This document shows, in pieces, positions 1 to 64,000 of a DNA stretch of 64,000 nucleotides. Source of the stretch: Erythrobacteraceae bacterium Alg239-R51 (GTDB taxonomy: Bacteria; Pseudomonadota; Alphaproteobacteria; Sphingomonadales; Sphingomonadaceae); the NCBI GenBank assembly GCA_947331495.1, contig CAMZOI010000001.1, forward strand, positions 620,001-684,000. The letters are read 5' to 3'. Numbering within the stretch: the first letter of the stretch is position 1; every line of letters begins with the position of its first letter. The notes beneath the pieces are model-generated. The model had not been told where the DNA came from. It worked only from the letters and a program-made list of their open reading frames with translations, and did not search any database. The position numbers were made by a program, and so were the translations under genes.

Positions 1-1393
1 CGGCTCGGCCACCAAGGAAATTGTGCGTTATACCGACATCCCAGTTCTCCGATTCCTCGGGCTCGAGATCGGTATTTCCGAAGTCGCTGAACAATTGGAA
101 CAGCGCAGGCGCCTTGAAGCCTTCGCCATAACTACCGCGCAGCACGGTATCGCCGCCGTTGGGCGAATAGGCACCGCTGGCGGCGAAGGTTGTATTGTCA
201 CCGTAGGTTTCGTGATCGTCGTAGCGAACGCCGCCAGTCAGCGAGAGCCCCTCCAACGGCGTCAAATTGAGCTGGCCGTATACCGAGTTGATCCACACAT
301 CATCGCCAATCGCGGGCGCACCGAAACTCGAGCTGCGATACTCCGATTCCTCGCGCTCTGCGCCGAAAACCAGCTCGGCCATGTCGGCTGCGTCGAATAC
401 ACCCTGATATTCGTAGCGCAGGTTTTCACCGAAAGCGTCAAAGGTTTCGGAGTCTGTATCGAAGCTGAAGTTCCGGCGGTCGACCCTGGTATATGCAATC
501 CCCAGCCGGTTGCGGAAACGTCCATCCAGGAAGTTGGCATTGATCCCACCATAGCCGACCAAATCGTCGCGGTAGGAAACCTCGTTGGTATCGCCCAAGC
601 CCGTCGCGGTGAAGCCATCGATATCGGTTTCGCTATCGGCATAGAAACCGCGCAGATCGATCGAGAAATTCTCGCCCAGCGCGATATCAAATTTGGCGTT
701 TGCGCCAAGGCTTTCGAATCCGTCCGGCTCGGTTCCACCGCGCGCCTCGCTGAATGCGGAGATGCCATCGGTGCGATAGTAATCACCGCCGACACTCACC
801 CCGACAGGGCCGAACTTGCCAGAGACGTTACCGACGAGTTCCGCAGTGTCGCGCTCACCGTATTCGGCACGCGCGAATACGCCGAGCTCCTCGGTCGGCT
901 CGCGGGTAATTAAGTTCACCACTCCGCCAATCGCTTGGCTGCCGTAAAGAACGCTCTGCGACCCACGCACCACTTCGACCCGCGCGATGTTGCCTGTCAG
1001 GGCAGGACCGAAGTTGAAGCCGCCACCTGTCGAGGATGGGTCGTTGAGCTTGACGCCGTCGATCAGCACAACGGTCTGGTCGCTCTCCGCACCGCGGATC
1101 GAAACGCCGGTGTTGGTTCCGATCCCGCCATTGCGGTTGAAGGTGACACCGGGGACCGTGCGTAAGATATCGAGCACTTCGCTCGGCTGGCGGTTCACGA
1201 TTTCCTCTTCCTCAACCACCGTGACCGACTCGCCGACTTGGCTGATCGCACGTTCGGTGCGATTGGCAGTGACAACGATCGTTTCGGAGTTCACTTCCTC
1301 GTCTTCGGGAAGGTCGACCGACTGAGCGAATGCACCGGTCGAGCACAAAGCCACGGCCGATGCCGCGACGGACAAATGGAATGCGGTTTTCAT
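1..1393 (-). CDS. btuB: BtuB-like TonB-dependent outer-membrane receptor, 5' part (runs off the window)
   Basis: Outer-membrane receptor, probably for vitamin B12 or another corrinoid, energised by TonB-ExbBD. The frame is open from the ATG at 1391-1393 to the window edge, so about 464 residues are visible and the C-terminal barrel end is missing. Residues 1-24 form a signal peptide ending FAQ; a TonB-box-like ETIVVTA follows at about 37-43. Next comes a plug domain with typical motifs (GVSIRGA, LIDGVKLND, VEVVRGSQSVLYG, GGVVNLITR) and then alternating barrel strands. The cobalamin riboswitch just upstream and the cob operon beyond it point to a corrinoid substrate. Family assignment is firm; substrate is inferred from context. 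Confidence 0.9.
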   Translation of the reverse strand, partial: MKTAFHLSVAASAVALCSTGAFAQSVDLPEDEEVNSETIVVTANRTERAISQVGESVTVVEEEEIVNRQPSEVLDILRTVPGVTFNRNGGIGTNTGVSIRGAESDQTVVLIDGVKLNDPSSTGGGFNFGPALTGNIARVEVVRGSQSVLYGSQAIGGVVNLITREPTEELGVFARAEYGERDTAELVGNVSGKFGPVGVSVGGDYYRTDGISAFSEARGGTEPDGFESLGANAKFDIALGENFSIDLRGFYADSETDIDGFTATGLGDTNEVSYRDDLVGYGGINANFLDGRFRNRLGIAYTRVDRRNFSFDTDSETFDAFGENLRYEYQGVFDAADMAELVFGAEREESEYRSSSFGAPAIGDDVWINSVYGQLNLTPLEGLSLTGGVRYDDHETYGDNTTFAASGAYSPNGGDTVLRGSYGEGFKAPALFQLFSDFGNTDLEPEESENWDVGITHNFLGGRA

Positions 1394-1566
1394 TGTAGAA
1401 TCCAAAGCCAGTCCACGCGGAGGCTCCGGTGCCCGCATGGTCAACTCGACAGATGGCCCGCCGCCGCTCGAAATGAGCCGCGACACCGGTAACCGGCCTG
1501 GCTGTCGTTACTTCGGAAAAGAATTTTCCTGTCCCACTGGGCTGGACCCGGCCCCGGACGAACGAC

Positions 1567-1748
1567 GCGACGGCAGGTCTCCTGGCTTGCCGATCAGCGC
1601 CTTCGAACCGTCTTCCCGGCGTCACCCAATGCGGGGTTTAGCCAGTGACATGTTGGTTCGGGACTCCTGGCTCACAGTTGCGGGCACAGCGCCGGTCTCT
1701 AACCGGCTTCCCTCTTAGCTCCAGGCAATTTCGCACCTGCAGCACCGT
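1567..1748 (-). promoter_or_regulatory. Cobalamin (AdoCbl) riboswitch upstream of btuB
   Basis: Read on the minus strand, the leader contains the B12-box consensus AAGCCAGGAGACCTGCC (complement of 1572-1588). Further upstream are GGGAAGCCGGT, the GTGCCCGCAACTGT core segment, GAGCCAGGAGTCC and GGGAAGACGG. These are the conserved blocks of cobalamin riboswitches in the right order. The element lies between the cobO stop and the btuB start, about 170 bp ahead of the receptor gene, so it should switch off btuB when adenosylcobalamin is plentiful. Exact ends are estimated. Confidence 0.95.
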
Positions 1749-1796
1749 CTAATGGCGCCCATGCTAGCCAAGAGCGCCGCTGTCAATCCTTGCAGA

Positions 1797-2402
1797 CTAG
1801 AAGTCGATACCCTGCTGGGCGCGAATGCCAGCGTGATAGGCGTGCTTGGTTTCGGTCATCTCGGTGACGGTGTCGGCATAGTCGATCAATTCGGGCTTCG
1901 CATCGCGCCCGGTCAATATCACTCGCGTATCGCCCCGGCGTTCAAGGGCATCGATAACGGCTTGGGGCGTGAGGTAGTCGTAGCGCAGCGCAATATTGAT
2001 CTCGTCGAGCACGATCAGCGCGTAGTCACCACTCGCAATCAGTTCGCCCGCCTTTGCGAGCGCCTTCTCTGCAGCCTCGATATCGCGCTCCTTGTCCTGT
2101 GTATCCCAAGTGAAACCATCGCCCATAATGTGCCAGTCAACCAAATCCGGGAAGCGCGCGAAGAACTGCTTCTCGCCCGTCTTCCACTTCCCCTTGATGA
2201 ACTGCACCACGGCGACCTTTTGTCCCCAGCCAAGCGCGCGGGCGATGACGCCGAAGGCGGAGCTCGACTTGCCCTTGCCATCGCCGGTGTGGACCAGAAC
2301 CAGCCCGCGGTCCGGATCTTTCAGTTCGCGTCGCCGCTTGGCTTGCGCAGCCTGTAGTTCCTTCATCCTCGCTGCATGCGTTTCGCTGTTGGTATCGCTC
2401 AT
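1797..2402 (-). CDS. cobO: Cob(I)yrinic acid a,c-diamide adenosyltransferase (CobO/BtuR type)
   Basis: Transfers the 5'-deoxyadenosyl group of ATP to cob(I)alamin precursors or salvaged corrinoids. The 201-residue protein has the family P-loop GDGKGKSS at about residues 40-47, the following VVQFIKGKW segment, and the ALIVLDEIN Walker B-like stretch, which match CobO/BtuR along their length. The N-terminal 30 residues are charged and helical, as usual. The start overlaps the stop of cobC by 4 bp (ATGA), which indicates translational coupling. It is the last gene of the cobT-cobS-cobC-cobO operon; about 50 bp later the btuB riboswitch begins. Confidence 0.95.
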   Translation of the reverse strand: MSDTNSETHAARMKELQAAQAKRRRELKDPDRGLVLVHTGDGKGKSSSAFGVIARALGWGQKVAVVQFIKGKWKTGEKQFFARFPDLVDWHIMGDGFTWDTQDKERDIEAAEKALAKAGELIASGDYALIVLDEINIALRYDYLTPQAVIDALERRGDTRVILTGRDAKPELIDYADTVTEMTETKHAYHAGIRAQQGIDF

Positions 2403-2932
2403 AGTGCCTCTTTCGGTTCGACGTTCAGGAACTGGCCGAAGCCAAGCTGGATTTCAAACGGGTTAGCACGGCCCAGAACAGCACCGGCACACCGAACGAC
2501 GCCGAGATGCGTGACGGCAAGGATGTCGGCATCGCAACTCGCCGCGTCGCGTAGATAGGCCCGCACCCGCTCGGTCATCTGCGCCACATTCTCCCCACCA
2601 TGCGGTCGCGCACCTTCGACACCTTCGGCCCACGCATCGATTTCACCACGCGGAATTGCGTCCCAAGCCTGCATTTCCCAATTTCCGAAATCGATCTCCA
2701 TCAGTCTCGGGTCGGCGTGAACCGGAAGATCGAGATGCGCGGACAACTGCTCAGCCAGCGCAATGCATCGGGTCAGCGGGCTGCTGTCGATCCGTGCCAG
2801 GCGGTCGGGCAATGCGGCCGTCAGCGCGCGGAGGCTTCCCTCGTCAAAGGCTCGAGCAGAAACATCCGACTGGCCGTAGCAGATTCCCGCAGCGAGTTCG
2901 GGCTGGCCGTGCCGCAGCAGGATCAGAGCCAT
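2399..2932 (-). CDS. cobC: Alpha-ribazole phosphatase, histidine phosphatase family (CobC)
   Basis: Removes the phosphate from alpha-ribazole-5'-phosphate or from adenosylcobalamin-5'-phosphate in nucleotide-loop assembly. The histidine-phosphatase motif LLRHGQP is at residues 4-10 and the second catalytic histidine lies in VTHLGVV near residue 150; SSPLTRC supplies the conserved arginine. The start at 2932 was chosen over a 46-residue upstream extension because the family begins a few residues before RHG and the extension overlaps cobS in another frame. With this start it overlaps cobS by 10 bp and cobO by 4 bp. The exact substrate is inferred from the operon. Confidence 0.9.
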   Translation of the reverse strand: MALILLRHGQPELAAGICYGQSDVSARAFDEGSLRALTAALPDRLARIDSSPLTRCIALAEQLSAHLDLPVHADPRLMEIDFGNWEMQAWDAIPRGEIDAWAEGVEGARPHGGENVAQMTERVRAYLRDAASCDADILAVTHLGVVRCAGAVLGRANPFEIQLGFGQFLNVEPKEAL

Positions 2933-3675
2933 GCGATCAAGCCTAGGTAGAAGCCGACTTCGCTGATCTGCTGCACAGCGCCAAGGCAATCGCCCGTATA
3001 GCCACCCAGCTTGCGCTCGAAGAGCAGCCGCGTCGTAACATGACCAACACAGAGCCCGGCCAAGCCGCAAAGCACGGCGCCGGGCCCAAGAACGGTCGCG
3101 CCGATTGCGACCGCGGCAATCCCGGTGAGCGTCGCCACCATTAGCGGCGCTGCTCCGATCCCCTTCGCAACCGGCTTCGCGATCCCCTCTGCGCGCGCAT
3201 AGCGACTGGTCGCAATCACGGTCACTGCCGACAGGCGCGAGGCTCCGTGCGCCACGGGAAGAGCGGCAAGGGCGAGCATGAAAGGCAATTGCGATAGCGC
3301 GGCAACCTTGAGTAACAGGACGAGGAACAGCGCCGCTGCTCCGAACGTGCCTAGGCGGCTGTCACGCATGATCTCCATCATCCGCTCGGCTGTCGACGCG
3401 CCAAGCCCGTCGAACAGGTCGGCCAGCCCATCTTCATGAAAGGCTCCCGTCGCCAGCAGCGTTGCGGCAGTCCCGAAAATCGCAGCGATAGAAGCGCCGC
3501 CGATTGCCCAGCCAAGTGCGAAGCCTGCCGCTCCGATGGCGCCGATTGCCAGGCCGACAAGCGGATAAAAGCCGGGTGCGGTCTCGAAGTCGCGCTCTCC
3601 CAGCTTGGCTATAGGCAATGGAATCCGCGTGAGAAAGACCCACGCGGCCAGCAATGCAAAGAACGGGCGTTTCAT
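2923..3675 (-). CDS. cobS: Adenosylcobinamide-GDP ribazoletransferase (cobalamin synthase CobS)
   Basis: Integral membrane enzyme joining adenosylcobinamide-GDP with alpha-ribazole (phosphate), the last joining step of cobalamin synthesis. The 250-residue protein opens MKRPFFALLAAWVFLTRIPLP, the usual CobS N-terminus. It then has the acidic FHEDGLADLFDGLGA motif near residues 80-95, a DSRLGTFG motif, and several hydrophobic helices; GGYTGDCLGA near the C-terminus is diagnostic. A 51-residue upstream extension in the same frame lies inside cobT and was discarded. It overlaps cobT by 4 bp and cobC by 10 bp. Confidence 0.95.
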   Translation of the reverse strand: MKRPFFALLAAWVFLTRIPLPIAKLGERDFETAPGFYPLVGLAIGAIGAAGFALGWAIGGASIAAIFGTAATLLATGAFHEDGLADLFDGLGASTAERMMEIMRDSRLGTFGAAALFLVLLLKVAALSQLPFMLALAALPVAHGASRLSAVTVIATSRYARAEGIAKPVAKGIGAAPLMVATLTGIAAVAIGATVLGPGAVLCGLAGLCVGHVTTRLLFERKLGGYTGDCLGAVQQISEVGFYLGLIAWL

Positions 3676-4670
3676 GAAGCCGGAGTAGCGCCGGAAACCC
3701 CGGCTTGCGAAAAACTCGCCATTCCGAAAAGCGATAGCGCGGCGCGGATCATCGGCACGGCAAGCAATGCACCGGTGCCTTCGCCTAAACGCATTTCTAG
3801 ATCGAACAAGGGCTCGGCTTCTAACCAATCGAGCAACGCCCGATGTCCCTGTTCGGCCGAGCGATGCGCATAGACGAAAGCCTTTTCGCAGTCTGGTTCT
3901 ATCGCCCTTGCAAGGGCGGCGGCAGCGGTGGCGATAAACCCGTCGACGACCACCAGCTTATCCGATGTCCCGGCTCCGATCATCGCGCCCGCCATGGTGC
4001 CGATCTCGAAACCGCCGACCTCGGCAAGAGCCTCGGTTGGCGCAAGCTCTCCGGTGCGCGCCGCCGCGCGTTCGAGTATCTCTCTCTTATTGGAGAGCCC
4101 AGCATCGTCGAGACCCGTGCCGCGTCCGACCAACTCGGCGATCGAAATGGAACTCAGCTTGTGCGCCAGCAGGGCCGCTGCGGAAGTGTTGGCGATACCC
4201 ATCTCGCCAAAACAAGCGATTTTGCTCTCGATGCCAACTGCGAAATGTCGTCCTTGCGCGATTGCTTTGTTCGCCACATCCTTCGGCATTGCAGGCTCAC
4301 TGGAACTGTCGGCCGTGCCTCGTCCGAGTGACATGTCGACCAACCCATCCCGTCGCGCTGGCAAATGCATCATCCCACAATCGACGACGGTGACCGGTAT
4401 GCCGAACTGCGCTGCGATGGCATTCGCCGCAGCCCCACTTGCGAGGAAGTTGGCAACCATTTGGCCTGTAACTTCCTGAGGGAATGCCGAAACACCCTGT
4501 GCCGCGATGCCATGATCGGCAGCAAAGATGGTCAGCGATGCCGAGGCATTCTTGGGATTAGTGTCGCCGATGATCGCCGCGGCCTGAACAGCGAGGCTTT
4601 CAAGCCGCCCCATTGATCCAATTGGCTTAGTCTTATCGTCAATCAGACGCTGGAGGTCGGCTCGGGTCAT
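3672..4670 (-). CDS. cobT: Nicotinate-nucleotide-dimethylbenzimidazole phosphoribosyltransferase (CobT)
   Basis: Makes alpha-ribazole-5'-phosphate from dimethylbenzimidazole and nicotinate mononucleotide. Family signatures read in order: KTKPIGSMGRLE, FAADHGIAAQGVSAFPQEVT, a substrate-binding GEMGIANTSAAAL segment, VGRGTGLDD, and MRLGEGTGALLAVP near the end, which carries the catalytic glutamate. The ATG at 4670 gives 332 residues and a short N-terminal helix. ATGs at 4724 and 4748 are also in frame, and none has a clear ribosome-binding site, so the start is uncertain by up to 26 residues. It is the first gene of the cobTSCO operon; no riboswitch was seen upstream of it. No cobU/cobP homologue is in the window. 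Confidence 0.93.
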   Translation of the reverse strand: MTRADLQRLIDDKTKPIGSMGRLESLAVQAAAIIGDTNPKNASASLTIFAADHGIAAQGVSAFPQEVTGQMVANFLASGAAANAIAAQFGIPVTVVDCGMMHLPARRDGLVDMSLGRGTADSSSEPAMPKDVANKAIAQGRHFAVGIESKIACFGEMGIANTSAAALLAHKLSSISIAELVGRGTGLDDAGLSNKREILERAAARTGELAPTEALAEVGGFEIGTMAGAMIGAGTSDKLVVVDGFIATAAAALARAIEPDCEKAFVYAHRSAEQGHRALLDWLEAEPLFDLEMRLGEGTGALLAVPMIRAALSLFGMASFSQAGVSGATPAS

Positions 4671-4966
4671 ACTCTGCGCGTCTAGCGAATGCAGAATGAC
4701 TTTGGAACGGCGTGAACTGCGCATACGCACCGAGCGCTTTACGATCATCCAATAGCGGGGGGCAGGGCCATCCTATTAGCGCCAAGCTTCTCGCCATTGT
4801 GACTTGCCGAGCGAACGGCAGCTTTCGAGTCGAGACGCCTACGGTGTGAATGACCGAAATGAGGGCGCAAAGCGGACATCACGAACGCTGAGCTTGAAGA
4901 TGCTTGGGCTGCTAGACGCGAGCATCCTATAACCGGTTGTAAGTTCTTGCCGGTAGAGGTGCTATT

Positions 4967-5734
4967 ATGTCCAACTCACCAACATCGATGCAGTCGGACC
5001 GTGTCCAGAAGATCGTATTAACTAAAGATCAGATGAGGTGGCGCGCGTTTTGGGCAAACACTCAATGGCACGAGCATACTTTCCGCAAAGTCTTGCGTCG
5101 GATGGGTTTCGAACAGTCCTTCCCCATAGAACTGGCAGGCGGTCGCCGGTTCACAAATATAGCCGTAAGTGTGCTCGACTTCCAGCAGGCATCTGGATCG
5201 GGACCTCGGCTGCTCATTCCGATAGATCCCCAGTCCCATCCGGACGAGCGCGCGATTGAGGCATCGCTTGCCCGATCCATCGGACTGATGCTCGCGGACG
5301 CGGCGATGTACGATCAGATCTGGGTCGATACCTACAGCAAACTCCTGCCCCGGTTTGCAAAGAGGCCGAAAGCTTCCTTAGAACGGATGGATTTCGCGGA
5401 AGGGTCTCATGACGGCCTTATGCTGCATGCCGAGTTTCTTCGCCTCGATCACGATTTTTCGACAACCCGATCGAGGCGGATTGCTTCCGATATCGAAGAG
5501 CTGATCGAGGCGATTGACTTCGACCTTCGCGAACATGATCGCAATGTCGCTGCCCTGACAGTTGACGAATCGGGATCTCATCGAAGAAAGATTACAGGTC
5601 TTGCCGCCCATGTTCTCGAGCTCGCTGGCATGAGCCCGGACGACCTGCCGTTGCTCTTCAATGACGATGGTGATCAACCCTTCACACGGTCGATGGCTCT
5701 CTCCCGTTTTCCGCGGGGCGGTTCTATTGGATAA
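4967..5734 (+). CDS. Hypothetical protein, 255 aa
   Basis: Not recognised. The start ATG has a GAGG ribosome-binding site 8 bp upstream. The protein looks soluble and has no signal peptide or membrane segment. It has a basic, aromatic N-terminal third (WRAFWANTQWHEHTFRKVLRRMGF), a middle section rich in SIGLMLADAA-like helix, and an acidic helix (DIEELIEAIDFDLREHDRN) near residues 175-195. It stands alone between the cob operon, which runs the other way, and the first copy of the island repeat, so it may be part of the accessory zone. Gene-like codon use supports it being real; function unknown. Confidence 0.6.
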   Translation: MSNSPTSMQSDRVQKIVLTKDQMRWRAFWANTQWHEHTFRKVLRRMGFEQSFPIELAGGRRFTNIAVSVLDFQQASGSGPRLLIPIDPQSHPDERAIEASLARSIGLMLADAAMYDQIWVDTYSKLLPRFAKRPKASLERMDFAEGSHDGLMLHAEFLRLDHDFSTTRSRRIASDIEELIEAIDFDLREHDRNVAALTVDESGSHRRKITGLAAHVLELAGMSPDDLPLLFNDDGDQPFTRSMALSRFPRGGSIG

Positions 5735-6217
5735 GAGGAACGCTCGAGTGCTCGCTCGAATTGCGCAAAGGCCGGTGCTGGATCGATGGCAGAAGGGTCA
5801 TACTTTCGCACCCTTCCAATCTACCTGCGACAACCCTTTCGTCCTGTGTCGGACGGCCACTATGTACCTTGCTACAGATTGAAGGGTTGCAATTCGACGC
5901 GACTATAAAAAAGGTCCACGCGGACAGAGGTTGCATCGTAATGGAAATCGATATGCTTACGAATGAGTTCAGAACAAATCGCTTAAGATAGAATGAACAA
6001 ATCCCGTTCAGATTTTTGTTACACGCGGCCGTACGTCCATGAGCAGGTTGTGTCCGGCTACACCTAGCTAAATATTATGCTCTGGGTTGTGGTCGGTTTG
6101 GCAGGAACTGTCCCGAGAGCGGAACGGTAGCTGATGAGAAAGCCGAAGGCTCTTGGGGAACGAAGGATGCCGCTTGTCCCTTCCGCCGCGCAACACACTG
6201 CTGATCTGCTCTCGCAA
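5735..6217 (+). other. Intergenic region, relatively AT-rich, holding the first island repeat
   Basis: No convincing gene. The stretch 5880-6020 is clearly richer in A/T than its surroundings, and the 24-bp repeat sits at 6041-6064. Short open frames here have no ribosome-binding sites or family resemblance. Confidence 0.5.
6041..6064 (+). repeat. 24-bp direct repeat, left copy (attachment-site-like)
   Basis: GAGCAGGTTGTG followed by TCCGGCTACACC. It is identical to 14360-14383. Its first 12 bp, plus one T before them, match the point at which comM is broken (46629-46641). Left of this copy the sequence reads CAT, which is what an intact comM should have there, but the similarity to comM ends after those three bases. 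Confidence 0.85.
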
Positions 6218-7099
6218 CTAAACCGGGAATTCAGCCTTCTCCAAGGCCACCTCGGTTTCCTCCCAATTGACGACGACGATATGCTGGCTGCGCGCGGGCT
6301 GCTTCGCCGCATCGCCCAGCAGGGCCAGGCGCTTCAATACATAAAACAGCATGGCGTAGCGCACGGTGAGGATGGCCGAGCCGCCCTCCATGCCGAAGTC
6401 CTTGGCGACGACCGCCTTCTGGCTTGCGGTCAGGTCAGGATGCGGGCCGATCTCGACCTCGAACCGCTCCTGCCACAGCGCGTCCTGCAGCGAGTGCCCG
6501 CCGCCGTCACCCATCTCGCCGACGCCAAGAATACGCGGCAGGAGGAAGTCTTTGAACTTGTCGGTGACGTGGCAGTAGGCGCGCACGTGCCAGCGGAAGC
6601 CGTCATAGCCGAAGGCATGAGGCGTGATCCGCCGCCAGATTGGATCGGGTCGGTCCTTGCTCATCGACTGATAGTGGACATCGATCGAACGGTTATCGCG
6701 CACCGCGCTCAGCACCGTTCTCAGCACGGCCGAATCGATATCCCTGCGCGGCGTCAGCGCGATGTCGGTGTCGGGAAATTCGGTGATCCACGAATCAGAC
6801 AGATCGATTAGGCCTTCGGCCACCGAACGCAGGCGGGACAGATAGCCGTCGGGATCGGGCTTTAGAAAATGCGGCTCGAACTGCTCGCTGGCGACGTAGC
6901 GCTTGGCGCTCTTGTCGTAGAGCGCATTGTGCGGCGCACGCTCCTGATAGAGCGTCAAATCCTTCGACGCCTGCGGCACCGACACGTCGAACATGTCGGT
7001 GATGTCCGAGCGATTGACTCCGCCTTCCCAGAACAGGCGGAACTCGATGAACTCGAGTCGGCGCTCCACGCCCCACTTCAAGGTGGTCAGGCCGTCCAT
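6218..7099 (-). CDS. WYL-domain transcriptional regulator
   Basis: Predicted ligand-sensing repressor of the BrxR/CapW kind. Residues 10-52 form a winged-helix DNA-binding domain (NRSDITDMFDVSVPQASKDL). Residues 128-195 look like the WYL domain, with the RSIDVHYQSMS strand and the GFRWHVRAYCH motif, and the remainder is a WCX-like C-terminal extension. At 293 residues it has the length usual for such regulators. It is divergent from the AddB-like gene, 133 bp away, with a dyad between them, so it probably represses the nuclease-helicase operon until a cue, possibly a nucleic-acid fragment, is bound. The ligand is unknown. Confidence 0.85.
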   Translation of the reverse strand: MDGLTTLKWGVERRLEFIEFRLFWEGGVNRSDITDMFDVSVPQASKDLTLYQERAPHNALYDKSAKRYVASEQFEPHFLKPDPDGYLSRLRSVAEGLIDLSDSWITEFPDTDIALTPRRDIDSAVLRTVLSAVRDNRSIDVHYQSMSKDRPDPIWRRITPHAFGYDGFRWHVRAYCHVTDKFKDFLLPRILGVGEMGDGGGHSLQDALWQERFEVEIGPHPDLTASQKAVVAKDFGMEGGSAILTVRYAMLFYVLKRLALLGDAAKQPARSQHIVVVNWEETEVALEKAEFPV

Positions 7100-7122
7100 C
7101 CGAAATTGTCCTCCAGCGGATC

Positions 7123-7149
7123 CAGATAAAAACTATATGGACATATCTG
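7123..7149. promoter_or_regulatory. Possible operator (inverted repeat) between WYL gene and nuclease operon
   Basis: CAGATA at 7123-7128 and TATCTG at 7144-7149 form an inverted repeat with an inner TATATGGACATA partial dyad. It lies 24 bp upstream of the WYL gene start. The position suits autoregulation and control of the divergent operon, but a 6-bp arm is short. Confidence 0.35.
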
Positions 7150-7232
7150 CAATACGCGTTTACTTTCTATTCTCATCACGGTGTCGCGTCAAGCGGAACC
7201 GTGCCGAGGAACAGGGCGGAGAGACGAGGACG

Positions 7233-9896
7233 ATGACCTGCATGACCGACCGGCGGACCATCGTCGCCCACGGGCGCATGGCGATGCGTGAGCTTCGCCT
7301 CGACGCCGCACGCCACCGCCGACACGGCCTGCAGATCATGTCGTTCGAGCAGCTGGCAGCCCGCCTCGCCGGCGGCTTTTCGAGGCCGATCGACGACGAA
7401 AGCCTGCGCACCGCGATCCAGGCCGTCCTGCCGGACACCTCGCTCGGCGAACTCGAAAGCATCAAGCTCCTGCCCGGCATGGTCGACGCCTCGGCCGACA
7501 CCCTGCACAAGACCTGGCGCGCCAGCATCGACCTCGCTTCCCGCTCCCACGAGCATCCGCGTCTCGACTCAATTGCGCGACTCGAAGCGGCGGTGCTTGC
7601 GCAGCTGCCACCGGGCATGATGCGGCCCTGCGACCTGGTCGCGACCGCTTGTCAGCGTCTAGCTCACGCCAAGGCCGTTCTCGGACCGGTCGAGATCGTC
7701 GGCATCACCGAGCTGTCGCCGTGCTGGCGGCCGCTGCTTGCGGCGCTAACCGGCTGCACCCCTGTGACCTGGACGGCGGGCCCTCGGCCCACGCCGCCCT
7801 GGCTCGAGGCGACCGGCGTCACCATCGCGCGCGATGCGCCGCAGGCCCCGGAGGTTCGGGCGGAAAGCGCATCGACGGCGTATCATGAGGCCATCGAGGC
7901 GATCCGCTGGGCGCGTGCGCTACTGGCTTCGGGTGAGGCCCAGCCGGCGGAAATCGCCATCGCCGCCGCCTCGACGGCGGAATATGATGACCATTTCCTG
8001 TCGCTTCGCGCCGACGCGAACCTCGACCTGCACTTCATCCACGGGATCAAGGTCACCACCACTCGCGAGGGTCAGGCGGCCGCCGCGCTCGCCGACATCC
8101 TCGTTCGCGGCTTGTCGCAGACCCGGCTGCGCCGTCTCGCTGCGCTGTGCGGGTCCGAGGCCGGTCCGCTCCAGACGTTGCCGGCGGGCTGGTTGCGCAT
8201 TTTGCCGACCGAAGCCCCGCTTGCGTCGGTCTCGGCCTGGACGCGTCTGCTCGGGCGCCTGACCGCTGCGGACTGGCCTGACGAGCAAGAGCACACCCCT
8301 ACCTTGCGGGGCGTCGTTGAGCTTCTGGGCAAGGGCCACAGCGCCGCCGAGGAGATCGGCGCGGCGCTGCTCAGCGGCCGCGCCCTGGCAATCTGGCGCA
8401 AGGCGCTGCTGGCGGGGCCGACCGGATCGCTCGATACGACGCTGGAGAATCTCAAGCAGGACGACGGCCTCGAGGCCTGCGTCTCGGTCGCCTGGATGCC
8501 CGCCAGCGCCTTGGCGGCCTCGCCGCGCCGGTTCGTTCGCTTGATCGGGCTTAATTCGTCGCGCTGGCCGCGGAGCATCTCCGAAGACCGCCTGATCTCC
8601 GACCACGTCATTCCCACCGCCGATCTCGATCCCCTGCCGGTCGCGGCGGCCGATCGCCGGGACTTCGAGACGATCCTCGCCACGACCGAGCGCCAGGTGG
8701 TGCTGTCGCGTGCGCGCCGCGACGGTGAAGGGCGGCTCCTCGGCCGCAGCTCGCTGCTCGGCGCCTATGGCGAGGAGACCTACGTCCGCCGCAACGCGGT
8801 CCCAGCTCATGCCTTCAGCGAGACCGATCGGTTGATGGCGCGCCCGCCGGAGTTTGCCGACGCGCCCCAGGCGGTCGCCGCCACGGCCTGCTGGCGCAAC
8901 TGGCACCGCAAGGAGATTACGCCGCACGATGGCCTGGTGCGCGCCGAACACCCGCTCTTGTTGGCCATCCTCGACCGCACCCAGTCGGCAAGCTCGCTTC
9001 GCCTCCTCCTGCGCAGCCCGCTCGGCTTCGTCTGGCGCTACGCGATGCGGCTGCGAATGCCCGAAAGCGGCGCTGATCCTCTGGTTCTCGACGCCCTGGG
9101 CATGGGCGACCTCGTCCACATGACGCTCGATCTGGCGCTCCAGAAGTTGGAGGCCGACGGCGGTCTGGCCAACGCCGACGAGGCGCAGATCGAAGCCACC
9201 GTGCAGGAGGCCGCACGCGAGATCGCCAGGGTCTGGGAGAGCGAACGCGCTGTGCCGCCGGAGGTGATCTGGCGCCGGACGCTCGACGACGCCCGCATTC
9301 TGACGAGCCGCGCGCTCACCTATGACGACGAGCGGCTGCCGGACGCCCGCTCCTATGGAGAAGTGGCCTTTGGCGGCTTAGAACCCAAGTCGGACGCCGA
9401 CAGCCCCTGGGATTCCAACATCCCGGTCGAAATCCCCGACGCGGACTTCCGGATCAACGGCTACATCGACCGTCTCGACCTTTCGGGCGACGGCAAGCGC
9501 GCCCTGGTCCGGGACTACAAGACCGGGCGCCCGCCTAGGGAGGATATCAGCGTCGACGGCGGCCGCGAGTTGCAGCGCTGCCTCTACGCCTTTGCCGTCA
9601 AGGCGCTGCTCGGATCCGAGATCTCGATCAGCGCCTCTTTGCTCTTCCCGCGCGAGCAGGTCGATCTCCAGCTCTCCGATCCGGAAGCCACCCTGGTCGA
9701 GATCACCGGCTATCTGCAGGCGGCGCGCGCCAACCTGACCGCCGGGCACGCCCTCATCGGGCCCGACACCGGCGGAACATATGACCACCTCGCCTTCGCC
9801 CTGCCGGCGAACGCTGGCGCCACCTACTGCAAACGCAAGCTGCCCGCCGCTACCGATATGTTCGGCGACGCCGCGCAAGTCTGGGAGGCCCAGTGA
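7233..9896 (+). CDS. AddB-like PD-(D/E)XK nuclease / inactivated helicase, 887 aa
   Basis: Resembles the AddB/RecC-type partner of an AddAB helicase-nuclease: a long alpha-helical body without intact helicase motifs, then a C-terminal RecB-type nuclease domain. The nuclease has GYIDRLD, then VRDYKTG near residue 765, then ELQRCLY, the QxxxY motif of this family. The four-cysteine iron-sulphur set of classical AddB is not evident; only a lone Cys occurs in the TYCKRKL stretch. The start ATG 7233 follows GACGAGG closely; 7242 is an alternative. It overlaps the next gene by one base (TGATG). Being in a repeat-bounded module, it is probably not the housekeeping AddB. Confidence 0.8.
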   Translation: MTCMTDRRTIVAHGRMAMRELRLDAARHRRHGLQIMSFEQLAARLAGGFSRPIDDESLRTAIQAVLPDTSLGELESIKLLPGMVDASADTLHKTWRASIDLASRSHEHPRLDSIARLEAAVLAQLPPGMMRPCDLVATACQRLAHAKAVLGPVEIVGITELSPCWRPLLAALTGCTPVTWTAGPRPTPPWLEATGVTIARDAPQAPEVRAESASTAYHEAIEAIRWARALLASGEAQPAEIAIAAASTAEYDDHFLSLRADANLDLHFIHGIKVTTTREGQAAAALADILVRGLSQTRLRRLAALCGSEAGPLQTLPAGWLRILPTEAPLASVSAWTRLLGRLTAADWPDEQEHTPTLRGVVELLGKGHSAAEEIGAALLSGRALAIWRKALLAGPTGSLDTTLENLKQDDGLEACVSVAWMPASALAASPRRFVRLIGLNSSRWPRSISEDRLISDHVIPTADLDPLPVAAADRRDFETILATTERQVVLSRARRDGEGRLLGRSSLLGAYGEETYVRRNAVPAHAFSETDRLMARPPEFADAPQAVAATACWRNWHRKEITPHDGLVRAEHPLLLAILDRTQSASSLRLLLRSPLGFVWRYAMRLRMPESGADPLVLDALGMGDLVHMTLDLALQKLEADGGLANADEAQIEATVQEAAREIARVWESERAVPPEVIWRRTLDDARILTSRALTYDDERLPDARSYGEVAFGGLEPKSDADSPWDSNIPVEIPDADFRINGYIDRLDLSGDGKRALVRDYKTGRPPREDISVDGGRELQRCLYAFAVKALLGSEISISASLLFPREQVDLQLSDPEATLVEITGYLQAARANLTAGHALIGPDTGGTYDHLAFALPANAGATYCKRKLPAATDMFGDAAQVWEAQ

Positions 9897-12800
9897 TGAC
9901 CGCCGCAAGCAAAGCCCTGCGCGACGACAGTGCCCGCCGCGCTGCGATCAGCGTCCACGACCGGTCCATCTTGGTGGAGGCCGGCGCGGGTTCGGGCAAG
10001 ACGGCCGTCATGGCCGGCCGCATCGCCGCGATGCTGGCCGAAGGGGTCGCGCCCAAATCGATCGCGGCCGTCACCTTCACCGAACTGGCGGCGAGCGAAC
10101 TTTTGATCCGCGTCCGCGACTTCGTCGCCGACCTCGTAGTGGGCACGGTCCCGACCGAATTGCGGATCGCTTTTCCGGACGGTCTGTCGGAAATCCACAA
10201 GGCCAACCTCGCGGCGGCCTCGGCAGCGATCGACGAGATCACCTGCTCGACGATCCACGGCTTCTGCCAGCGCCTGATCAAGCCCTATTCGGTCGAAGCC
10301 GACATCGACCCGGGCGCCCACGTGATGGACAGCAACCAGGCCGACCTCGCTTTCATCGAGATCGTCGACATCTGGCTGCGCGAGCAGCTTTCCGGCGGCC
10401 AGGCCGGCATCATCGCCGAAATGGTGTTGCAAAGCCCCGGCGAAACCGTCGGGCTGATCCATAAGATCATCGCCAACCTGCGCAAGCGGCGCACCGTGTC
10501 GGCGCCGCCCGCGACGCCGCTCGCGCCGCATCTGCGCGCCTTCCATGATGCGACCGCGGCCTTCTCTGACTTCATCCAGACCGCGCCCGCGGTCGAGGAC
10601 GAGACCGCGACGTTCGCCGAGCGGCTCGCCGGGATGGCCCAAGCGATGGAGGATGCGGCGACCGCCGAAACGCCGGCCGGACTCATCCGGCTGCTGGTGA
10701 CGCCGCCGCACCCCGATCTTTGCACCAAGAGCGGCTCGTTTCTGGCCTTCAGAAAGAAGGGCAAATGGGTGGAGGCCGCCAAGCGCGAGGGCCTGGCCAA
10801 AGCCGATGGCGACCGCCTCAACGCGGCGGCCGAGGGCCACTACGCGGCGTGCTGTCAGGCGTGGCAGCTCCTACTCCAGAATGTCGCCAGCCACGTCCTG
10901 GCCGATCTGATCGCGCAGGCGCAGCCGGTGCTGGAGCGGTTCCGGGACTACAAACGTTCGGCCGCCTTGCTCGATTTCGACGACCTAATCTTCGCCGCGC
11001 GGGACCTGCTGCGCGATCATGACGAGGTCCGCCGCGCGCTGAGCGCGCGCTTCACACGGGTTCTCGTCGACGAATTCCAGGACACCGACCCGCTGCAGAC
11101 CGAAATCTTCTGGCGGCTATGCGGGGAGCCGCCCGCCGGACGCGCGACCGCCGAGTGGAGCGAGTTCCAGATCCGCCCCGGCGCTCTGTTCCTGGTCGGC
11201 GACCCCAAGCAGGCGATCTATCGCTTCCGCGGCGCCGATGTCAGCGCCTATGTCCGGGCGCGCGACGCCTTCATCGCGCAGGATGCCGACAGCGTCCTGT
11301 CGATTTCCACCAACTTCCGCTCCTGCGCGCCAATCCTCACCTATGTGAACGAGCGCTTCGAAACGCTGCTATCGAGCGACGGCCAGCCGGGTTTCACCGC
11401 ACTCGACCCGTTCCATTCCAACCGGGGCGAGGCTCCCTGCGTCGCGGCGCTGGATGTCACCGTCGCCGACGAGAACGGCAAGGCGAGCGCCGAGCAGCAA
11501 CGCGATGCGGAAGCCGAAGCTGTCGCCGAGTTGTGCGCCCGCCTGATCGGCAGCGAGATTATCATCGATCGTCGCTCCGATGCCAGCCGGGTCTGCCGGC
11601 CGGGTGACATCGCCCTGCTCGCGCCGACCGGAAGCGACCTGTGGCGTTATGAAGAGGCCCTTGAGCGCCACGGCATTCCGGTCGCCACCCAGGCCGGCAA
11701 AGGCCTGTTCAGGCGACAGGAGATCCAAGATCTCATCGCGCTGACCCGCATCCTTGCGGATCGCCGCGATACGCTCGCGTTGGGCGCGCTCTTGCGCGGC
11801 CCTCTGGTCGGTTTGACCGAGGAAGAACTGCTCGACATCATCTGGGCGCTGCCCCGGTCCGAAGAATATCCCGAAGCCCTGCCGCGCCTCGACCTCGGCG
11901 TGGAGACCAGTGCGATCGCCCACCCGTTGGCGCGCTCGGTGATCGAAAAGCTGCAAGTCCTCAATCGCCGGACCAACAATACCACGCCGCACAACCTGCT
12001 GTCGCAAGCGGTCGACGTGATGCGGGTGCGGCCGATGCTGCTCGCCCGCCACCGGGGCCAGGCCGAGCGGGCGCTCGCCAATGTCGATCTTTATCTCAGC
12101 CTGACCTCCGCTTTCGCGGTTCGGGGACTGCGCGCCTTTGCCGAGACCATGACCGCTGCATGGACCGATGAAGCCCGCGCCGTCGAGGGGCGGCCCGACG
12201 CGCAGGAAGAAGCCGTTGCGCTCTACACCATGCACGCGGCCAAGGGCCTTGAGTGGCCGATCGTGGTGCCGGTGAACACGATGACAGGCATCATGCCGGC
12301 CGAGAACGCGGTGACTGATCGCGAAAGCGACGCCTTCTACTGCCCGGTTTTCGGCGTGAAACCGGCCGGCTATGACGAAGTGCGCGACGCGGAAAACGCC
12401 GAGCTCGATCGCGAGCGCGTCCGCCTCTGGTACGTCGCCGCCACTCGGGCGCGCGAGCTGCTGGTTCTGCCTCGCCTCGACGCCTCGCCGTCGAAGTCGG
12501 CCTGGATTTCGTTGCTCGACCTCTCGCTCGGCGACCTCCCGGCGCTCGATGTGGCTCATCTGCCGCTGGAGATGGGCGCCGTGGCGGCGGGCGAAGGCAA
12601 CCAGCAGACCCGCGAAAGCTTTGCAGTGGAAGCCGCCGCTATCGCCGAGCGCCATCGCCGCTTGACCTGGCTGGCGCCCAGCCGTGACGAAAGCAGCGTC
12701 GGCCCAGTGCTTACCTCGGAAGCGGTGGAAATCTGGGCGGCGCGCGACGAGCGCAAGCCCGATGACGAGGCCAAACGCCCCAGCATACAGGGGGGACGCG

Positions 12801-13291
12801 AGCGCGGCCTGATCCTGCACAAGCTTCTCGAAGAGGTGTTGACCGGCGAGACCGCTCCAGACAGCGCCGCGCTGACCGATCGGGCGCGCTCGCTCATCGC
12901 GGCGCTCGGCTGGCCGGCGGTCGAAGACCCGTCACAGGGCCTTTCACCCGCTGAACTTGTCGGCTGCGTCTCCCGCACGCTTGCCTTGCCCGAAATCGCA
13001 GAGCTTCGTCCCGTCCTCAGCCCGGAGCTCCCGGTCTATGCGTCAACATTCCTCAATGAGGTTGAGCAGGCGTCCGCCGGCATCGTCGACGCCATCGGCT
13101 GGGCCCCCGATGGGACGCCGCAGGTGGTCATCGACTGGAAGAGCGACGTCCAGCCAACGCCTGAGACGGTCGATCACTACCGCGCTCAGGTGCGGGCCTA
13201 TCTGGATATGACCGGCACCACGCGCGGCCTGATCGTGCTGGTGACGACCGGCGAAATCATCGCTGTAGCGCCGTCGCCGCTCGAGGCCTAG
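9896..13291 (+). CDS. AddA/RecB-like UvrD-family helicase with C-terminal nuclease, 1131 aa
   Basis: Superfamily 1A DNA helicase fused to a RecB-type nuclease. Motifs in order: Walker A GAGSGKT (30-36), the TFTELAA motif Ia, STIHGFC, VLVDEFQDTDPLQ Walker B (about 388-400), VGDPKQAIYRFRGAD (about 434), STNFRS (about 473), LYTMHAAKGLEWP (about 776), WYVAATRARELL (about 844). The nuclease reads GIVDAIGW...VVIDWKSD near 1080, followed by HYRAQVRAYL with the QxxxY motif. So both subunits of the pair carry nuclease motifs, as in AddAB. The ATG at 9896 overlaps the stop of the previous gene by one base; a GTG at 9893 is possible. It probably acts as a complex with its neighbour on DNA ends. Confidence 0.85.
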   Translation: MTAASKALRDDSARRAAISVHDRSILVEAGAGSGKTAVMAGRIAAMLAEGVAPKSIAAVTFTELAASELLIRVRDFVADLVVGTVPTELRIAFPDGLSEIHKANLAAASAAIDEITCSTIHGFCQRLIKPYSVEADIDPGAHVMDSNQADLAFIEIVDIWLREQLSGGQAGIIAEMVLQSPGETVGLIHKIIANLRKRRTVSAPPATPLAPHLRAFHDATAAFSDFIQTAPAVEDETATFAERLAGMAQAMEDAATAETPAGLIRLLVTPPHPDLCTKSGSFLAFRKKGKWVEAAKREGLAKADGDRLNAAAEGHYAACCQAWQLLLQNVASHVLADLIAQAQPVLERFRDYKRSAALLDFDDLIFAARDLLRDHDEVRRALSARFTRVLVDEFQDTDPLQTEIFWRLCGEPPAGRATAEWSEFQIRPGALFLVGDPKQAIYRFRGADVSAYVRARDAFIAQDADSVLSISTNFRSCAPILTYVNERFETLLSSDGQPGFTALDPFHSNRGEAPCVAALDVTVADENGKASAEQQRDAEAEAVAELCARLIGSEIIIDRRSDASRVCRPGDIALLAPTGSDLWRYEEALERHGIPVATQAGKGLFRRQEIQDLIALTRILADRRDTLALGALLRGPLVGLTEEELLDIIWALPRSEEYPEALPRLDLGVETSAIAHPLARSVIEKLQVLNRRTNNTTPHNLLSQAVDVMRVRPMLLARHRGQAERALANVDLYLSLTSAFAVRGLRAFAETMTAAWTDEARAVEGRPDAQEEAVALYTMHAAKGLEWPIVVPVNTMTGIMPAENAVTDRESDAFYCPVFGVKPAGYDEVRDAENAELDRERVRLWYVAATRARELLVLPRLDASPSKSAWISLLDLSLGDLPALDVAHLPLEMGAVAAGEGNQQTRESFAVEAAAIAERHRRLTWLAPSRDESSVGPVLTSEAVEIWAARDERKPDDEAKRPSIQGGRERGLILHKLLEEVLTGETAPDSAALTDRARSLIAALGWPAVEDPSQGLSPAELVGCVSRTLALPEIAELRPVLSPELPVYASTFLNEVEQASAGIVDAIGWAPDGTPQVVIDWKSDVQPTPETVDHYRAQVRAYLDMTGTTRGLIVLVTTGEIIAVAPSPLEA

Positions 13292-13642
13292 TCGCCTGCG
13301 GTAGGGGGAAACCGATGCTGACCCGCGCGAGCGCCGCAAAACCTGCTCGGAACTGAGACGACGCCCGACGACCTCGCCAAACTGCAATTCCGATTGCAGC
13401 CATAGCGCCTGGCGACCTATCCGCAGAACGGTCTAATCGTCGCACAGCGCACTCCTTTGCAATGAGGGCTAAAATCTAAAGAGTGGCAGTTTCCTAGATC
13501 AGCAAGTCTAACTCTAACCGGCAGAGATTAGGATGCAAAGCGGCCGTGGCCGACTGATGATCTTCTTAAGAACGAAAGGAGGTGGCTCTCTGGACGAGAG
13601 CGGAAAAAGGCATGCGATCCCCGCGGCCTATGGAGACTTGAA
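13292..13642 (+). other. Intergenic region after the AddAB-like pair
   Basis: I see no supported gene. A strong AAGGAGG at 13575-13582 precedes only very short open frames that use GTG or CTG as start and end at or just before 13646. The next gene starts at 13643 with its own GGAG. Confidence 0.4.
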
Positions 13643-14161
13643 ATGACTCAGATTGAACAGCAGAACCGCATCGCCAACTTCTTTGCCGCCCTTGCTCGCC
13701 TGCTGAGCGGCCAGTCCGGACGCTTCACTGAATTCCGAGACAAGGTGGACATAATGCTGAGCGGTACGGCTCCTCACGCTTTCGGCCTGATGCAGTTCGC
13801 TTCCCGGGTCCAGACAACTGGCCGCCCGCTCCTCTGGGTTCATCAGTCTGCAGAATGCCCTGTTCCGCAGATCGGCCTGATCGCGCAGATGGGAGGGGGG
13901 ATGCACTACATCGAGAGCTGCATGCTCTGCCTGACTGGCGAAGACGACCGCGCGACCCTCGTACCAGACGGCTTCAATCTGGGCGCGTACAGATTCGACG
14001 ATGCGCTCGATCTGCACCACATCACGGAAGCACCGGCCTCGACCTTCGAAGCGGCAAATGGTGACATGGTGAGGGCCTACAACCGACTTATGGCGATCCA
14101 AGCCGAGCAGTGGGAGCGGGGTGATACCTTCGACCTGCCTTACCTCGCCCAGGCGGCCTAA
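13643..14161 (+). CDS. Hypothetical protein, 172 aa
   Basis: Not recognised. A GGAGACTTGA segment just before the ATG acts as ribosome-binding site. The protein is soluble, with an amphipathic N-terminal helix (RIANFFAALARLLSG), a central VPQIGLIAQMGGGMHYIESCMLCLTG stretch with two nearby cysteines, and an aromatic C-terminus. It lies inside the repeat-bounded module and in the same direction as the AddAB-like genes, 351 bp downstream of them, and it is followed closely by a perfect palindrome. It may be a cargo gene with its own promoter. Confidence 0.6.
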   Translation: MTQIEQQNRIANFFAALARLLSGQSGRFTEFRDKVDIMLSGTAPHAFGLMQFASRVQTTGRPLLWVHQSAECPVPQIGLIAQMGGGMHYIESCMLCLTGEDDRATLVPDGFNLGAYRFDDALDLHHITEAPASTFEAANGDMVRAYNRLMAIQAEQWERGDTFDLPYLAQAA

Positions 14162-14173
14162 ATTTCATAGTGC

Positions 14174-14199
14174 GCCGGATCGTCCATGGACGATCCGGC
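14174..14199. repeat. 26-bp perfect palindrome (hairpin)
   Basis: The stretch from GCCGGATC through to GATCCGGC, centred on CCATGG, equals its own reverse complement over 26 bp. It starts 12 bp after the stop of the 172-residue gene. There is no T-run on either side, so it is not a standard intrinsic terminator; a bidirectional hairpin terminator or a protein-binding site is possible. Confidence 0.8.
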
Positions 14200-14359
14200 A
14201 TCGCCACACAGGATCTATCTTCGTTGGTCGATTGCCCTGAGCATAACGGTTTTGGCGCGAATAACTTGACGCTTCTTAACCAGCGAAGGTTAACGGCAGT
14301 GATTGAACCGTTAGTATTCGGCCGATTGCGGGCTACGCGATAAGCGGTTGGTCGGATTG

Positions 14360-14383
14360 GAGCAGGTTGTGTCCGGCTACACC
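14360..14383 (+). repeat. 24-bp direct repeat, right copy (attachment-site-like)
   Basis: Exact match to 6041-6064. To its left stands AAGCGGTTGGTCGGATTG, which is not shared with the 6041 copy but is clearly related to the bases left of the degenerate copy at 15719. It marks the boundary between the AddAB-like module and the larger island. Confidence 0.85.
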
Positions 14384-14936
14384 CGTACGGGTGAATGTTG
14401 TGGAGGGCCTCTAGAAATGGCGGGAAGTGGGCCGTGACCGGACTGCCCACTGTTGGAATGGTCATCTCGTGAAAGCAGACATCCCCTCATAATCATCGCA
14501 GCTGCTTGAGGCGGTAGCGATCATGCTGTTGGGGGGGAGGGGGAGATGAGCTCGGGCGACCTCTAGAGCAGTGTTCGACACTGTTAAAAGCGACAGTGTC
14601 TCCTGCGCCGTCCTGGTTGTTGCCTCGTGCGCGGCTGCCGCATGCGAGATAGATCTGGCTTACGGCATCTTAACGCATACAGTCAGGAATCGGAACTGGA
14701 AGAGCATGCTGAAATGTTGCGCGCACTGGCGCCGCGCGCGCTCCCTCGATCTCGCATTCAAACGGGCGCTCGACGCGGTCGAAAAGTGGATCGGCGAAAT
14801 GAAGGTCAGATAGGCAATAGAAGACAACCTAGCAGTCGCTGCGAGACAGGGGGACAAGCAGCCTTTCCGCCAATGCAACAAAATAAATCTGAAAAGCTGA
14901 TCCGTTGTGTCCATATCTTTGTTGAAGGAGGCTGGA

Positions 14937-15548
14937 ATGCGAAAAGTGCGCGAAAAGATTATGGCCCGGGCAATGATCAGCAGAAGCTGTGCGAACTTCC
15001 TTTCCGACGTCGATCTCAAGCCGGGGATCGCTCAGTCCGGAGGTGCCTTGAACAAGCACCAGCACCAGAAGATAAGGTTTCGGTCCAAGTACGATTGTTG
15101 GTCAGAAACGGACATCGTGCTCGAAAAACGGGGCTCGTTATTAGCTGGATCGATGGAGCATGCACGGTTCGCAAAACGAGCAACGCTTGACCTCGAGTAC
15201 AGGTGGTTTCGCTTCCGTGAAAGCAAGAACGGCTTTTCCATGCTTGCAATCTGGGACAAGGAGCTTCCCGCGACGATCTGTGCTGCAGGCTCCTCGGGGA
15301 ACTACCGTTTGCTCGACCTAGTAGATTTTTCCGATTTCAAACCCTTGTTCTTCGTGCGTTCGAACCCGGTAGTCCATTCCTTAAAAAATGTTACGAGAAT
15401 GCGCCGTAGTCCCGAAATGCAAAGGTCTGGAGGGGAGCGACGGCGATGTAAAGCTCTTCTCATTACCATGAAGGATGAATGGTCGAAAAGTTTCTGGGGC
15501 TATTGGTCTCCTGAAGCAGGATATCTATCGACCATGGACGCTCCGTGA
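14937..15548 (+). CDS. Hypothetical protein, 203 aa, tentative
   Basis: Not recognised. The main support is a strong AAGGAGG ribosome-binding site five bases before the ATG at 14937 and an uninterrupted frame to 15548. Codon use is less GC-rich than in the neighbours, in keeping with transferred DNA. The protein is basic, with an N-terminal KVREKIMARAMISR helix and a later aromatic section (YRWFRFRESK, WSKSFWGYWSPEAGY). Nothing suggests a function. From 14384 to 14936 I see no other gene I would support. Confidence 0.4.
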   Translation: MRKVREKIMARAMISRSCANFLSDVDLKPGIAQSGGALNKHQHQKIRFRSKYDCWSETDIVLEKRGSLLAGSMEHARFAKRATLDLEYRWFRFRESKNGFSMLAIWDKELPATICAAGSSGNYRLLDLVDFSDFKPLFFVRSNPVVHSLKNVTRMRRSPEMQRSGGERRRCKALLITMKDEWSKSFWGYWSPEAGYLSTMDAP

Positions 15549-15903
15549 GCGAGAGCGCGACGCGAGAGCAATTAGCGCATGATGCCATGCGGGTGCCTGA
15601 TAAAAAATCTGGCAGGCCGATTATTCAAGCAGTTCTTGATTGACCAAGGTAACGTCAGCATATGAGCTGTTCGTCTCCGCCAATTGCAATTTACGCAATG
15701 GGCGGTCGGTCGCATTGCAGCAGGTTTGGTATGCCTACACTCATAGAGATTTATGCAGTGGACGGTTATCCCATCAGCTGAAAATACCAGTTGCAAGACG
15801 GGATTCCGTTGCGGGGCATCCAGGCCGTTCGGAGTTGAAGGAGAAGCGATCCCTTGGGTTTGGAGCGGCCTTGCTGACCTCGCTTGCGCTCCGCAAATCC
15901 TGT
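15549..15903 (+). other. Intergenic region holding the degenerate repeat copy
   Basis: No supported gene. The only structure seen is the diverged attachment-like copy at 15719-15740 with a related left flank at about 15698-15718. Confidence 0.45.
15719..15740 (+). repeat. Degenerate third copy of the attachment-like repeat
   Basis: AGCAGGTTTGGTATGCCTACAC matches the 14361-14382 copy at 17 of 22 positions and keeps both ends (AGCAGGTT and CTACAC). The left flanks also match (CGGTCGGTCGCATTG against CGGTTGGTCGGATTG), so relatedness extends over about 38 bp. Confidence 0.6.
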
Positions 15904-16761
15904 CTAAGTGCGTTTCGCGGCTTCGTCGTCCCGGTCTAGTCGATCCTCCCGACGTATGTTGGCGACGAAGGCGCGGAGCACGGCGCTTTGATCGTCGAAC
16001 ACGATGGCGGAATCGAAGTGCTCCCGTACTTTGTCCACGATCTCCGGGACACTCTGGGCTTCGGGACTGGCATCCGCCCATCTTCGACCGGGATGCAGGG
16101 TGTCGAACGGCGATTTGTTGTTCGCGCGCGTCGTCGCCGAGTCCCCGTGCTTCCCGAGACCGTACAGTATTCCGGTCTCGTTGTTCCAGATCGGGCGGAA
16201 CATGCGTATGAGATGACTCTCCGCCGCCGCCTGGTAGCCGGTCTGGACCGCGAGTGCGCGGCAGTCGAAGTCGGCGATGTCCACACCGTTGACCTTATCG
16301 ATGTTCCGGCGGTGCTCGTTTAGTCGGTCGGCGAGCTTCGTCCCCTGATCGATTGCCGTCTTCGGATTCCCCTTGGGATCAGCCTTGCCGACGTAGATCG
16401 GTGTTTCGGTCCCGCTGATCGGGGCGTAGAGCGGGTTTCCGCCATTATAGTAGATGGCGTAGACGCCCGAGCCATAGAACCGTCCGAGGCTGGCGAGCGA
16501 TCTTCGGTCCTGCGCGACGAGAGCAAGCGCCACGAAGTTCCCGATCAGGGTCGGCTCGGCGGGATCGAAGAACGCGTCAGGAAGCTCGTTCGGATCGATC
16601 TTGCGCGTAAGGCGATCGAGGCGGTCCCGCATGGAATCGATGCTTGCAACCAGTTTCTTTCGGGCCGGAGCGGTGAGTTCGCCAGTCCGGGTGCTCTCGA
16701 GCAGGCGCTCGATCCCGGCGAGGAGCTGTGCGGCCTTCTCGATCGACGGATCGCGAGGCAT
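15904..16761 (-). CDS. Eco29kI-family GIY-YIG type II restriction endonuclease
   Basis: DNA-cutting subunit of a type II restriction system. The GIY-YIG fold is legible: GVYAIYY (99-105) and PIYVGKA (121-127), an arginine in LADRLNEHRRN (about 146), the catalytic glutamate in AAESHLIRMF (181) and the closing asparagine in RPIWNNET (about 193). These features and the 285-residue length match Eco29kI/NgoMIII endonucleases, which cut CCGCGG; the site here is only a guess from the family. It follows the methyltransferase gene by 2 bp and is the last gene of the vsr-methylase-endonuclease operon. Confidence 0.88.
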   Translation of the reverse strand: MPRDPSIEKAAQLLAGIERLLESTRTGELTAPARKKLVASIDSMRDRLDRLTRKIDPNELPDAFFDPAEPTLIGNFVALALVAQDRRSLASLGRFYGSGVYAIYYNGGNPLYAPISGTETPIYVGKADPKGNPKTAIDQGTKLADRLNEHRRNIDKVNGVDIADFDCRALAVQTGYQAAAESHLIRMFRPIWNNETGILYGLGKHGDSATTRANNKSPFDTLHPGRRWADASPEAQSVPEIVDKVREHFDSAIVFDDQSAVLRAFVANIRREDRLDRDDEAAKRT

Positions 16762-16763
16762 GC

Positions 16764-17945
16764 CTACTTGTTGTCGACACTATGTTGGGAAAGGACGCCC
16801 GCGACGCTGCGCGCGACCCGTTCCGCGAGCGTCACTGGGACGGCGTTGCCGATCTGACGCATCGCCTCGGACCACGCGCCCTCTATCCTGTAGCGGTCGG
16901 GGAAGGTCTGCAGCCGCGCGCTCTCGCGCACGGTGAAGTAGCGTACCGAACCATCGGTGTTAGCCAACATGTTCTCTCCACCGGGCACTCCGTGAACTCC
17001 CGCCTTCAGAGCCTTCGCCGCGTCGTCGAGGGGACTTCCAGTGTGACCGGGATAGCTTTTCGCGCCGGGTTGGAAGCGATGCCCGAGAAACCCGCTGGAT
17101 CCGTTCGGCCCGATATCGGGGGCCGGTAGGTCCGAGATGGCGTCGCGGACCGTCCTCCAGGGAATTGCACCCGGCTTCTCGATGAGTTTCTCCGCGCGCG
17201 CCCGCAGCCTTTCGGCGTTCCACCATTGATCCGCTCGTCGAATCCCGTGCCGATCGTGGTAGTCGCCATGCAGCTGATCCCACAGCAGCGCGTCCTGGGA
17301 GTGGGTCGGTTCGGGGAAGGACCACCGGACCCCGAGATCCATCCGGAAACCGACGAAGAACACCCGATGCCGTTTTTGCGGCACGCCATAGTCAGCTGCG
17401 TTCAGGACCTCGGCCACCAGCCGATATTCCAGCCCCCGGTCGCCGCGAGATCCCGTGTGATGGCACTCCAGTCGCCGTAGGTGGGTAGCCCAGTCTTCAC
17501 CATCCCTTGCGACGAGTTCGGGATACTGCATCTGCAGCTTGACGTATTCGTAGTACGAGGCGAACCGCTCGCGGGTGAGCCCCCGAACGTTCTCGAAGAT
17601 GAACGCGCGAGGCTTGATTTCTCGCACCGCGCGTACCGCTTCGGGGAACATGTCGCGCCGGTCGGCCTGCGCCTTGTGGCGACCGCCGACCGAAAAGGGC
17701 TGGCAGGGTGGCCCCCCTGACACGAGTTCTACCTTTCCCTCGTGCTCGACGAAACTGGCGTCGCGCACGTCGCTCTCGATGCTCAGTGGCCACTTTCGAG
17801 TATCCGCCAGCCGCGCCCTTCGATTGGCCAGCAGCGTTCGTTGGCAATTGGGCTCCCATTCGACGATCCGGGTCGGCTCGAAGCCGGCGCGGCTGATGCC
17901 GATGCCAAGCCCGCCCGCGCCGGCGAACAGTTCGACCGCCTTCAT
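16764..17945 (-). CDS. DNA cytosine-5 methyltransferase (partner of the Eco29kI-like enzyme)
   Basis: Methylates C5 of cytosine in the recognition site to protect host DNA. Motif I ELFAGAGGLGIG is at residues 5-16, the catalytic Cys81 is in SGGPPCQPFS, and motif VI FIFENVRGL is near 115. Motif VIII QKRHRVFFVGF is near 195 and motif X QIGNAVPV is near 366. The variable target-recognition region lies between about 230 and 330. At 393 residues it is complete. Its start overlaps the vsr stop by 4 bp and the endonuclease follows at once. Confidence 0.95.
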   Translation of the reverse strand: MKAVELFAGAGGLGIGISRAGFEPTRIVEWEPNCQRTLLANRRARLADTRKWPLSIESDVRDASFVEHEGKVELVSGGPPCQPFSVGGRHKAQADRRDMFPEAVRAVREIKPRAFIFENVRGLTRERFASYYEYVKLQMQYPELVARDGEDWATHLRRLECHHTGSRGDRGLEYRLVAEVLNAADYGVPQKRHRVFFVGFRMDLGVRWSFPEPTHSQDALLWDQLHGDYHDRHGIRRADQWWNAERLRARAEKLIEKPGAIPWRTVRDAISDLPAPDIGPNGSSGFLGHRFQPGAKSYPGHTGSPLDDAAKALKAGVHGVPGGENMLANTDGSVRYFTVRESARLQTFPDRYRIEGAWSEAMRQIGNAVPVTLAERVARSVAGVLSQHSVDNK

Positions 17946-18364
17946 CCGGCATCGTCCAGGAAGGTTTGCACACGAAGCCCCATAGCACTCTCGTCCCTAG
18001 TCTCGCATTCCCAGATCACCAAGACGTCCCAACCCAGTTTCCGCAACTTCGCGATGTTTCGTTCATCGCGTTCACGATTGCCCTCGAGCTTGGCCACCCA
18101 GAATTCGACGCGGGACTTGGGTATCCGCGCGAGCTTGCAGGAAGGAGCCTCGTGCCGGTGCCAGAAACATCCGTGCACGAAGATGACCTTCCGCCGAGGG
18201 CCGAAGACGAGATCCGGGCTGCCGGGAAGCGAACGTCGATGCAGGCGGTAACGATAGCCCATGCGGTGGACCAGGCGTCGAACTCGCAGCTCCGGCTTCG
18301 TGTCCTTCCCGCGTACGCGCGCCATGCGCGCGGAGCGTTCCAATGGGTTGAGGCTGTCCACCAT
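17942..18364 (-). CDS. vsr: Very short patch repair endonuclease Vsr
   Basis: Nicks 5' of T in T:G mismatches that arise when 5-methylcytosine deaminates, limiting mutation at methylase sites. Signatures: a start of MVDSLNPLERSARMARVRGKDTKPE type, PGSPDLVF with the catalytic aspartate, VHGCFWHRHEAPSC with the zinc ligands, and KLEGNRERDERN. The ATG at 18364 gives 140 residues, the family length; the frame extends 24 residues further up without resemblance. It is first in the operon with the methyltransferase, as is usual for Dcm-type systems. Confidence 0.93.
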   Translation of the reverse strand: MVDSLNPLERSARMARVRGKDTKPELRVRRLVHRMGYRYRLHRRSLPGSPDLVFGPRRKVIFVHGCFWHRHEAPSCKLARIPKSRVEFWVAKLEGNRERDERNIAKLRKLGWDVLVIWECETRDESAMGLRVQTFLDDAG

Positions 18365-18572
18365 CGTCGCGACTGTCCAAACTCGGCGGTGTCTTCTTGC
18401 GCATGCCGCGTCTCCGGTTTGTTCTTCCATATCCATGGCGCGAAATCCAGTCCCGCCGACGGCTGTGCGGCGGAGTGAACTGGCGTCCGTGGAACACGCG
18501 GCCGGTGTCCTTCCGTGACGGTCGGAAATGTCCTAGCAAATGTCGCGACTTTCACTTTCGGACCGCGACAGA
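18365..18572. promoter_or_regulatory. Divergent promoter region of the restriction/MORC locus
   Basis: About 200 bp separate the oppositely transcribed vsr and MORC-like genes, and both operons must start here. I could not pick out convincing -35/-10 pairs or an operator, and no controller gene lies next to it. Confidence 0.4.
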
Positions 18573-20900
18573 ATGAATCAAGAACTTGATCTTACGCCAG
18601 ACCCTCGCGTGCTGCAGATGCTCGGGGAGATCAACCTTCATCAATGGCGTTGCGTCGCCGAGCTGGTGGACAATGGCATCGATGCGCTGGTCGAGGCCGC
18701 GCGATCCGGCAATCCCGTCGAGAGCCCCGAGATCACGATCACGATCCCGACGTCGGACAAGCCTAACGCGCAGCTCGTCGTCCGAGACAATGCGGCCGGC
18801 ATGTCCATCGACACGCTTGAACACGCCGTAAGGGCTGGTTGGACCGGCAACGACCCGCTCACCAATCTCGGACTCTTCGGCATGGGGTTCAATATCGCGA
18901 CGGCCCGATTGGGCGGAGTGACCGAGGTATGGACGACCCGCGAGAACGACCCCGAGTGGGTGGGTGTCCGCATTGACCTGAACGAACTCAGGACTTCGCG
19001 GACCTTCAAAGTGCCGCGTCGGACGAGGCCAAAGCTCGATCATTCCACGCACGGTACTGAGATCATCGTGAGCAAGCTTAAGCCGGAGCAGAGGCAATAC
19101 CTGGCGCGGTCGGGGAACCTCGCGACGATCCGTCGGCATCTCGCCCGTTCCTATTCGTCGCTGCTGCAGGCGTCTCAGGCCGGTCGGATCCGTTTCAAGG
19201 TGAACGGTACCAATCTTGAGCCGAGGCGACACTGTCACTGGGACCCGGACCGCGAGGTCAAGCTGCCCGACGGTACGGAGGTCAACGCGGTCGAGACCTT
19301 CGACGTGAAGCTGGCGCCTCGCCGCTACTGCACCAGTTGCATGCGGACACTGGCGAGTGACGAGGACGCCTGTCCGACGAATGCTCCGGAGTGCCGTGTG
19401 GTCGAGAGGGAACGACGTGTGCGGGGCTGGGTGGGCCTGCAGCGCTATCTCCACAAGTCCGATTTCGGCATCGACTTCATCCGCAATGGCCGGAAGATCG
19501 AGATCGGCTCGAAGGATCTTTTCGCTTGGACGGACGGCGACAGCGAAGAGATCGAATATCCCATCGATGACCCCAGGAACCGCGGGCGGTTCGTGGGCGA
19601 GGTGCACATGGATCACTGCCGGGTCAGCTATACCAAGGACCGGTTCGAACGCGATGACCCTTCCTGGCAGGAGATGGTCAGCATCGTCCGCGGCCAGGGA
19701 CCACTCCGCCCACTGACGGCGAAGCAGAGGGGTTATGCCGGAAACACCAGCCCGCTCTACAAGCTCTTCCAGGCCTTCCGACGGTCGAGTCCGCAAGGCA
19801 AGAACGGTCTCTGGTCCAGGATCCTCGTCGTGAAGGACAACGACCGTGCCGAACAGATGGCCCAGTCTTTCCACGCGAACGACCCTGACTACATTGAGGA
19901 CCACGCGTGGTGGGAGCTCGTCAAGGAACAGGATCAGGCGATCCTCGGGGATCCGACCGGTGACGGCGCTGAGATTCCCGAAGGGTTCCTCGACGAGGAC
20001 GGGGAGGAGGATGAAGCCACCGTTGAGGGCGATTATGGTCAAGGTGACGAGACCGACGATGGCGCTGCGAGCCCGGATGTCGAGCGGACGATGGTGCATG
20101 AACTCTCGCGGACCTACACGCATCCGACCTATCGGGTGGACTACGAGGTGGAGGCGTTCGCGACCGAGGCCGACAACCCCGGATTGACCGCGAACTCCCC
20201 GTGGACCTTCGGACTTAGTGACGTCGCGACAAGGACGTACGAGTTCCTCTTCGACGCGAAGCACGAGGTATTCAGGTCCAGTACGATGACGCCGCTGGAC
20301 GCCCTTCTGCTCGAGCTTGCCGTGCAGACACGCGAATTCCTCAGGGGCGAGTTGCCTGATCTCACGTTGGCAAACGTCATCTCCGGATTTCGCGGCGCCT
20401 ATGCCGTCGCGACGAGGCTGGATCCGTCCGAGATCATTTCGCAGGCCAACGCCACGCTGGACGAGTTCACGAAGGCGTTGCCGGAGATCTTCCCGAGTGA
20501 CCGTGCCAGGGAATTCTATGACGGCCTCACCGTTCAGGACCGCTCCCATATCGTACGCAAGGTCGCCGCGCGTGGAGGAGCGTCGATCGACGAGATCGTG
20601 GAAGAGGGGCGCTTCTGGGAGTTCACGGATCCTCATGGCGCTCGCGACATGGTCCGTAAGCATCCGGAGTTCTTCTTCGACGGCAATTACTGGGACGACC
20701 CATATGCTTCGCTGAGCTTCGACGACGATGTCGTCGAGGAGGAAGCGCGCCAGAGAGTCATCGCTCGGTACGAGGCCTACCTCGTGGATGCCATATGGCT
20801 CGCCAGCCAGTCTGCGCGCGACATCGAGCTCGCCAACCGGGATGTCCTCATTCGCGCGACATGTTCGCTCAGGCTGCTCCGGCCGGACGTCGAAGGGTGA
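18573..20900 (+). CDS. MORC-like GHKL (Hsp90-type) ATPase, 775 aa
   Basis: ATP-binding protein of the gyrase/Hsp90/MutL superfamily. Bergerat motifs: CVAELVDNGIDAL (about 29-41, N box), VRDNAAGMSID (about 70, G1), GLFGMGFNIATA (about 100, G2) and STHGTEIIV (about 160). A four-cysteine zinc-ribbon-like cluster (YCTSCM...DACPTNAPEC) lies at about 250-275 and an acidic low-complexity stretch at about 470-515. Iyer, Abhiman and Aravind described such MORC-like ATPases in expanded restriction systems together with methylases, SF2 helicases and Vsr-type nucleases, which is the context here. ATG 18573 suits the family N-terminus; ATG 18540 is also in frame. It heads a four-gene operon. Confidence 0.85.
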   Translation: MNQELDLTPDPRVLQMLGEINLHQWRCVAELVDNGIDALVEAARSGNPVESPEITITIPTSDKPNAQLVVRDNAAGMSIDTLEHAVRAGWTGNDPLTNLGLFGMGFNIATARLGGVTEVWTTRENDPEWVGVRIDLNELRTSRTFKVPRRTRPKLDHSTHGTEIIVSKLKPEQRQYLARSGNLATIRRHLARSYSSLLQASQAGRIRFKVNGTNLEPRRHCHWDPDREVKLPDGTEVNAVETFDVKLAPRRYCTSCMRTLASDEDACPTNAPECRVVERERRVRGWVGLQRYLHKSDFGIDFIRNGRKIEIGSKDLFAWTDGDSEEIEYPIDDPRNRGRFVGEVHMDHCRVSYTKDRFERDDPSWQEMVSIVRGQGPLRPLTAKQRGYAGNTSPLYKLFQAFRRSSPQGKNGLWSRILVVKDNDRAEQMAQSFHANDPDYIEDHAWWELVKEQDQAILGDPTGDGAEIPEGFLDEDGEEDEATVEGDYGQGDETDDGAASPDVERTMVHELSRTYTHPTYRVDYEVEAFATEADNPGLTANSPWTFGLSDVATRTYEFLFDAKHEVFRSSTMTPLDALLLELAVQTREFLRGELPDLTLANVISGFRGAYAVATRLDPSEIISQANATLDEFTKALPEIFPSDRAREFYDGLTVQDRSHIVRKVAARGGASIDEIVEEGRFWEFTDPHGARDMVRKHPEFFFDGNYWDDPYASLSFDDDVVEEEARQRVIARYEAYLVDAIWLASQSARDIELANRDVLIRATCSLRLLRPDVEG

Positions 20901-22573
20901 AGCACGGTCGGTTCCTCGACGACCGAAGACTGCTTTACGGACCTTGGCAGGCGTTCGAGCGCGACGTCGCGAGGCTGCTCTCGACGAACGGCTTCGGCGA
21001 CGTGCGGATCGTCGGGGGAAGCGGCGACCGAGGCGGCGACGTCCTCGGTAGGAAGAACGACGAACTGTGGGTAATCCAGTGCAAGTACACCCGCAATGGA
21101 TACGCGAGCGCGTCCGCCGCGGACGAGGTGGCCGAGGCGGGCCGGTTCTATCGGGCAGACAGGATGTTCGTCGCGCTTTCGAGACCTGCGGGTCCAGCGC
21201 TGCGCGAGGCGATCGCGAAGTGGGCGAAGATCGGCGTGAAGATAGAAGTCCTCGAGCCGCGAACCCTCGAATTGATGTGCGCTCGCGGCCCCGAATATCC
21301 CGCCTCGCGACGCGACCTGCGAGACTATCAGGAGGAGGCCGTTCAGCGCTTCGAGGAGGCCATGCGGGAGACCGGTCGGGGACAGGTGGTGCTGGCGACC
21401 GGACTCGGCAAGACCGTCGTCATGTCCGAACTCACCACGCGCCTTTTCGAGGACGGGAACGTCAAGGGCAATCGCGCCCTTGTGATGGCGGCGACCCGCG
21501 AACTCGTCGATCAGCTTGAGGTGGCGTTCTGGAAACAGCTGGCGACCTCCATACCGACGCATCGGCTCGCGGGCGGCGAATTCCCGTCCTTCTGGGATGG
21601 CGTGACCTTCGCGACCGTACAGAGCGCGGTGGCGCGGCTCGACGAACTGCCCGATTTCGGACTGGTCCTCATCGACGAGGCGCACCATGTCGGCTCCAAC
21701 TCCTTCCGTCAGGTTACGGATCGGATGGAGGACGCCATGATCGGTGGCGTCACCGCGACCCCCTGGCGCGGTGATGGCTACGACATCGACACCCTACTCG
21801 GCCAGCCCGCGCTCCAGGTGGGGATCGCGGAAGGTCTCAGGCGGGGATTTCTGTGCGAGGCCGATTACAGGATGTTCGCCGATGATATCGATTGGCAGTT
21901 CGTGCGAGAGCGTTCGCGCAATCAGTATTCGATAAAGCAATTGAACCAGAGGCTCCTCCTTCCTACCCGGGACGAGGAAGCAGCGCGCAAGATCAGGACC
22001 ATCTTCGACGAGGAGCGACGGCGATCGGGCATCGTGTTCTGCCCAACGGTGCTTCATGCGAAGAGTTTCGCTGGAATGCTTGGTCTGTTCGGTTTCAGGA
22101 GCGCGGCCATGACCGGCGACATGACGGCTAGGGAGCGCGACGAGGTGATGGCCGGCTTCCGGTCCGGAGCGCTCGACATCGTCACGACCAGGGACCTGTT
22201 CAACGAGGGGGTCGACATCCCCGATGTGGACCTGGTCGTCTTCATGCGCGTCACGCACAGCCGACGCATATTCGTCCAGCAGCTGGGACGTGGACTACGC
22301 ACGAGCCCGCTGAAGGACAAGGTGGTGGTACTTGACTTCGTGAGCGACATCAGGCGCATCGCCGAGGTCATCCAACTCGAGAAGGGTTCGAGGGGCGACA
22401 TCGAGCGGTTGCGTCTCCCGGGCGTTATCGAATTCCGGGATGCGAGTGCTGGCGGGTTCATGCTCGAGTGGATGAAGGATCAGGCTGACCTGCTTTCGCG
22501 CGAAGGCGATCCGACCCTCGAGTTGCCGTCGTTCGACTTCCCCAAGCCGCATGGCGAGGGTAACGTGCAATGA
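20897..22573 (+). CDS. Mrr-type nuclease domain fused to an SF2 (DEAH) helicase
   Basis: DNA translocase/helicase with an N-terminal restriction-endonuclease-like domain: GGSGDRGGDVLG followed by WVIQCKY (about residues 45-62) is the D...QxK core of Mrr nucleases. The helicase part has ATGLGKT (about 168), LIDEAHH (about 259) and GVTATPWRGDG (about 285). The second RecA lobe has TTRDLFNEGVDIPDVD and QQLGRGLR (about 461). The GTG at 20897 overlaps the MORC stop by 4 bp (GTGA) and was preferred; an ATG at 20861 would add 12 residues. It ends in a 4-bp overlap with the next gene. It likely works with the MORC-like ATPase on unmodified DNA. Confidence 0.88.
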   Translation: MKHGRFLDDRRLLYGPWQAFERDVARLLSTNGFGDVRIVGGSGDRGGDVLGRKNDELWVIQCKYTRNGYASASAADEVAEAGRFYRADRMFVALSRPAGPALREAIAKWAKIGVKIEVLEPRTLELMCARGPEYPASRRDLRDYQEEAVQRFEEAMRETGRGQVVLATGLGKTVVMSELTTRLFEDGNVKGNRALVMAATRELVDQLEVAFWKQLATSIPTHRLAGGEFPSFWDGVTFATVQSAVARLDELPDFGLVLIDEAHHVGSNSFRQVTDRMEDAMIGGVTATPWRGDGYDIDTLLGQPALQVGIAEGLRRGFLCEADYRMFADDIDWQFVRERSRNQYSIKQLNQRLLLPTRDEEAARKIRTIFDEERRRSGIVFCPTVLHAKSFAGMLGLFGFRSAAMTGDMTARERDEVMAGFRSGALDIVTTRDLFNEGVDIPDVDLVVFMRVTHSRRIFVQQLGRGLRTSPLKDKVVVLDFVSDIRRIAEVIQLEKGSRGDIERLRLPGVIEFRDASAGGFMLEWMKDQADLLSREGDPTLELPSFDFPKPHGEGNVQ

Positions 22574-23097
22574 ACATGCCCGAAAGCATGCGACGGTCCA
22601 TCCGGGAAGCGCTTTGGCGCAGGCTTGATGACCTGGACTGGCCATCGCTCTCGGATCTGGACCATTCCAACTACTATGAACAATGGACCAGGGCCGCGGA
22701 CATCGGCGGCAAGCTTGGCCACTTCATGGATCCGCGCGCGGTGAGGGTCTACATTAAGGACACCCTCGTGAAGGACTATGCGCGCGAACGCCTGCTGAGC
22801 AGCGGGTCTAGCGTGCTGTCCCTTCTCGGGATTCCACCGGACAGCCCCGTGGCGCGCGAATTCATCAAGCCGCACGGGGTACTGCTGGTCGATGGTTCGC
22901 TTGTTACCTGGGGTAACAGTCGGGACTGGAAGCACCTCGTCATGGCGGCGTTCGAGCGCCGGCGCTTGCGCGGGGGCGGGGACGCGACCGCCCTTGTCAT
23001 CATCGAGACGGGGAAGACTGCCGACCCTGAGGATCGTGAACTCGTCCGCGAAGCGGCCACGCGTCTTGGCGTGAACCCGCTGATATGGTGGGACTGA
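22570..23097 (+). CDS. Hypothetical protein of the MORC operon, 175 aa
   Basis: Not recognised. Overlaps the helicase gene by 4 bp (ATGA), so it is translationally coupled to it. Soluble; the first half is helical and charged (RRSIREALWRRLDDLDW, YIKDTLVKDYARERLL). The second half looks alpha/beta: GVLLVDGSLVTWGNSRDW, then HLVMAAFERRRLRGG, then TALVIIETGKTAD and a C-terminal LGVNPLIWWD. The strand-helix-strand order with GDATALVIIE is faintly nuclease-like, but no catalytic set can be named. Confidence 0.75.
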   Translation: MNMPESMRRSIREALWRRLDDLDWPSLSDLDHSNYYEQWTRAADIGGKLGHFMDPRAVRVYIKDTLVKDYARERLLSSGSSVLSLLGIPPDSPVAREFIKPHGVLLVDGSLVTWGNSRDWKHLVMAAFERRRLRGGGDATALVIIETGKTADPEDRELVREAATRLGVNPLIWWD

Positions 23098-23099
23098 CC

Positions 23100-24182
23100 A
23101 TGCGCGCGCTCCTGCATGGATGGTATCCCAAGTCCTCGGAAGAGGTTGCGGACCTGTGGGATTCCGCAGTCTTCGTGCCGGACGCGAACATCCTGTTGCA
23201 CACCATCAGGCATCCGTTCGCGGTTCGCGAAGACCTGTTCCAACTCTTCGCCGCGCTCGGACAATCGCTATGGGTCCCTTATCAGGCGGGGCTGGAATTC
23301 CACCGCAACCGATTGGCGGTCCTACGCTCGGGTCACGAGGCTTATGATCAGATCCTCCGTGGGTCGGAGAAGAGCCTTGCTCAGCTGAGGGACCAGCTGC
23401 GGCAACTTCGCGCCCATCCGACGATCGACATCGATCGCGAGCTTGCCGCGCTCGCGATGTATGGCGACGACTTCCGGCGACGGATCGAAGCCGCGAGGGC
23501 GCAGCACCCCGACCAGGAACTGGAGGAGGCCGTCGGGAGACTGTCGGACATCTTGGAAGGCAAGGTCGGGGATCCTTGGCCGGCCGACGAGCTGGCGAAG
23601 GTGAAGAAGGAAGGCGAGGCGAGGTACGCCAGGCAGCAGCCACCGGGATACAAGGACGCGGGAAAGGACGGGGACGAGTACCGACGTTACGGCGATCTCA
23701 TAATCTGGCGTGACATGATCCGTGTCGCGACGGAGCAGGAGCGGCCAGTCATCTTCATCACCGACGACGTCAAGGAGGATTGGTGGTGGATACATGCCGG
23801 CAGGAAGATCGGGCCACGTCCCGAACTGGTCGAAGAGTTCGCCCGGTCGTCCGGCCAGAGGTTCCACATGTACGAGTTCAGGAACTTCGTAAGGGTCGCA
23901 GCGGACAGGCATCCGGAGTTCGAGACGAACCTCGCTACTGTCGAACGCAGCCTGCAGCTTGACAGCGACGCCAGGCGAAGTCGTTGGGAAGCCGAGAGGG
24001 AGCGGAACGTCAGGGCGCTGGAAGAGGAGCGGGAGGCGGTGATCGGTGCGCTAGCCGGAACCTTCGACGCTGCCGATGCCACGTTTCTCTCAGATCTGGA
24101 CAAGCCGGCTCTTCGGGCTCGATTGGCCGAGATAAACGAAGCGCTCGGCGTTCACCCTTCAAGGCCCGGCGCCGGGGATTAG
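23100..24182 (+). CDS. PIN-like (DUF4935-type) ribonuclease-domain protein, 360 aa
   Basis: Probable nuclease effector. An N-terminal PIN-like domain shows AVFVPDANILLHTI (first acidic residue about 28), an acidic GLEFHRN segment near 66 and VIFITDDVKEDWWW near 217, whose aspartates complete the acidic cluster. The region between is a long charged helical insertion, and the last 70 residues are coiled-coil-like (RSRWEAERERNVRALEEERE). The ATG at 23100 follows the previous stop by 2 bp and has GGTGGGA in front; a frame start at 23085 would overlap it. It is last in the MORC operon. From 24183 to 24407 nothing is seen. Confidence 0.8.
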   Translation: MRALLHGWYPKSSEEVADLWDSAVFVPDANILLHTIRHPFAVREDLFQLFAALGQSLWVPYQAGLEFHRNRLAVLRSGHEAYDQILRGSEKSLAQLRDQLRQLRAHPTIDIDRELAALAMYGDDFRRRIEAARAQHPDQELEEAVGRLSDILEGKVGDPWPADELAKVKKEGEARYARQQPPGYKDAGKDGDEYRRYGDLIIWRDMIRVATEQERPVIFITDDVKEDWWWIHAGRKIGPRPELVEEFARSSGQRFHMYEFRNFVRVAADRHPEFETNLATVERSLQLDSDARRSRWEAERERNVRALEEEREAVIGALAGTFDAADATFLSDLDKPALRARLAEINEALGVHPSRPGAGD

Positions 24183-24407
24183 GAGAAGTTGCCTGCGGAT
24201 TGTTATTCGCTTCGGCATGATCGACCTCGGCAACGAATGCGCGAACCGCTCCTGCGATGGTCGCCCACTCGGAATTAATCATCGTCGGTGAGTTCGGGCC
24301 AGTGCCCGAAATCCTTTCCCGCACAGCAGCCCACAGCCGCCCTGCAACGTATGCTCCGCCAATTCGGGCGCGTACCCGTACTCGAATTTTAAGGGCTGGC
24401 TGGAGCC

Positions 24408-25592
24408 CTATCCTCCGACGAGGCATCGGGCGGATCCGGTTTCTGTCAACATAAGGAACGTGACTGTCGCGCTCAGGCCGCCGAGGATGGCCAATCCGCC
24501 TACCGCGACAAGCACCTTGCGATGCCATCCGATCCTGTCGTCCAGATCATCAAATAGATCCATGAAGTCGTTGCTGACCGCCGCATAATCGTTCTCAAGC
24601 GCTGTCCGTTGTCCTTCTATCTCGCGCGCAAGCGTCCTGAGCGTGTGCCACTGGTTCCTTACGGCAAGCCCGAGAAGCGCGACGAAGATCCAGGCTCCCA
24701 ACAGCACGGCGAGGTTCGCCCAGAACTCGATACCGCAGCCCCGCGAAGGCTTGAACTGGGTCGCGACGACGATCGTCGCTATGGGAATGCCCAGCAGCTG
24801 ACCTTGAATGTCCACGATCGTCTTGTGGATCTTGTTCGTATACTCGAGCCTCGCTGTTTCGATCTCCTTCCTGATCTTCGAATACGAGAAGCTCGAAACG
24901 AAGAGGCGATAGCCCTTTTCCACTTCATCACAGAGATGGTCGAGGTTGGCGATGATGAACTGAAACCGCTTGGATGGCCGTTGAGCACTGGCGATGTCGA
25001 TCATGGCCGCAGCGAGCAGATCGGATTTCTCCTGTCGGTGAAGCGGGTCCGCGAATAGGCGCGCTAGTCGGTCAGCATTCTCCATCAGAGACGCCGGCAG
25101 GTCGATCTGCTTGAACAGGATCGGCACCACGGTGGTCTCGTTGCCGATGAAGACCATCTCCCTCTGCGATTTGTCGACGAAAGTCGCCGCGTCCGCCAAC
25201 ACTTCGATGACGGCAAGCAGCGCGCGATAGCGGATGAGGATTTCGGGCGCTGGCTGATCGCCGGCAGCGTACTTGAGATCTACGACGAAATAGTTGGCGG
25301 GTTCGGCGAATGCCGCGTCGGGGGAGAGGAACAAGGAGTCGAAATCAGCGGCGAGGATACCCAATCTCAGGCTGGGTGCCGCGACATTGATCGCAACCTC
25401 AACGCCTTTCATCGGGTCCTGTTGATCGACCAGACTTATCTGTGTCAGATCGTACAGGTCCGGATCGGATTCGATGGCCCGCATGGTGTCCGCCACGTGG
25501 TCATTCGCGATCGTAAGGACGCCACCACCTTCGCCGTCGAAACGGGTGTGCCTGTATATTTCGACGAGATCGGCGAAGCCGACGTCAGCCAT
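24408..25592 (-). CDS. Membrane protein paired with NdpA-like protein, 394 aa
   Basis: Not recognised. A long cytosolic N-terminal part (about 290 residues) ends in two membrane segments, LAVLLGAWIFVALLGLAV and VLVAVGGLAILGGLSATVTFLML, separated by a helical, coiled-coil-like stretch (WHTLRTLAREIEGQRTALEND). No signal peptide. The ATG at 25592 lies 8 bp inside the upstream NdpA-like gene, so the two are translated together. A DNA-binding partner plus a C-terminal membrane anchor is the layout of sensor-effector defence pairs, with the membrane protein as possible effector; that reading is inference. Confidence 0.7.
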   Translation of the reverse strand: MADVGFADLVEIYRHTRFDGEGGGVLTIANDHVADTMRAIESDPDLYDLTQISLVDQQDPMKGVEVAINVAAPSLRLGILAADFDSLFLSPDAAFAEPANYFVVDLKYAAGDQPAPEILIRYRALLAVIEVLADAATFVDKSQREMVFIGNETTVVPILFKQIDLPASLMENADRLARLFADPLHRQEKSDLLAAAMIDIASAQRPSKRFQFIIANLDHLCDEVEKGYRLFVSSFSYSKIRKEIETARLEYTNKIHKTIVDIQGQLLGIPIATIVVATQFKPSRGCGIEFWANLAVLLGAWIFVALLGLAVRNQWHTLRTLAREIEGQRTALENDYAAVSNDFMDLFDDLDDRIGWHRKVLVAVGGLAILGGLSATVTFLMLTETGSARCLVGG

Positions 25593-26589
25593 TTCCCAGG
25601 CCTTCGGCGTTAAGCTGTGCCACGAGGTCGTCGGGAAGATCGGTGAGGGTAAGCGTGTTTGCTGCGGCATTGAAGATCACGGCACGATTGCTGACCGCAT
25701 CTCTATCGAATTCGACCTTCCACTGCTTCGTCCCGCCCCGGAAGCGAACAAGCGAGACGAGTGCCCGGCGATCCGGCACGAACCGGTCGGTCAGCGCGCG
25801 GTCGGTGTGCGCGAGAAAATCTCCGAGCTTCTTCGGATCCTTCGGCATCAGTTCGTTGGCGAGCGCATCGAACTCGAGTTCCTCCCTGGCGCGTGATACG
25901 CGCTCGCAGATTGCCTTGGCGCGCCCGAGGAACTCGTTGCCCTCCCTCTCCGGCAAGCCCGTGGCAGCCACGAACTCCTTCAAGGCTGTGACGAGGTTGG
26001 AAGTATCGACGCGATCCTGGACGACGGAGTCGCAACCGAGGAAATGTCGAAAATATTCGGAGACGTCACCTTTGCCCTTGAGGAAGCTGATGTAGCGTTC
26101 CTCGCCTTTCGCCCAAGCGGTGAGGTTGATGCGTCCGGCGAAGCGGAACCCGTCGAGATCAAGGTGCCGAACGTCCCGCACGTCTCGCTCCGAGGTGAGC
26201 GCGGCGCTGAGCTTGTCGGTGATGATCGAGACAAGGAGATAGTCACGCGCTTCCCGGCGGAAATGCGCGAACAGTACATGCCCCCCGGTCGAGGCGGACC
26301 GCGCTTGGGCTTGATTGCGCAATGTGTCCATCATGCGCGTCGTGAGGAGGAGAAAGTCCTTCTCGGTATCCTCGACGTAATCGCGCACTTGCGCTTGCGT
26401 CGGATAACCCTCCGCCGTCGTGAATTTACCATGGGTCTTCGATGCGCGCCGATTATACAGGTCATACAGCTCGTCGATAAGCCTCTGGGTCGTCGGCGTG
26501 ACGGCAAGCTGCTTGTCTGCGGCGTGGACCTGATACATGCCGTCGCGGCGCTCTATGTCGTGGATTGCCAAGGCTACGATCTGATTCAA
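25585..26589 (-). CDS. Nucleoid-associated protein of the NdpA/YejK family
   Basis: Similar along its length to E. coli YejK: a start of NQIVALAIHDIERRD type, a GKFTTAEGYP-like segment and HVLFAHFRREARDYLLVSII. Next come RINLTAWAKGEERYISFLKGKGDVSEYFRHFLG, the FVPDRRALVSLVRF region, and NTLTLTDLPDDL at the end. A TTG at 26589 preceded by GGGGGA at 10 bp gives 334 residues, matching the family length of about 335; longer versions of the frame run through unrelated sequence. It is the first gene of a two-gene operon. Housekeeping NdpA genes are rarely found beside restriction systems, so this is likely a specialised copy. Confidence 0.82.
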   Translation of the reverse strand: MNQIVALAIHDIERRDGMYQVHAADKQLAVTPTTQRLIDELYDLYNRRASKTHGKFTTAEGYPTQAQVRDYVEDTEKDFLLLTTRMMDTLRNQAQARSASTGGHVLFAHFRREARDYLLVSIITDKLSAALTSERDVRDVRHLDLDGFRFAGRINLTAWAKGEERYISFLKGKGDVSEYFRHFLGCDSVVQDRVDTSNLVTALKEFVAATGLPEREGNEFLGRAKAICERVSRAREELEFDALANELMPKDPKKLGDFLAHTDRALTDRFVPDRRALVSLVRFRGGTKQWKVEFDRDAVSNRAVIFNAAANTLTLTDLPDDLVAQLNAEGLGNG

Positions 26590-26818
26590 AGTGTCGGGTC
26601 CCCCGAAACTGGGCGCTCCCTTAACATCGGATGAGCGCCTTCCATTGCGCCACCTCTTAACAACCAAGTGTCGTGAGCGCCAACAACCACATGCAATCAA
26701 CTGGTATTGCGCATGGGTTTCTCAAGGGCAGCGAGTTGATCAGTAGCCCAAGGGAAGCCCTTACCATACGTATCCTTCGTTCAAGAAGACACGTCGGCGG
26801 CTTTTGCCACCCTGATCT

Positions 26819-26938
26819 TTAGTGCGCGGACGCTTCCGCCAACGCTTGTGTATCTAAGTACTCCCGGATACTCGCGATCTTCTCGTCACGGATGGAGAAG
26901 GCGAAGATCCAATCATCTGTCCAGCTAGGGCAGCAACG
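26819..26938 (-). pseudogene. C-terminal fragment of a SnoaL/NTF2-like protein
   Basis: On the minus strand the frame reads DDWIFAFSIRDEKI, then REYLDTQALAEA, then a stop at 26819-26821. That is the characteristic tail of SnoaL-like (NTF2-fold) proteins. Upstream, similarity stops after about 39 codons, so only a relic is present. The rest of 26590-27301 holds no other recognisable feature apart from the small frame at 27037. Confidence 0.6.
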
Positions 26939-27036
26939 TCGCCTGAGGTGAGGGCGACCGAGATGGCCAAAGCCAAGGACGCCATCGCCGAGTACCGCCG
27001 CGCTGCTGGCGGGAAAACTGGAAGGCGAAGGCGCGG

Positions 27037-27261
27037 ATGGGCCCTTACAAGGCCATCACGCAGGTCCGGGCCATCCGCGCGTTGATATCCCACGCTCCGC
27101 AGGACGTCGGGTCCCGATACCGTGAGAACTGGAACAGGCTTCGGGCACTCTCAGCGGTCATGGCACCGCGAGACCACCAGGTGATGCTGAGTGAGGACGG
27201 ACGAATCGTGACCATCGATGTCGAGCAGGTGGGAAGCGGTCGCGACCTGCCGTCGCTCTGA
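27037..27261 (+). CDS. Small hypothetical protein, 74 aa, doubtful
   Basis: An open frame with fairly gene-like third positions (GPYKAITQVRAIRALI near its start, RIVTIDVEQVG near its end). No clear ribosome-binding site and no recognised family. The frame continues upstream of the ATG without a stop for some distance (WRENWKAKAR), so it may be a fragment of a larger gene, in keeping with the broken gene next to it. Confidence 0.3.
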   Translation: MGPYKAITQVRAIRALISHAPQDVGSRYRENWNRLRALSAVMAPRDHQVMLSEDGRIVTIDVEQVGSGRDLPSL

Positions 27262-27301
27262 AAATCCGGGGCTCCTTGCACGGAACACGCAGGCCGACCG
27301 A

Positions 27302-28741
27302 TCATGGAGCCGCAAGGTTCAACAGGAATTCGTGCAGACGGACCATGGCGAGCGTGTCGAGATGACAATATGCCCTCAATTCCTTCAAGAGACGCTCCCT
27401 TTCTTCCGTCTCATCCGAGGTGACCATCTCACGGAACGCGAGGATGGCGCCCGTCCCGTTATGGACACTGTCTTCGTCATACTCGAGATCCGGGCATACG
27501 ACCGGTAGGATCTTCTTGATCGACGCCGAACCCTCGAAGGCGGGGTGTACGTAGCCTTTGCGAAAGGGGAGCATCAGGTCCGCGGTCCTGTCGTTCAGGT
27601 CCTTCAGGAAACCGGCGTGTCTGGGTAGCAGCTCCGCCATCCGACGGTTGCACGATTTCTCGAAGGTCTGGTTCCATACGATCGCGCTTCCGGTCGTTCC
27701 GATCGCCGCCTTGAGGCGATCGACGAGCGCCTCTTCCATCCCGTGGCCGTCGCCGAGGAATTCACGATGCTCCAATGAACCGTCGGCATGTAGGACGTGG
27801 CAGGAGAACTGGACGGGGATCTGTTGGTGTGGTCCGTGTCCGCGCGCCATCGGGACGGCGCCGGCTGCCGTTTCGTAATCGTAGAAGTGGAGAGGGTACC
27901 TGAGCGAGGACAGGAAAGCCTTCACCTCTTCCGTCCGGACCACGGGCTGCCCGGTCCTCAGCGCCTCGAACGTGTCCAGCTGCGAAGGGGTGACGTCATC
28001 GTGCAACATGTCGGCGATGGCCAGCCGGCCTTCGTCGGCGAGGCGGGCGAGGCGAGGGCTCGAGATCCGTGGCAGGAGATGCGCCGAGGGGACCGGGATT
28101 TCCGGGTTCAGATGGTGGAACGAGGCACACCGTCTCGATGCCGTCCTGAGCAGGCAGCGGCACCCGCGTTCATCGATCTCCCCCATGGCCAGGAGCCCGA
28201 GTGCCTCGTCGATCTCGGCTTCGACCTCCTTTCGGATGGCCTCCAGCTCCTCGTCGACCTCGGCGAATGCGAGGAAGCGCGACGGGTCGAGCTCACCATC
28301 CAGCCGATAGTCGGCGTCCACGTGGACCACGCGGACCGATCGGACGATCAGGCCCGCGCGAGCGGCGACGATGGCCTGGAAGCAGGCGTCGACGAGATGG
28401 TCTTCTGGGGACGAGGACGATTTCACCTCGTACAGATCGATGGAGCCGTCGCTGTTGCGCCGAAGCGCGTCCACGCGGATGAGGCATCGTCCATCGGAGA
28501 TCGTGACCTGGAACTCGAAACGCTCCGCATCCGGACGCGTCCTGAGCAGATCGAGCGCGATGGCCTCGACCGCGTATCCGTCCTCCATGAGCAGCCGGTC
28601 GTAATCGGATGGTGGTGAACGGGGCACGACGGTCGGCTTTCGGAGCCTGAGCCAGAGATCCTTTGGACATTCCCGGAAAGAAAGGAACTCCGATTTGGAG
28701 AGCAGGGCCGCTGGCTCGAGGGAGGATGGGTTCAGCGTCAT
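27302..28741 (-). CDS. DUF2779 protein: Cas4-like nuclease plus DEDD exonuclease-like domains
   Basis: 479 residues. The N-terminal half looks like a PD-(D/E)XK (Cas4/RecB-type) domain: LSKSEFLSFRECPKDLWLR, then CLIRVDALRR and IDLYEVKSSSS. Cysteines in GCRCLLRTASRRC may belong to a metal cluster. The C-terminal half is the DUF2779 domain with a 3'-5' exonuclease look: FYDYETA, IVWNQTFEKSCNRRM and YCHLDTLAMVRLHEF. Such proteins are common in mobile DNA but poorly understood. The gene starts 42 bp from a palindromic site shared with another promoter in the island and is divergent from the antitoxin-like gene. Confidence 0.8.
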   Translation of the reverse strand: MTLNPSSLEPAALLSKSEFLSFRECPKDLWLRLRKPTVVPRSPPSDYDRLLMEDGYAVEAIALDLLRTRPDAERFEFQVTISDGRCLIRVDALRRNSDGSIDLYEVKSSSSPEDHLVDACFQAIVAARAGLIVRSVRVVHVDADYRLDGELDPSRFLAFAEVDEELEAIRKEVEAEIDEALGLLAMGEIDERGCRCLLRTASRRCASFHHLNPEIPVPSAHLLPRISSPRLARLADEGRLAIADMLHDDVTPSQLDTFEALRTGQPVVRTEEVKAFLSSLRYPLHFYDYETAAGAVPMARGHGPHQQIPVQFSCHVLHADGSLEHREFLGDGHGMEEALVDRLKAAIGTTGSAIVWNQTFEKSCNRRMAELLPRHAGFLKDLNDRTADLMLPFRKGYVHPAFEGSASIKKILPVVCPDLEYDEDSVHNGTGAILAFREMVTSDETEERERLLKELRAYCHLDTLAMVRLHEFLLNLAAP

Positions 28742-28782
28742 CGAACAAGCATAGCATCCGGGAACGAGCTGGCAACGAGAAA

Positions 28783-28800
28783 GTATACTAAAAAGTATAC
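28783..28800. promoter_or_regulatory. GTATAC-N6-GTATAC operator-like site, copy 1
   Basis: GTATAC TAAAAA GTATAC lies between the divergent DUF2779 and antitoxin-like genes, 13 bp ahead of the latter's ATG. The same layout with TTTAAA in the middle occurs at 40787-40804, and both copies are followed by AG on the plus strand. Confidence 0.65.
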
Positions 28801-28813
28801 AGGAGTCTCGGTG

Positions 28814-29158
28814 ATGAAGTTTGAGAGAGGCGTTGAGGAAGAGGCCATGCGCCGGGAGTTCCGAGCGCTCTGTGACCGGTGGTCGCTAAGTGACGCGGAG
28901 ATCGAGGGTCTGCTCGGCCAGGGTGTGGTCCAGCGTGAACGCGCGATGCGAACGGTGCTGACGCTGGATTGCGTGCTTCGGGATCTACCGTTCCGGATGC
29001 CAGTCGAGGAATGGCTGCGCGCGCCGGACCCCGTAGGTAGCGACCCGAACCCGCTCTCCTTCATGTCTCGCGGATCGCTTGAACTGGGCGCGATGCTGGA
29101 GGCGGCCCGTCGTCGGCGGGCCGGGTTCGAGTCCGGTGGGTCGGGGGGACCTGTATGA
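28814..29158 (+). CDS. Putative antitoxin of the Xre/MbcA/ParS type, 114 aa
   Basis: Small helical protein whose C-terminal third (NPLSFMSRGSLELGAMLEAARRRR) resembles the toxin-binding domain of MbcA/ParS-type antitoxins. The first part (FRALCDRWSLSDAEIEGLLG) is compatible with their helix-turn-helix region. GGAG stands 8 bases before the ATG at 28814; a GTG at 28811 is in frame. An operator-like dyad covers the promoter, as expected for an autoregulated antitoxin. The following gene starts 5 bp later and is the natural partner, although it does not show a RES-domain motif that I can recognise. Confidence 0.55.
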   Translation: MKFERGVEEEAMRREFRALCDRWSLSDAEIEGLLGQGVVQRERAMRTVLTLDCVLRDLPFRMPVEEWLRAPDPVGSDPNPLSFMSRGSLELGAMLEAARRRRAGFESGGSGGPV

Positions 29159-29162
29159 GCCG

Positions 29163-29633
29163 ATGGTTACACGGTCGATTGATCCTGGCCGGGCATCTCC
29201 TCGGATCCGCGTCTCGCAGGTGAGCTGTGGGTCCGCATCTCGGCGATGGACGTTGTCCTGGAGGCCTCGGGGAGACCGGCTCTTCGCCTTGTCCGAGACC
29301 GTGGATGACCCGGAGCGGCTGTCCGGGATCATCGAGACGCGCATCCGCGAGGCTTGGCGGGGGGAGTTCAGGCTCCGGGCGGCGTGGTCTGGATTGGTTC
29401 TCGTACGCTTCGTCAGGGCAGCGGACCTGCTTGCCTGGAATCCAGATCATCGGTGCCTTCCGGCCCCGGCATGCGATACGTATTGGGAGCGCGACCTGGC
29501 CCTCGAAGTCGCGAGATGGGACACGAGATGTCGGATCGCGGAGATAGCGAGCGATGCGCGATCGAGCGGTCAGGCATGTCGTTCGGACCTGCGCGCGTGG
29601 CGCGCGGGTTTCGACCTCCTGCGCAGGCCTTAG
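29163..29633 (+). CDS. Hypothetical protein, possible toxin partner, 156 aa
   Basis: Not recognised. Starts 5 bp after the antitoxin-like gene, with GGGGGGA upstream, so it is in the same operon. Third codon positions are strongly GC-biased over 29270-29630, supporting real coding. It is arginine- and tryptophan-rich (IETRIREAWRGEFRLRAAW, VRFVRAADLLAW, YWERDLALEVARWDTRCRI). The first 40 codons look less gene-like and could be out of frame. Toxin function is suggested only by its position. Confidence 0.5.
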   Translation: MVTRSIDPGRASPRIRVSQVSCGSASRRWTLSWRPRGDRLFALSETVDDPERLSGIIETRIREAWRGEFRLRAAWSGLVLVRFVRAADLLAWNPDHRCLPAPACDTYWERDLALEVARWDTRCRIAEIASDARSSGQACRSDLRAWRAGFDLLRRP

Positions 29634-29657
29634 GAGTACGCCGCTATCCGGCGCGGG

Positions 29658-30212
29658 TCATTCCGATCCTCGCCTGGGCCGTCGCGGAAGGTCGGGGTTG
29701 GTCACGGTCCGCAACTCGCGCAGGACCTTGCTGAGCGTCTTGCGATGCCATGTGACCAGCCGACGCAAGGCTCCCGCCTTGCGGACGAGCTTGGAGACAT
29801 CTTTCTGGAGCTTCTCTATCAGCCTGTCTTTGGCCATGCATCCTTGGCAGGTCTCGCGGCGATGGCGGACGACGACCTTGCCGAGGCCGCGAGCTTCGGC
29901 GAGGCGCTGGTAGCGCAGCAGGTTGCGGCGGTGGGGGTCGCGGCCCAGGGTCGTGGCGCTCGAACCCATGATCTCGGCGACCTTCCGGATCGTCGGCATC
30001 AGCCCCGACTCTATGAGATGCCGGCAGGCGATCTGCAGCTTTCTCGTAGTGTCCCTGATCCGCCGCTTGTCGTAGTCGTCCAGCGACGCCGGGCCGCCGG
30101 AGCCGACCGGCATGCTGTCGCGACCCCTCTTGGTCGCTCGTGCGGATGGCGCTGCCGGGTGCGTAGGCAGGTTCGCCTCATCCTCGAGGCCGACGAGGCG
30201 CAGGTAGCTCAT
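29658..30212 (-). CDS. TnpC-like (DUF6262-type) accessory protein of a recombinase trio
   Basis: 184 residues, basic. The middle (RKLQIACRHLIESGLMPTIRKVAEIMGSSATTLGRDP) is a helix-turn-helix-like region and the C-terminal part (AKDRLIEKLQKDVSKLVRKAGALRRL) a coiled coil, the layout of Tn554 TnpC and related proteins that assist the paired tyrosine recombinases. It overlaps the recombinase gene before it by 4 bp and is the third gene of the trio. Confidence 0.7.
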   Translation of the reverse strand: MSYLRLVGLEDEANLPTHPAAPSARATKRGRDSMPVGSGGPASLDDYDKRRIRDTTRKLQIACRHLIESGLMPTIRKVAEIMGSSATTLGRDPHRRNLLRYQRLAEARGLGKVVVRHRRETCQGCMAKDRLIEKLQKDVSKLVRKAGALRRLVTWHRKTLSKVLRELRTVTNPDLPRRPRRGSE

Positions 30213-32428
30213 GCGCCGTCCTCCAGGCGCCCCAAGCGGCGCTCGATGCTCGCGGCCGAGGCGGCGCTCTTCGCTTCCTCTTCGTCCGTATCGTATGTGA
30301 CGAGGGCGAACAGACCCGAGTGCCCGAGACGCGCGGCCCGGATCCAGTCCGGCACCCCTTCGAATTGCGCTTCCTCATTGAGGGCGTGTCGAAGGTCGTG
30401 GATGGTGAAGCGCTCCCAGCCGGCCAGTGCGTAAGCCAGACAGGTGATCGTGAAGAGATCGGGTAACCGCCGGCCCGAATGCGAGAACGTGAGGGGGCCG
30501 GGCTCGACCTTCCAGGCCCTGAGGAAATCCGCTTCGACGGTGGGAAAGCGGTCCCGGCCGGTCCTGAAGAGCTCCAGATCATGCAGATCGAGTATTTCGT
30601 CCATGGTCGCCCGGTCCACCACGAGCAGCTTCGGCTCGACATCCTCAAGCGGGGTATGGCTGGGGACCTTGGGTATGACCTCTTGCGAGTAGTGAGCTTG
30701 GCCCGGAATCATGTCGTCGCGCGTCCAGCGATCGACACGTAGCTGCAGGATCTCGTCGAGCCGGGCCTGGGTCTGTGCGCCGATGGTCACGAGGAGCGCT
30801 GCCAGGCGGACGGCGTGGCAGATCTCCAGGAGTGGCACGAAAGACCGTCCGAGAAGCGATGCGTTGCGCGCGAGCGTGGCGCGGGTGTCCGAGAACTTGA
30901 GTAGCCCGGAGAAGGCCTCCCGCACCGTCGGCAATCCGTATTTGGAAAGCGTCTCGATCCGTTTCAGCCTCGTCTCGACAGGCAACGAGGCGATCGATGC
31001 CTGCGTGAAGTTGCGCGCGCATTCGAGAAGCCAGCATTCCGAGGGTTCCGCTCCGGTGTGCCGGTCCATCGCCAGCAACTCGATGACCGGACCGTCATCC
31101 TCTTGGCGGTTGCGGTGGCGCCTGATTGCTTCCCGGGTGGCAATACTGGTTTCGAGCCAGCCCAACGATTCCCATGCGGCTGCGTCCTTCCAGACTCTCA
31201 GATGCTGTATGTGCCAGCCTCCGTCATAGAGTCCGCGCCGATCGAGGTTGGGAAGCAGGACCTCGAAGTCCTGATGGCCCCTTCCATCCCCAAGCTGCTT
31301 GATCGCTTCGATCGCGCCTTCCGTGAGCGCACGCGCACAGTATGCGCGGTTATCGACCGACGCGAGAATCTCGTCGAGATTGACGCGGACGCGTCGGGTC
31401 CTCGTCTTCCGCCATTCCTTCCTCTCTGCGGACGAGGCGGAGGCGATCCGCGTCATGGCTTCCGAAAGTTCCGCCGAGGGCTTGAAGGCGGTGGGAATGT
31501 GACGGAGGAAGATGCTGCGCTTCTCGTCCTGTAGTTCTCTCGAATAGCGCGCAAGGGTCGAGGTGAACCAGCCCCAAGCGCGAACCATGTACAGGCGGCT
31601 GTAGTTGCTTTCTCCGCTTAGCTCCGCGCCCGCGTCCGAGAGGAGCCACCTGCAAGCCTCGTCAAGGCGCGCGGGTTCCCAGACGGTTTCGCCCCACGCC
31701 GCCTCCAGGATCTCGGTGAACTTCCTGAGGTAGAAAAGGATGGTCGCCTGCGTTTGCCAGCGCCTGCTCGATCGGGCGGAGATGAAGGCGTAGAGGACGG
31801 CCGCTTCGATCTTCCGGGTGAGCTTGACCGCGTTGTTCAGGACATTCCGCGCCGGCGGCTCGTATTCGTGACCTCTGAGTGGGTCCAGGCTTGTTCGCGG
31901 AAGACTGCGGAGATCCTCTGGGAGGACGCTCGCCGCGAGGGACGCGTCGACCTCCGGAACGTCGCCGGCAGCGGCGGCCCAGCGGGTCGTGAGCGCGCTG
32001 CGGAAATGCGGCCTGATGGCCTCCTGGATGGTGTGCCATTCGTCGGGCAACTTCGGAAGCCATGCTCTGGCCTCTGCCTCGTTCAGGACCCCGATTTCGG
32101 AAAGGACGCCGCCGACTGCCTTGAGCACGTCGAGCGGATGCTCCTCGTCTCTGTCGATTTTGCAGAGTTCCCGAGCGTCCGAGTACAGCTGGAGGTCATG
32201 GGGAGTAGTGACAGCACCATGCCTCTCCCGCCACTCGTGATAGACGCCGTCGAGCAGGGTGACCGGATGGATGATCACGAGTTTCCTCTTCCCACCGGGT
32301 CGGGTCCAGGACCTCATGACTCCGAGGCGAGCGAGTTCATCGACTGTTGCGGCCCTGACGCTCATCATCCGGGCCGCTGTCCGCTTGGGAACTGCCACGT
32401 GTGTCGCATGGAGTGCCGGACCGGTCAT
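30209..32428 (-). CDS. Large tyrosine recombinase (TnpB-like), 739 aa
   Basis: Site-specific recombinase with a long N-terminal DNA-binding part and a C-terminal catalytic domain. The first active arginine is in GAQTQARLDEILQLR. IHDLRHALNEEAQ gives the HxxR box, ARLGHSG the second histidine and LVTYDTD the nucleophilic tyrosine. Length and position between two overlapping partner genes match TnpB of Tn554-type elements. The ATG overlaps the stop of the preceding gene (ATGA). Confidence 0.8.
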   Translation of the reverse strand: MTGPALHATHVAVPKRTAARMMSVRAATVDELARLGVMRSWTRPGGKRKLVIIHPVTLLDGVYHEWRERHGAVTTPHDLQLYSDARELCKIDRDEEHPLDVLKAVGGVLSEIGVLNEAEARAWLPKLPDEWHTIQEAIRPHFRSALTTRWAAAAGDVPEVDASLAASVLPEDLRSLPRTSLDPLRGHEYEPPARNVLNNAVKLTRKIEAAVLYAFISARSSRRWQTQATILFYLRKFTEILEAAWGETVWEPARLDEACRWLLSDAGAELSGESNYSRLYMVRAWGWFTSTLARYSRELQDEKRSIFLRHIPTAFKPSAELSEAMTRIASASSAERKEWRKTRTRRVRVNLDEILASVDNRAYCARALTEGAIEAIKQLGDGRGHQDFEVLLPNLDRRGLYDGGWHIQHLRVWKDAAAWESLGWLETSIATREAIRRHRNRQEDDGPVIELLAMDRHTGAEPSECWLLECARNFTQASIASLPVETRLKRIETLSKYGLPTVREAFSGLLKFSDTRATLARNASLLGRSFVPLLEICHAVRLAALLVTIGAQTQARLDEILQLRVDRWTRDDMIPGQAHYSQEVIPKVPSHTPLEDVEPKLLVVDRATMDEILDLHDLELFRTGRDRFPTVEADFLRAWKVEPGPLTFSHSGRRLPDLFTITCLAYALAGWERFTIHDLRHALNEEAQFEGVPDWIRAARLGHSGLFALVTYDTDEEEAKSAASAASIERRLGRLEDGA

Positions 32429-33753
32429 CGCGCGATTTCGCTCAGACGCCGGTCGGTATGGTTCGGGGCACCGTTCTGCCGTCTCACGGGCATGACTAGG
32501 CCGCCGGTCTGCGGTCGCCTATCGACGCGGATCTCATGGCGACGGACCTTCGCATCCGCAGCTATCATGTCGACAAGCTCGCCGCAGTAACGGTAGAATG
32601 ACTTCTTGGACTTGATCGACATGTCCTGCCGGAGTTGATCGACCGCGCGCCATTTCTGCTCCTCCTCTCCTTGACCGGAAAGCAGGATGTGCTCCAGCTC
32701 CGCTTGGATCTTGCCGGCGCGCAAGCGGTGAATGGTGGCCCGGACGGATGTGAACTTTGAGTGGATCATCACATTGTGACGCTCCATCGTCGGCCTGACG
32801 TAGTCGTTGTTGTAGGTGTGATAGGTGAACGGCTTGCCGAGGGCGGATGGGAACAGCGCCACGGCCCTGAGCCCTGTTTCGTCGCCGATCTCGACCATGC
32901 GCCTGAGTTCTGCCATCGATGGCCGCGCTGGATCGTCGTCGAACGAATGCGCGAGCCGGAGGGCGGTCTCCTTCCCGATGACGACGGTCTTGACGCGTTG
33001 GCCGTCCGAGCCCTTGTTGGGAGCTGCGATCACGCAACCGAAGTTCCATCTCGCCCAGTCATGCGCGTTGAGAGCGTGAGCATCCTCGAACCTGCATCCG
33101 TCGTCATCGATCACGCAGAGCAGGTCGTATGCCGGATGCTTCCACCCGTCCGCTTCGGCGGCGGAACGCATCTTGTGGCCCAGGCCGCGCGGATCCTCGA
33201 ACCGGAGCGGATAGGTTTCCCTGCCGATGGTGAGGAACTGGGTGCCGTTGTACGAGGCACCCTTCTTGACCGAGCCATAGAGGGTGCGGCGCCTGTCGTT
33301 GAGCTCGGTCGGGGTCAGGGTCTGGAAGCCGAGCACCTTGGTCGGCCGTTCGAGTTCCCGCAGCCCTTGGCGATGGAGACTGGCGTAGAGGACGTCGAGC
33401 GATTGGATGAAGGTCGGTAGCACGCCGAAGCTGGCTCCGGCGCCACGCCGTACATGGGTCGCCTCGTCCTCCCGATTGCTGTAGACGCATTCGAACCCAA
33501 GGGTTTCCAACATGTCCTCGATCCGCTCGACACCTTGGTCGCGCCGTTCGCCGATGAAGGAGCCCACGCTCTCTCCGTCGTGCATCCGATGATTGAGGAA
33601 GGATTCGAACAGGCCCTTGATGCGTGCTACGGAGGTATCCGCGAGGCGGTCGAATGCCGCCCTGACGCCTTCAGTGAGGTCAGGGTCTCGGCGGTCGCCG
33701 AGAGCGACGGTCCATTTTCCGCCGACTTCAAAAGTGTGGTAGCGATCGGTCAT
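32425..33753 (-). CDS. Diverged tyrosine recombinase-like protein (TnpA-like), 442 aa
   Basis: First gene of the trio. The C-terminal region has SVRATIHRLRAGKI, reminiscent of the HxxR box, and a later SFYRYCGEL that could carry the tyrosine, but the motif set is weak; the assignment leans on position ahead of the TnpB- and TnpC-like genes. The ATG at 33753 (MTDRYHTFEVGGKW) was chosen; 26 further residues upstream are in frame but hydrophobic and unlike the rest. No ribosome-binding site is clear. Confidence 0.6.
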   Translation of the reverse strand: MTDRYHTFEVGGKWTVALGDRRDPDLTEGVRAAFDRLADTSVARIKGLFESFLNHRMHDGESVGSFIGERRDQGVERIEDMLETLGFECVYSNREDEATHVRRGAGASFGVLPTFIQSLDVLYASLHRQGLRELERPTKVLGFQTLTPTELNDRRRTLYGSVKKGASYNGTQFLTIGRETYPLRFEDPRGLGHKMRSAAEADGWKHPAYDLLCVIDDDGCRFEDAHALNAHDWARWNFGCVIAAPNKGSDGQRVKTVVIGKETALRLAHSFDDDPARPSMAELRRMVEIGDETGLRAVALFPSALGKPFTYHTYNNDYVRPTMERHNVMIHSKFTSVRATIHRLRAGKIQAELEHILLSGQGEEEQKWRAVDQLRQDMSIKSKKSFYRYCGELVDMIAADAKVRRHEIRVDRRPQTGGLVMPVRRQNGAPNHTDRRLSEIAR

Positions 33754-33828
33754 GGATACGTATAGGTCATAAAAAATTATGAACCAAACGTCTCCAGAGA
33801 TTTTTTTGTTCCGCGTAGGGTGTGGTGA

Positions 33829-33889
33829 CACCGCACGCGACGACCCCCACTAGATCCTTATGTTTTCATGGGTCTTCTCGCGTGCGGTG
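33829..33889. repeat. 12-bp inverted repeat upstream of the recombinase trio
   Basis: CACCGCACGCGA (33829-33840) and TCGCGTGCGGTG (33878-33889) are perfect inverted copies 37 bp apart; both arms also neighbour GTGACAC-like sequence. It sits about 75 bp ahead of the TnpA-like start, where Tn554-like elements have their left end, so it may be a recombinase-binding site or the promoter's operator. The rest of 33754-34067 shows nothing. Confidence 0.6.
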
Positions 33890-34067
33890 ACACTCCACCA
33901 AGAAGTTCAGCTTCTCTGATCGAGTGACGCTGCGGAAGAGCGCTTCGTTCGAAGCCTCAATCCGACACCCACGTCCTACTTCAGGCCGACCTACAAGCCA
34001 GCCGGGTCCGACCTTGCAATGGCTCCCGCGAGCCGCACCGCCTGCACAGGTTACGCCTAACATTGCG

Positions 34068-34496
34068 TCATGCGATATCCCGGTTCTCTACGGTCAGGAT
34101 GAGGGAGGTCACCCCCTTCTCCGACGAGCTGTCGGACAACGTCATGGGAGGGAGCGTGATCGCCGTGCTCCCGAGAAGGGTGCTGGGGTCGGTCCGCCAG
34201 GCGGTGAGCACGGTGAGCGAGACGCGCTGATGCAATATCACGATCACGCGCTCACGTCGGCAATCGGTGGTGAACAGGATGTCTTTGTAGTGGAACTCGA
34301 GATCCACGAACGGCCCGTCGCGGGTGAGAGTGAGCGAGTGCCACCCCAGACCTTCGAACTCAGTTCCTTCGGTGTCGTGCAGGTATCGCCTCGATACATC
34401 TTCAAGGTCGGTGAGGCCTTCGAAGGCGGCAGCTACGCGGTGCGGTTGCAGGCCCTCGATCCATGCGGCCACCAGGCCGCTGACTTTAATGCTCAT
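34068..34496 (-). CDS. Hypothetical protein, 142 aa
   Basis: Not recognised. Soluble, beta-rich in appearance (GWHSLTLTRDGPFVDLEFHYKDILFTT, RVIVILHQRVSLTVLTAW). It follows another unknown small gene by about 20 bp and is probably co-transcribed with it. GC-rich third positions support coding. Confidence 0.55.
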   Translation of the reverse strand: MSIKVSGLVAAWIEGLQPHRVAAAFEGLTDLEDVSRRYLHDTEGTEFEGLGWHSLTLTRDGPFVDLEFHYKDILFTTDCRRERVIVILHQRVSLTVLTAWRTDPSTLLGSTAITLPPMTLSDSSSEKGVTSLILTVENRDIA

Positions 34497-34516
34497 GGTA
34501 TCGTCTCCGAACGGGG

Positions 34517-35020
34517 TCAGGGGATTTGGATGGTGAAGGTCGTCAGCAGGTCCGAGATCGGCCCCGATCGGTCATCGGAAGGAAGCGGCTCCCCCTCCCC
34601 AAGCTCAACAAGGTGTTTTGCCTCGATGCGCGCGAGTTCGATCAGGGCGAGACCGATGGGCGACCCGATGAGTATCTGGTCCGCGTGAGCGAGGACATCG
34701 TGGCCGAGCGCGGCGATCCGGGAAGGCCCTGTTTCACTCACGGTCGAGGCGTCGGACGGTCGTGCGTTCTCGGTGAGTGCCAAGGCTGCGGTGAGGGTGG
34801 CATCCAGCAGATCGTTCTTCCACAGAAGGCGCAGTTCGCGGACCTCCTTCGAAAGATCGCTGCCATCGGTCGCGGCGGCCAGGTCCTCGAGGTCTTCGAT
34901 GTGGATCCGGCCTTCAAACAGGGCGCGCCGCGAAATGCGGCATAGCGTTCTCGAGAACGTGGTGAGTTCGCTGTCATCGGCCAGGACCTGCAAGGTGTCG
35001 GCAAGCGACGCATTCTTCAT
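34517..35020 (-). CDS. Hypothetical protein, 167 aa
   Basis: Not recognised. The ATG has AAGGAATGGAAA before it. Helical and acidic (IHIEDLEDLAAATDGSDLSKEVRELRLLW, then ALIELARIEAKHLVELGEGE). In an apparent operon with the 142-residue gene that follows. It lies about 120 bp from the end of the DUF262/DUF3696 operon in the same direction. Confidence 0.55.
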   Translation of the reverse strand: MKNASLADTLQVLADDSELTTFSRTLCRISRRALFEGRIHIEDLEDLAAATDGSDLSKEVRELRLLWKNDLLDATLTAALALTENARPSDASTVSETGPSRIAALGHDVLAHADQILIGSPIGLALIELARIEAKHLVELGEGEPLPSDDRSGPISDLLTTFTIQIP

Positions 35021-35139
35021 TTTCCATTCCTTCCTGCGGTTTCGCAGGAAAGACTTCTCCTAGGGTCTCCTTCTTTCACGTTCTCGCGCTGGCCTGGCGG
35101 CCGGTCGTGGATATCCGATCGCGCCTTGATCGGAGCCGC

Positions 35140-36099
35140 TCAGTCCTTCGTGATCTTGGGGCCTAGGTACAGCACAGCGATGCGATCTCGTTCGGCGCGC
35201 AGAGGCCATTCGAAATGCATCCTGAAGGTACGATGGGATATCTTGCCGTGCCAAGGCGCGAAGATCGCACTTCCATCAGGCGCTTCGAAGGTGAGTTCAT
35301 TCCGGTATTCGGCGATCTTGTTGGGGGATTCGTTGCTGAAGGCGGCACGGTCTCCGCTGAAGTGTTGTTCCACGATTTCCCGACCAATTGGCCCGACCGA
35401 TCCGTCCGGCGCGCGGTCCGAGGCATAGCGTTCCAGGTGGCCCCAAAGTGTCAGGGCACTGCGCGCGATCGAGGCCTCGAAGGGCTGCCGGAATAATTCG
35501 GGGGAAGCATGAAGGTCCGCTATCTCCAGGTGAGGGAAGCGGTCGCGGGCCGTCACGACGAGCTGTTCCCAGCTGGTCGGCGGGGGATCCGAAGCGAGTA
35601 TGTCTGCTTCTAGCGCCTCGAGGTCCCACCGGTTCGCCACTTCGTATTGGCCCAACCTCTCCTCTTCGAGCCCATGATCGGTCACCAGCGGATCGATGGC
35701 GAAGTCGATGTCCCCGCCCTCGAAACTGAAGGTCGCGCAGCCTTCGCCCGCCTTCGTGCGTCTCGCCGCCTCACCCAGACCGCCGTCGGTGACCTCTACC
35801 CCGGCGTATTCGAAGTAATCGTCCTCCTCGGGGGCCCTGTCGTCGTCGACGAAGGGACCCGTGCGGTCTAGCCAGAACATGACGGCCCGCGTCAGATCCC
35901 TGTCGCCCCCTGCGAAGATCACGTCCCTTACGGTGGCATCGCCGTCGACCGGGGACGACGGCAGGAGGTGGGAGACGCGTAGGTTGTCCCTGAGACGCGC
36001 GAGCCTCGCGCGCAGCGCTACGAGGTCGCGCATGCGGGACCGGAATGCCGCGTGGTCGGGGAATTGCCCCTGGACGGAGGTGTCGTTGACGAACCACAT
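35140..36099 (-). CDS. Unknown third component of the DUF262-DUF3696 operon, 319 aa
   Basis: Not recognised. Starts 3 bp after the ATPase gene, so it belongs to the same operon. An N-terminal helical bundle (MRDLVALRARLARLRDNLRVSHLLP) is followed by a mixed part with FAGGDRDLTRAVMFWLDRTG and SFEGGDIDFAIDPLVTD. The C-terminal domain (FSNESPNKIAEYRNELTFEAPDG, HGKISHRTFRMHFEWP) has conserved-looking charged and aromatic positions that suggest an enzyme. It could be the effector, with the ATPase and DUF262 protein sensing or processing. Confidence 0.7.
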   Translation of the reverse strand: MWFVNDTSVQGQFPDHAAFRSRMRDLVALRARLARLRDNLRVSHLLPSSPVDGDATVRDVIFAGGDRDLTRAVMFWLDRTGPFVDDDRAPEEDDYFEYAGVEVTDGGLGEAARRTKAGEGCATFSFEGGDIDFAIDPLVTDHGLEEERLGQYEVANRWDLEALEADILASDPPPTSWEQLVVTARDRFPHLEIADLHASPELFRQPFEASIARSALTLWGHLERYASDRAPDGSVGPIGREIVEQHFSGDRAAFSNESPNKIAEYRNELTFEAPDGSAIFAPWHGKISHRTFRMHFEWPLRAERDRIAVLYLGPKITKD

Positions 36100-36102
36100 G
36101 GT

Positions 36103-37212
36103 TCAGCGCCAACCGGAAAGGCGGGCCACGTCGTTGTCGATCTGGTCGAAGAATCCCTCGGGCCAGGAATCGATGCGGCCGGTCACGTCGGTCACGGGAA
36201 TGGTCACTCCGTGGTCGGTCTCGCTCGCCCCGGCGAAGAAGAGTATCCCGAGCTCCGCGGCTGGCATGACGCCATCGGCGACGGCGAGACGGACGCCGTT
36301 GAGGACGTGATCGCTGTGTGTCTCGACCAGGATTTGAACCCCGGCCGCCGCGAATGCCGCCAGCAGGCGCCCCATTCGCGATTGCGCCTGAGGATGGAGA
36401 TGCGCCTCCGGGCTATCGATCACGACCACGTCGCCTTCGGCCGACGCCAGGAGCTGCACCAGGATGGGGAAGGCGTAAGTCAGGCCGTAACCGACATTCG
36501 CCGGACGTTTCCATTCTCCGGTGCCGGACAGACGGAATTGTAGCGCGAGAGCGGAAGCGACGGGTAGGATCTGCACGTTCGCGTTCGCGCCCGGAGCGAG
36601 GAAATCGAGCCAGGCATCGAGTTGCCGGCGGAAGGTGTCTCCTTCGCTGCCGGGAAGGCATCGCGTGGCGGCGACGGGTTCGTCGGCCCGGGCATGATAC
36701 CAGTAGCTCGCGAACCTGCCGTCCACTCCGACGTCGGGCACGCCCGTGTGCGGTCGGTCGGGCATCGGGAAGGAATCGGCGGGACCGGACCGGACAGCGC
36801 TGATGTGAACCAGCCGGTCGAGCGATCGCAGAAGCTGGTCGTTGGGCGAACCGTCGGTCGCTTCCGCGGACAACACTCTCGCGCCCGACCTTCCGGTGAG
36901 CGATAGTTCGATGGTCTCGGTGTCGGAAGCGACTTCGAAGCGGACGCGGCCCCCTGGCGCACCGGCGCGAACGACATCCCCTATCGAACCTAGCCGCACG
37001 ATATCGCCGTTGAGCGGTACGAAGGACTCCGGAGCGGATGCCACCCAGCTGCCGGATTTCGCACCCTGCGCGAGGAGGAGAAGTGACTGGATCGCCGTCG
37101 ACTTGCCGGCGCCGTTGAAGCCGGTGAAGAGCGTGAGGTGCCTCAACGGGACTTGCAGGTCGGCGAAGCACTTGAACTGTTCGATGCGCAGCGAGGTCAG
37201 TGGGGAGGTCAC
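36103..37212 (-). CDS. AAA-family ATPase with DUF3696, 369 aa
   Basis: ABC/SMC-type ATPase of the OLD-like group. Walker A GFNGAGKST near residue 32, signature-like NVGYGLTYAFPILVQLL near 240, Walker B DVVVIDSPEAHLHPQAQ near 262, and ILVETHSDHVLNG near 297. The WPEGFFDQ ending is characteristic of DUF3696 proteins. It overlaps the DUF262 gene by 4 bp. Such ATPases in nuclease operons usually gate an effector by ATP hydrolysis on phage signals. Confidence 0.85.
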   Translation of the reverse strand: MTSPLTSLRIEQFKCFADLQVPLRHLTLFTGFNGAGKSTAIQSLLLLAQGAKSGSWVASAPESFVPLNGDIVRLGSIGDVVRAGAPGGRVRFEVASDTETIELSLTGRSGARVLSAEATDGSPNDQLLRSLDRLVHISAVRSGPADSFPMPDRPHTGVPDVGVDGRFASYWYHARADEPVAATRCLPGSEGDTFRRQLDAWLDFLAPGANANVQILPVASALALQFRLSGTGEWKRPANVGYGLTYAFPILVQLLASAEGDVVVIDSPEAHLHPQAQSRMGRLLAAFAAAGVQILVETHSDHVLNGVRLAVADGVMPAAELGILFFAGASETDHGVTIPVTDVTGRIDSWPEGFFDQIDNDVARLSGWR

Positions 37213-38339
37213 GGCAGATATTCCTCCAGGGCGTGCGAGAGGATGGAGAACCGCGCATGCACCGCCTGTGTGCTGTTGGTCGAGTAGGTGATCGCCCGGC
37301 TGAAATCCTCGTCGTCCACGAGCGTGGCGATCGTATCGCGTATGTTCTCCTCATCCTGCGCTGAGAGGTCGCCCGTGATCCGCGAGAGCACGACCGCGCT
37401 GACTTCGAACAGCGAGATGTTGATGATGCTTCGAGGCGAATCGACGCCTTCATATGCCAGCGACTTGCGGAAGGCATGCTGGCCGAACAGCTGATGGCTG
37501 AGGGTCATCGCGCGGTCGAAGCGAGAGCGCAGACCCTCGCGCTCGGCCTCGGGCAGGGTCGCGAGGTGTTGGAGGGCCTTCGCGAGGAACACGTCCATGT
37601 CGCCCGAGACGTAGGTCTCCCAACCGAGGATGGCGAAGGCCGCGAAGCGGTTTATCGCTTCCCTGTCGCGCATGGTCTTGCTTGAGAGAGAGCCGCCGGT
37701 GGCCGTCTGGAAGGGATCGCTGTCGGCGGCCGCCTTCAGCCACTGGGTGGCGGGTCCGTTGTACAACGCGTTCCGCATCTGTTGCCGGGTGAGCACGGCG
37801 CCGCTGTTCACGCGTTCGAAGATGTCGAGCCTCGCGCGTTCCGGCGCCTTGGCATCGAGGATGTACATCGTCAGCTGGGTGTCGCTCACCCGTTCTTGCA
37901 GGTTTATGGGCAGGCTGTCGTAATGCTTGCCCTCGAGTTCGTGCGATCCCGAATTCTCATCCGTCGCCAAGCCCGTCAGTCGCAGGTCGCCGTTGAGGAA
38001 GCGGGCGAATGTGGTGAGGCGCTGCAACCCGTCCACGACTATGATCCGGCCGTCCTTTGCCTCGGCGACATAGAACACCGGGAGCGGGATCCTCATCACG
38101 CAGCTCTCGATGAGCTTCGACTGCTTGGCGTTGGACCAGACGAAGTCCCGCTGGAAATCCGGATCGAGGATGTAGCGGTTCTTCTGGATCCGACCGACGA
38201 CCTCGCCGACCGTTCGTTGCTCCGTGCGCACGAAGACGGCATCCAGCGGGTAGTCCCCCCAACCATCGCCGCTTGTGGGATCGTATCCCTCGATCTGCTC
38301 CCCATCGAGGGGCTGCGTCTGTTCGACTTCTTCTGTCAT
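37209..38339 (-). CDS. DUF262 (GmrSD N-terminal-like) protein, 376 aa
   Basis: ParB/sulfiredoxin-fold nuclease-like domain found in modification-dependent systems. After TVGEVVGRIQKNRYILDPDFQRDFVW comes VVDGLQRLTTF, the family DGQQR box in a DGLQR form, then RLDIFERVNSG. The rest is helical. It has no second DUF1524 HNH domain, so it is the GmrS-like half only. It heads the three-gene operon. NTP-dependent DNA processing is known for relatives; the role here is inferred. Confidence 0.85.
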   Translation of the reverse strand: MTEEVEQTQPLDGEQIEGYDPTSGDGWGDYPLDAVFVRTEQRTVGEVVGRIQKNRYILDPDFQRDFVWSNAKQSKLIESCVMRIPLPVFYVAEAKDGRIIVVDGLQRLTTFARFLNGDLRLTGLATDENSGSHELEGKHYDSLPINLQERVSDTQLTMYILDAKAPERARLDIFERVNSGAVLTRQQMRNALYNGPATQWLKAAADSDPFQTATGGSLSSKTMRDREAINRFAAFAILGWETYVSGDMDVFLAKALQHLATLPEAEREGLRSRFDRAMTLSHQLFGQHAFRKSLAYEGVDSPRSIINISLFEVSAVVLSRITGDLSAQDEENIRDTIATLVDDEDFSRAITYSTNSTQAVHARFSILSHALEEYLP

Positions 38340-38379
38340 GCGTGGTTGCTATCGTTCGCGGTGTCCTGCTGTCGAGTGT

Positions 38380-39246
38380 TTACTTGCCGTTCCCCGCATC
38401 CCCGTCATCGGATGTCGGTCGCGGGCGCCGCCGAAACGGTGCTGACGGGCGGTCATGCGGGCTCGCGAAACAGGAGCGTCCCGGGTCATCGCTCCGGGCA
38501 TCGGATCGCGCGGGTTGCGTGGTCGGAGAAGCCAGCAGGGCCGCCAGGCGCCTCTCCTGCATTCTGATGAACTGGAGTAGGTGATCGCCCTTCGCACCGA
38601 TACGCCCCAGGAAGGTGCAAACCGCCTCCCACCCGTTGTCAAAGATGTCCGGGTTCCCCGACCGCGCCGAAAGAGTCTGCAGGTGGAGGAGGAAGGTGGC
38701 GAGCACGTCCACCTGGCATTTGCGCATTCGCGGGGTGGCGGCGAATGCGGCCTGGGTCGGAAAACGGTGCATCACCGGAATGCCGAGACCGCCGGCGGCC
38801 TGTATCAGGGGGACTGCCATACCCATAGGGTCCGGGCCGAGGTTGAGCATCGCGTCCTCGTGGTCGAAGGGTGGGTAGGGTTGGAAGGCCGGTCTGTGGG
38901 ACAAGCTGTTGACGAAAGCTCGCCGGCGGAGGATTGGCAGGTCATGACGCCTCCCGTTGTAGGTGACGAGCGTCGTTCGCAATTCGGAAGGATCCAGGTG
39001 ATCAGCGACAAGATTGAGCATTGCGGTCTCGTCATGACGCTCGATTTCGCGCGGGGCTTCGCGGTCGGCGCAGACGAAGTCGGTCACGGCGAACCGGCCG
39101 CCGCGTTCCTCCGCGACGAGCATGCAGAGACCTTCGATCCGTTGGATGGCCCAAGTCGCCCTGGCAACGCCCTTTTCGCTACGAAGCAGGCAGAGAGCCT
39201 GCTGCTCGGGAGCCGTTTCGAGATCGAGCACCACTACCCGCCGCAC
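38380..39246 (-). CDS. DEDD-type 3'-5' exonuclease-like protein
   Basis: Resembles the exonuclease domain of family B polymerases. VVVLDLETAP (first motif, near the start), LVTYNGRRHDLPILRRRA (second motif) and KCQVDVLATF (third motif with the last aspartate) are in order. The GTG at 39246 puts the first motif close to the N-terminus; an ATG at 39318 would add 24 low-complexity residues and overlap the divergent gene by 34 bp. The C-terminal 50 residues are basic and disordered. A stand-alone exonuclease in a defence-rich region may degrade foreign DNA or RNA ends. Confidence 0.75.
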   Translation of the reverse strand: MRRVVVLDLETAPEQQALCLLRSEKGVARATWAIQRIEGLCMLVAEERGGRFAVTDFVCADREAPREIERHDETAMLNLVADHLDPSELRTTLVTYNGRRHDLPILRRRAFVNSLSHRPAFQPYPPFDHEDAMLNLGPDPMGMAVPLIQAAGGLGIPVMHRFPTQAAFAATPRMRKCQVDVLATFLLHLQTLSARSGNPDIFDNGWEAVCTFLGRIGAKGDHLLQFIRMQERRLAALLASPTTQPARSDARSDDPGRSCFASPHDRPSAPFRRRPRPTSDDGDAGNGK

Positions 39247-39284
39247 GAACGCTCTCGTCCGTTCTCTGCCGGGTCCTTCGTCGG

Positions 39285-39809
39285 GTGAGTTTCCCGATCT
39301 CCGTTTCGGAGCTCGCACGGGTGGTCGCGGGTGCCTTCGAAGTCCGCTCGGGTCCGGTCATAAAGACCCGCCTGCAGCGTCTTCGCTATCTCGATTGGCC
39401 TGACCCCAAGATCGGACGCGGTCGACAGGTGAGTTACGGCCCGCGTTCGATCATCGATACGGTCACCGCGTTCGCCCTCATCGACGCGGGCTTTGACGTC
39501 GACACGGCCGCGGCGGTGTGCAAGGAGGCCAATCGCGTGGGGGGAACCGTCGCGCGAAGGGTGGTGGGGGCTCGAGGCAGGAGGGGAGACGTCCTCGTCG
39601 TGAGCCCGACTAGGCTCTCCACCGCCTCGGGGAAGGCGGCGGTCCCCTCGGTGGAGATGATCGACTGGAACAATTCCGGGGTGAAACTGGGGCATCGCGC
39701 CTCTGTCTGCCTGGATCTCGGTGCGCTCGGTGAACGGATCACCGAGGCGATCGTAAATGTGGGAATTTGCGATAAGGCGGCGCTCGAGGTCGCGCTCTCG
39801 CGGCTGTAG
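39285..39809 (+). CDS. MerR-like helix-turn-helix protein, 174 aa
   Basis: The GTG start at 39285 gives ISVSELARVVAGAF, then VIKTRLQRLRYLDWP and GRQVSYGPRSIIDTVTAFALIDAGFDVDTAA, a MerR-type winged helix with the usual spacing. The C-terminal half (SVEMIDWNNSGVKLGHRASVCLDLGALGERI) is not recognised. It is divergent from the DEDD exonuclease gene, only 38 bp away or overlapping it, so it may regulate that gene. Confidence 0.6.
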   Translation: MSFPISVSELARVVAGAFEVRSGPVIKTRLQRLRYLDWPDPKIGRGRQVSYGPRSIIDTVTAFALIDAGFDVDTAAAVCKEANRVGGTVARRVVGARGRRGDVLVVSPTRLSTASGKAAVPSVEMIDWNNSGVKLGHRASVCLDLGALGERITEAIVNVGICDKAALEVALSRL

Positions 39810-39852
39810 GGCTGGCGCTGTGCCGGAGCGGTCGGGCACGGACCTTCTTATT

Positions 39853-40122
39853 TCAGCCATGCGACGCTTGCCGCGCGACGTCTGGCAGGACGGCGTCCAG
39901 TCCGGCGCTCGGCCTCGGTATGGCCGATAGCTCCGGCCGCCACGCGAGAACCTCCGCCACCGTCGTCAGACAGTACGCGATAGGCCTGCCGTTCTCCAGC
40001 CTCTCGACCGCGATGGCGGCCGTGGACGGGAGCCGCAGGGCGCCGAGCGCCTCTCGGGCGGTGTTCGCTTCATCGTGGGTCAGGTCGACGCTGCCGTTGT
40101 CGGTGATCCGTGTCTGGAACAT
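39853..40122 (-). CDS. Small hypothetical protein, 89 aa
   Basis: Not recognised. GGAGAG lies four bases before the ATG at 40122; an ATG at 40134 with AAGGA is an alternative. Contains TRITDNGSVDLTHDEANTAREALGALR, helical and acidic. It follows the histidine kinase gene by about 20 bp in the same direction and may be its small partner. Confidence 0.55.
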   Translation of the reverse strand: MFQTRITDNGSVDLTHDEANTAREALGALRLPSTAAIAVERLENGRPIAYCLTTVAEVLAWRPELSAIPRPSAGLDAVLPDVARQASHG

Positions 40123-40142
40123 GATGCTCTCCATTCCTTGAT

Positions 40143-40772
40143 TCAGTTCGAACTACGGTCGCCTGGCTGCATGGGCAGCATCGCTTGCGCGACGAAACGA
40201 TCCGTCTCGTTCCGCAGGGCAAGACGGCCTCCGACCGAGTCGGCCAGCCTGTCTAGGATCTCGATGCCATTCCCCACGCGGCCCGGCGCCGCGCGATGCT
40301 CATCGATCCTGTTAACCACCGTTAGACGGAGCATGCCGGCCTTGATCACTATCCTGATCGCGATCCGCCCCGGGTCCTGGTCGGAACGCTTGATGGCGTT
40401 TGTGACGAGCTCATAGGCGAAGAGCAGGAGAAGTCGAACTGGGACGGATTCTCCGGTCGCTGCCCGGCCTATCGAGCGGATCACGAACTCGGGGGCTCGG
40501 CTGTGGGACATGGCGATGGTCTCGCACAGTCGCCCCACCGCCAGGGCGGGGTTGTCCGTGCCCGCGTCCAGGAGCAGCCTCTCGATCCTGACGTTGGCCT
40601 CGAGCCTCGCTATAGTCTCCTCGATGATGCGGGGAGGGTTTGGCGTTCTGGCCTTGAGTATATGCAAGGCCGCGAGTGCGGAAGCGAACTCGTTCGCGTG
40701 TCGATGACGCGCCTCGTCGATGAGAAGGGCTTCGAGCCCGATGGGTTGGATATCGCCGCGTCGAAGATTCAT
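40143..40772 (-). CDS. Sensorless HWE/HisKA_2-like histidine kinase, 209 aa
   Basis: Only the kinase core is present. LIDEARHRHANEFASALAALH (H box, phospho-acceptor probably His23), LLFAYELVTNAIKRS (N box, about 115-129) and VGNGIEILDRLADSVGGRL (G box, about 168). There is no sensor domain or membrane segment, so it must respond to a cytosolic partner. The promoter region contains the GTATAC-N6-GTATAC site, and the XRE regulator gene lies just upstream in the same direction. No response regulator is seen nearby. Confidence 0.72.
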   Translation of the reverse strand: MNLRRGDIQPIGLEALLIDEARHRHANEFASALAALHILKARTPNPPRIIEETIARLEANVRIERLLLDAGTDNPALAVGRLCETIAMSHSRAPEFVIRSIGRAATGESVPVRLLLLFAYELVTNAIKRSDQDPGRIAIRIVIKAGMLRLTVVNRIDEHRAAPGRVGNGIEILDRLADSVGGRLALRNETDRFVAQAMLPMQPGDRSSN

Positions 40773-40786
40773 GCCGCTGCCCTTTC

Positions 40787-40804
40787 GTATACTTTAAAGT
40801 ATAC
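40787..40804. promoter_or_regulatory. GTATAC-N6-GTATAC operator-like site, copy 2
   Basis: GTATACTTTAAAGTATAC is a perfect 18-bp palindrome, 15 bp upstream of the histidine kinase start and 33 bp after the XRE gene. It shares half-sites and spacing with 28783-28800. Confidence 0.7.
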
Positions 40805-40836
40805 AGAAATGGCGACATGTCAAGGATGCGTGCTGA

Positions 40837-41127
40837 TTATCCCTCGCGGGCGCCGTCGTAGGGGCGATTCTCCAGCTGCACTTTTGATAGGTCGAGCCCC
40901 TCGACGAGTGTGGAGAGAGGCATCTCTAGCGCGGCGGCAAGACGGGCTGCGTTACGTAGATTGGGCAGGGACTTGCCCTCTTCGATGCGCCAGAGATAGG
41001 CGCGGGAGAGGCCCGCGATCGACGCGAGGCTCGCCATCGATTGGCCCGCTGCCTCCCGATGTCTGGTCACGCACCGCCCGAAGCTTCGAGCGAGATGGTC
41101 ATCGGGCGATTCGTCCGCATCCTTCAT
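40837..41127 (-). CDS. XRE-family helix-turn-helix regulator, 96 aa
   Basis: Small DNA-binding protein: FGRCVTRHREAAGQSMASLASIAGLSRAYLWRIEEGKSLPNLRNAARLAAAL is a complete Xre helix-turn-helix at residues 15-67, followed by a short tail. Encoded immediately upstream of the histidine kinase and the palindromic site, so it is the first candidate for the protein that binds both GTATAC sites. Confidence 0.8.
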   Translation of the reverse strand: MKDADESPDDHLARSFGRCVTRHREAAGQSMASLASIAGLSRAYLWRIEEGKSLPNLRNAARLAAALEMPLSTLVEGLDLSKVQLENRPYDGAREG

Positions 41128-41307
41128 CGGCCCGGAATACTGGTTTCCGCCCTGCTGTGCACCGGCCCCGTCCGTTCATCCCCGATGGTGATGCGGGTGG
41201 ATCGGACCCGACGAGGGCGCCGTCGATCGGCGAGGCCGGTTTTCATGCCGGGTCATTCGACCGAGAGGTGGCATCGCGGGGCCTCAACCCTCGCGATGCT
41301 CATGTCG

Positions 41308-42330
41308 TCAGGCCGCGACCGAGACCGGTCTTTCCACCTTCCAATGCCGACCGTCTGTCAGATCGATGTAGGAACGTTCCTCGTCGTAGAGGAAATGCGA
41401 CTGACTTCCCCCGTATGTGGTGCAGAAGTTGATGGGGCGGCTTGCGAAGACGGGATCGCTGATGTGCTCCCCGAGAGACTTTCCCGTGATTGTCGAGGGT
41501 TCGAGGGGCCCGGCGCCATTCCTCAATTGAAGCGACTTGCCGTTCCATAATAGCTCTTCGGTCTCGAGGCTCACCTCGACCACGCCGAAATCGTTCGTGA
41601 GTCCGATCCGGACATCGCCATCGAGCTTTATGACGCGCTCGTTCCGCTCGAGGAGGTCCCGTAGGATCTCGTGCGGCGGTCTGCCTGTCAGGTCGAGAAT
41701 CTCCAGCGAGATGTCACTGATCTCGAGGTCGGCGCCGAATTCTTCGAGTTCGTCCTCGCGAGCCTGCCGCTCCTTCTGGATATCGAGGTGCTCTCCGACT
41801 GCCGCGGGCACGTCCTCCGGTTCCTCGATGGTAAGGAACAGGATCTCCCGGCCCAATGAGTAAGAGGTCATCTCGACCTGGATCTCGCAGATGACGTAAT
41901 CCAGCGCTTCCTGTCGATCCTCCCTATCGAGGGTATGGGCGCGGCAGGGCATGAAGCCGACTGCGGCAAGGCGAATGTCTAGGCCGAGTGCGCGGGCGCT
42001 GTCGATCTCCCGCATTGCGGCCGCACGCATCGTCCTCGCGTATTCCGCGAGCGAGTCCTTGCCCTGATCAAGAGTGATGAGCGCGGATGCGAAGGCCCGT
42101 GCTTCAAGCGTCCAGTCCTCATCTCGCGCCGTTCTTCTTCCTGCGACACTCGGCCGGATGGTGATCACGAGGTCGGACGCCACCGGCACATTCATCTGGA
42201 AGGGATCGCCTTGGGTCGCGCGAGAGAGCCAAGCGGTGCGGCATGCTACATCGCCATGTCCTGCCAGGGCAAGTTCCTTACGCACTCGAGTGGCGAAATC
42301 GGCGAACCGGCTGCGAATTCCGTTGTACAT
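41308..42330 (-). CDS. Hypothetical protein, 340 aa
   Basis: Not recognised. AAGGAG lies 7 bases before the chosen ATG. Soluble; the middle is rich in acidic residues (LTIEEPEDVPAAVGEHLDIQKERQAREDELEEFGADLEISD) and the C-terminal half looks beta-rich (VRIGLTNDFGVVEVSLETEELLWNGKSLQL). Stands alone, about 180 bp upstream of the XRE gene in the same direction. Confidence 0.65.
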   Translation of the reverse strand: MYNGIRSRFADFATRVRKELALAGHGDVACRTAWLSRATQGDPFQMNVPVASDLVITIRPSVAGRRTARDEDWTLEARAFASALITLDQGKDSLAEYARTMRAAAMREIDSARALGLDIRLAAVGFMPCRAHTLDREDRQEALDYVICEIQVEMTSYSLGREILFLTIEEPEDVPAAVGEHLDIQKERQAREDELEEFGADLEISDISLEILDLTGRPPHEILRDLLERNERVIKLDGDVRIGLTNDFGVVEVSLETEELLWNGKSLQLRNGAGPLEPSTITGKSLGEHISDPVFASRPINFCTTYGGSQSHFLYDEERSYIDLTDGRHWKVERPVSVAA

Positions 42331-42783
42331 TCCATGTCTCCTTGTGGAGCAGACGAGGGAACCCTTTTCCCTTCATCTTCCTGCTCTCTCCCTTTCCGAT
42401 ACCCATTGAGGTCGGTTCTTCACCCGTCCTCCATCTGCGAGTTCGCCTTCGCCGAGGCGGTAGCGATCAATTGATTGATTTTTCTTCCCATTGCCCCCGT
42501 GAGCGTCCGGTCCCACGATCGACAGCGTCGGATCCACCCACGGCGAAGATCGTCTATCCGCGGGACTGGGTGGTTTGCGCCGTGTCGCAGCGTGGGGACT
42601 GTTCCCCGAGTGGCTTCAGGCAGATACTGCCATCCGCTTTCGCGCTCGCGGCCTCGCTCGCGCGGCGATGTTACGCGTTGCCCTCGTTCCGCTTTCGCAG
42701 ATAGAGCTTGGCTAGCGGGATGGGCGTCTCGATCCGTCGGATCTCCCACCGAACCGCGCGTCCTGGATGAGGAGCGAACCGAA
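42331..42783 (+). other. Intergenic region between divergent genes
   Basis: About 450 bp without a gene I can support. It must contain promoters for the 340-residue protein (minus) and the HNH/PD-(D/E)XK operon (plus). The open frames here run through in several phases with arginine-rich, non-gene-like content. Confidence 0.4.
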
Positions 42784-43764
42784 TTGAACGTCTACATCGC
42801 CAACTTCGGTCGCGAAAACTACGAATGGCCGCGCTGCCTTGCCGGAAACTATGTCGCCACGATGCAGGACGAACGGCTGCACGCCTACTGGGCGGCGGGC
42901 GACAGGGACGGCTATATCGAGCGGACCTTGATCCACCTGAAGACCGCTAAGGGTGTTACCCCGGTAAAGTCCACTGCCAGCCGTTGGTACAATCTGGGTA
43001 CGATCATCATGGAAAGCAGCGGCGATCTGTGGATCCATCGGCACGAGGACCGCATCTGGTGGACGGTGACAGAGGATGAGGAGGGATTGATCGATCTCGA
43101 ACCAGATCCCAAACCCGCACCATGGGGATCGCGCGAGGTTTATTTCTACCGGAAACCTTGTCGTCCATGGTCATCGATCGACCAACTCGGCAGGCCGCTG
43201 AGGTGGAGCGCGGTGCATTGCAAGGCGCACGACTTCCTCGCGACGGAAGCTACCTTGCAGAAGCTCGGCGTCGATTACGCCGAATATGCGCGATCCCTGG
43301 TGAAGGGGGACGATCTTTCCGAATGGCATCGCCGATCCGATTGGATCGCGAAGACCGAAAGAGGGCGCCGATCCATGCCGGTCATCTTCGGCGACGCTCG
43401 AGCGAAGACCTTCCTGCAGATGGTCATGCGCGCGGAAGACACTGCGAGAAGGGCCAATGGGCAGATTGTCGAGCGGCGCGTGAAGAACAAGGAATTCCGG
43501 CTCGGCACGCGGATGGAAGCAGAGCGCTACCTGGAGGAGTTGTTCGAGGCACAGGAAGGATTGTGCGCCCTGTCCGGCCTGCAGCTTCAGTGGATCGGCG
43601 GCGATGATCCCCAATTGTGTTGTTCGCTCGATCGCATCGACAGCGATGGTCATTACGAGAAGGGAAATCTCCAGATCGTCTGCAATTTCATCAACCGGTG
43701 GAAATCGGATGGCGACAACGCGGAGTTCAGCCGGCTCATCGCCGCTGTACGGGAAACCGTATGA
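42784..43764 (+). CDS. HNH endonuclease-like protein, 326 aa
   Basis: The C-terminal 90 residues have an HNH-type core: EAQEGLCALSGLQL, then LDRIDSDGHYEKGNLQIVCNFINRWKS, where the LDRID and GNLQ...N positions are typical of HNH nucleases in restriction systems. The N-terminal part (NVYIANFGRENYEWPRCL) looks like a recognition or regulatory domain. The TTG at 42784 has GAGGAG 10 bases ahead and fits the change to gene-like sequence; longer versions of the frame are arginine-rich nonsense. Overlaps the next gene by 4 bp. Probably a restriction enzyme. Confidence 0.75.
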   Translation: MNVYIANFGRENYEWPRCLAGNYVATMQDERLHAYWAAGDRDGYIERTLIHLKTAKGVTPVKSTASRWYNLGTIIMESSGDLWIHRHEDRIWWTVTEDEEGLIDLEPDPKPAPWGSREVYFYRKPCRPWSSIDQLGRPLRWSAVHCKAHDFLATEATLQKLGVDYAEYARSLVKGDDLSEWHRRSDWIAKTERGRRSMPVIFGDARAKTFLQMVMRAEDTARRANGQIVERRVKNKEFRLGTRMEAERYLEELFEAQEGLCALSGLQLQWIGGDDPQLCCSLDRIDSDGHYEKGNLQIVCNFINRWKSDGDNAEFSRLIAAVRETV

Positions 43765-44954
43765 GCAGCCTGCTCGTCGATCTCTTCAAGTACCGGAGCC
43801 GTGAGAAGCGGGAAGCCATGGAGGACTGGCTGACCGAATGCGTTGCGGCGGTGCTGCGCACGTTGCCGAACGATAGGTTCGCGGCAGTCCTGGAGGCCAT
43901 CACCGGACAGGACTGTTCAGGACTTCTCGAGGCAGGAGCCGTACCGCATGTCGCGACGCAGTTCGTTATCGCAAAGGAGATCGCTGACGCGATCGACGGG
44001 CCGGAAGCGGATGCCCGGAAGGTCGGAGTGCAGCGTCCCGACATGATGATAAGCATCGACGGAAGTCCATGGCTCGTCTTCGAGAACAAGGTCGTTCATC
44101 ACGTCGATCACGATCGCTCGACAGACCCGCGCTATGCCTCGCAGATGGAACGGTACGGTGTCTGGCTGCAAGCGCAAGAGCACGAGATGAGTGGTTTGTC
44201 CAAAGCCTTGGTATTTGTGACCCACTTCACGCCCGTGCCGCCGGGTTACACATCGCCCCGCCCGGCCCAGCCGGGCTTCTCAGGGCTCGATCGACATGTC
44301 GCGACGTGGGGTTCACTGTCACGCATCTTCATCGAAGCCACAACGGACCTCGCGCCGGACTCACATCCGCGAGCCCTGATCAACGCTTTCGCAGAATTTC
44401 TGGAGGAACATGGAATGTCCGATGAATATCCCGCAAGTCAGGACGTGGCGCTGCTGGGTCTCCAGATCGGCTCGACGGATCGACTGAAGAAGCTCGTCGA
44501 TGACATGTTTGTCCGGATCCAGGATATCGGACGATGGAACGGGAACACCGTCTGGGCCGAGGCGGATGTCGAATTCGGCCGGTTCAACACCTACCGTTGG
44601 GTCCATCTGGATGAAGGGTGGCCCGAGAATTGCTTTCTCAACACGGGTCTCTGGTTCCCGGACAGTCCCAACCAGCTTTATCGGGACACGATCGACGAAG
44701 CTCTGGCGGAGCCCGGAAAGCAACCGATATCGTCCGCGCCCAAGGTCTTCCTGCAACTGGCGCACGAGGACATCGAGATGTTCCGGGCGGGTGGACTTCC
44801 GGGATCTGAATGGCACAGACCCGTGAGCGACTTCTTCGTCTTCCGTGACTATGACAGCTTCCACGGGGACCCCGCTGCGCGTGCGGTGGCGATATTCGCT
44901 TGGCTGGATGAGCGCGTCGAGGAGCTCCGGCGGTTTCTTCAACGTCCCCGATAG
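43761..44954 (+). CDS. PD-(D/E)XK nuclease superfamily protein, 397 aa
   Basis: The nuclease core is RPDMMISIDGSPWLVFENKVVHHVD (about residues 92-116), giving D...ExK, preceded by a helical region with TQFVIAKEIADAI. The remainder, from about 210, is not recognised but has ordered-looking alpha/beta content (WVHLDEGWPENCFLNTGLWFPD). The ATGA overlap with the HNH gene shows a two-gene operon with two different nuclease folds. Convergent with the serine recombinase gene, 7 bp away. Confidence 0.78.
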   Translation: MSSLLVDLFKYRSREKREAMEDWLTECVAAVLRTLPNDRFAAVLEAITGQDCSGLLEAGAVPHVATQFVIAKEIADAIDGPEADARKVGVQRPDMMISIDGSPWLVFENKVVHHVDHDRSTDPRYASQMERYGVWLQAQEHEMSGLSKALVFVTHFTPVPPGYTSPRPAQPGFSGLDRHVATWGSLSRIFIEATTDLAPDSHPRALINAFAEFLEEHGMSDEYPASQDVALLGLQIGSTDRLKKLVDDMFVRIQDIGRWNGNTVWAEADVEFGRFNTYRWVHLDEGWPENCFLNTGLWFPDSPNQLYRDTIDEALAEPGKQPISSAPKVFLQLAHEDIEMFRAGGLPGSEWHRPVSDFFVFRDYDSFHGDPAARAVAIFAWLDERVEELRRFLQRPR

Positions 44955-44961
44955 AGCCTGC

Positions 44962-46578
44962 TCAGGCGTGAGAGGTCCGTTCGTCGTCGATATCACACAT
45001 CGACCATTCGGTACTGCGGTTCACTTCGTCGTAGTGAATGCTGATCACCCGCTCGCCCGCCACTTCCATCTCCACGCCCAGCGGATCGGGGCCGTGGAAC
45101 GTGAGCCGATCGATGAGTGCGTGGGTCGCTGCCATGACCTTCGACCTGGCCTCGAACCTTGTCTTCTCGTCCTCGTGATTTAGCGAGGACCATAGTTCAC
45201 CCACGCGCCTCTGATGTTCTTCGGCGCTGGGGGCGTGCACCAGTTCGAGCAGGCGTTCCCGAGCATCGTCGAGCTCATCGCCGGCCTTGTCGGCGATCGT
45301 GGCAAGTTCGGTCCAGAGGGTCTTCGCTTCGCTCCTGTTAGTCTCCACCGCTAGCCGCAGAGCTGAATCTGCTCGCGTCTTCGCGACATCCCAGAGCCGT
45401 TCAAGTCGAGCGACTTCGATTTCGATTTCGCGGACTTCGGATTGTGGAGCCGAATCGTGATCTTGAAGAGCCTCGTGGATTATTGGAGCGAGGATCCCCT
45501 CTTCCCAGATCGCATAATTGAAGTGGAAGCCGTTGGAGCATCCCATGCCGCGCTGATAACCGTCGCATACGAGGTAGTCCTCGTTGACCCACGAGCCGTC
45601 GGCACGCTGCTTTCTTCCCTTGCCACGGAAGGTCATCTTGCACCCGCATGTCCCGCATCGAGCAAGGCCGGAGAAGACGTTCACCAACCTGCGGCCGCGC
45701 CCTGTGTAGCGGCGAGTTCGTTCGCGCATCGCGGCGCTGGCTCGCTTGTGCAGGTCGGCATCTACGACGCTCGGATAATAGCCGAGGACGACATCGCCGG
45801 TAACCTGTCGCTTAGAGCCCCGCGCCTTGCGGGCGAGATGCAACTCACCGACGACTGCGGGATTGCGGAGGATCTTCTGCACGTAGCTGGCATGCCATGC
45901 ACCCGATCGGCCGAAGGTCGGAACGCCGTCCAGGTTCAGATTCTTGGCGATATGCTGCTTTCCGAAGCCGGCGGCCGTCTCCTCGAAGATGCGTCGGACT
46001 ATGGCGGCCCGTTCCGGTATCGGGATAAACACCGGGGGCGAACCCACGACATCGAGCCAAGCAGGTGCTCGGCGGGTCATGACGAACTTTTCGCCCGCAT
46101 TCAGGCGACGACGCTTGGAAGCCCACGCCGCAGAGAGCCGCTGGCTCTTCTTCTCGCTTTCCTCGTGGCTGAGCTGCGCCTTCACGACGACTTCGATGAT
46201 GGAAGCCATATCGAAGTTGCCCTTGCTGTATCGCCGGGCTCCATCGACAGTCGCGAGTATCACGCCCGCCTCCGTCAGGTTCATCATCCACATGAAGACC
46301 CGACCGGGCTCCTGGCGGGATAGGCGATCGAGCTTTTCGACCAACAGCACCACCCCATCGGGGTAGCGTCCGGCCTCGACGTCTTGCACAAATCCACCTA
46401 GGGAACCAGTCGATGCGTGCTCTCCCTTGAAGGCGCTGATCCCGTCGTCGACAAGTTCTTCGAGGACAGTCCAGCCCTGTTCAAGCGCATGGCGCCGACA
46501 ATCCTCTCTCTGACGCTCGAGAGTCGAACCCTTACCCTGCTCAGAACTCGACCAGCGGATGTAGATGACGCAGTCCAT
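44962..46578 (-). CDS. Large serine recombinase / integrase, 538 aa
   Basis: Site-specific integrase. The catalytic domain starts VIYIRWSSSEQGKGST with the nucleophilic serine among residues 10-12. LVEKLDRLSRQEPGR follows near 80-95. A recombinase domain comes next, then a zinc ribbon (RCGTCGCKMTF...CDGYQRGMGC) near 310-350, and finally a coiled-coil motif of charged heptads. The start lies 46 bp from the break in comM, the standard place for an integrase next to its attachment site, so this is the likely enzyme that inserted the island. Confidence 0.9.
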   Translation of the reverse strand: MDCVIYIRWSSSEQGKGSTLERQREDCRRHALEQGWTVLEELVDDGISAFKGEHASTGSLGGFVQDVEAGRYPDGVVLLVEKLDRLSRQEPGRVFMWMMNLTEAGVILATVDGARRYSKGNFDMASIIEVVVKAQLSHEESEKKSQRLSAAWASKRRRLNAGEKFVMTRRAPAWLDVVGSPPVFIPIPERAAIVRRIFEETAAGFGKQHIAKNLNLDGVPTFGRSGAWHASYVQKILRNPAVVGELHLARKARGSKRQVTGDVVLGYYPSVVDADLHKRASAAMRERTRRYTGRGRRLVNVFSGLARCGTCGCKMTFRGKGRKQRADGSWVNEDYLVCDGYQRGMGCSNGFHFNYAIWEEGILAPIIHEALQDHDSAPQSEVREIEIEVARLERLWDVAKTRADSALRLAVETNRSEAKTLWTELATIADKAGDELDDARERLLELVHAPSAEEHQRRVGELWSSLNHEDEKTRFEARSKVMAATHALIDRLTFHGPDPLGVEMEVAGERVISIHYDEVNRSTEWSMCDIDDERTSHA

Positions 46579-46610
46579 GTGCCTCTGACTTATCGAAATC
46601 GTCGATTGAA

Positions 46611-46641
46611 GTGTAGGGCTATCTTATCTGAGCAGGTTGTG
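46611..46641. other. Right attachment site (attR-like) at the island/comM junction
   Basis: GTGTAGGGCTATCTTATCT (46611-46629) belongs to the island; GAGCAGGTTGTG (46630-46641) belongs to comM. The same 12 bp opens both 24-bp repeats at 6041 and 14360, whose other end is CTACAC, the inverse of GTGTAG. Joined, the arms would make an attP of about 42 bp with inverted ends. Confidence 0.65.
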
Positions 46642-47349
46642 CGCGCCAGCAGCGGCGATCTCCAACGCGCGCTTCGCGGTTTCCTGACCCTTGACCTGTT
46701 TCAGATTTCCGCCCGTCGCGGTGCTTTCGACGATCCCCGGTTCGGGGTCGGCCAGGCGTTGTGTTCCCTTCAGGTGGTTGAGCAGGCTGGCGAGGTCCGG
46801 AGCAGCGACCACGGGCACCTCGCTGGCCCAACGTGCTTCGGAACCCTGAGCCCTCGGACAAATCAGCCCGATCTCCTGCTCGCTTGCATGCATCGCTGCC
46901 AGCAATACGCCGGGTGAAGGAACCACGCGTGCATCCAGCGCCAGTTCGCCAACTGCGATCCAGTCGCCCAACTGTTCGGCGTCGGTCACGCCCATCGCCG
47001 CGAGCAGCGCCAATGCGATCGGCAAGTCGTAGTGCGAACCTTCCTTCGGCAGATCGGCGGGCGAAAGATTGATGGTGATCCGCTTGGGCGGCAATGCAAG
47101 GCCCATGGCGGACAGAGCGGCGCGCACCCGCTCCTTGCTTTCGCCCACGGCCTTGTCGGCCAACCCGACGATGTTGAATTTCGGCAGTCCCGGCGCGACC
47201 GAGCATTGCACTTCCACCCCGCGCGCTTCGAGGCCGAGATAAGCGACCGTTCTGACTAGTGCGACCAGAGCTAACCCCCACCCCTGCGTGTTCGACCGCC
47301 GGTGATGACGGCCCGCCTTCATTTTGTCGAGAGGAAAGCCGGTTTCCAT
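46624..47349 (-). pseudogene. comM: comM (YifB, Mg-chelatase-like) N-terminal half, interrupted by the island
   Basis: ComM is a hexameric helicase that helps integrate incoming DNA in natural transformation. The visible 241 residues match its N-terminal half: RTVAYLGLEARGVEVQC, APGLPKFNIVGLADKAVGES, INLSPADLPKEGSHYDLPIAL and VKGQETAKRALEIAAAGAHNLL. After HNLL the family has MIGPPGSGKS (Walker A), but here the frame reads R-stop. So the ATPase domain is cut off exactly before the P-loop. The remaining half is not in this window. The true start is uncertain, since the first 25 residues are not family-like. Confidence 0.92.
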
Positions 47350-47432
47350 TCGACGCGCGCGGGAATGGTAAACGGGCGGTTAGGCATAGACGTTGAGGAC
47401 CTTAAAACTCCTCCTGTCGCATCACGTGCGCC

Positions 47433-48287
47433 GTGGCCCGCATTGCCTCTTCTCTTCTAGGCCTTCTCGCATGCCTGATTGCAACGCCAGTGGCCGCGCA
47501 GTCCCTTTCGCTGGTGGCGATGCCGGTCGTTTTCGTATCGAAGCCGGTGGTGCAGCAAACCCATCAGGCTCGTCTCGTGATTTCCGCCGGACAGGATCTC
47601 GAACGAAAGTCAGATCTTGCAGCGGTCCGGCCCCAAACCTTCAATCCGGGCACCTTGCCAGTCTGGAAGCCCCGGACATTCATCGATCGCCGGCCGCGTG
47701 ACTACAATCGCGGGTTGGCGCAATATGGGCCGTTCCTTGTGCTCGATGCGCGAACCGTCGCGCTGGTAGACGAAACCGATATCGCCACGCCTGCTGCGTT
47801 TCGCGCAATGATGCGCGACTTCCCCGGCCTGCGTCAGATCGACATGGTCGAATGTCCCGGCACGCGAGACGATCTGGCGAACATGAGAGTGGGGCGCATG
47901 ATCCGCGATGCGGGGATGGTAACGCGGGTGCCGGCGATCGGATCGGTGCGGTCGGGCGCGGTCGAACTGTTTCTGGCCGGTGTAGAACGCGATATCGCCG
48001 ACGGAGCCGAATTTGCCGTTCATAGCTGGATGGACGAATATGGGCGTGAAGCGGCCGATTTCGCACCCGATGCGCCTGAGAATCGGCAATATGTCGATTA
48101 TTATCGCGAGATGGGCATGAGCGAGAGCCAGGCGCGCGCGTTCTATGACTTCACCAATTCGGTCCCGCACGCCCGCGCCTTGTGGCTCGAGGCTCGCGAC
48201 ATGCGCCGCTGGGCGCGTCCTGTTGCGCCGAACCGTCCGGTGCGGCAATCCATACGTGAAGTGCCCGAGCCAGCCATGAAGCTATGA
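47433..48287 (+). CDS. Exported ClpP/COG3904-like protein, 284 aa
   Basis: Secreted protein with a signal peptide ending TPVAAQ (residues 18-23), from a GTG start. From about residue 105 it resembles ClpP-fold periplasmic proteins: LRQIDMVECPGTRDDLANMRVGRMIRDAGMVTRVPAIG, then SVRSGAVELFLAGVERDIADGAEFAVHSW. The serine of RSGA sits where SAC-type catalytic serines occur and the VHSW histidine is in place. Whether it is an active protease is open. Alone between comM and rpmH. Confidence 0.7.
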   Translation: MARIASSLLGLLACLIATPVAAQSLSLVAMPVVFVSKPVVQQTHQARLVISAGQDLERKSDLAAVRPQTFNPGTLPVWKPRTFIDRRPRDYNRGLAQYGPFLVLDARTVALVDETDIATPAAFRAMMRDFPGLRQIDMVECPGTRDDLANMRVGRMIRDAGMVTRVPAIGSVRSGAVELFLAGVERDIADGAEFAVHSWMDEYGREAADFAPDAPENRQYVDYYREMGMSESQARAFYDFTNSVPHARALWLEARDMRRWARPVAPNRPVRQSIREVPEPAMKL

Positions 48288-48294
48288 CTTTCTC

Positions 48295-48323
48295 TTGACC
48301 CGTCTACGCGTGCCGGGTATGCG
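48295..48323 (+). promoter_or_regulatory. Probable promoter of the rpmH operon
   Basis: TTGACC (48295-48300) and TATGCG (48318-48323) are 17 bp apart, the ideal sigma-70 spacing, about 95 bp upstream of rpmH. The -10 is imperfect. Confidence 0.5.
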
Positions 48324-48418
48324 CGCGTCCACCAGAGCGGTCACCCCTTTCGTGGGCCCTTTTTGTTGGCGGCTCGGTCTGCCACACCGATAGATTAGAT
48401 TTAGCAAGGACACTTCCG

Positions 48419-48553
48419 ATGAAGCGGACTTTCCAGCCTTCGAACCTCGTGCGCCAGCGTCGCCACGGTTTCTTCGCCCGCAAGGCGACTCCCGGCGGCC
48501 GCAAGGTCCTGCGGGCTCGTCGCAAGCGCGGCCGCAAGAACCTCTGCGCCTGA
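48419..48553 (+). CDS. rpmH: 50S ribosomal protein L34
   Basis: 44-residue ribosomal protein, too short for many gene lists. Sequence [20 protein letters not shown] at the start and [12 protein letters not shown] at the end is the standard alphaproteobacterial L34. AAGGA lies a few bases ahead of the ATG. First gene of the conserved rpmH-rnpA-yidD-yidC-engB block. Confidence 0.97.
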
Positions 48554-48641
48554 TTCGATCCGCTGCGCGTGGCGCGGCGAATCGATACAAATGCGAATGC
48601 GCGGGCTCCCTTGCGGGGGCCCGTTCGCATATGTAGCCCGG

Positions 48642-49025
48642 ATGAAACGCGACCTGTCTGTTATCCGCAAGCGCAGCGATTTTCTCGCGGCGAATCGCGG
48701 GCTGCGGGTTGCCCGCCCGGGCTTCGTTCTGCTGGCGAATCCCAATGTCGGGCAGGGCATGCGCTATGGCATCACGGTGACCAAGAGGATGGGGAATGCG
48801 GTGCTTCGCAACCGGATGAAGCGCCGGTTCCGCGAATTGCTGTGGGAAGCATTGCCGGCAAAGGGCCTGTCCGATCACGACCATATCCTGATCGGCCGCG
48901 AAGGCGGGATCGAGCGGGATTTCGCCAAGCTGCGCGAGGAACTCGATCAAGCCCTGCTGCGCGCCGCGCAAGGCCAGGGGGACCGCCCACGTCCGCCGCG
49001 CCGCCGCCGGAGTCGCCGCGCATGA
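48642..49025 (+). CDS. rnpA: Ribonuclease P protein component
   Basis: Protein subunit of RNase P, which trims the 5' ends of tRNAs. Reads [20 protein letters not shown], then [28 protein letters not shown], the RNR signature. The ATG at 48642 was chosen over an upstream frame start at 48591 because the family begins this way. The C-terminus is arginine-rich. It overlaps yidD by 4 bp. Confidence 0.95.
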
Positions 49026-49231
49026 AACATCTCCTCATCTTCATCGCCCGCGCCTGGCAGTTGGGACCGAGCCGCATTCTTCCGCCAAGCTGCCGGTTCA
49101 CGCCCTCATGCAGCCAGTATGCTATCGAAGCCTTGGGGAAACACGGCGCGATCAAGGGTGGATGGATGGCGACGAAGCGTATACTGCGCTGCCAACCCTG
49201 GGGTGGACATGGCCATGATCCAGTGCCGTGA
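49022..49231 (+). CDS. yidD: Membrane protein insertion efficiency factor YidD
   Basis: Small accessory protein of YidC-mediated membrane insertion. 69 residues with [19 protein letters not shown] and [23 protein letters not shown], the family cysteine pattern and ending. ATG 49022 overlaps the rnpA stop (ATGA). Confidence 0.96.
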
Positions 49232-49299
49232 TGGCACTGTCTTGAATGCCTAATACACCTGCCTTACACTCTATCTGACGATTTACGACAGGACCGATC

Positions 49300-51057
49300 T
49301 TGGACAATCAGCGCAACCTGATCCTGGCCATCGCGCTTTCCTTTCTGCTGCTGATCGGCTGGCAGTACGCGATGGACTATTTCTATCCGCAGCCCGAAGG
49401 CGTTGCGATCACCGAGGAAAAGGTCGACACGCCGGCTGAACAGGCGGCGGCGGCAGAGGGCACGTTGACGACCGGTATTCCGGTGACCGAGCGGGTCGAT
49501 CTCGACACTGCCCTGGCATCGCCCGACCGCGTGCGGATCGACTCGCCCAAGGTGGCAGGATCGATCAATCTGGTCGGCGCAGTGGTCGACGATGTCGTAT
49601 TGAAGGATTACGACGACAGCACCGCCGAAGACAGTGGCCCGGTCCGTATCTTCACCCCCCGAGGCACCGATACGCAGCAATTCGCGCAATTCGGCTGGGT
49701 CGGCTCGAACATATCCGTACCCGATGCGCGCACGGTGTGGGAATCTTCGGGCGATGTGCTGGCTCAGGGCAGTCCGGTAACCTTGACCCATGACAGCGGC
49801 GAAGGCCTTCAGTTCGAGATTACCTACGCGATCGACGAAAACTACATGATGACCGTCGAGCAGAGCGTGGCCAACACCGGAAGCGCCCCGGTGGTCGTCC
49901 AGCCTTTCGGACTGGTTAACCGCACTAGCACCACGGCCAGCGACGATTTCTTCATCGCCCATTCCGGCCCGATCGGCGTGTTCGGGGATAGCGCGAATTA
50001 CGATTACGATTACGATGACGTGGACGATGCCGGTCGCGTCACACCCGAAGGTCGGCCGAGCTGGGTCGGCTTTACCGACATCTACTGGTTGGCTGCGCTG
50101 GTTCCGCAGGACGGTGCCGCCCCCGAAGCCACCTTCCGCGCGCTGGGCGACCAGACCTATCGCGCCGACATGATCTACGATCCGGTCACGATCCCGGCAG
50201 GGCAGGAATATACCACCACATCGCGCCTGTTCGCTGGTGCCAAGGACAGCCGCATTCTCGATAGTTATGAGGATGCCGGCTTGCAGAAGTTCGGTCTCGC
50301 CATCGACTGGGGCTGGTTCCGCTGGTTCGAAAAACCGCTGCTGTGGCTGCTGCGGACGATTTACGACGTAGTCGGCAATTTCGGCGTGGCGATCATCATC
50401 CTGACCCTGATCGTGCGCGGGCTGATGTTCCCGATCGCTCAGAAGGGCTTTGCCAGCATGGCAGAGATGAAGGCGATCCAGCCGAAGATGAAGGCGCTGC
50501 AAGAAAAGCACAAAGACGACAAGCAGAAGCAGCAGCAGGAGGTCATGGCCCTGTACAAGAAGGAAGGCGTCAATCCGCTGGCGGGCTGCCTGCCGATGCT
50601 GTTGCAGATTCCGATCTTCTTCGCGCTCTACAAGGTGCTCTACCTCGCCATCGAGATGCGCCACCGAAACTTCCTATGGATCGAGGACCTGTCCGCGCCC
50701 GATCCGGCGAACCTTGCCAACGCCCTCTCCCTGGTCGGGATCGACGTGCCGCAATTCCTGATGATCGTGTTCGGTATCGGCGTGCTTGCCGTGCTGCTCG
50801 GCTTCACCATGTGGTTGACCTTCAAGCTCAATCCCAGTGGAATGGACCCGATCCAGCAGCAGATCTTCAACATCATGCCATGGATCTTGATGTTCGTGAT
50901 GGCGCCGTTTGCCGCGGGCTTGCTGATCTACTGGGTCACATCCAACATCCTCACGCTGGCGCAGCAGAAATATCTCTACTCCAAGCATCCGCAGTTGAAG
51001 GCGCTGGCCGAAGAAGAGCGCGCCCGTAAGGCGGAAGAAGCGGCGAAGGCGTCGTGA
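49300..51057 (+). CDS. yidC: Membrane protein insertase YidC
   Basis: Inserts and folds inner-membrane proteins, alone or with Sec. Begins with TTG (MDNQRNLILAIALSFLLLIGWQYAMDYF, first membrane helix), then a large periplasmic domain (about 60-350). Conserved C-terminal helices follow: VGNFGVAIIILTLIVRGLMFPIAQKGFASMAEMK, the KKEGVNPLAGCLPMLLQIPIFFALYKVL signature, and LIYWVTSNILTLAQQ. 585 residues, the length usual for Gram-negative YidC. Overlaps engB by 4 bp. Confidence 0.97.
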   Translation: MDNQRNLILAIALSFLLLIGWQYAMDYFYPQPEGVAITEEKVDTPAEQAAAAEGTLTTGIPVTERVDLDTALASPDRVRIDSPKVAGSINLVGAVVDDVVLKDYDDSTAEDSGPVRIFTPRGTDTQQFAQFGWVGSNISVPDARTVWESSGDVLAQGSPVTLTHDSGEGLQFEITYAIDENYMMTVEQSVANTGSAPVVVQPFGLVNRTSTTASDDFFIAHSGPIGVFGDSANYDYDYDDVDDAGRVTPEGRPSWVGFTDIYWLAALVPQDGAAPEATFRALGDQTYRADMIYDPVTIPAGQEYTTTSRLFAGAKDSRILDSYEDAGLQKFGLAIDWGWFRWFEKPLLWLLRTIYDVVGNFGVAIIILTLIVRGLMFPIAQKGFASMAEMKAIQPKMKALQEKHKDDKQKQQQEVMALYKKEGVNPLAGCLPMLLQIPIFFALYKVLYLAIEMRHRNFLWIEDLSAPDPANLANALSLVGIDVPQFLMIVFGIGVLAVLLGFTMWLTFKLNPSGMDPIQQQIFNIMPWILMFVMAPFAAGLLIYWVTSNILTLAQQKYLYSKHPQLKALAEEERARKAEEAAKAS

Positions 51058-51707
51058 CCGAACAGGAAGATGCCGGTCGGGCCGCGCTCGAACGGCGCGC
51101 GAGCAAGCTGTTTTCGGGGCGGGTCGAATTTCTGTTGTCGGCCCCGCAGCTCAAGTTCCTGCCCGAACCCGACGTCCCCGAAATCGCGTTTTGCGGACGC
51201 TCGAACGTCGGCAAGAGCACGCTGCTAAATGCGATAACGGGGCGCAGGTCGATCGCGCGTGCCTCGGTGACGCCGGGCCGGACGCAGGAACTGAATTTCT
51301 TCGAGGTCGGCGAACCCACATTGTTCCGGCTGGTCGATATGCCCGGCTACGGTTTTGCCAAGGCTCCGGTGAAAGTGGTCGAGCGGTGGAAGAGCCTGGT
51401 CAAGACCTATCTGCGCGGCCGCCCGGTGCTCGAACGTACGCTGGTGCTGGTCGATGCGCGCCATGGCCTCAAGGATGTCGACCGCGAAATGATGACCATG
51501 CTCGACGAAGCAGCGGTCGGCTATCGGATGGTCCTCACCAAGGCGGACAAGATCAAGGCGAGCGAGCTGGCAAAGGTCGTCGCCGCGACCGAAGCCGAAG
51601 CGAAAAAGCACGTCGCCGCTTTTCCGGTCCTCCACGTGACAAGCGCGGAAAAGGGTATGGGCATCCCCGAACTGCGTGCAGCGGTGCTGGCCGATACCGG
51701 CGTATAG
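51054..51707 (+). CDS. engB: Ribosome biogenesis GTP-binding protein EngB/YihA
   Basis: Essential GTPase in large-subunit assembly. G1 GRSNVGKST, G2 region with TPGRTQELNFF, G3 DMPGYGFAKAP, G4 TKADKIK and G5 TSAEKG are all present in 217 residues. The GTG start overlaps the yidC stop (GTGA), so it is translationally coupled. Confidence 0.96.
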   Translation: MTEQEDAGRAALERRASKLFSGRVEFLLSAPQLKFLPEPDVPEIAFCGRSNVGKSTLLNAITGRRSIARASVTPGRTQELNFFEVGEPTLFRLVDMPGYGFAKAPVKVVERWKSLVKTYLRGRPVLERTLVLVDARHGLKDVDREMMTMLDEAAVGYRMVLTKADKIKASELAKVVAATEAEAKKHVAAFPVLHVTSAEKGMGIPELRAAVLADTGV

Positions 51708-51805
51708 AAAATATCCGATTTTCGATCACCGGCGATGTTCGTGGGATGACCGAGACTGGTGGGGCGGACGCTCAATACGGCAAATCGGATAGGTCGATAG
51801 CTCGC

Positions 51806-52891
51806 TCAACCTGTTTGAGCGACCCGCAATTCCATTCCTGCGCCGTCAGAACTCCATTCCGCTGAAGCGTTCATAGATCTCGCGAGAGAATCGATGACGC
51901 GGGTACCCAGGCCGGATTTGGACATCGCTCGATTTGCATCCAGCTGGGTCGCCACCCCGTCGTCTCTGCAAACAATCGACCACTTCTGGTCCCCACCCTT
52001 GATGGTGACCTCGATGGTTCCTTTCCCATCCTTCAACCCATGCTTCGCACTGTTGGATACGAATTCGTTGACGACAAGGAGCAGAGCGTTCGCAAGTTCC
52101 GGTGTCGTTTCAGAATGTTCCACATCGATCGACAGCTTAGTGTCGTCGGGTAGAAAATGTCGCAAGTCGACTTCAACCCGCTGGAACAACGAATGCAGGT
52201 CCACGCGCCCGCCAGCCTCCAATTCGTGAAGTTCGGCGTGAAGCGAAGACAGGGAACGGACGCGCGTGCCTGCATCTTCCAATGCCGATCTCAGCGTTTC
52301 ATCAGATGCCTTCTTGGCCTTCATGGTAAGCAATGCGCCAATCGAAGCGAGAGAATTCTTCACGCGATGATCGACTTCGCGTCGAAGCATCTGTTCTTCC
52401 TGCAATGCGAGACGAAGATTGAGTTCGCTCATGACGTGTTTCGATAGGACTCTCAGGATCTTACGTTGTCGGTCGGTAAGCGTTCGCGGCTTGTGATCGA
52501 GCACGCAGAGGGTCCCCAGCGGGAGACCATTCGACCCTTTCAAGACCGCTCCCGCGTAGAAGCGAAAGCCCGGTTCGGACAGACACAGAGGATTGTCTGC
52601 CATGCGCTCGTCCTGAAGCGTATCGGGTATCTCAACGAAATCGCCTTGAAGGATGACATGGCCGCACAAACTGGTTTCTATCGGTGTGGATCGTACGCCC
52701 AACCCAACTTCAGCTTTGAACCACTGACGTCCTTCATCGATAAAATTGACGACCGAAACGGGCACGTCGCAAATGTCGGAGGCGATCTCGACCAGCTCGT
52801 CGAAATCGCTTTCGCGTTCAGTATCGAGAATACCGTAGCGATTAAGCTCCTCGAGGCGTTTCTTTTCCTGCGGGTGTGGACACGGTTTCAT
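51806..52891 (-). CDS. GAF-domain histidine kinase (HWE/HisKA_2 type), 361 aa
   Basis: Cytosolic sensor kinase. Residues about 25-155 are a GAF domain (DFDELVEIASDICDVPVSVVNFIDEGRQWFKA, LCGHVILQGDFVEIPD, GTLCVLDHKPR). The H box is RREVDHRVKNSLASIGALL with the phospho-acceptor near 173. The N box is ALLLVVNEFVSNSAKHGL and the G box KSGLGTRVIDSLAR. The ATG at 52891 was preferred to the TTG one codon earlier. Such kinases in Sphingomonadales often feed the general stress response; no response regulator is adjacent. Confidence 0.9.
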   Translation of the reverse strand: MKPCPHPQEKKRLEELNRYGILDTERESDFDELVEIASDICDVPVSVVNFIDEGRQWFKAEVGLGVRSTPIETSLCGHVILQGDFVEIPDTLQDERMADNPLCLSEPGFRFYAGAVLKGSNGLPLGTLCVLDHKPRTLTDRQRKILRVLSKHVMSELNLRLALQEEQMLRREVDHRVKNSLASIGALLTMKAKKASDETLRSALEDAGTRVRSLSSLHAELHELEAGGRVDLHSLFQRVEVDLRHFLPDDTKLSIDVEHSETTPELANALLLVVNEFVSNSAKHGLKDGKGTIEVTIKGGDQKWSIVCRDDGVATQLDANRAMSKSGLGTRVIDSLARSMNASAEWSSDGAGMELRVAQTG

Positions 52892-52997
52892 CAATTCCAG
52901 TTAGCAAGAACAAGACATTTGTGAAGGCCGTACCGGATGTCTGAAATCGCGGTCGCCAGCCCCCTTCCGTTCTCGGCTCCGCGAGCCGCCGTCCAGC

Positions 52998-53429
52998 CTA
53001 AGTCTCAAACAGCATCGCATCGTCGGCAAAGGCCTTCATTTCCAGCGCATTACCGCTGGGGTCGCGGAAGAACATCGTCGCCTGTTCGCCGCGCTTGCCC
53101 TTGAAGCGGATCGTCGGTTCGATGACGAACTCCACGCCGGCAGATTTCAACCGCTCGGCCAGCGCCTGCCAGTCTTCCATCGTCAGCACCACGCCGAAAT
53201 GCGGGACCGGCACGCCGTGGCCGTCGACTTGGTTGCGCGCTGCGTCTCGCGTTCGGGCGTCGGCTTCCCCCGGAGCCAGATGGGCCACGATCTGGTGTCC
53301 GTAAAAGTCGAAATCGATCCATTCGTCGGACGACCGCCCCTCACGGCACCCGAGCAGCCTGCCGTAAAACGCGCGGGCTTCGGCCAGATTGTGGACGGGA
53401 AAGGCGAGATGGAAAGGGCGCAGGCTCAT
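52998..53429 (-). CDS. VOC-family (glyoxalase/dioxygenase fold) protein, 143 aa
   Basis: One VOC domain made of two beta-alpha-beta3 units: [23 protein letters not shown], then [44 protein letters not shown] and [17 protein letters not shown]. Metal ligands are probably His in PFHLAF, His in PHFGVV and Glu in LEMKAF. Substrate unknown. Confidence 0.9.
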
Positions 53430-53638
53430 GGCCCCCGACCTATCCGACCACAAACCATTTTCCTACAGCTACCGGCCCGTGCAAGCCTTTTTGCATGACC
53501 GAACCCGTTACCCCCGAGAACGCCCGCGCCATCCTCGACAATTATCTCTCTGGACTGTGTAACAGGCGGTCCACTGTTCAGCGTCGACAGCGTCGGGATG
53601 AACGCCTAGGTGGCGACTCGCAACAATCGGGGCCGCGA

Positions 53639-54298
53639 ATGAAACTGATCATCGGCAACAAGAACTATTCCAGCTGGTCGCTGCGCGGCTGGCTGGCGGC
53701 GAAACAATCGGGAATGTCCTTCGAGGAAATCGTGGTTCCGCTTTATGGCGAGAACTGGGAAGCGACCAAGCAGGGCGGGGAAATCCTGCCGTCCAGCGGC
53801 AAGGTTCCGCTGTTGTGGGATGGCGATGCGGTAGTGTGGGACAGCCTCGCCATCCTCGAATATCTCGCCGACAAGGTCGGGCGCGACCGTTTCTGGCCCA
53901 AGGACGAGGTCGCGCGCGGCATGGCACGATCGATGGTCGCCGAAATGCATTCCTCCTTTCAGGCACTGCGAGCCGAATGCCCCATGAACGTGCGCAAGCG
54001 CTTCGACGGCTTCGAAGCGAGCGAGACTTGCAAGGAGGATATCCTGCGCATCCTGGGGCTGTGGGCGGAAGCACGCAGCCGCTTCGGCAGCGGCGGGCCA
54101 TATCTGTTCGGCACGTTCGGCGCGGCCGATGTGTTCTTTGCCCCGGTAGTGTCACGGTTCATCAGCTATCAGATACCCGTCCCCGGCTTCGCCGCCGCCT
54201 ATATGCAGGCGGTGTGGGAACATGAATGGTTGCAGGGCTGGATCGAGGCATCGGAAAACGAAGAATGGGTTATCGAACAATACGACACGGTTGGCTGA
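53639..54298 (+). CDS. Glutathione S-transferase family protein, 219 aa
   Basis: N-terminal thioredoxin-like domain (MKLIIGNKNYSSWSLRGWLAAK, then SGKVPLLWDGDAVVWDSLAILEYLADKVG, with the cis-Pro VP) and an all-helical C-terminal domain. The ATG at 53639 fits the family; the frame extends upstream to 53495 through a stretch (MTEPVTPENARAILDNYLSGL) that is not GST-like and may be a remnant of another gene. Overlaps the next gene by 34 bp. Confidence 0.9.
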   Translation: MKLIIGNKNYSSWSLRGWLAAKQSGMSFEEIVVPLYGENWEATKQGGEILPSSGKVPLLWDGDAVVWDSLAILEYLADKVGRDRFWPKDEVARGMARSMVAEMHSSFQALRAECPMNVRKRFDGFEASETCKEDILRILGLWAEARSRFGSGGPYLFGTFGAADVFFAPVVSRFISYQIPVPGFAAAYMQAVWEHEWLQGWIEASENEEWVIEQYDTVG

Positions 54299-55161
54299 GC
54301 CTGGCGGCGGCGCTCGCCGGACTGTTGCTGCCGACGCAGGCGCAGGCTTGGGGCTTCTACGCGCATACCGTGACAGCGGATATCGCGTTGGAAAACGTGA
54401 CGCCTCAAACCCGAGCGGAGATCGCCCGGTTGCTGCGTGCCGCGCCTGAACTGGGCGTGCCCGACTGCGACCTTGCCAGCCTGCAGGACGCCTCAGTCTG
54501 GCCCGATTGCCTGCGCGGCGAATACTGGCGCTGGGGACATACCTTTGCCTGGCATTATCGCACCGCACCGGTGTGCGAAGCGTACGATGCGCAGGCGAAC
54601 TGCTCGGGCCAGAACTGTATCCTTGCCCAGATCGAACGCAACCAGGGCTTGCTGGCCGATGAGAGCCTGCCCGACAATGTCCGTCTGCAGGCGCTCGCCT
54701 TCCTCGTTCATTTCATCGGCGATGTGCACATGCCGCTGCATTCGGGCGACCACGAGGATCGCGGCGGCAATGATGTCACGTCGGATTACGGTATCGTTCC
54801 GGGGCTCAACCTGCACTGGATCTGGGACGGCCCGCTGGCCGAGCGCGCGATTACGTCGGCCGAGATGCCGCTGGTGCGTCGCTACTCCTCCGAAGAGCGC
54901 GCCGAACTGGGCGGAGGCACCCCTGCCGACTGGGGCCGTGAGAGCTGGCAGACGAGCCGCGATTTCGTCTATCCCGAAGCCTTCGACCGCCCGCCATGCG
55001 ATGGCGTGGAGCTGCCCGACGAAACCGCGCTGACGCAGGAGGATATCCTTCGGGCGATCCCCGTCTCCCGGCGCCGCGTCACGCAGGCCGGGATAAGGAT
55101 GGCGGAATATCTCGACGCAGCCTTTGTGCCCGGTCCTCTGCCCGAGCCGGAGCGCAATTAG
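54265..55161 (+). CDS. Exported S1/P1-type nuclease, 298 aa
   Basis: Zinc-dependent nuclease for single-stranded nucleic acid. A signal peptide ends AQA about residue 31, so the mature protein begins W-G, whose Trp amino group is a zinc ligand in this family. Further ligands and motifs: FYAHTVTADIA, SVWPDCLRG, HTFAWHYRT, LAFLVHFIGDVHMPLHSGDHEDRGGNDV, LNLHWIWDG. The ATG at 54265 lies inside the GST gene end. Probably extracytoplasmic nutrient scavenging. Convergent with the cupin gene, overlapping by 4 bp. Confidence 0.92.
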   Translation: MGYRTIRHGWLSLAAALAGLLLPTQAQAWGFYAHTVTADIALENVTPQTRAEIARLLRAAPELGVPDCDLASLQDASVWPDCLRGEYWRWGHTFAWHYRTAPVCEAYDAQANCSGQNCILAQIERNQGLLADESLPDNVRLQALAFLVHFIGDVHMPLHSGDHEDRGGNDVTSDYGIVPGLNLHWIWDGPLAERAITSAEMPLVRRYSSEERAELGGGTPADWGRESWQTSRDFVYPEAFDRPPCDGVELPDETALTQEDILRAIPVSRRRVTQAGIRMAEYLDAAFVPGPLPEPERN

Positions 55162-55625
55162 GGCACGCGCTGGGTCGGATAGGGCGAGCCGTCCTTTCTG
55201 AAATAGCCTTCGGGCGTGAAGACCATGTCGATGTCCGGATATTCGCCCCGATCAAGGTCACGGTCGCCGCCGCTGATGGCGAGGAAAACGCAGGGCTTGT
55301 CCGATCGATTGTGCAATCGGTGACCGTTCTTCTCACCCGCAGGCCAGGCAAGAATATCACCGGGGCCGACGGGGACTTCGCCATCGTCCTCGATGAGGGT
55401 CGCCTCTCCCTGCAGGATGACAACCAACTCGTCCTGCCCGTCGTGCCAGTGCCGCTGCGAGGAATAGGCACCGGGGTCGAGAACGACATGGCTTGCGCCC
55501 AGCTTGGTCAAGCCCCCTACCGGCGCGAGCCGGCGATAATTGCGCCCCGCTACGTCCGCGTCATAGGGCGGCGGATAGCCGGTGGCATTGGTCTGGGGGA
55601 TGGCATCGAGATCGAGCTTGGGCAT
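55158..55625 (-). CDS. Cupin-domain protein, 155 aa
   Basis: Single cupin domain with SSQRHWHDGQDELVVILQGEATL (metal histidines and glutamate) and VGPGDILAWPAGEKNGHRLHN (second motif). The N-terminus contains PYDADVAGRNYRRLAPVGGLTKLG. No enzymatic activity can be named; resembles small mannose-6-phosphate-isomerase-like cupins. Confidence 0.85.
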   Translation of the reverse strand: MPKLDLDAIPQTNATGYPPPYDADVAGRNYRRLAPVGGLTKLGASHVVLDPGAYSSQRHWHDGQDELVVILQGEATLIEDDGEVPVGPGDILAWPAGEKNGHRLHNRSDKPCVFLAISGGDRDLDRGEYPDIDMVFTPEGYFRKDGSPYPTQRVP

Positions 55626-55654
55626 TGCGACACTCTCCTGCTAGCGGAGGCAAC

Positions 55655-56791
55655 ATGACCGAAGTTCTCGAACTCGCCAAGCGCCTGATGGCTGCCGAAA
55701 GCGTCACCCCCGCGACCGGCTCCGTATTCGACCGCATGGAAGCCATGCTCGCCCCGCTGGGCTTCGAGGTGACGCGTTTCACCCGCGGCGATGGAGCGGC
55801 AGGCTCGCCCGAGGCGCCGGTCGAGAACCTGTTCGCCATTCGCCATGGACCGGAAGGATCGGGGCATTTCGCATTCGCCGGACACCTCGACGTGGTGCCG
55901 CCGGGTGGCGGCTGGACGAGCGAAGCCTTCGAGCCGGAAGTGCGCGGCGACATGCTCTACGGGCGCGGCGCAGTCGATATGAAGGGCGCGATCGCCTGCA
56001 TGGTCGATGCTGTGAAAGACGTCCCGAAGGATGCGGGCACGATCAGCTTTATCGTCACCGGCGATGAGGAAGGGCCCGCGCTCCACGGCACTCGCGCGCT
56101 GATCGATCACATGCGCGAGCAGGGCCATCGGCCGGATCTGTGCCTCGTCGGCGAACCGACCAGCGTCGATCGGCTCGGCGACATGATGAAGATCGGGCGG
56201 CGAGGCTCGGTCAATATCTGGCTCGAGGTCGAGGGCGTGCAGGGCCATGTCGCGTACCCCCACCTCGCCGACAATCCGATCCCCCGGTTGGTCGCCATTC
56301 TTTCCGATCTGGACGCGCTGGTGCTCGATAGCGGGACCGAATGGTTTCAGGCATCCAATCTGGAAATTACCGAGATCGACGTTCCCAATAATGCGCACAA
56401 TGTGATTCCCGAACGGGCAAAGGCGCGCATCTCGATCCGCTTCAACGATCTGCATACGGGCCAGTCGCTGTCCGAACGGATCGGTGCAATTGCCAAGAAA
56501 CATGGCGGCACCGCGCTGCCGATTGTCAGCGGCGAGCCGTTTCTCACCCCGCCGGGGGAATTCAGCGAGATCATCGCGGCAGCCGTGAAGGCCGAGACCG
56601 GCGTCGATCCGGAACCGTCGACCACCGGCGGCACCTCCGACGCCCGTTTCCTGCGAAGCGTCTGCCCGGTGATCGAATTCGGCCTGGTCAACGCGACCAT
56701 GCACAAGACCGACGAGGCGGTAGCGGTGGAGGACCTGTCCACGCTAAGCCGCATATACACGCGTATCGCCAAGGATGTGCTGGCCCGCTAG
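55655..56791 (+). CDS. dapE: Succinyl-diaminopimelate desuccinylase
   Basis: Zinc enzyme of lysine and diaminopimelate synthesis. FAGHLDVVPPGGGW (zinc His and Asp), YGRGAVDMKGAIA, ITGDEEGPALHGT-type Glu pair (VTGDEEGPALHG), and CLVGEPTSVDRLGDMMKIGRRG are diagnostic. GGAGG stands 7 bases before the ATG at 55655. 378 residues, complete. dapB lies 2.5 kb away on the other strand. Confidence 0.96.
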   Translation: MTEVLELAKRLMAAESVTPATGSVFDRMEAMLAPLGFEVTRFTRGDGAAGSPEAPVENLFAIRHGPEGSGHFAFAGHLDVVPPGGGWTSEAFEPEVRGDMLYGRGAVDMKGAIACMVDAVKDVPKDAGTISFIVTGDEEGPALHGTRALIDHMREQGHRPDLCLVGEPTSVDRLGDMMKIGRRGSVNIWLEVEGVQGHVAYPHLADNPIPRLVAILSDLDALVLDSGTEWFQASNLEITEIDVPNNAHNVIPERAKARISIRFNDLHTGQSLSERIGAIAKKHGGTALPIVSGEPFLTPPGEFSEIIAAAVKAETGVDPEPSTTGGTSDARFLRSVCPVIEFGLVNATMHKTDEAVAVEDLSTLSRIYTRIAKDVLAR

Positions 56792-56821
56792 AAGGCCGCA
56801 TCCAAGAGTGAGGGGACGGAT

Positions 56822-58060
56822 GTGCTGAGGACCTGGTTCGAAATTCCGCTGTGGCAGCGCGTGATCACCGCGCTCATTCTCGGCGTGCTCACCGGCTGGG
56901 CATGGGGTCCGGATGCCGAGAGTATCAAGTGGATCGGCGATTTCTTCATCAAGGCGATCAAGATGCTGGTCGTCCCGCTGATCTTCTTCAGCCTGGTTTC
57001 GGGCGTTGCGGCGATTGGCGACTTGCGCAAACTGGGCGCGGTCGGGGGCAGGGCGCTCTTGTTGTTCGTCGTCACCGGCCAGATCGCGGTATGGCTGGGG
57101 CTGGGCCTCGGAACGTTCGTAGCGCCCGGTTCTGGCGTCGACACCTCAGCTATCGACATGGGTGAGACACCTGAACCCAATCCGACCACGGCGGTCGACA
57201 TGATCCTCTCGATCGTGCCCGAAAGCCCGGTGCAGGTGATGGCCGATGTCGCGGTGCTGCCGCTAATCGTCTTTTCGCTGCTGATCGGCATCGGCATCTT
57301 GATGGCCAAGGAAGACGGCCTGCCGGTGCAAAAGGTCTTCGATAGCGGCGCGGTGATCATGCAGAAGGTCACCATGATCGTGATGGAGCTCACACCCTTC
57401 GGCGTTTTCGCGCTGATGGCCTGGGTGGCGGGAACGCTGGGGCTCGATGCGCTGCTCGCGCTCGGCAAGCTGGTCGCGCTCAATTATGCAGGCTGCCTCA
57501 TCATCATCTTCGTGATGTACTCGGCGATGATCAAGTTCCTCGCCAAGCTACCCGTGCGCGATTTCTTCCGCGGGATCATCGATGCGATGGCGGTCAGCTA
57601 TTCGACCGCCAGCTCCAACGCGACGCTCCCCGTGACGTTGCGCTGCACGCAGCGCAATCTCGGCGTCAGCCCCTCGGTGTCGAGCTTCGTCGTCGCTCTG
57701 GGCGCGACGATCAACATGAACGGCACGGCGATGTATCTCGGCCTCGCCACCCTGTTCGGCGCGCAGATCTTCGGCGTAGACCTGTCGATGGCAGATTATT
57801 TCCTCATCTCGATCCTCGCGACGCTGGGAGCGGTTGGCGCGGCGGGCATACCGGGCGCGGGCCTGATCATGATGGCGCTGGTCTTCGGCGCGGTCGGCGT
57901 GCCGCTGGAAACGATCGCCTTCGTCGCCGGGGTGGACCGGATCATGGACATGATGCGCACCACCACGAATGTCAGTGGCGATGCTGCGGTGGCGACGACG
58001 GTGGCGGTGATGACGGGCGAGATCGACCGGCGCGAGATGGTCTCGGCAGATGATGTCTAA
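56822..58060 (+). CDS. Dicarboxylate/amino acid:cation symporter, 412 aa
   Basis: Membrane transporter of the DAACS family (GltP/DctA/GLT-1). Eight membrane helices and two re-entrant loops are suggested. Conserved motifs are SYSTASSNATLPVTL (serine-rich hairpin 1), GATINMNGTAMYLG (helix 7 cation site) and AGIPGAGLIMMALVFGAVGVP (hairpin 2), and GVDRIMDMMRTTTNVSGD gives the substrate-contacting Asp and Asn in helix 8. The GTG start has GAGGGG ahead. Substrate, glutamate or C4-dicarboxylate, not determined. Confidence 0.93.
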   Translation: MLRTWFEIPLWQRVITALILGVLTGWAWGPDAESIKWIGDFFIKAIKMLVVPLIFFSLVSGVAAIGDLRKLGAVGGRALLLFVVTGQIAVWLGLGLGTFVAPGSGVDTSAIDMGETPEPNPTTAVDMILSIVPESPVQVMADVAVLPLIVFSLLIGIGILMAKEDGLPVQKVFDSGAVIMQKVTMIVMELTPFGVFALMAWVAGTLGLDALLALGKLVALNYAGCLIIIFVMYSAMIKFLAKLPVRDFFRGIIDAMAVSYSTASSNATLPVTLRCTQRNLGVSPSVSSFVVALGATINMNGTAMYLGLATLFGAQIFGVDLSMADYFLISILATLGAVGAAGIPGAGLIMMALVFGAVGVPLETIAFVAGVDRIMDMMRTTTNVSGDAAVATTVAVMTGEIDRREMVSADDV

Positions 58061-58337
58061 GGCGCCGGACGAATGGACCGACCGGATAGTGCGCTCGTTC
58101 GTGCGGTATGAGCGTTTCTTCGGAATACTTGGTATTATCTGGTTGGCAATGAGTTCGGCGGCCTATGCGCGTTTCTTGTCACTGCCGAAAATTCCGTATC
58201 TGACCGACGAACTTGCGCTTTACTTGTCGGCCGCGTACAATGCCGGGTGGTGGGGCTTCCTTCGCCCGGCGATCGAACGGCGGAAATCCAAGCTCTTCGC
58301 CAATCCACCGGACCATACGGAACGGCATCGCCCCTAG
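58050..58337 (+). CDS. Small hypothetical membrane protein, 95 aa
   Basis: Not recognised. Overlaps the symporter gene by 11 bp, so it is co-translated. One clear hydrophobic segment (FFGILGIIWLAMSSAAYARF), maybe a second (LALYLSAAYNAGWWGFL). The last 4 bp overlap the convergent nth gene. Confidence 0.65.
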   Translation: MMSKAPDEWTDRIVRSFVRYERFFGILGIIWLAMSSAAYARFLSLPKIPYLTDELALYLSAAYNAGWWGFLRPAIERRKSKLFANPPDHTERHRP

Positions 58338-58984
58338 CGCCCTTTCTTCTTCTCCAGCACCTTCTTCCTGAAGCTGCACAAATCCACCACCGGGCACCGC
58401 CAGCATTCCGGCGTCCTCGCCTTGCAGACATAGCGGCCGTGCAGGATCAGCCAGTGGTGCGCGCCTAGGCGAAACGGCTGCGGCACCCTCATTTCCAGCT
58501 TGGCCTCGACCTGCTCGGGCGTCTTGCCTTTGGCGAGGCCGGTGCGGTTGCCGACGCGCAGGATATGGGTGTCGACCGCGAAGGTCTCTTGCCCGAACCA
58601 GCAATTGAGTACGACATTGGCCGTCTTGCGCCCCACGCCCGGCAGGCGGACGAGGTCTTCGCGCGTGTCGGGCACTTCGCCGCCATATTCGTCGACCAGC
58701 AATTGTGAGAGCGCGATGACGTTCTTCGCCTTGGAGTTGAACAGGCCGATGGTCTTGATGTGCTCCTTCAAGCCGTCCTCGCCCAGTTCGAGCATCGCTT
58801 GCGGCGTCTCGATCTTGGCGAAAAGCGCGCGCGTGGCCTTGTTTACGCCCACATCGGTCGCCTGCGCCGACAGCGCCACGGCCACCACCAGCTGGTAGGC
58901 ATTGCCGTAATCCAGCTCGGTCTCAGGCGAAGGGTTGTCCTCCGCGAGACGACGGAAAAACTCGAAAATCTGATCCTTCGTCAT
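58334..58984 (-). CDS. nth: Endonuclease III
   Basis: Base-excision glycosylase/AP lyase for oxidised pyrimidines. VALSAQATDVGVNKA, helix-hairpin-helix LPGVGRKTANVVLN with the catalytic lysine, VDTHILRVGNRTGLA with the catalytic aspartate, and a [4Fe-4S] cysteine loop CKARTPECWRCPVVDLC (C-X6-C-X2-C-X5-C). ATG 58984 overlaps the preceding gene by 4 bp. 216 residues. Confidence 0.97.
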   Translation of the reverse strand: MTKDQIFEFFRRLAEDNPSPETELDYGNAYQLVVAVALSAQATDVGVNKATRALFAKIETPQAMLELGEDGLKEHIKTIGLFNSKAKNVIALSQLLVDEYGGEVPDTREDLVRLPGVGRKTANVVLNCWFGQETFAVDTHILRVGNRTGLAKGKTPEQVEAKLEMRVPQPFRLGAHHWLILHGRYVCKARTPECWRCPVVDLCSFRKKVLEKKKGR

Positions 58985-59331
58985 TTCTTCGTGGCGGTCC
59001 GCATGAAGGGGAAGGCGGCGACGAACCACAAGACCGACCAGACAGTCATCGTGGCGCCATGGATAGTCTGAAGCGACGTGTCATAGGCGAACGGCAGGAG
59101 CAGGGTGAACAGAACGGCTATCATCGTCACGGCGCCAGCAAGCCCCGCCTGCCAGGGGGGCGGGGTCTTCACCAGCGCGGAATAGCCCGCCGGAAGTCCA
59201 AGGATCGCCGCCACACTCACGCGCATCGGCCATGGATACGCATCCGGTCCGCCCGGTTCCACCATGACAAAGCCGATCGCGGACAGCAGAAGCGCAAGCG
59301 CCATACCGGCACCGATGGCAAATTTCCTCAA
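58981..59331 (-). CDS. Hypothetical membrane protein between dapB and nth, 116 aa
   Basis: Not recognised. Four hydrophobic segments: MALALLLSAIGFVMV, VAAILGLPAGYSALV, LAGAVTMIAVLFTLLLPFAY and MTVWSVLWFVAAFPF. A TTG at 59331 overlaps the dapB stop (TTGA), matching the 4-bp coupling seen with nth; a longer frame to 59385 lies inside dapB. Likely an inner-membrane protein with a local operon role unknown. Confidence 0.75.
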   Translation of the reverse strand: MRKFAIGAGMALALLLSAIGFVMVEPGGPDAYPWPMRVSVAAILGLPAGYSALVKTPPPWQAGLAGAVTMIAVLFTLLLPFAYDTSLQTIHGATMTVWSVLWFVAAFPFMRTATKK

Positions 59332-60056
59332 AGGTTCAGTACCTGATTCATCGAATAGCGCCCGGCATCCTTGCCGATCACCCACTCCGCTGCGCGTAAT
59401 GCGCCGCGCGCGAAGATGCTGCGGCTCTCGGCGCTGTGGGCAAGGGTGATGCGCTCTTCCTCGCCCGCCAGGATCACGCTGTGTTCGCCCGCCACCGTGC
59501 CGCCGCGCAAGGACGCGAACCCGATCACGCCGTGCTCCCGCGCGCCGGTCTGGCCGTCGCGTCCGCGCTCCGAATGGTCACCAAGCTCGATCCCGCGCGC
59601 TTGCGCCGCGGCTGCCCCCAGCAGCAGCGCGGTGCCGCTGGGGGCATCGACCTTGCGGCGATGGTGCATCTCGAGCACCTCGATATCCCAGTCCGGCCCG
59701 AGCCGCTCCGCCGCCTGCCGAACGAGATGCGCCAGCAGCGTGACGCCCAGCGACGTATTGCCCGTCTGCAGCACGGCAACCGCGCGCGCGGCCTTGTCTA
59801 TCGCCTGGTGATGCCTGTCTTCCAGGCCGGTGGTCCCGATCACCAGCGGCACGCCCGCGCCGATGGAAGCATGCAGGTTCGCCTCCAGCGCCGCCGGGGC
59901 GGAGAAATCGATGAGCACGTCGCTGACATCGGCCAGCGCCGCGGGATCACCGCCCTTGTCGATCCCGCCCGACAGTTCGTGGTCGGTCGTCTCGACCATC
60001 TGGATGAGCGCATGTCCCATCGTGCCTTCGCAGCCGATAATTCCTATCCGTGCCAT
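59328..60056 (-). CDS. dapB: 4-hydroxy-tetrahydrodipicolinate reductase
   Basis: NAD(P)H-dependent step of lysine/diaminopimelate synthesis. IGIIGCEGTMGHAL is the nucleotide-binding loop, IDFSAPAALEANL follows, IGTTGLEDRH, then EVLEMHHRRKVDAPSGTALLLG with the catalytic His and Lys. ATG 60056 gives 242 residues; the frame extends upstream without resemblance. First gene of dapB-membrane protein-nth. Confidence 0.96.
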   Translation of the reverse strand: MARIGIIGCEGTMGHALIQMVETTDHELSGGIDKGGDPAALADVSDVLIDFSAPAALEANLHASIGAGVPLVIGTTGLEDRHHQAIDKAARAVAVLQTGNTSLGVTLLAHLVRQAAERLGPDWDIEVLEMHHRRKVDAPSGTALLLGAAAAQARGIELGDHSERGRDGQTGAREHGVIGFASLRGGTVAGEHSVILAGEEERITLAHSAESRSIFARGALRAAEWVIGKDAGRYSMNQVLNL

Positions 60057-60090
60057 TGCCACTCCGTCTTCGACATGGTTGATGACCATC

Positions 60091-60792
60091 ATGACAGGTT
60101 CGCGCAATATCGTCATCCTTACAGGCGCCGGCGTTTCCGCTGAAAGCGGCATCGATACGTTCCGCGACGCCGGAGGGCTGTGGGAAAAGCACCGGGTGGA
60201 GGATGTGGCGACGCCCGAGGCGTTCGCGCGCGATCCGGAACTGGTGCTGCGCTTCTACGACATGCGGCGCAAGGCGATCCAGACGAAACAGCCCAATGCG
60301 GCGCATGAGGCACTGGCGAGGCTCGACCGCGAATGGGACGGCGACCTCCTGATCGTGACGCAGAATGTCGACGATCTGCACGAACGCGCCGGGGCCAGGA
60401 ACGTGTTGCACATGCACGGCACGCATCTCAACGCCTGGTGTACCGCCTGCGACGTGCGGTCACGCTGGACGGGCACACTGATCGAGCGCCCGCCATGCCC
60501 CGATTGCGGCGAACCGGCGCTGCGGCCCGATGTCGTATGGTTCGGGGAAATGCCTTACGAGATGGAGCGTATCTACACCGCCCTGCGCTCGGCCGACCTG
60601 TTCGTGAGCATTGGCACATCGGGCGCAGTCTACCCCGCCGCGGGGTTCGTGCGCGATGCGCGCAATCTCGGCGTGGAAACGCTCGAACTCAATCTTGAAC
60701 CCAGCCAGGGGTCGCACTGGTTCGACGAGGCGCGCCACGGCCCGGCATCGCAGATCGTACCATCTTGGGTGGACGAACTGCTAGGCGGCTGA
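60091..60792 (+). CDS. cobB: NAD-dependent protein deacylase, sirtuin family
   Basis: Removes acyl groups from lysines using NAD+. IVILTGAGVSAESGIDTFRD, then TQNVDDLHERAGARNVLHMHGTH (catalytic His), zinc cysteines in CTACD and CPDCG, and VWFGEMPYEME. The FYDMRRKA stretch supplies the Tyr and Arg that favour succinyl/malonyl lysine in class III sirtuins. ATG 60091 or 60082. Convergent with the MoeB-like gene, overlapping by 12 bp. Confidence 0.94.
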   Translation: MTGSRNIVILTGAGVSAESGIDTFRDAGGLWEKHRVEDVATPEAFARDPELVLRFYDMRRKAIQTKQPNAAHEALARLDREWDGDLLIVTQNVDDLHERAGARNVLHMHGTHLNAWCTACDVRSRWTGTLIERPPCPDCGEPALRPDVVWFGEMPYEMERIYTALRSADLFVSIGTSGAVYPAAGFVRDARNLGVETLELNLEPSQGSHWFDEARHGPASQIVPSWVDELLGG

Positions 60793-61554
60793 ACCGCACC
60801 CCCTGCACCTTGGGTCTTTCGCGATGTTGAAGCTGCGCATTGCCGGTTTCATTCCGTCCAGTAGCTGCACGGTACCCCATTGCGGATCTCCGAACCCGCT
60901 AATGCCGTCGAGCAATACGCGGACCGCCTGCATCGCGGCAAAGGTCCCGACCCAGCCCGCCATCGCACCGAGCATGCCATCCTCCGCACAGCTATCGCAA
61001 TCTTCCGCATCGAACGCATCGCCCACGAAGCAGCGATAGCAGGCCTGATCGGCCAGGTGTCCGGCGAAGGTTCCGACCTGACCCTGAAAGCGGCCTACAG
61101 CCGCAGAGAGGAGCGGAACGTCCGCCCTCACGCAGGCGTCGGAAACGGCGAGGCGCGTGGCGAAATTGTCGGTCCCGTCAAGCACCAGGTCAGCTTCCTC
61201 GACCAGCCCACCGGCATTGTCCGGGGTAATACGACCGTCGCTGATCGATACGTCGAGAGCCGGATCGAAACCGGTCACCCAGCGCTTGGCGATGACCGCC
61301 TTGCCATGACCGATATCGCGCGTGTTGTAGAGCGTCTGGCGCTGGAGATTGCTGGCATCCACGCGGTCGTCGTCGATCAATGTCAGTCGTCCGATTCCCG
61401 CACCTGCAAGGTATTGCAGCGCCGGTGATCCGATCCCGCCCAGTCCGACCAGAACCAGATGCCTGTTCGCCAGCGCCACCTGGCCCGGGCCGCCGATTTC
61501 GGGCAGCACGATATGGCGCGCAAAACGGTCCAGGCGGTCAGGTGATAAGGCCAT
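60781..61554 (-). CDS. MoeB/ThiF-like E1 adenylyltransferase, 257 aa
   Basis: Adenylates the C-terminus of a ubiquitin-like sulphur carrier (MoaD or ThiS). RFARHIVLPEIGGPGQ, LVLVGLGGIGSPALQYLAGAGIG (nucleotide loop), IDDDRVDASNLQRQTLY and LVLDGTDNFATR are the family marks. Zinc cysteines are in ACYRCF and at the very end (PRCRGCG). Whether it serves molybdopterin or thiamine cannot be told from context. Confidence 0.92.
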   Translation of the reverse strand: MALSPDRLDRFARHIVLPEIGGPGQVALANRHLVLVGLGGIGSPALQYLAGAGIGRLTLIDDDRVDASNLQRQTLYNTRDIGHGKAVIAKRWVTGFDPALDVSISDGRITPDNAGGLVEEADLVLDGTDNFATRLAVSDACVRADVPLLSAAVGRFQGQVGTFAGHLADQACYRCFVGDAFDAEDCDSCAEDGMLGAMAGWVGTFAAMQAVRVLLDGISGFGDPQWGTVQLLDGMKPAMRSFNIAKDPRCRGCGSAA

Positions 61555-61665
61555 GGACAGCCTGTTGGCAGGGAGTGGATGAACTGTCGACAGGCCTCTG
61601 CGAAAGCCTGTCGATCAGCCGGTCTTCCGTACTGCGCGAACCGAAGGGTTACGGAAGAAGAATCC

Positions 61666-63135
61666 TCAACTTTCCAACTGCCGCAACAAGCTGCGCACGT
61701 CGCCGTCCATGTCGGCATCGCGCTGTCGCAAGTCCTCGATCAGGCGGACGGCGTGGATTACGGTCGAATGGTCGCGGCCCCCGAACTTGCGGCCGATCTC
61801 GGGATAGCTGCGGGGGGTGAGAACCTTCGAAAGATACATCGCAACCTGCCGCGGACGGACGACGGCGCGCGCACGGCGCTTGGAGCTCATCTCGCTCCGG
61901 TCGATGCGGTAGAACTGACAGACGGTGCGCTGGATCTCGTCGATGGTGATCCGGCGGCGATTGGCCGACAGGATATCGGTCAGCTGTTCTTCTGCCAGTT
62001 GGAGCGAGACCTCCTGTCCGGTCAGCTGGGCATAGGCGATCAGCTTGTTGAGCCCGCCGACCAGTTCGCGGACATTGCGGGTGATGGTGCGGGCCAGGAA
62101 GTCGAGCACGTCCTCGGGCACCTGCAGCGGTGCGAACCGGGTCAGCTTGGAGTGCAGGATCTTCTTGCGCAGTTCGATGTCGGCCGAATGGATATCGGCG
62201 ACCAGCCCCATCGAAAGACGGCTGAGCAGTCGCGGTTCGACGCCGTCGAGCGCTTGCGGCGCGCGATCGGCGGCGAAGACCAGCCGCTTGCCTTCGGCGA
62301 GCAGGGCATCGATCGTATAAAGCAGTTCCTCCTGCGCAGATGCCTTGCCGATGATGAACTGGATGTCATCGACCAGCAGCAGGTCGAAGCTGCGCAGGCG
62401 CGCCTTGAATTCCAGCATCTGGTTCGCTTTGAGCGCCTGGACGAACTCGACCATGAAACGCTCGGCACTACAGTAGAAGATGCGGCTGCGCGGATGAGCC
62501 TGGAGAAAGGTGTGGCCGATCGCATGCAGCAGATGGGTCTTGCCCTGCCCGGTGCCGCCCTTGAGGTAGAGCGGCGAAAACTGGGGTTTTTCGGTCGCTG
62601 CCATGCGTTGCGCGGCGTTGAAGGCGAGCACATTGGCCTCGCCCGTGATGAATGCGGCGAAGGTTAGCGAAGGATCGAGGCCGATGGAACTCGTGAAACC
62701 GCGATCGCCGAGCGTATCGGCGCCGATCGCCATCATCGAAGTGTCCGCGCCGTCATTGGCGGCGCGCCGCCCGCCCGAGTGCAATTGCAGGTCGGCGACC
62801 TGGCGACGGCCGGGGTGAACCTGGATGCGAATGCTGCGCACCTCGCTGGACGCGATTTTCCAGGCAAGCGAAAGCCGGTCCGCGAACCGATCCTTGACCC
62901 AGTTCGCGCTGAATTCCGTCGGCAGGAACAGATCCAGCGTGCCCGTGTCCTTGTCTATCCCACCGATCTGGATCGGCTTGATCCACTGGCTGTGCAGTTG
63001 GTGTCCAAGATCCTTGCGCAGGCCTTGGCTGATGTCCGCCCAATCCGCCGCAAGATTTACTGCTTCGAGATCTTCCATCAGTTCATCCTGCCCTTTGCGC
63101 GACGCCGCTTTGTTGTTGTTGGCCGACTTGCTCAT
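61666..63135 (-). CDS. dnaA: Chromosomal replication initiator DnaA
   Basis: AAA+ initiator of replication. An N-terminal domain I is followed by a linker. Walker A is GGTGQGKTHLLHA, Walker B FDLLLVDDIQFI and sensor region RLLSRLSMGLVADI. The DNA-binding domain carries the signature FGGRDHSTVIHAVRLIEDL. ATG 63135 gives 489 residues; a TTG at 63147 is also in frame. The 110 bp between its stop and the MoeB-like gene shows nothing. No clear DnaA-box cluster was found upstream. Confidence 0.96.
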   Translation of the reverse strand: MSKSANNNKAASRKGQDELMEDLEAVNLAADWADISQGLRKDLGHQLHSQWIKPIQIGGIDKDTGTLDLFLPTEFSANWVKDRFADRLSLAWKIASSEVRSIRIQVHPGRRQVADLQLHSGGRRAANDGADTSMMAIGADTLGDRGFTSSIGLDPSLTFAAFITGEANVLAFNAAQRMAATEKPQFSPLYLKGGTGQGKTHLLHAIGHTFLQAHPRSRIFYCSAERFMVEFVQALKANQMLEFKARLRSFDLLLVDDIQFIIGKASAQEELLYTIDALLAEGKRLVFAADRAPQALDGVEPRLLSRLSMGLVADIHSADIELRKKILHSKLTRFAPLQVPEDVLDFLARTITRNVRELVGGLNKLIAYAQLTGQEVSLQLAEEQLTDILSANRRRITIDEIQRTVCQFYRIDRSEMSSKRRARAVVRPRQVAMYLSKVLTPRSYPEIGRKFGGRDHSTVIHAVRLIEDLRQRDADMDGDVRSLLRQLES

Positions 63136-63575
63136 TTGTTTTTTCAACCCCCGATCAGCAGCCCAAGCGGCAGCACGTATTCATTGTGAAGAAGGCCAGG
63201 CAAAGCGTCGCCCCTGTCCGGAAACGAGGTTTCCGGAGCCTATTTGAAACTACATCATTGTGAGGCCCGAGCTGTCCCGTCCCGAACCGGCGAGGAGATT
63301 TGTAGGTCGCCGCAGCTCTAAATCGCAAGGGGGATAAGTGTAAAAAATCGGAAATATATTTGTTGACTCACCGCTGTCCCGCAGGCCCCCGTTCAAGACC
63401 CTGTTTTTGTTAGAAACAGGACATTAAGCCCGGCGAATCGCAGCATTTCTTGAGTTCCGATGGCGGTGGTCTGACCGACCAGTATCGAAGTGCAACGCAC
63501 ATACACGAAGGGGGCCGCTGCGATCCGGCAGCGACCCCCTTCAATCAATAGCAAGCGCCGCAGCGCGAGGCCGAA
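63136..63575 (-). other. Intergenic region dnaA-rpsT
   Basis: Contains the dnaA promoter region and the hairpin after rpsT. An AT-rich patch lies at about 63335-63370. No small gene is supported. Confidence 0.5.
63507..63542 (-). terminator. Stem-loop downstream of rpsT
   Basis: Minus strand: GAAGGGGGTCGCTGC, short loop, GCAGCGGCCCCCTTC; a 15-bp stem with one G-U pair. It starts about 34 bp after the rpsT stop. There is no T-run after it, so termination may need Rho or the hairpin may simply stabilise the mRNA. Confidence 0.65.
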
Positions 63576-63836
63576 TCAGAGCGCGGCGACGCGCTTCGAC
63601 AGCCGGCTCATCTTGCGGGCGGCAGTATTCTTGTGCAGCACGCCGCGCGCAACGCCGCGCGCCAGTTCAGGCTGCGCGTTGCGCAATGCGGTTTCGGCTT
63701 CCTTCTTGTCGCCTGCCTCGATCGCGCCCTCGACCTTCTTCACGTAATTGCGAATGCGGCTGGTGCGGGCGCCGTTCACTTCGGCGCGGCGTTCATTGCG
63801 GCGGATGCGCTTCTTAGCTTGCGGCGTATTGGCCAT
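63576..63836 (-). CDS. rpsT: 30S ribosomal protein S20
   Basis: 86-residue ribosomal protein. [17 protein letters not shown] at the start, [20 protein letters not shown] and [18 protein letters not shown] are typical. ATG 63836 preferred to the in-frame start 8 codons upstream. Followed by a strong stem-loop. Confidence 0.97.
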
Positions 63837-64000
63837 ATCTGTCCTCGTCAGGCCGGGCAAAACTGCCTGGCGGAAATTCGTTCATTCGTAGCGAAAAGGG
63901 CGGTTGGACCGCCGGAAAGCGGCGCACTTAGCGTTCACCCCTCGAATCGTCAAGCAAATCGTGCCATCCGAACTCGGAACCGCGACCAAGCGTCCCTGTT

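What the first reader, a model, noticed from the sequence alone, without database searches (positions are those of the whole stretch)
6218..13291. WYL regulator plus AddAB-like pair on a repeat-bounded mini-element: candidate defence system
Both subunits carry PD-(D/E)XK nuclease motifs with QxxxY, one has a complete UvrD-type helicase, and a WYL repressor like those controlling BREX and CBASS sits divergently. The AddB-like protein lacks an evident iron-sulphur cysteine set. The direct repeats argue for transfer rather than a housekeeping AddAB. I know of no named defence system with exactly this composition.
Basis: partly seen in the sequence, partly recalled or inferred. Interest (0 to 1): 0.7.

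Follow-up and report, generated by a model that had tools for sequence, protein, structure and literature searches.

The report
Mobile second AddAB in defence islands
A bacterium carries, besides its normal DNA-repair enzyme AddAB, a distant, switch-controlled copy on a mobile island; relatives of this copy sit beside many different anti-phage systems, so it is probably a portable phage-DNA-destroying module rather than a repair gene.

Summary
Window 6218-13291 encodes a WYL regulator of the CapW/BrxR family, divergent from AddB-like and AddA-like genes with intact motifs. It is not the housekeeping enzyme: a true AddAB elsewhere passes both NCBIfam cut-offs, which the window pair fails. AddB-like occurs in 2 of 60 genus and 9 of 385 class genomes. 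A 10.9-kb block with the module is 99.89% identical in another species whose comM region is only 76-79% identical. The 24-nt repeats belong to a family of attachment-like sites in an 84-kb island in comM with a large serine recombinase at one end. By family labels, 60 of 80 related loci carry named defence genes (Zac, Hma, BREX, type III RM, Shango, SIR2-HerA); 0 of 21 housekeeping AddA loci carry those families. TATATGGACA recurs in 30 of 35 WYL/AddB intergenic regions. Most likely it is a WYL-regulated, transferable helicase-nuclease defence module. No description was seen in the paper searches made. Function and mechanism are inferred, not tested.

The parts
6218..7099 (-). WYL-domain transcription regulator, CapW/BrxR family (293 aa)
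   Evidence: Pfam WYL; CapW 7tb6 E 1.5e-63, BrxR 7t8k E 3.6e-37; immediately divergent from AddB-like in 44 of the 47 loci that hold the WYL family, of 80 loci
7134..7143 (.). TATATGGACA, candidate WYL operator or shared promoter element (within the palindrome ATATGGACATAT, 7135-7146)
   Evidence: present in 30 of 35 WYL/AddB intergenic regions; highest 8-mer count in 20 shuffles was 7; position checked
7233..9896 (+). AddB-like nuclease subunit (887 aa): no Walker A, PD-(D/E)XK nuclease domain
   Evidence: PDDEXK_1; profile comparison with housekeeping AddB, Prob 97.1, E 7e-11 over residues 434-854; catalytic nuclease residues 97-98% conserved in 81
9893..13291 (+). AddA-like UvrD-type helicase with C-terminal PD-(D/E)XK nuclease (1132 aa)
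   Evidence: Pfam; best solved match B. subtilis AddA 3u44 E 7.9e-34; helicase motif positions nearly all 95-100% conserved in 70
6041..6064 (+). 24-nt attachment-like repeat, copy 1
14360..14383 (+). 24-nt attachment-like repeat, copy 2
15720..15740 (+). related site GCAGGTT-N8-CTACAC; the right end of the shared block lies at it
4848..15743 (.). block 99.89% identical in G059 (same genus, other species), unrelated sequence beyond
13643..14161 (+). 172-aa ORF of unknown family inside the repeat-bounded unit; the surrounding 13562-14366 has a second, 88.8% copy in the G059 island
4967..5734 (+). 255-aa ORF, no family match, in the shared block
14907..15548 (+). 213-aa ORF, no family match, in the shared block
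44962..46578 (-). large serine recombinase at the right end of the comM island
   Evidence: Resolvase, Recombinase and Zn_ribbon_recom domains; homologues beside the comM N-half of G046, G015, G059, G056, G025 and beside the C-half of G016
46624..47349 (-). N-terminal half of interrupted comM (island right junction at about 46632)
   Evidence: ChlI and start of Mg_chelatase; C-terminal half at G000:C1:581839-582396

Best explanation
This is a mobile, WYL-regulated defence module built on a divergent AddAB helicase-nuclease. Shown by sequence: three genes in divergent arrangement, intact motifs, a clade separate from housekeeping AddA, recent transfer on a comM island, and linkage to named anti-phage systems in most of the related loci examined. 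Inferred: in uninfected cells the CapW/BrxR-type repressor holds both promoters down at the TATATGGACA site. Infection or DNA damage relieves repression. AddAB-like then loads on free double-stranded ends of phage DNA (linear genomes, or ends cut by neighbouring restriction-type systems), unwinds with AddA and degrades both strands with its two nuclease domains. Because it is so different from the host AddAB, it may also escape phage inhibitors aimed at the host enzyme. In the window it stands without the usual partner operon, beside an Eco29kI-type restriction-modification system.
For: Second, true AddAB in the genome: addA_alphas 986 bits (cut-off 860.75) and addB_alphas 727 (cut-off 486.5), against 281 for the window AddA-like and no addB_alphas hit for the window AddB-like. 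Tree: 20 module AddA and 20 housekeeping AddA on two sides of a branch, 100/100. Patchy: 2 of 60 genus genomes, 9 of 385 class genomes, 64 of 72,556 plasmids of which 40 are called conjugative. Recent transfer: 10.9 kb at 99.89%, while the stretches around the island's comM ends run 75.7-78.6%. Named defence families in 60 of 80 loci against 0 of 21 housekeeping AddA loci (Fisher p 1e-10). WYL of CapW/BrxR type, directly divergent in 44 of 47. Conserved intergenic motif 30 of 35. Catalytic motifs conserved in 70 AddA-like and 81 AddB-like. Window neighbour Eco29kI-type endonuclease with a C5 methylase and Vsr.
Against: No activity has been tested. 20 of 80 loci showed none of the named families; 10 of these are 15 kb or longer and also lack the multi-ubiquitin/E1 genes. 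33 of 80 have no WYL of this family in the DNA held; 16 of those had no named system at the first count. One full-length locus (L168) has AddB-like without AddA-like behind it, and in L114 and L118 the AddA-like gene is in two pieces. The system names were transferred by clustering from representatives scanned with PADLOC, not from a scan of every locus. The 80 loci (of 116 relatives) were found with two short peptide patterns, so they are biased to close relatives, and close relatives share flanks by descent. 0 of 50,697 phage records hold the AddB-like protein.
Confidence: 0.68

Rival explanations
1. AddAB-like is an unrecognised core part of an extended Zac system (WYL, AddB, AddA, an optional helicase, ZacA, ZacB, ZacC), and the window copy is a cut-down remnant.
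For: Zac genes in 33 of 80 loci, often directly behind AddA in the order ZacA, ZacB, ZacC; in a class sample of 385 genomes, 4 of the 5 genomes with ZacB also have AddB-like, hypergeometric p 7e-7.
Against: 47 of 80 loci show no Zac gene in the DNA held, and Hma, BREX, type III RM or Shango genes stand beside AddAB in many of them. The window genome has no ZacB match at E 1e-30, yet the module is intact and 99.9% identical in two species. Of the 4 shared genomes only 2 have the two genes on one contig within 10 kb (the other 2 are drafts of 200 and 250 contigs).
Confidence: 0.3
2. It is a repair or recombination enzyme of the mobile elements themselves (helping plasmids and islands survive breaks), with defence genes as fellow cargo.
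For: AddAB enzymes are known for break repair (established knowledge); 64 plasmids carry the AddB-like protein, 40 called conjugative.
Against: Control by a CapW/BrxR-type regulator, repeated pairing with different defence operons at the same place behind WYL, and the host already has its own AddAB.
Confidence: 0.15
3. It is a backup or decoy AddAB that works when a phage inhibits the host AddAB/RecBCD with an end-binding protein, comparable to the logic proposed for Gabija.
For: Very large divergence from the housekeeping enzyme (tree); phage end-binding proteins that block RecBCD are described in the Gabija preprint (PMC12407980, abstract and outline seen).
Against: No direct evidence here; inhibitor sensitivity cannot be read from sequence.
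Confidence: 0.2
4. It is simply the housekeeping AddAB.
For: Same domain layout.
Against: A separate AddAB passes both NCBIfam cut-offs; the window AddB-like protein has no match in 58 of 60 genus genomes.
Confidence: 0.01

Closest known systems
AddAB / RexAB / AdnAB / RecBCD double-strand-end helicase-nucleases
   Same: AddA: UvrD helicase plus C-terminal PD-(D/E)XK; AddB: helicase-like protein without Walker A plus PD-(D/E)XK; best solved or fold matches are AddA and AddB of B. subtilis (the AddB model is poor)
   Different: Fails the alphaproteobacterial AddA and AddB equivalog cut-offs, separate long-branch clade, N-terminal half of AddB-like not aligned to housekeeping AddB, patchy, mobile, WYL-regulated
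CapW / BrxR WYL regulators of CBASS and BREX
   Same: Same family over nearly the full length, placed directly upstream of the defence operon
   Different: Here it stands between AddBA and whichever system lies on the other side, or alone with AddBA as in the window
Gabija (GajAB), a nuclease-helicase defence system
   Same: UvrD-type helicase working with a nuclease subunit
   Different: No GajA-type (OLD/TOPRIM) gene; the AddA-like protein only shares the helicase core with GajB
Zac and Hma systems of PADLOC
   Same: Frequent neighbours of the module
   Different: The AddB-like protein matches no PADLOC model; the window has no partner operon of this kind. What Zac does was not found in print
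comM-inserting Tn6022/Tsy elements (Faure et al. 2023, PMC10293859, passages seen)
   Same: Use comM as target
   Different: They hit the Walker B region through TnsF; this island splits comM at the Walker A/HNLL region and carries a large serine recombinase
SCC-type composite islands with Ccr serine recombinases (recalled)
   Same: Large serine recombinase at the island end, repeated attachment-like sites in tandem; weak similarity to CcrB (34.5 bits, cut-off 900)
   Different: Different target gene; no second copy of this recombinase found in C1:580001-620000 or among the window genes scanned, and how the internal units move is not shown

Membership tests
Housekeeping AddAB (alphaproteobacterial) | AddA over the TIGR02784 cut-off of 860.75 bits | tested here: not met
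   280.7 bits; the genome's other AddA scores 986.1
Housekeeping AddAB (alphaproteobacterial) | AddB over the TIGR02786 cut-off of 486.5 bits | tested here: not met
   no TIGR02786 hit at E up to 0.001; the genome's other AddB scores 726.9
Housekeeping AddAB (alphaproteobacterial) | present in nearly all relatives | tested here: not met
   AddB-like in 2 of 60 genus genomes, own included
AddAB superfamily (architecture) | AddA with full UvrD motifs and a C-terminal PD-(D/E)XK nuclease | tested here: met
AddAB superfamily (architecture) | AddB homologue without Walker A, with nuclease domain, encoded directly before AddA | tested here: met
   AddA-like directly downstream in 74 of 80 loci, of the 6 misses 5 end within 1.6 kb of the end of the DNA held
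AddAB superfamily (architecture) | four-cysteine Fe-S cluster in AddB (recalled for B. subtilis) | tested here: not met
   canonical C-terminal cluster absent; the genome's own housekeeping AddB lacks it too
AddAB superfamily (architecture) | Chi recognition | not testable with these tools
   needs biochemistry
CapW/BrxR WYL regulator | sequence similarity over the whole protein to solved CapW/BrxR | tested here: met
   7tb6, query residues 3-283, E 1.5e-63
CapW/BrxR WYL regulator | binds an operator at the defence promoter | not testable with these tools
   candidate motif in 30 of 35 intergenic regions
Gabija | GajA OLD/TOPRIM nuclease next to GajB | tested here: not met
   no such hit in the module
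Zac | ZacA, ZacB, ZacC genes present | tested here: not met
   no ZacB match in the genome at E 1e-30; no Zac hit among the window genes scanned
Tn6022/Tsy comM elements | insertion at the Walker B region of comM by TnsF | tested here: not met
   comM of G000 is split near profile position 20-32, the Walker A/HNLL region; a TnsF gene was not searched for

The most novel reading that the evidence does not exclude
A transferable AddAB serves as a common DNA-shredding plug-in: one WYL switch and one conserved operator connect the same helicase-nuclease to many otherwise unrelated defence systems (BREX, Hma, type III RM, Zac), which supply marking or cutting while the module destroys the DNA ends.
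Probability: 0.35. Interest if true: 0.82.

Novelty: new variant of a known kind. Interest (0 to 1): 0.62.

Why it matters
How BREX, Hma and similar systems finally dispose of phage DNA is largely open (recalled). A helicase-nuclease that keeps recurring beside them under a shared regulator would be a ready candidate for that step and would show a repair enzyme recruited into immunity. It also gives a testable target: the WYL-AddBA intergenic motif. The comM island suggests how such modules move between species, with a serine recombinase and tandem attachment-like sites.

Tried and rejected
Housekeeping AddAB: rejected. Gabija: rejected, only the UvrD core is shared. The AddB-like protein as part of phage genomes: 0 of 50,697 records. 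Structure prediction of the AddB-like protein gave a poor model (mean pLDDT 58.1, pTM 0.35); its best PDB matches are AddB chains (3u4q_B, E 8.9e-13) but at TM 0.20, so it is used only as weak support. A profile search of AddB-like against PDB sequences found nothing credible. The attachment-like pattern at 2 mismatches is mostly chance genome-wide (control counts of the same order); in the window at up to 3 mismatches it gave 13 matches against 8.4 expected. Only matches at 0-1 mismatch with conserved arms are used. A tyrosine recombinase was sought: the PF00589 search listed 8 matches in G000, none between C1:582 and 667 kb; the island has the large serine recombinase. My first idea that the N8 of the repeats derives directly from comM was dropped: intact comM of relatives mostly reads GTGCCCGC there, not GTGTCCGG. 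How the internal units without a recombinase move remains unexplained.

Literature: full-text searches for AddAB with defence terms, WYL, Zac, DUF6361 and BREX gave no paper describing this module among those listed: 20 of 740, 10 of 30, 9 of 9, 0 found, 8 of 8, 15 of 134. Passages were read by term search in PMC12458937, PMC12948488, PMC9122601, PMC10910872, PMC12839542, PMC8565338, PMC10293859, and the abstract and outline of PMC12407980; no paper was read whole. PMC10910872 mentions one AddB-like nuclease with CRISPR-like repeats; whether it is related was not tested. comM with serine recombinase terms: 20 of 224 and 20 of 121 listed, none whose listing describes this insertion. Most subscription papers are not in that library.

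Full report
What is there. Window 6218-13291 holds three genes: a WYL regulator on the minus strand (6218-7099) and, divergently, an AddB-like gene (7233-9896; the longer ORF from 6993 would overlap the WYL gene) and an AddA-like gene (9893-13291) overlapping it by four bases. The WYL protein matches solved CapW (7tb6, E 1.5e-63) and BrxR (7t8k, E 3.6e-37) over almost its whole length. AddA-like has the UvrD helicase domains and a C-terminal PD-(D/E)XK domain; AddB-like has a PD-(D/E)XK domain and no Walker A. In 70 AddA-like proteins (the window's and 69 of the 80 loci, those with an adjacent ORF over 1000 aa) the Walker A, Ia, II, III, V and VI positions are nearly all 95-100% conserved (lowest 81 and 87%), and the nuclease aspartate, DWKSD and the Q and Y of QxxxY 100%; in 81 AddB-like proteins the catalytic nuclease residues are 97-98% conserved.

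It is not the housekeeping enzyme. A second pair at G000:C1 about 1268760-1275250 scores 986.1 and 726.9 bits against the alphaproteobacterial AddA and AddB equivalog models (cut-offs 860.75 and 486.5). The window AddA-like protein scores 280.7 and the window AddB-like protein has no hit to the AddB model. In a tree of 20 module and 20 housekeeping AddA proteins the two groups fall on two sides of one branch with 100/100 support (very long branch, midpoint root for drawing only, and the tool warns of long branches). The module clade has short inner branches although the rows come from many alphaproteobacterial families, Alcaligenaceae, Rhodanobacteraceae, an acidobacterium and a Poribacteria bin, which fits frequent transfer. 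Matches to the AddA-like protein (housekeeping AddA or other UvrD helicases) occur in 98 of 99 genomes, while the AddB-like protein is in 2 of 60 genus genomes, 9 of 385 class genomes, 64 of 72,556 plasmids (40 conjugative by prediction) and 0 of 50,697 phages.

It moved recently. In G059, another species of the genus, window 4848-15743 is present at 99.89% identity with unrelated sequence on both sides. The five longer aligned stretches around the two comM ends of the same islands are 75.7-78.6% identical; one of them runs across the right junction and includes part of the recombinase gene. Three short further matches (75, 809 and 89 bases, 83-89%) are at the attachment-like sites and the 172-aa ORF. 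G056 has only the right part: from window 12630 to at least 26021 at 99.99%, so its AddA-like gene is truncated. A relative at 72-73% protein identity lies in G074, another family of the order, beside HmaA, TmtA-like, SIR2 and HerA genes.

The repeats and the island. The exact 24-nt repeat occurs only twice in the genome at up to 3 mismatches. It belongs to a family of sites, GCAGGTT-N8-CTACAC with conserved arms on both sides, found at 0-1 mismatch in the stretches examined of G000, G059 and G056. The comM gene of G000 is split: its C-terminal half ends at C1:582396 and its N-terminal half begins at C1:666612 (window about 46612), so the window up to about 46.6 kb lies in an 84-kb island in comM. 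In the same table, whose tail is not listed, I count at least 13 of 60 genus genomes with both comM parts broken in this same Walker A/HNLL region, and at least 7 with both parts broken near profile position 120, by position the Walker B region (my reading of the rows, drafts included). That second region is where Tn6022/Tsy insert (PMC10293859, passages). A large serine recombinase starts about 50 bases inside the right junction of G000. It has homologues (37-100% identity) beside the comM N-half in G046, G015, G059, G056 and G025; in G016 the homologue (37%) lies beside the C-half instead. In G000 the outer ends carry GTGTAGG and CCTACAC as inverted arms around the GAGGTT core, as I would expect of such a recombinase (inference). 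The internal sites lack the GTGTAGG arm, and how the internal units move is unexplained.

Defence context. A profile of AddB-like found 116 relatives in named genomes; the best 80 loci were kept. AddA-like is directly downstream in 74 of 80 (of the 6 misses 5 are near the end of the DNA held; L168 is a real exception) and a WYL gene of the same family is present in 47, directly divergent in 44. Clustering of all ORFs gave recurrent partner families; representatives were identified with Pfam and PADLOC as HmaA, HmaB, HmaC, BREX (BrxA, BrxB, BrxC, PglX), type III RM, Shango SngC, ZacA, ZacB, ZacC, SIR2-HerA, and an unnamed set with multi-ubiquitin and a ThiF/E1 protein. By these families 60 of 80 loci have at least one named system (Zac 33, Hma 24, BREX 10, type III RM 7, Shango 6, SIR2-HerA 4), 66 of 80 with the multi-ubiquitin set; among loci of at least 19 kb it is 48 of 59. 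The same search on 21 housekeeping AddA loci (20 of 13.7-19.9 kb fetched, and the window genome's own, 14 kb) found only AddA itself, in 20 of 21, and none of the partner families. Fisher p is 1e-10, but the loci are related and the controls come from other genomes of the order, so this is a guide only. Of the 20 loci without a named family, 10 are 15 kb or longer and also lack the multi-ubiquitin set. L171 is one of these; it has two genes of the same size and place as the SbcC/SbcD-like pair of L109 (1263 and 410 aa), but those two were not scanned themselves.

Regulation. TATATGGACA is in 30 of 35 WYL/AddB intergenic regions (34 loci in which the anchor was found, and the window); the highest count of any 8-mer in 20 mononucleotide shuffles was 7. 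Descent inflates this, but the motif recurs beside BREX-, Hma-, type III- and Zac-type neighbours alike. In the window it lies at 7134-7143, inside the palindrome ATATGGACATAT.

Reading. The evidence favours a WYL-controlled helicase-nuclease that degrades phage DNA ends, used as a portable module. Steps shown: gene content, motif conservation, separation from housekeeping AddAB, transfer, defence linkage, shared intergenic motif. Steps inferred: repression and induction, end loading, degradation, cooperation with neighbours. The strongest rival is that AddAB belongs to an extended Zac system: 4 of 5 genomes with ZacB in a class sample of 385 also hold AddB-like, though only in two of them are the two on one contig within 10 kb. 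The window genome itself has no ZacB match; its nearest defence genes are an Eco29kI-type endonuclease, a C5 methylase and Vsr.

Limits. No function was tested. The 80 loci were picked through two short peptide patterns and are biased to the closer clade; more distant plasmid relatives (38-60% identity) were not examined for context. PADLOC labels come from representatives. The AlphaFold model of AddB-like was poor.

Noticed in passing
window 15904-18436: Eco29kI-type endonuclease, C5 cytosine methylase and Vsr directly right of the shared block: a type II restriction-modification set.
   Followed up: partly
window 18540-22573: HSP90-like ATPase protein followed by a ResIII helicase with Mrr domain, a candidate further defence pair in the same island.
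   Followed up: no
window 36103-38339: AAA_15/DUF3696 ATPase and a GmrSD-N protein matching PADLOC NsnA with 389 bits.
   Followed up: no
window 23085-28741: PIN_8 protein, 37-kD nucleoid-associated protein (NA37) and a DUF2779 protein in the island.
   Followed up: no
window 2923-4748: Cobalamin genes (CobS, phosphoribosyltransferase) lie inside the comM island, left of the shared block: non-defence cargo.
   Followed up: no
L152:2527-9780 and similar loci: UvrD helicase with an IrrE-like peptidase domain, multi-ubiquitin, ThiF/DUF6791 and DUF6527 genes upstream of AddBA in several loci: an unnamed ubiquitin-like set.
   Followed up: partly
L105:16028-19420: A ResIII helicase family of about 1113 aa directly behind AddA in many of the 20 of 80 loci that hold it, with only weak PADLOC matches.
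   Followed up: partly
G056:C12:224-1580: A tyrosine recombinase domain (near the contig start) close to one of the attachment-like sites.
   Followed up: no
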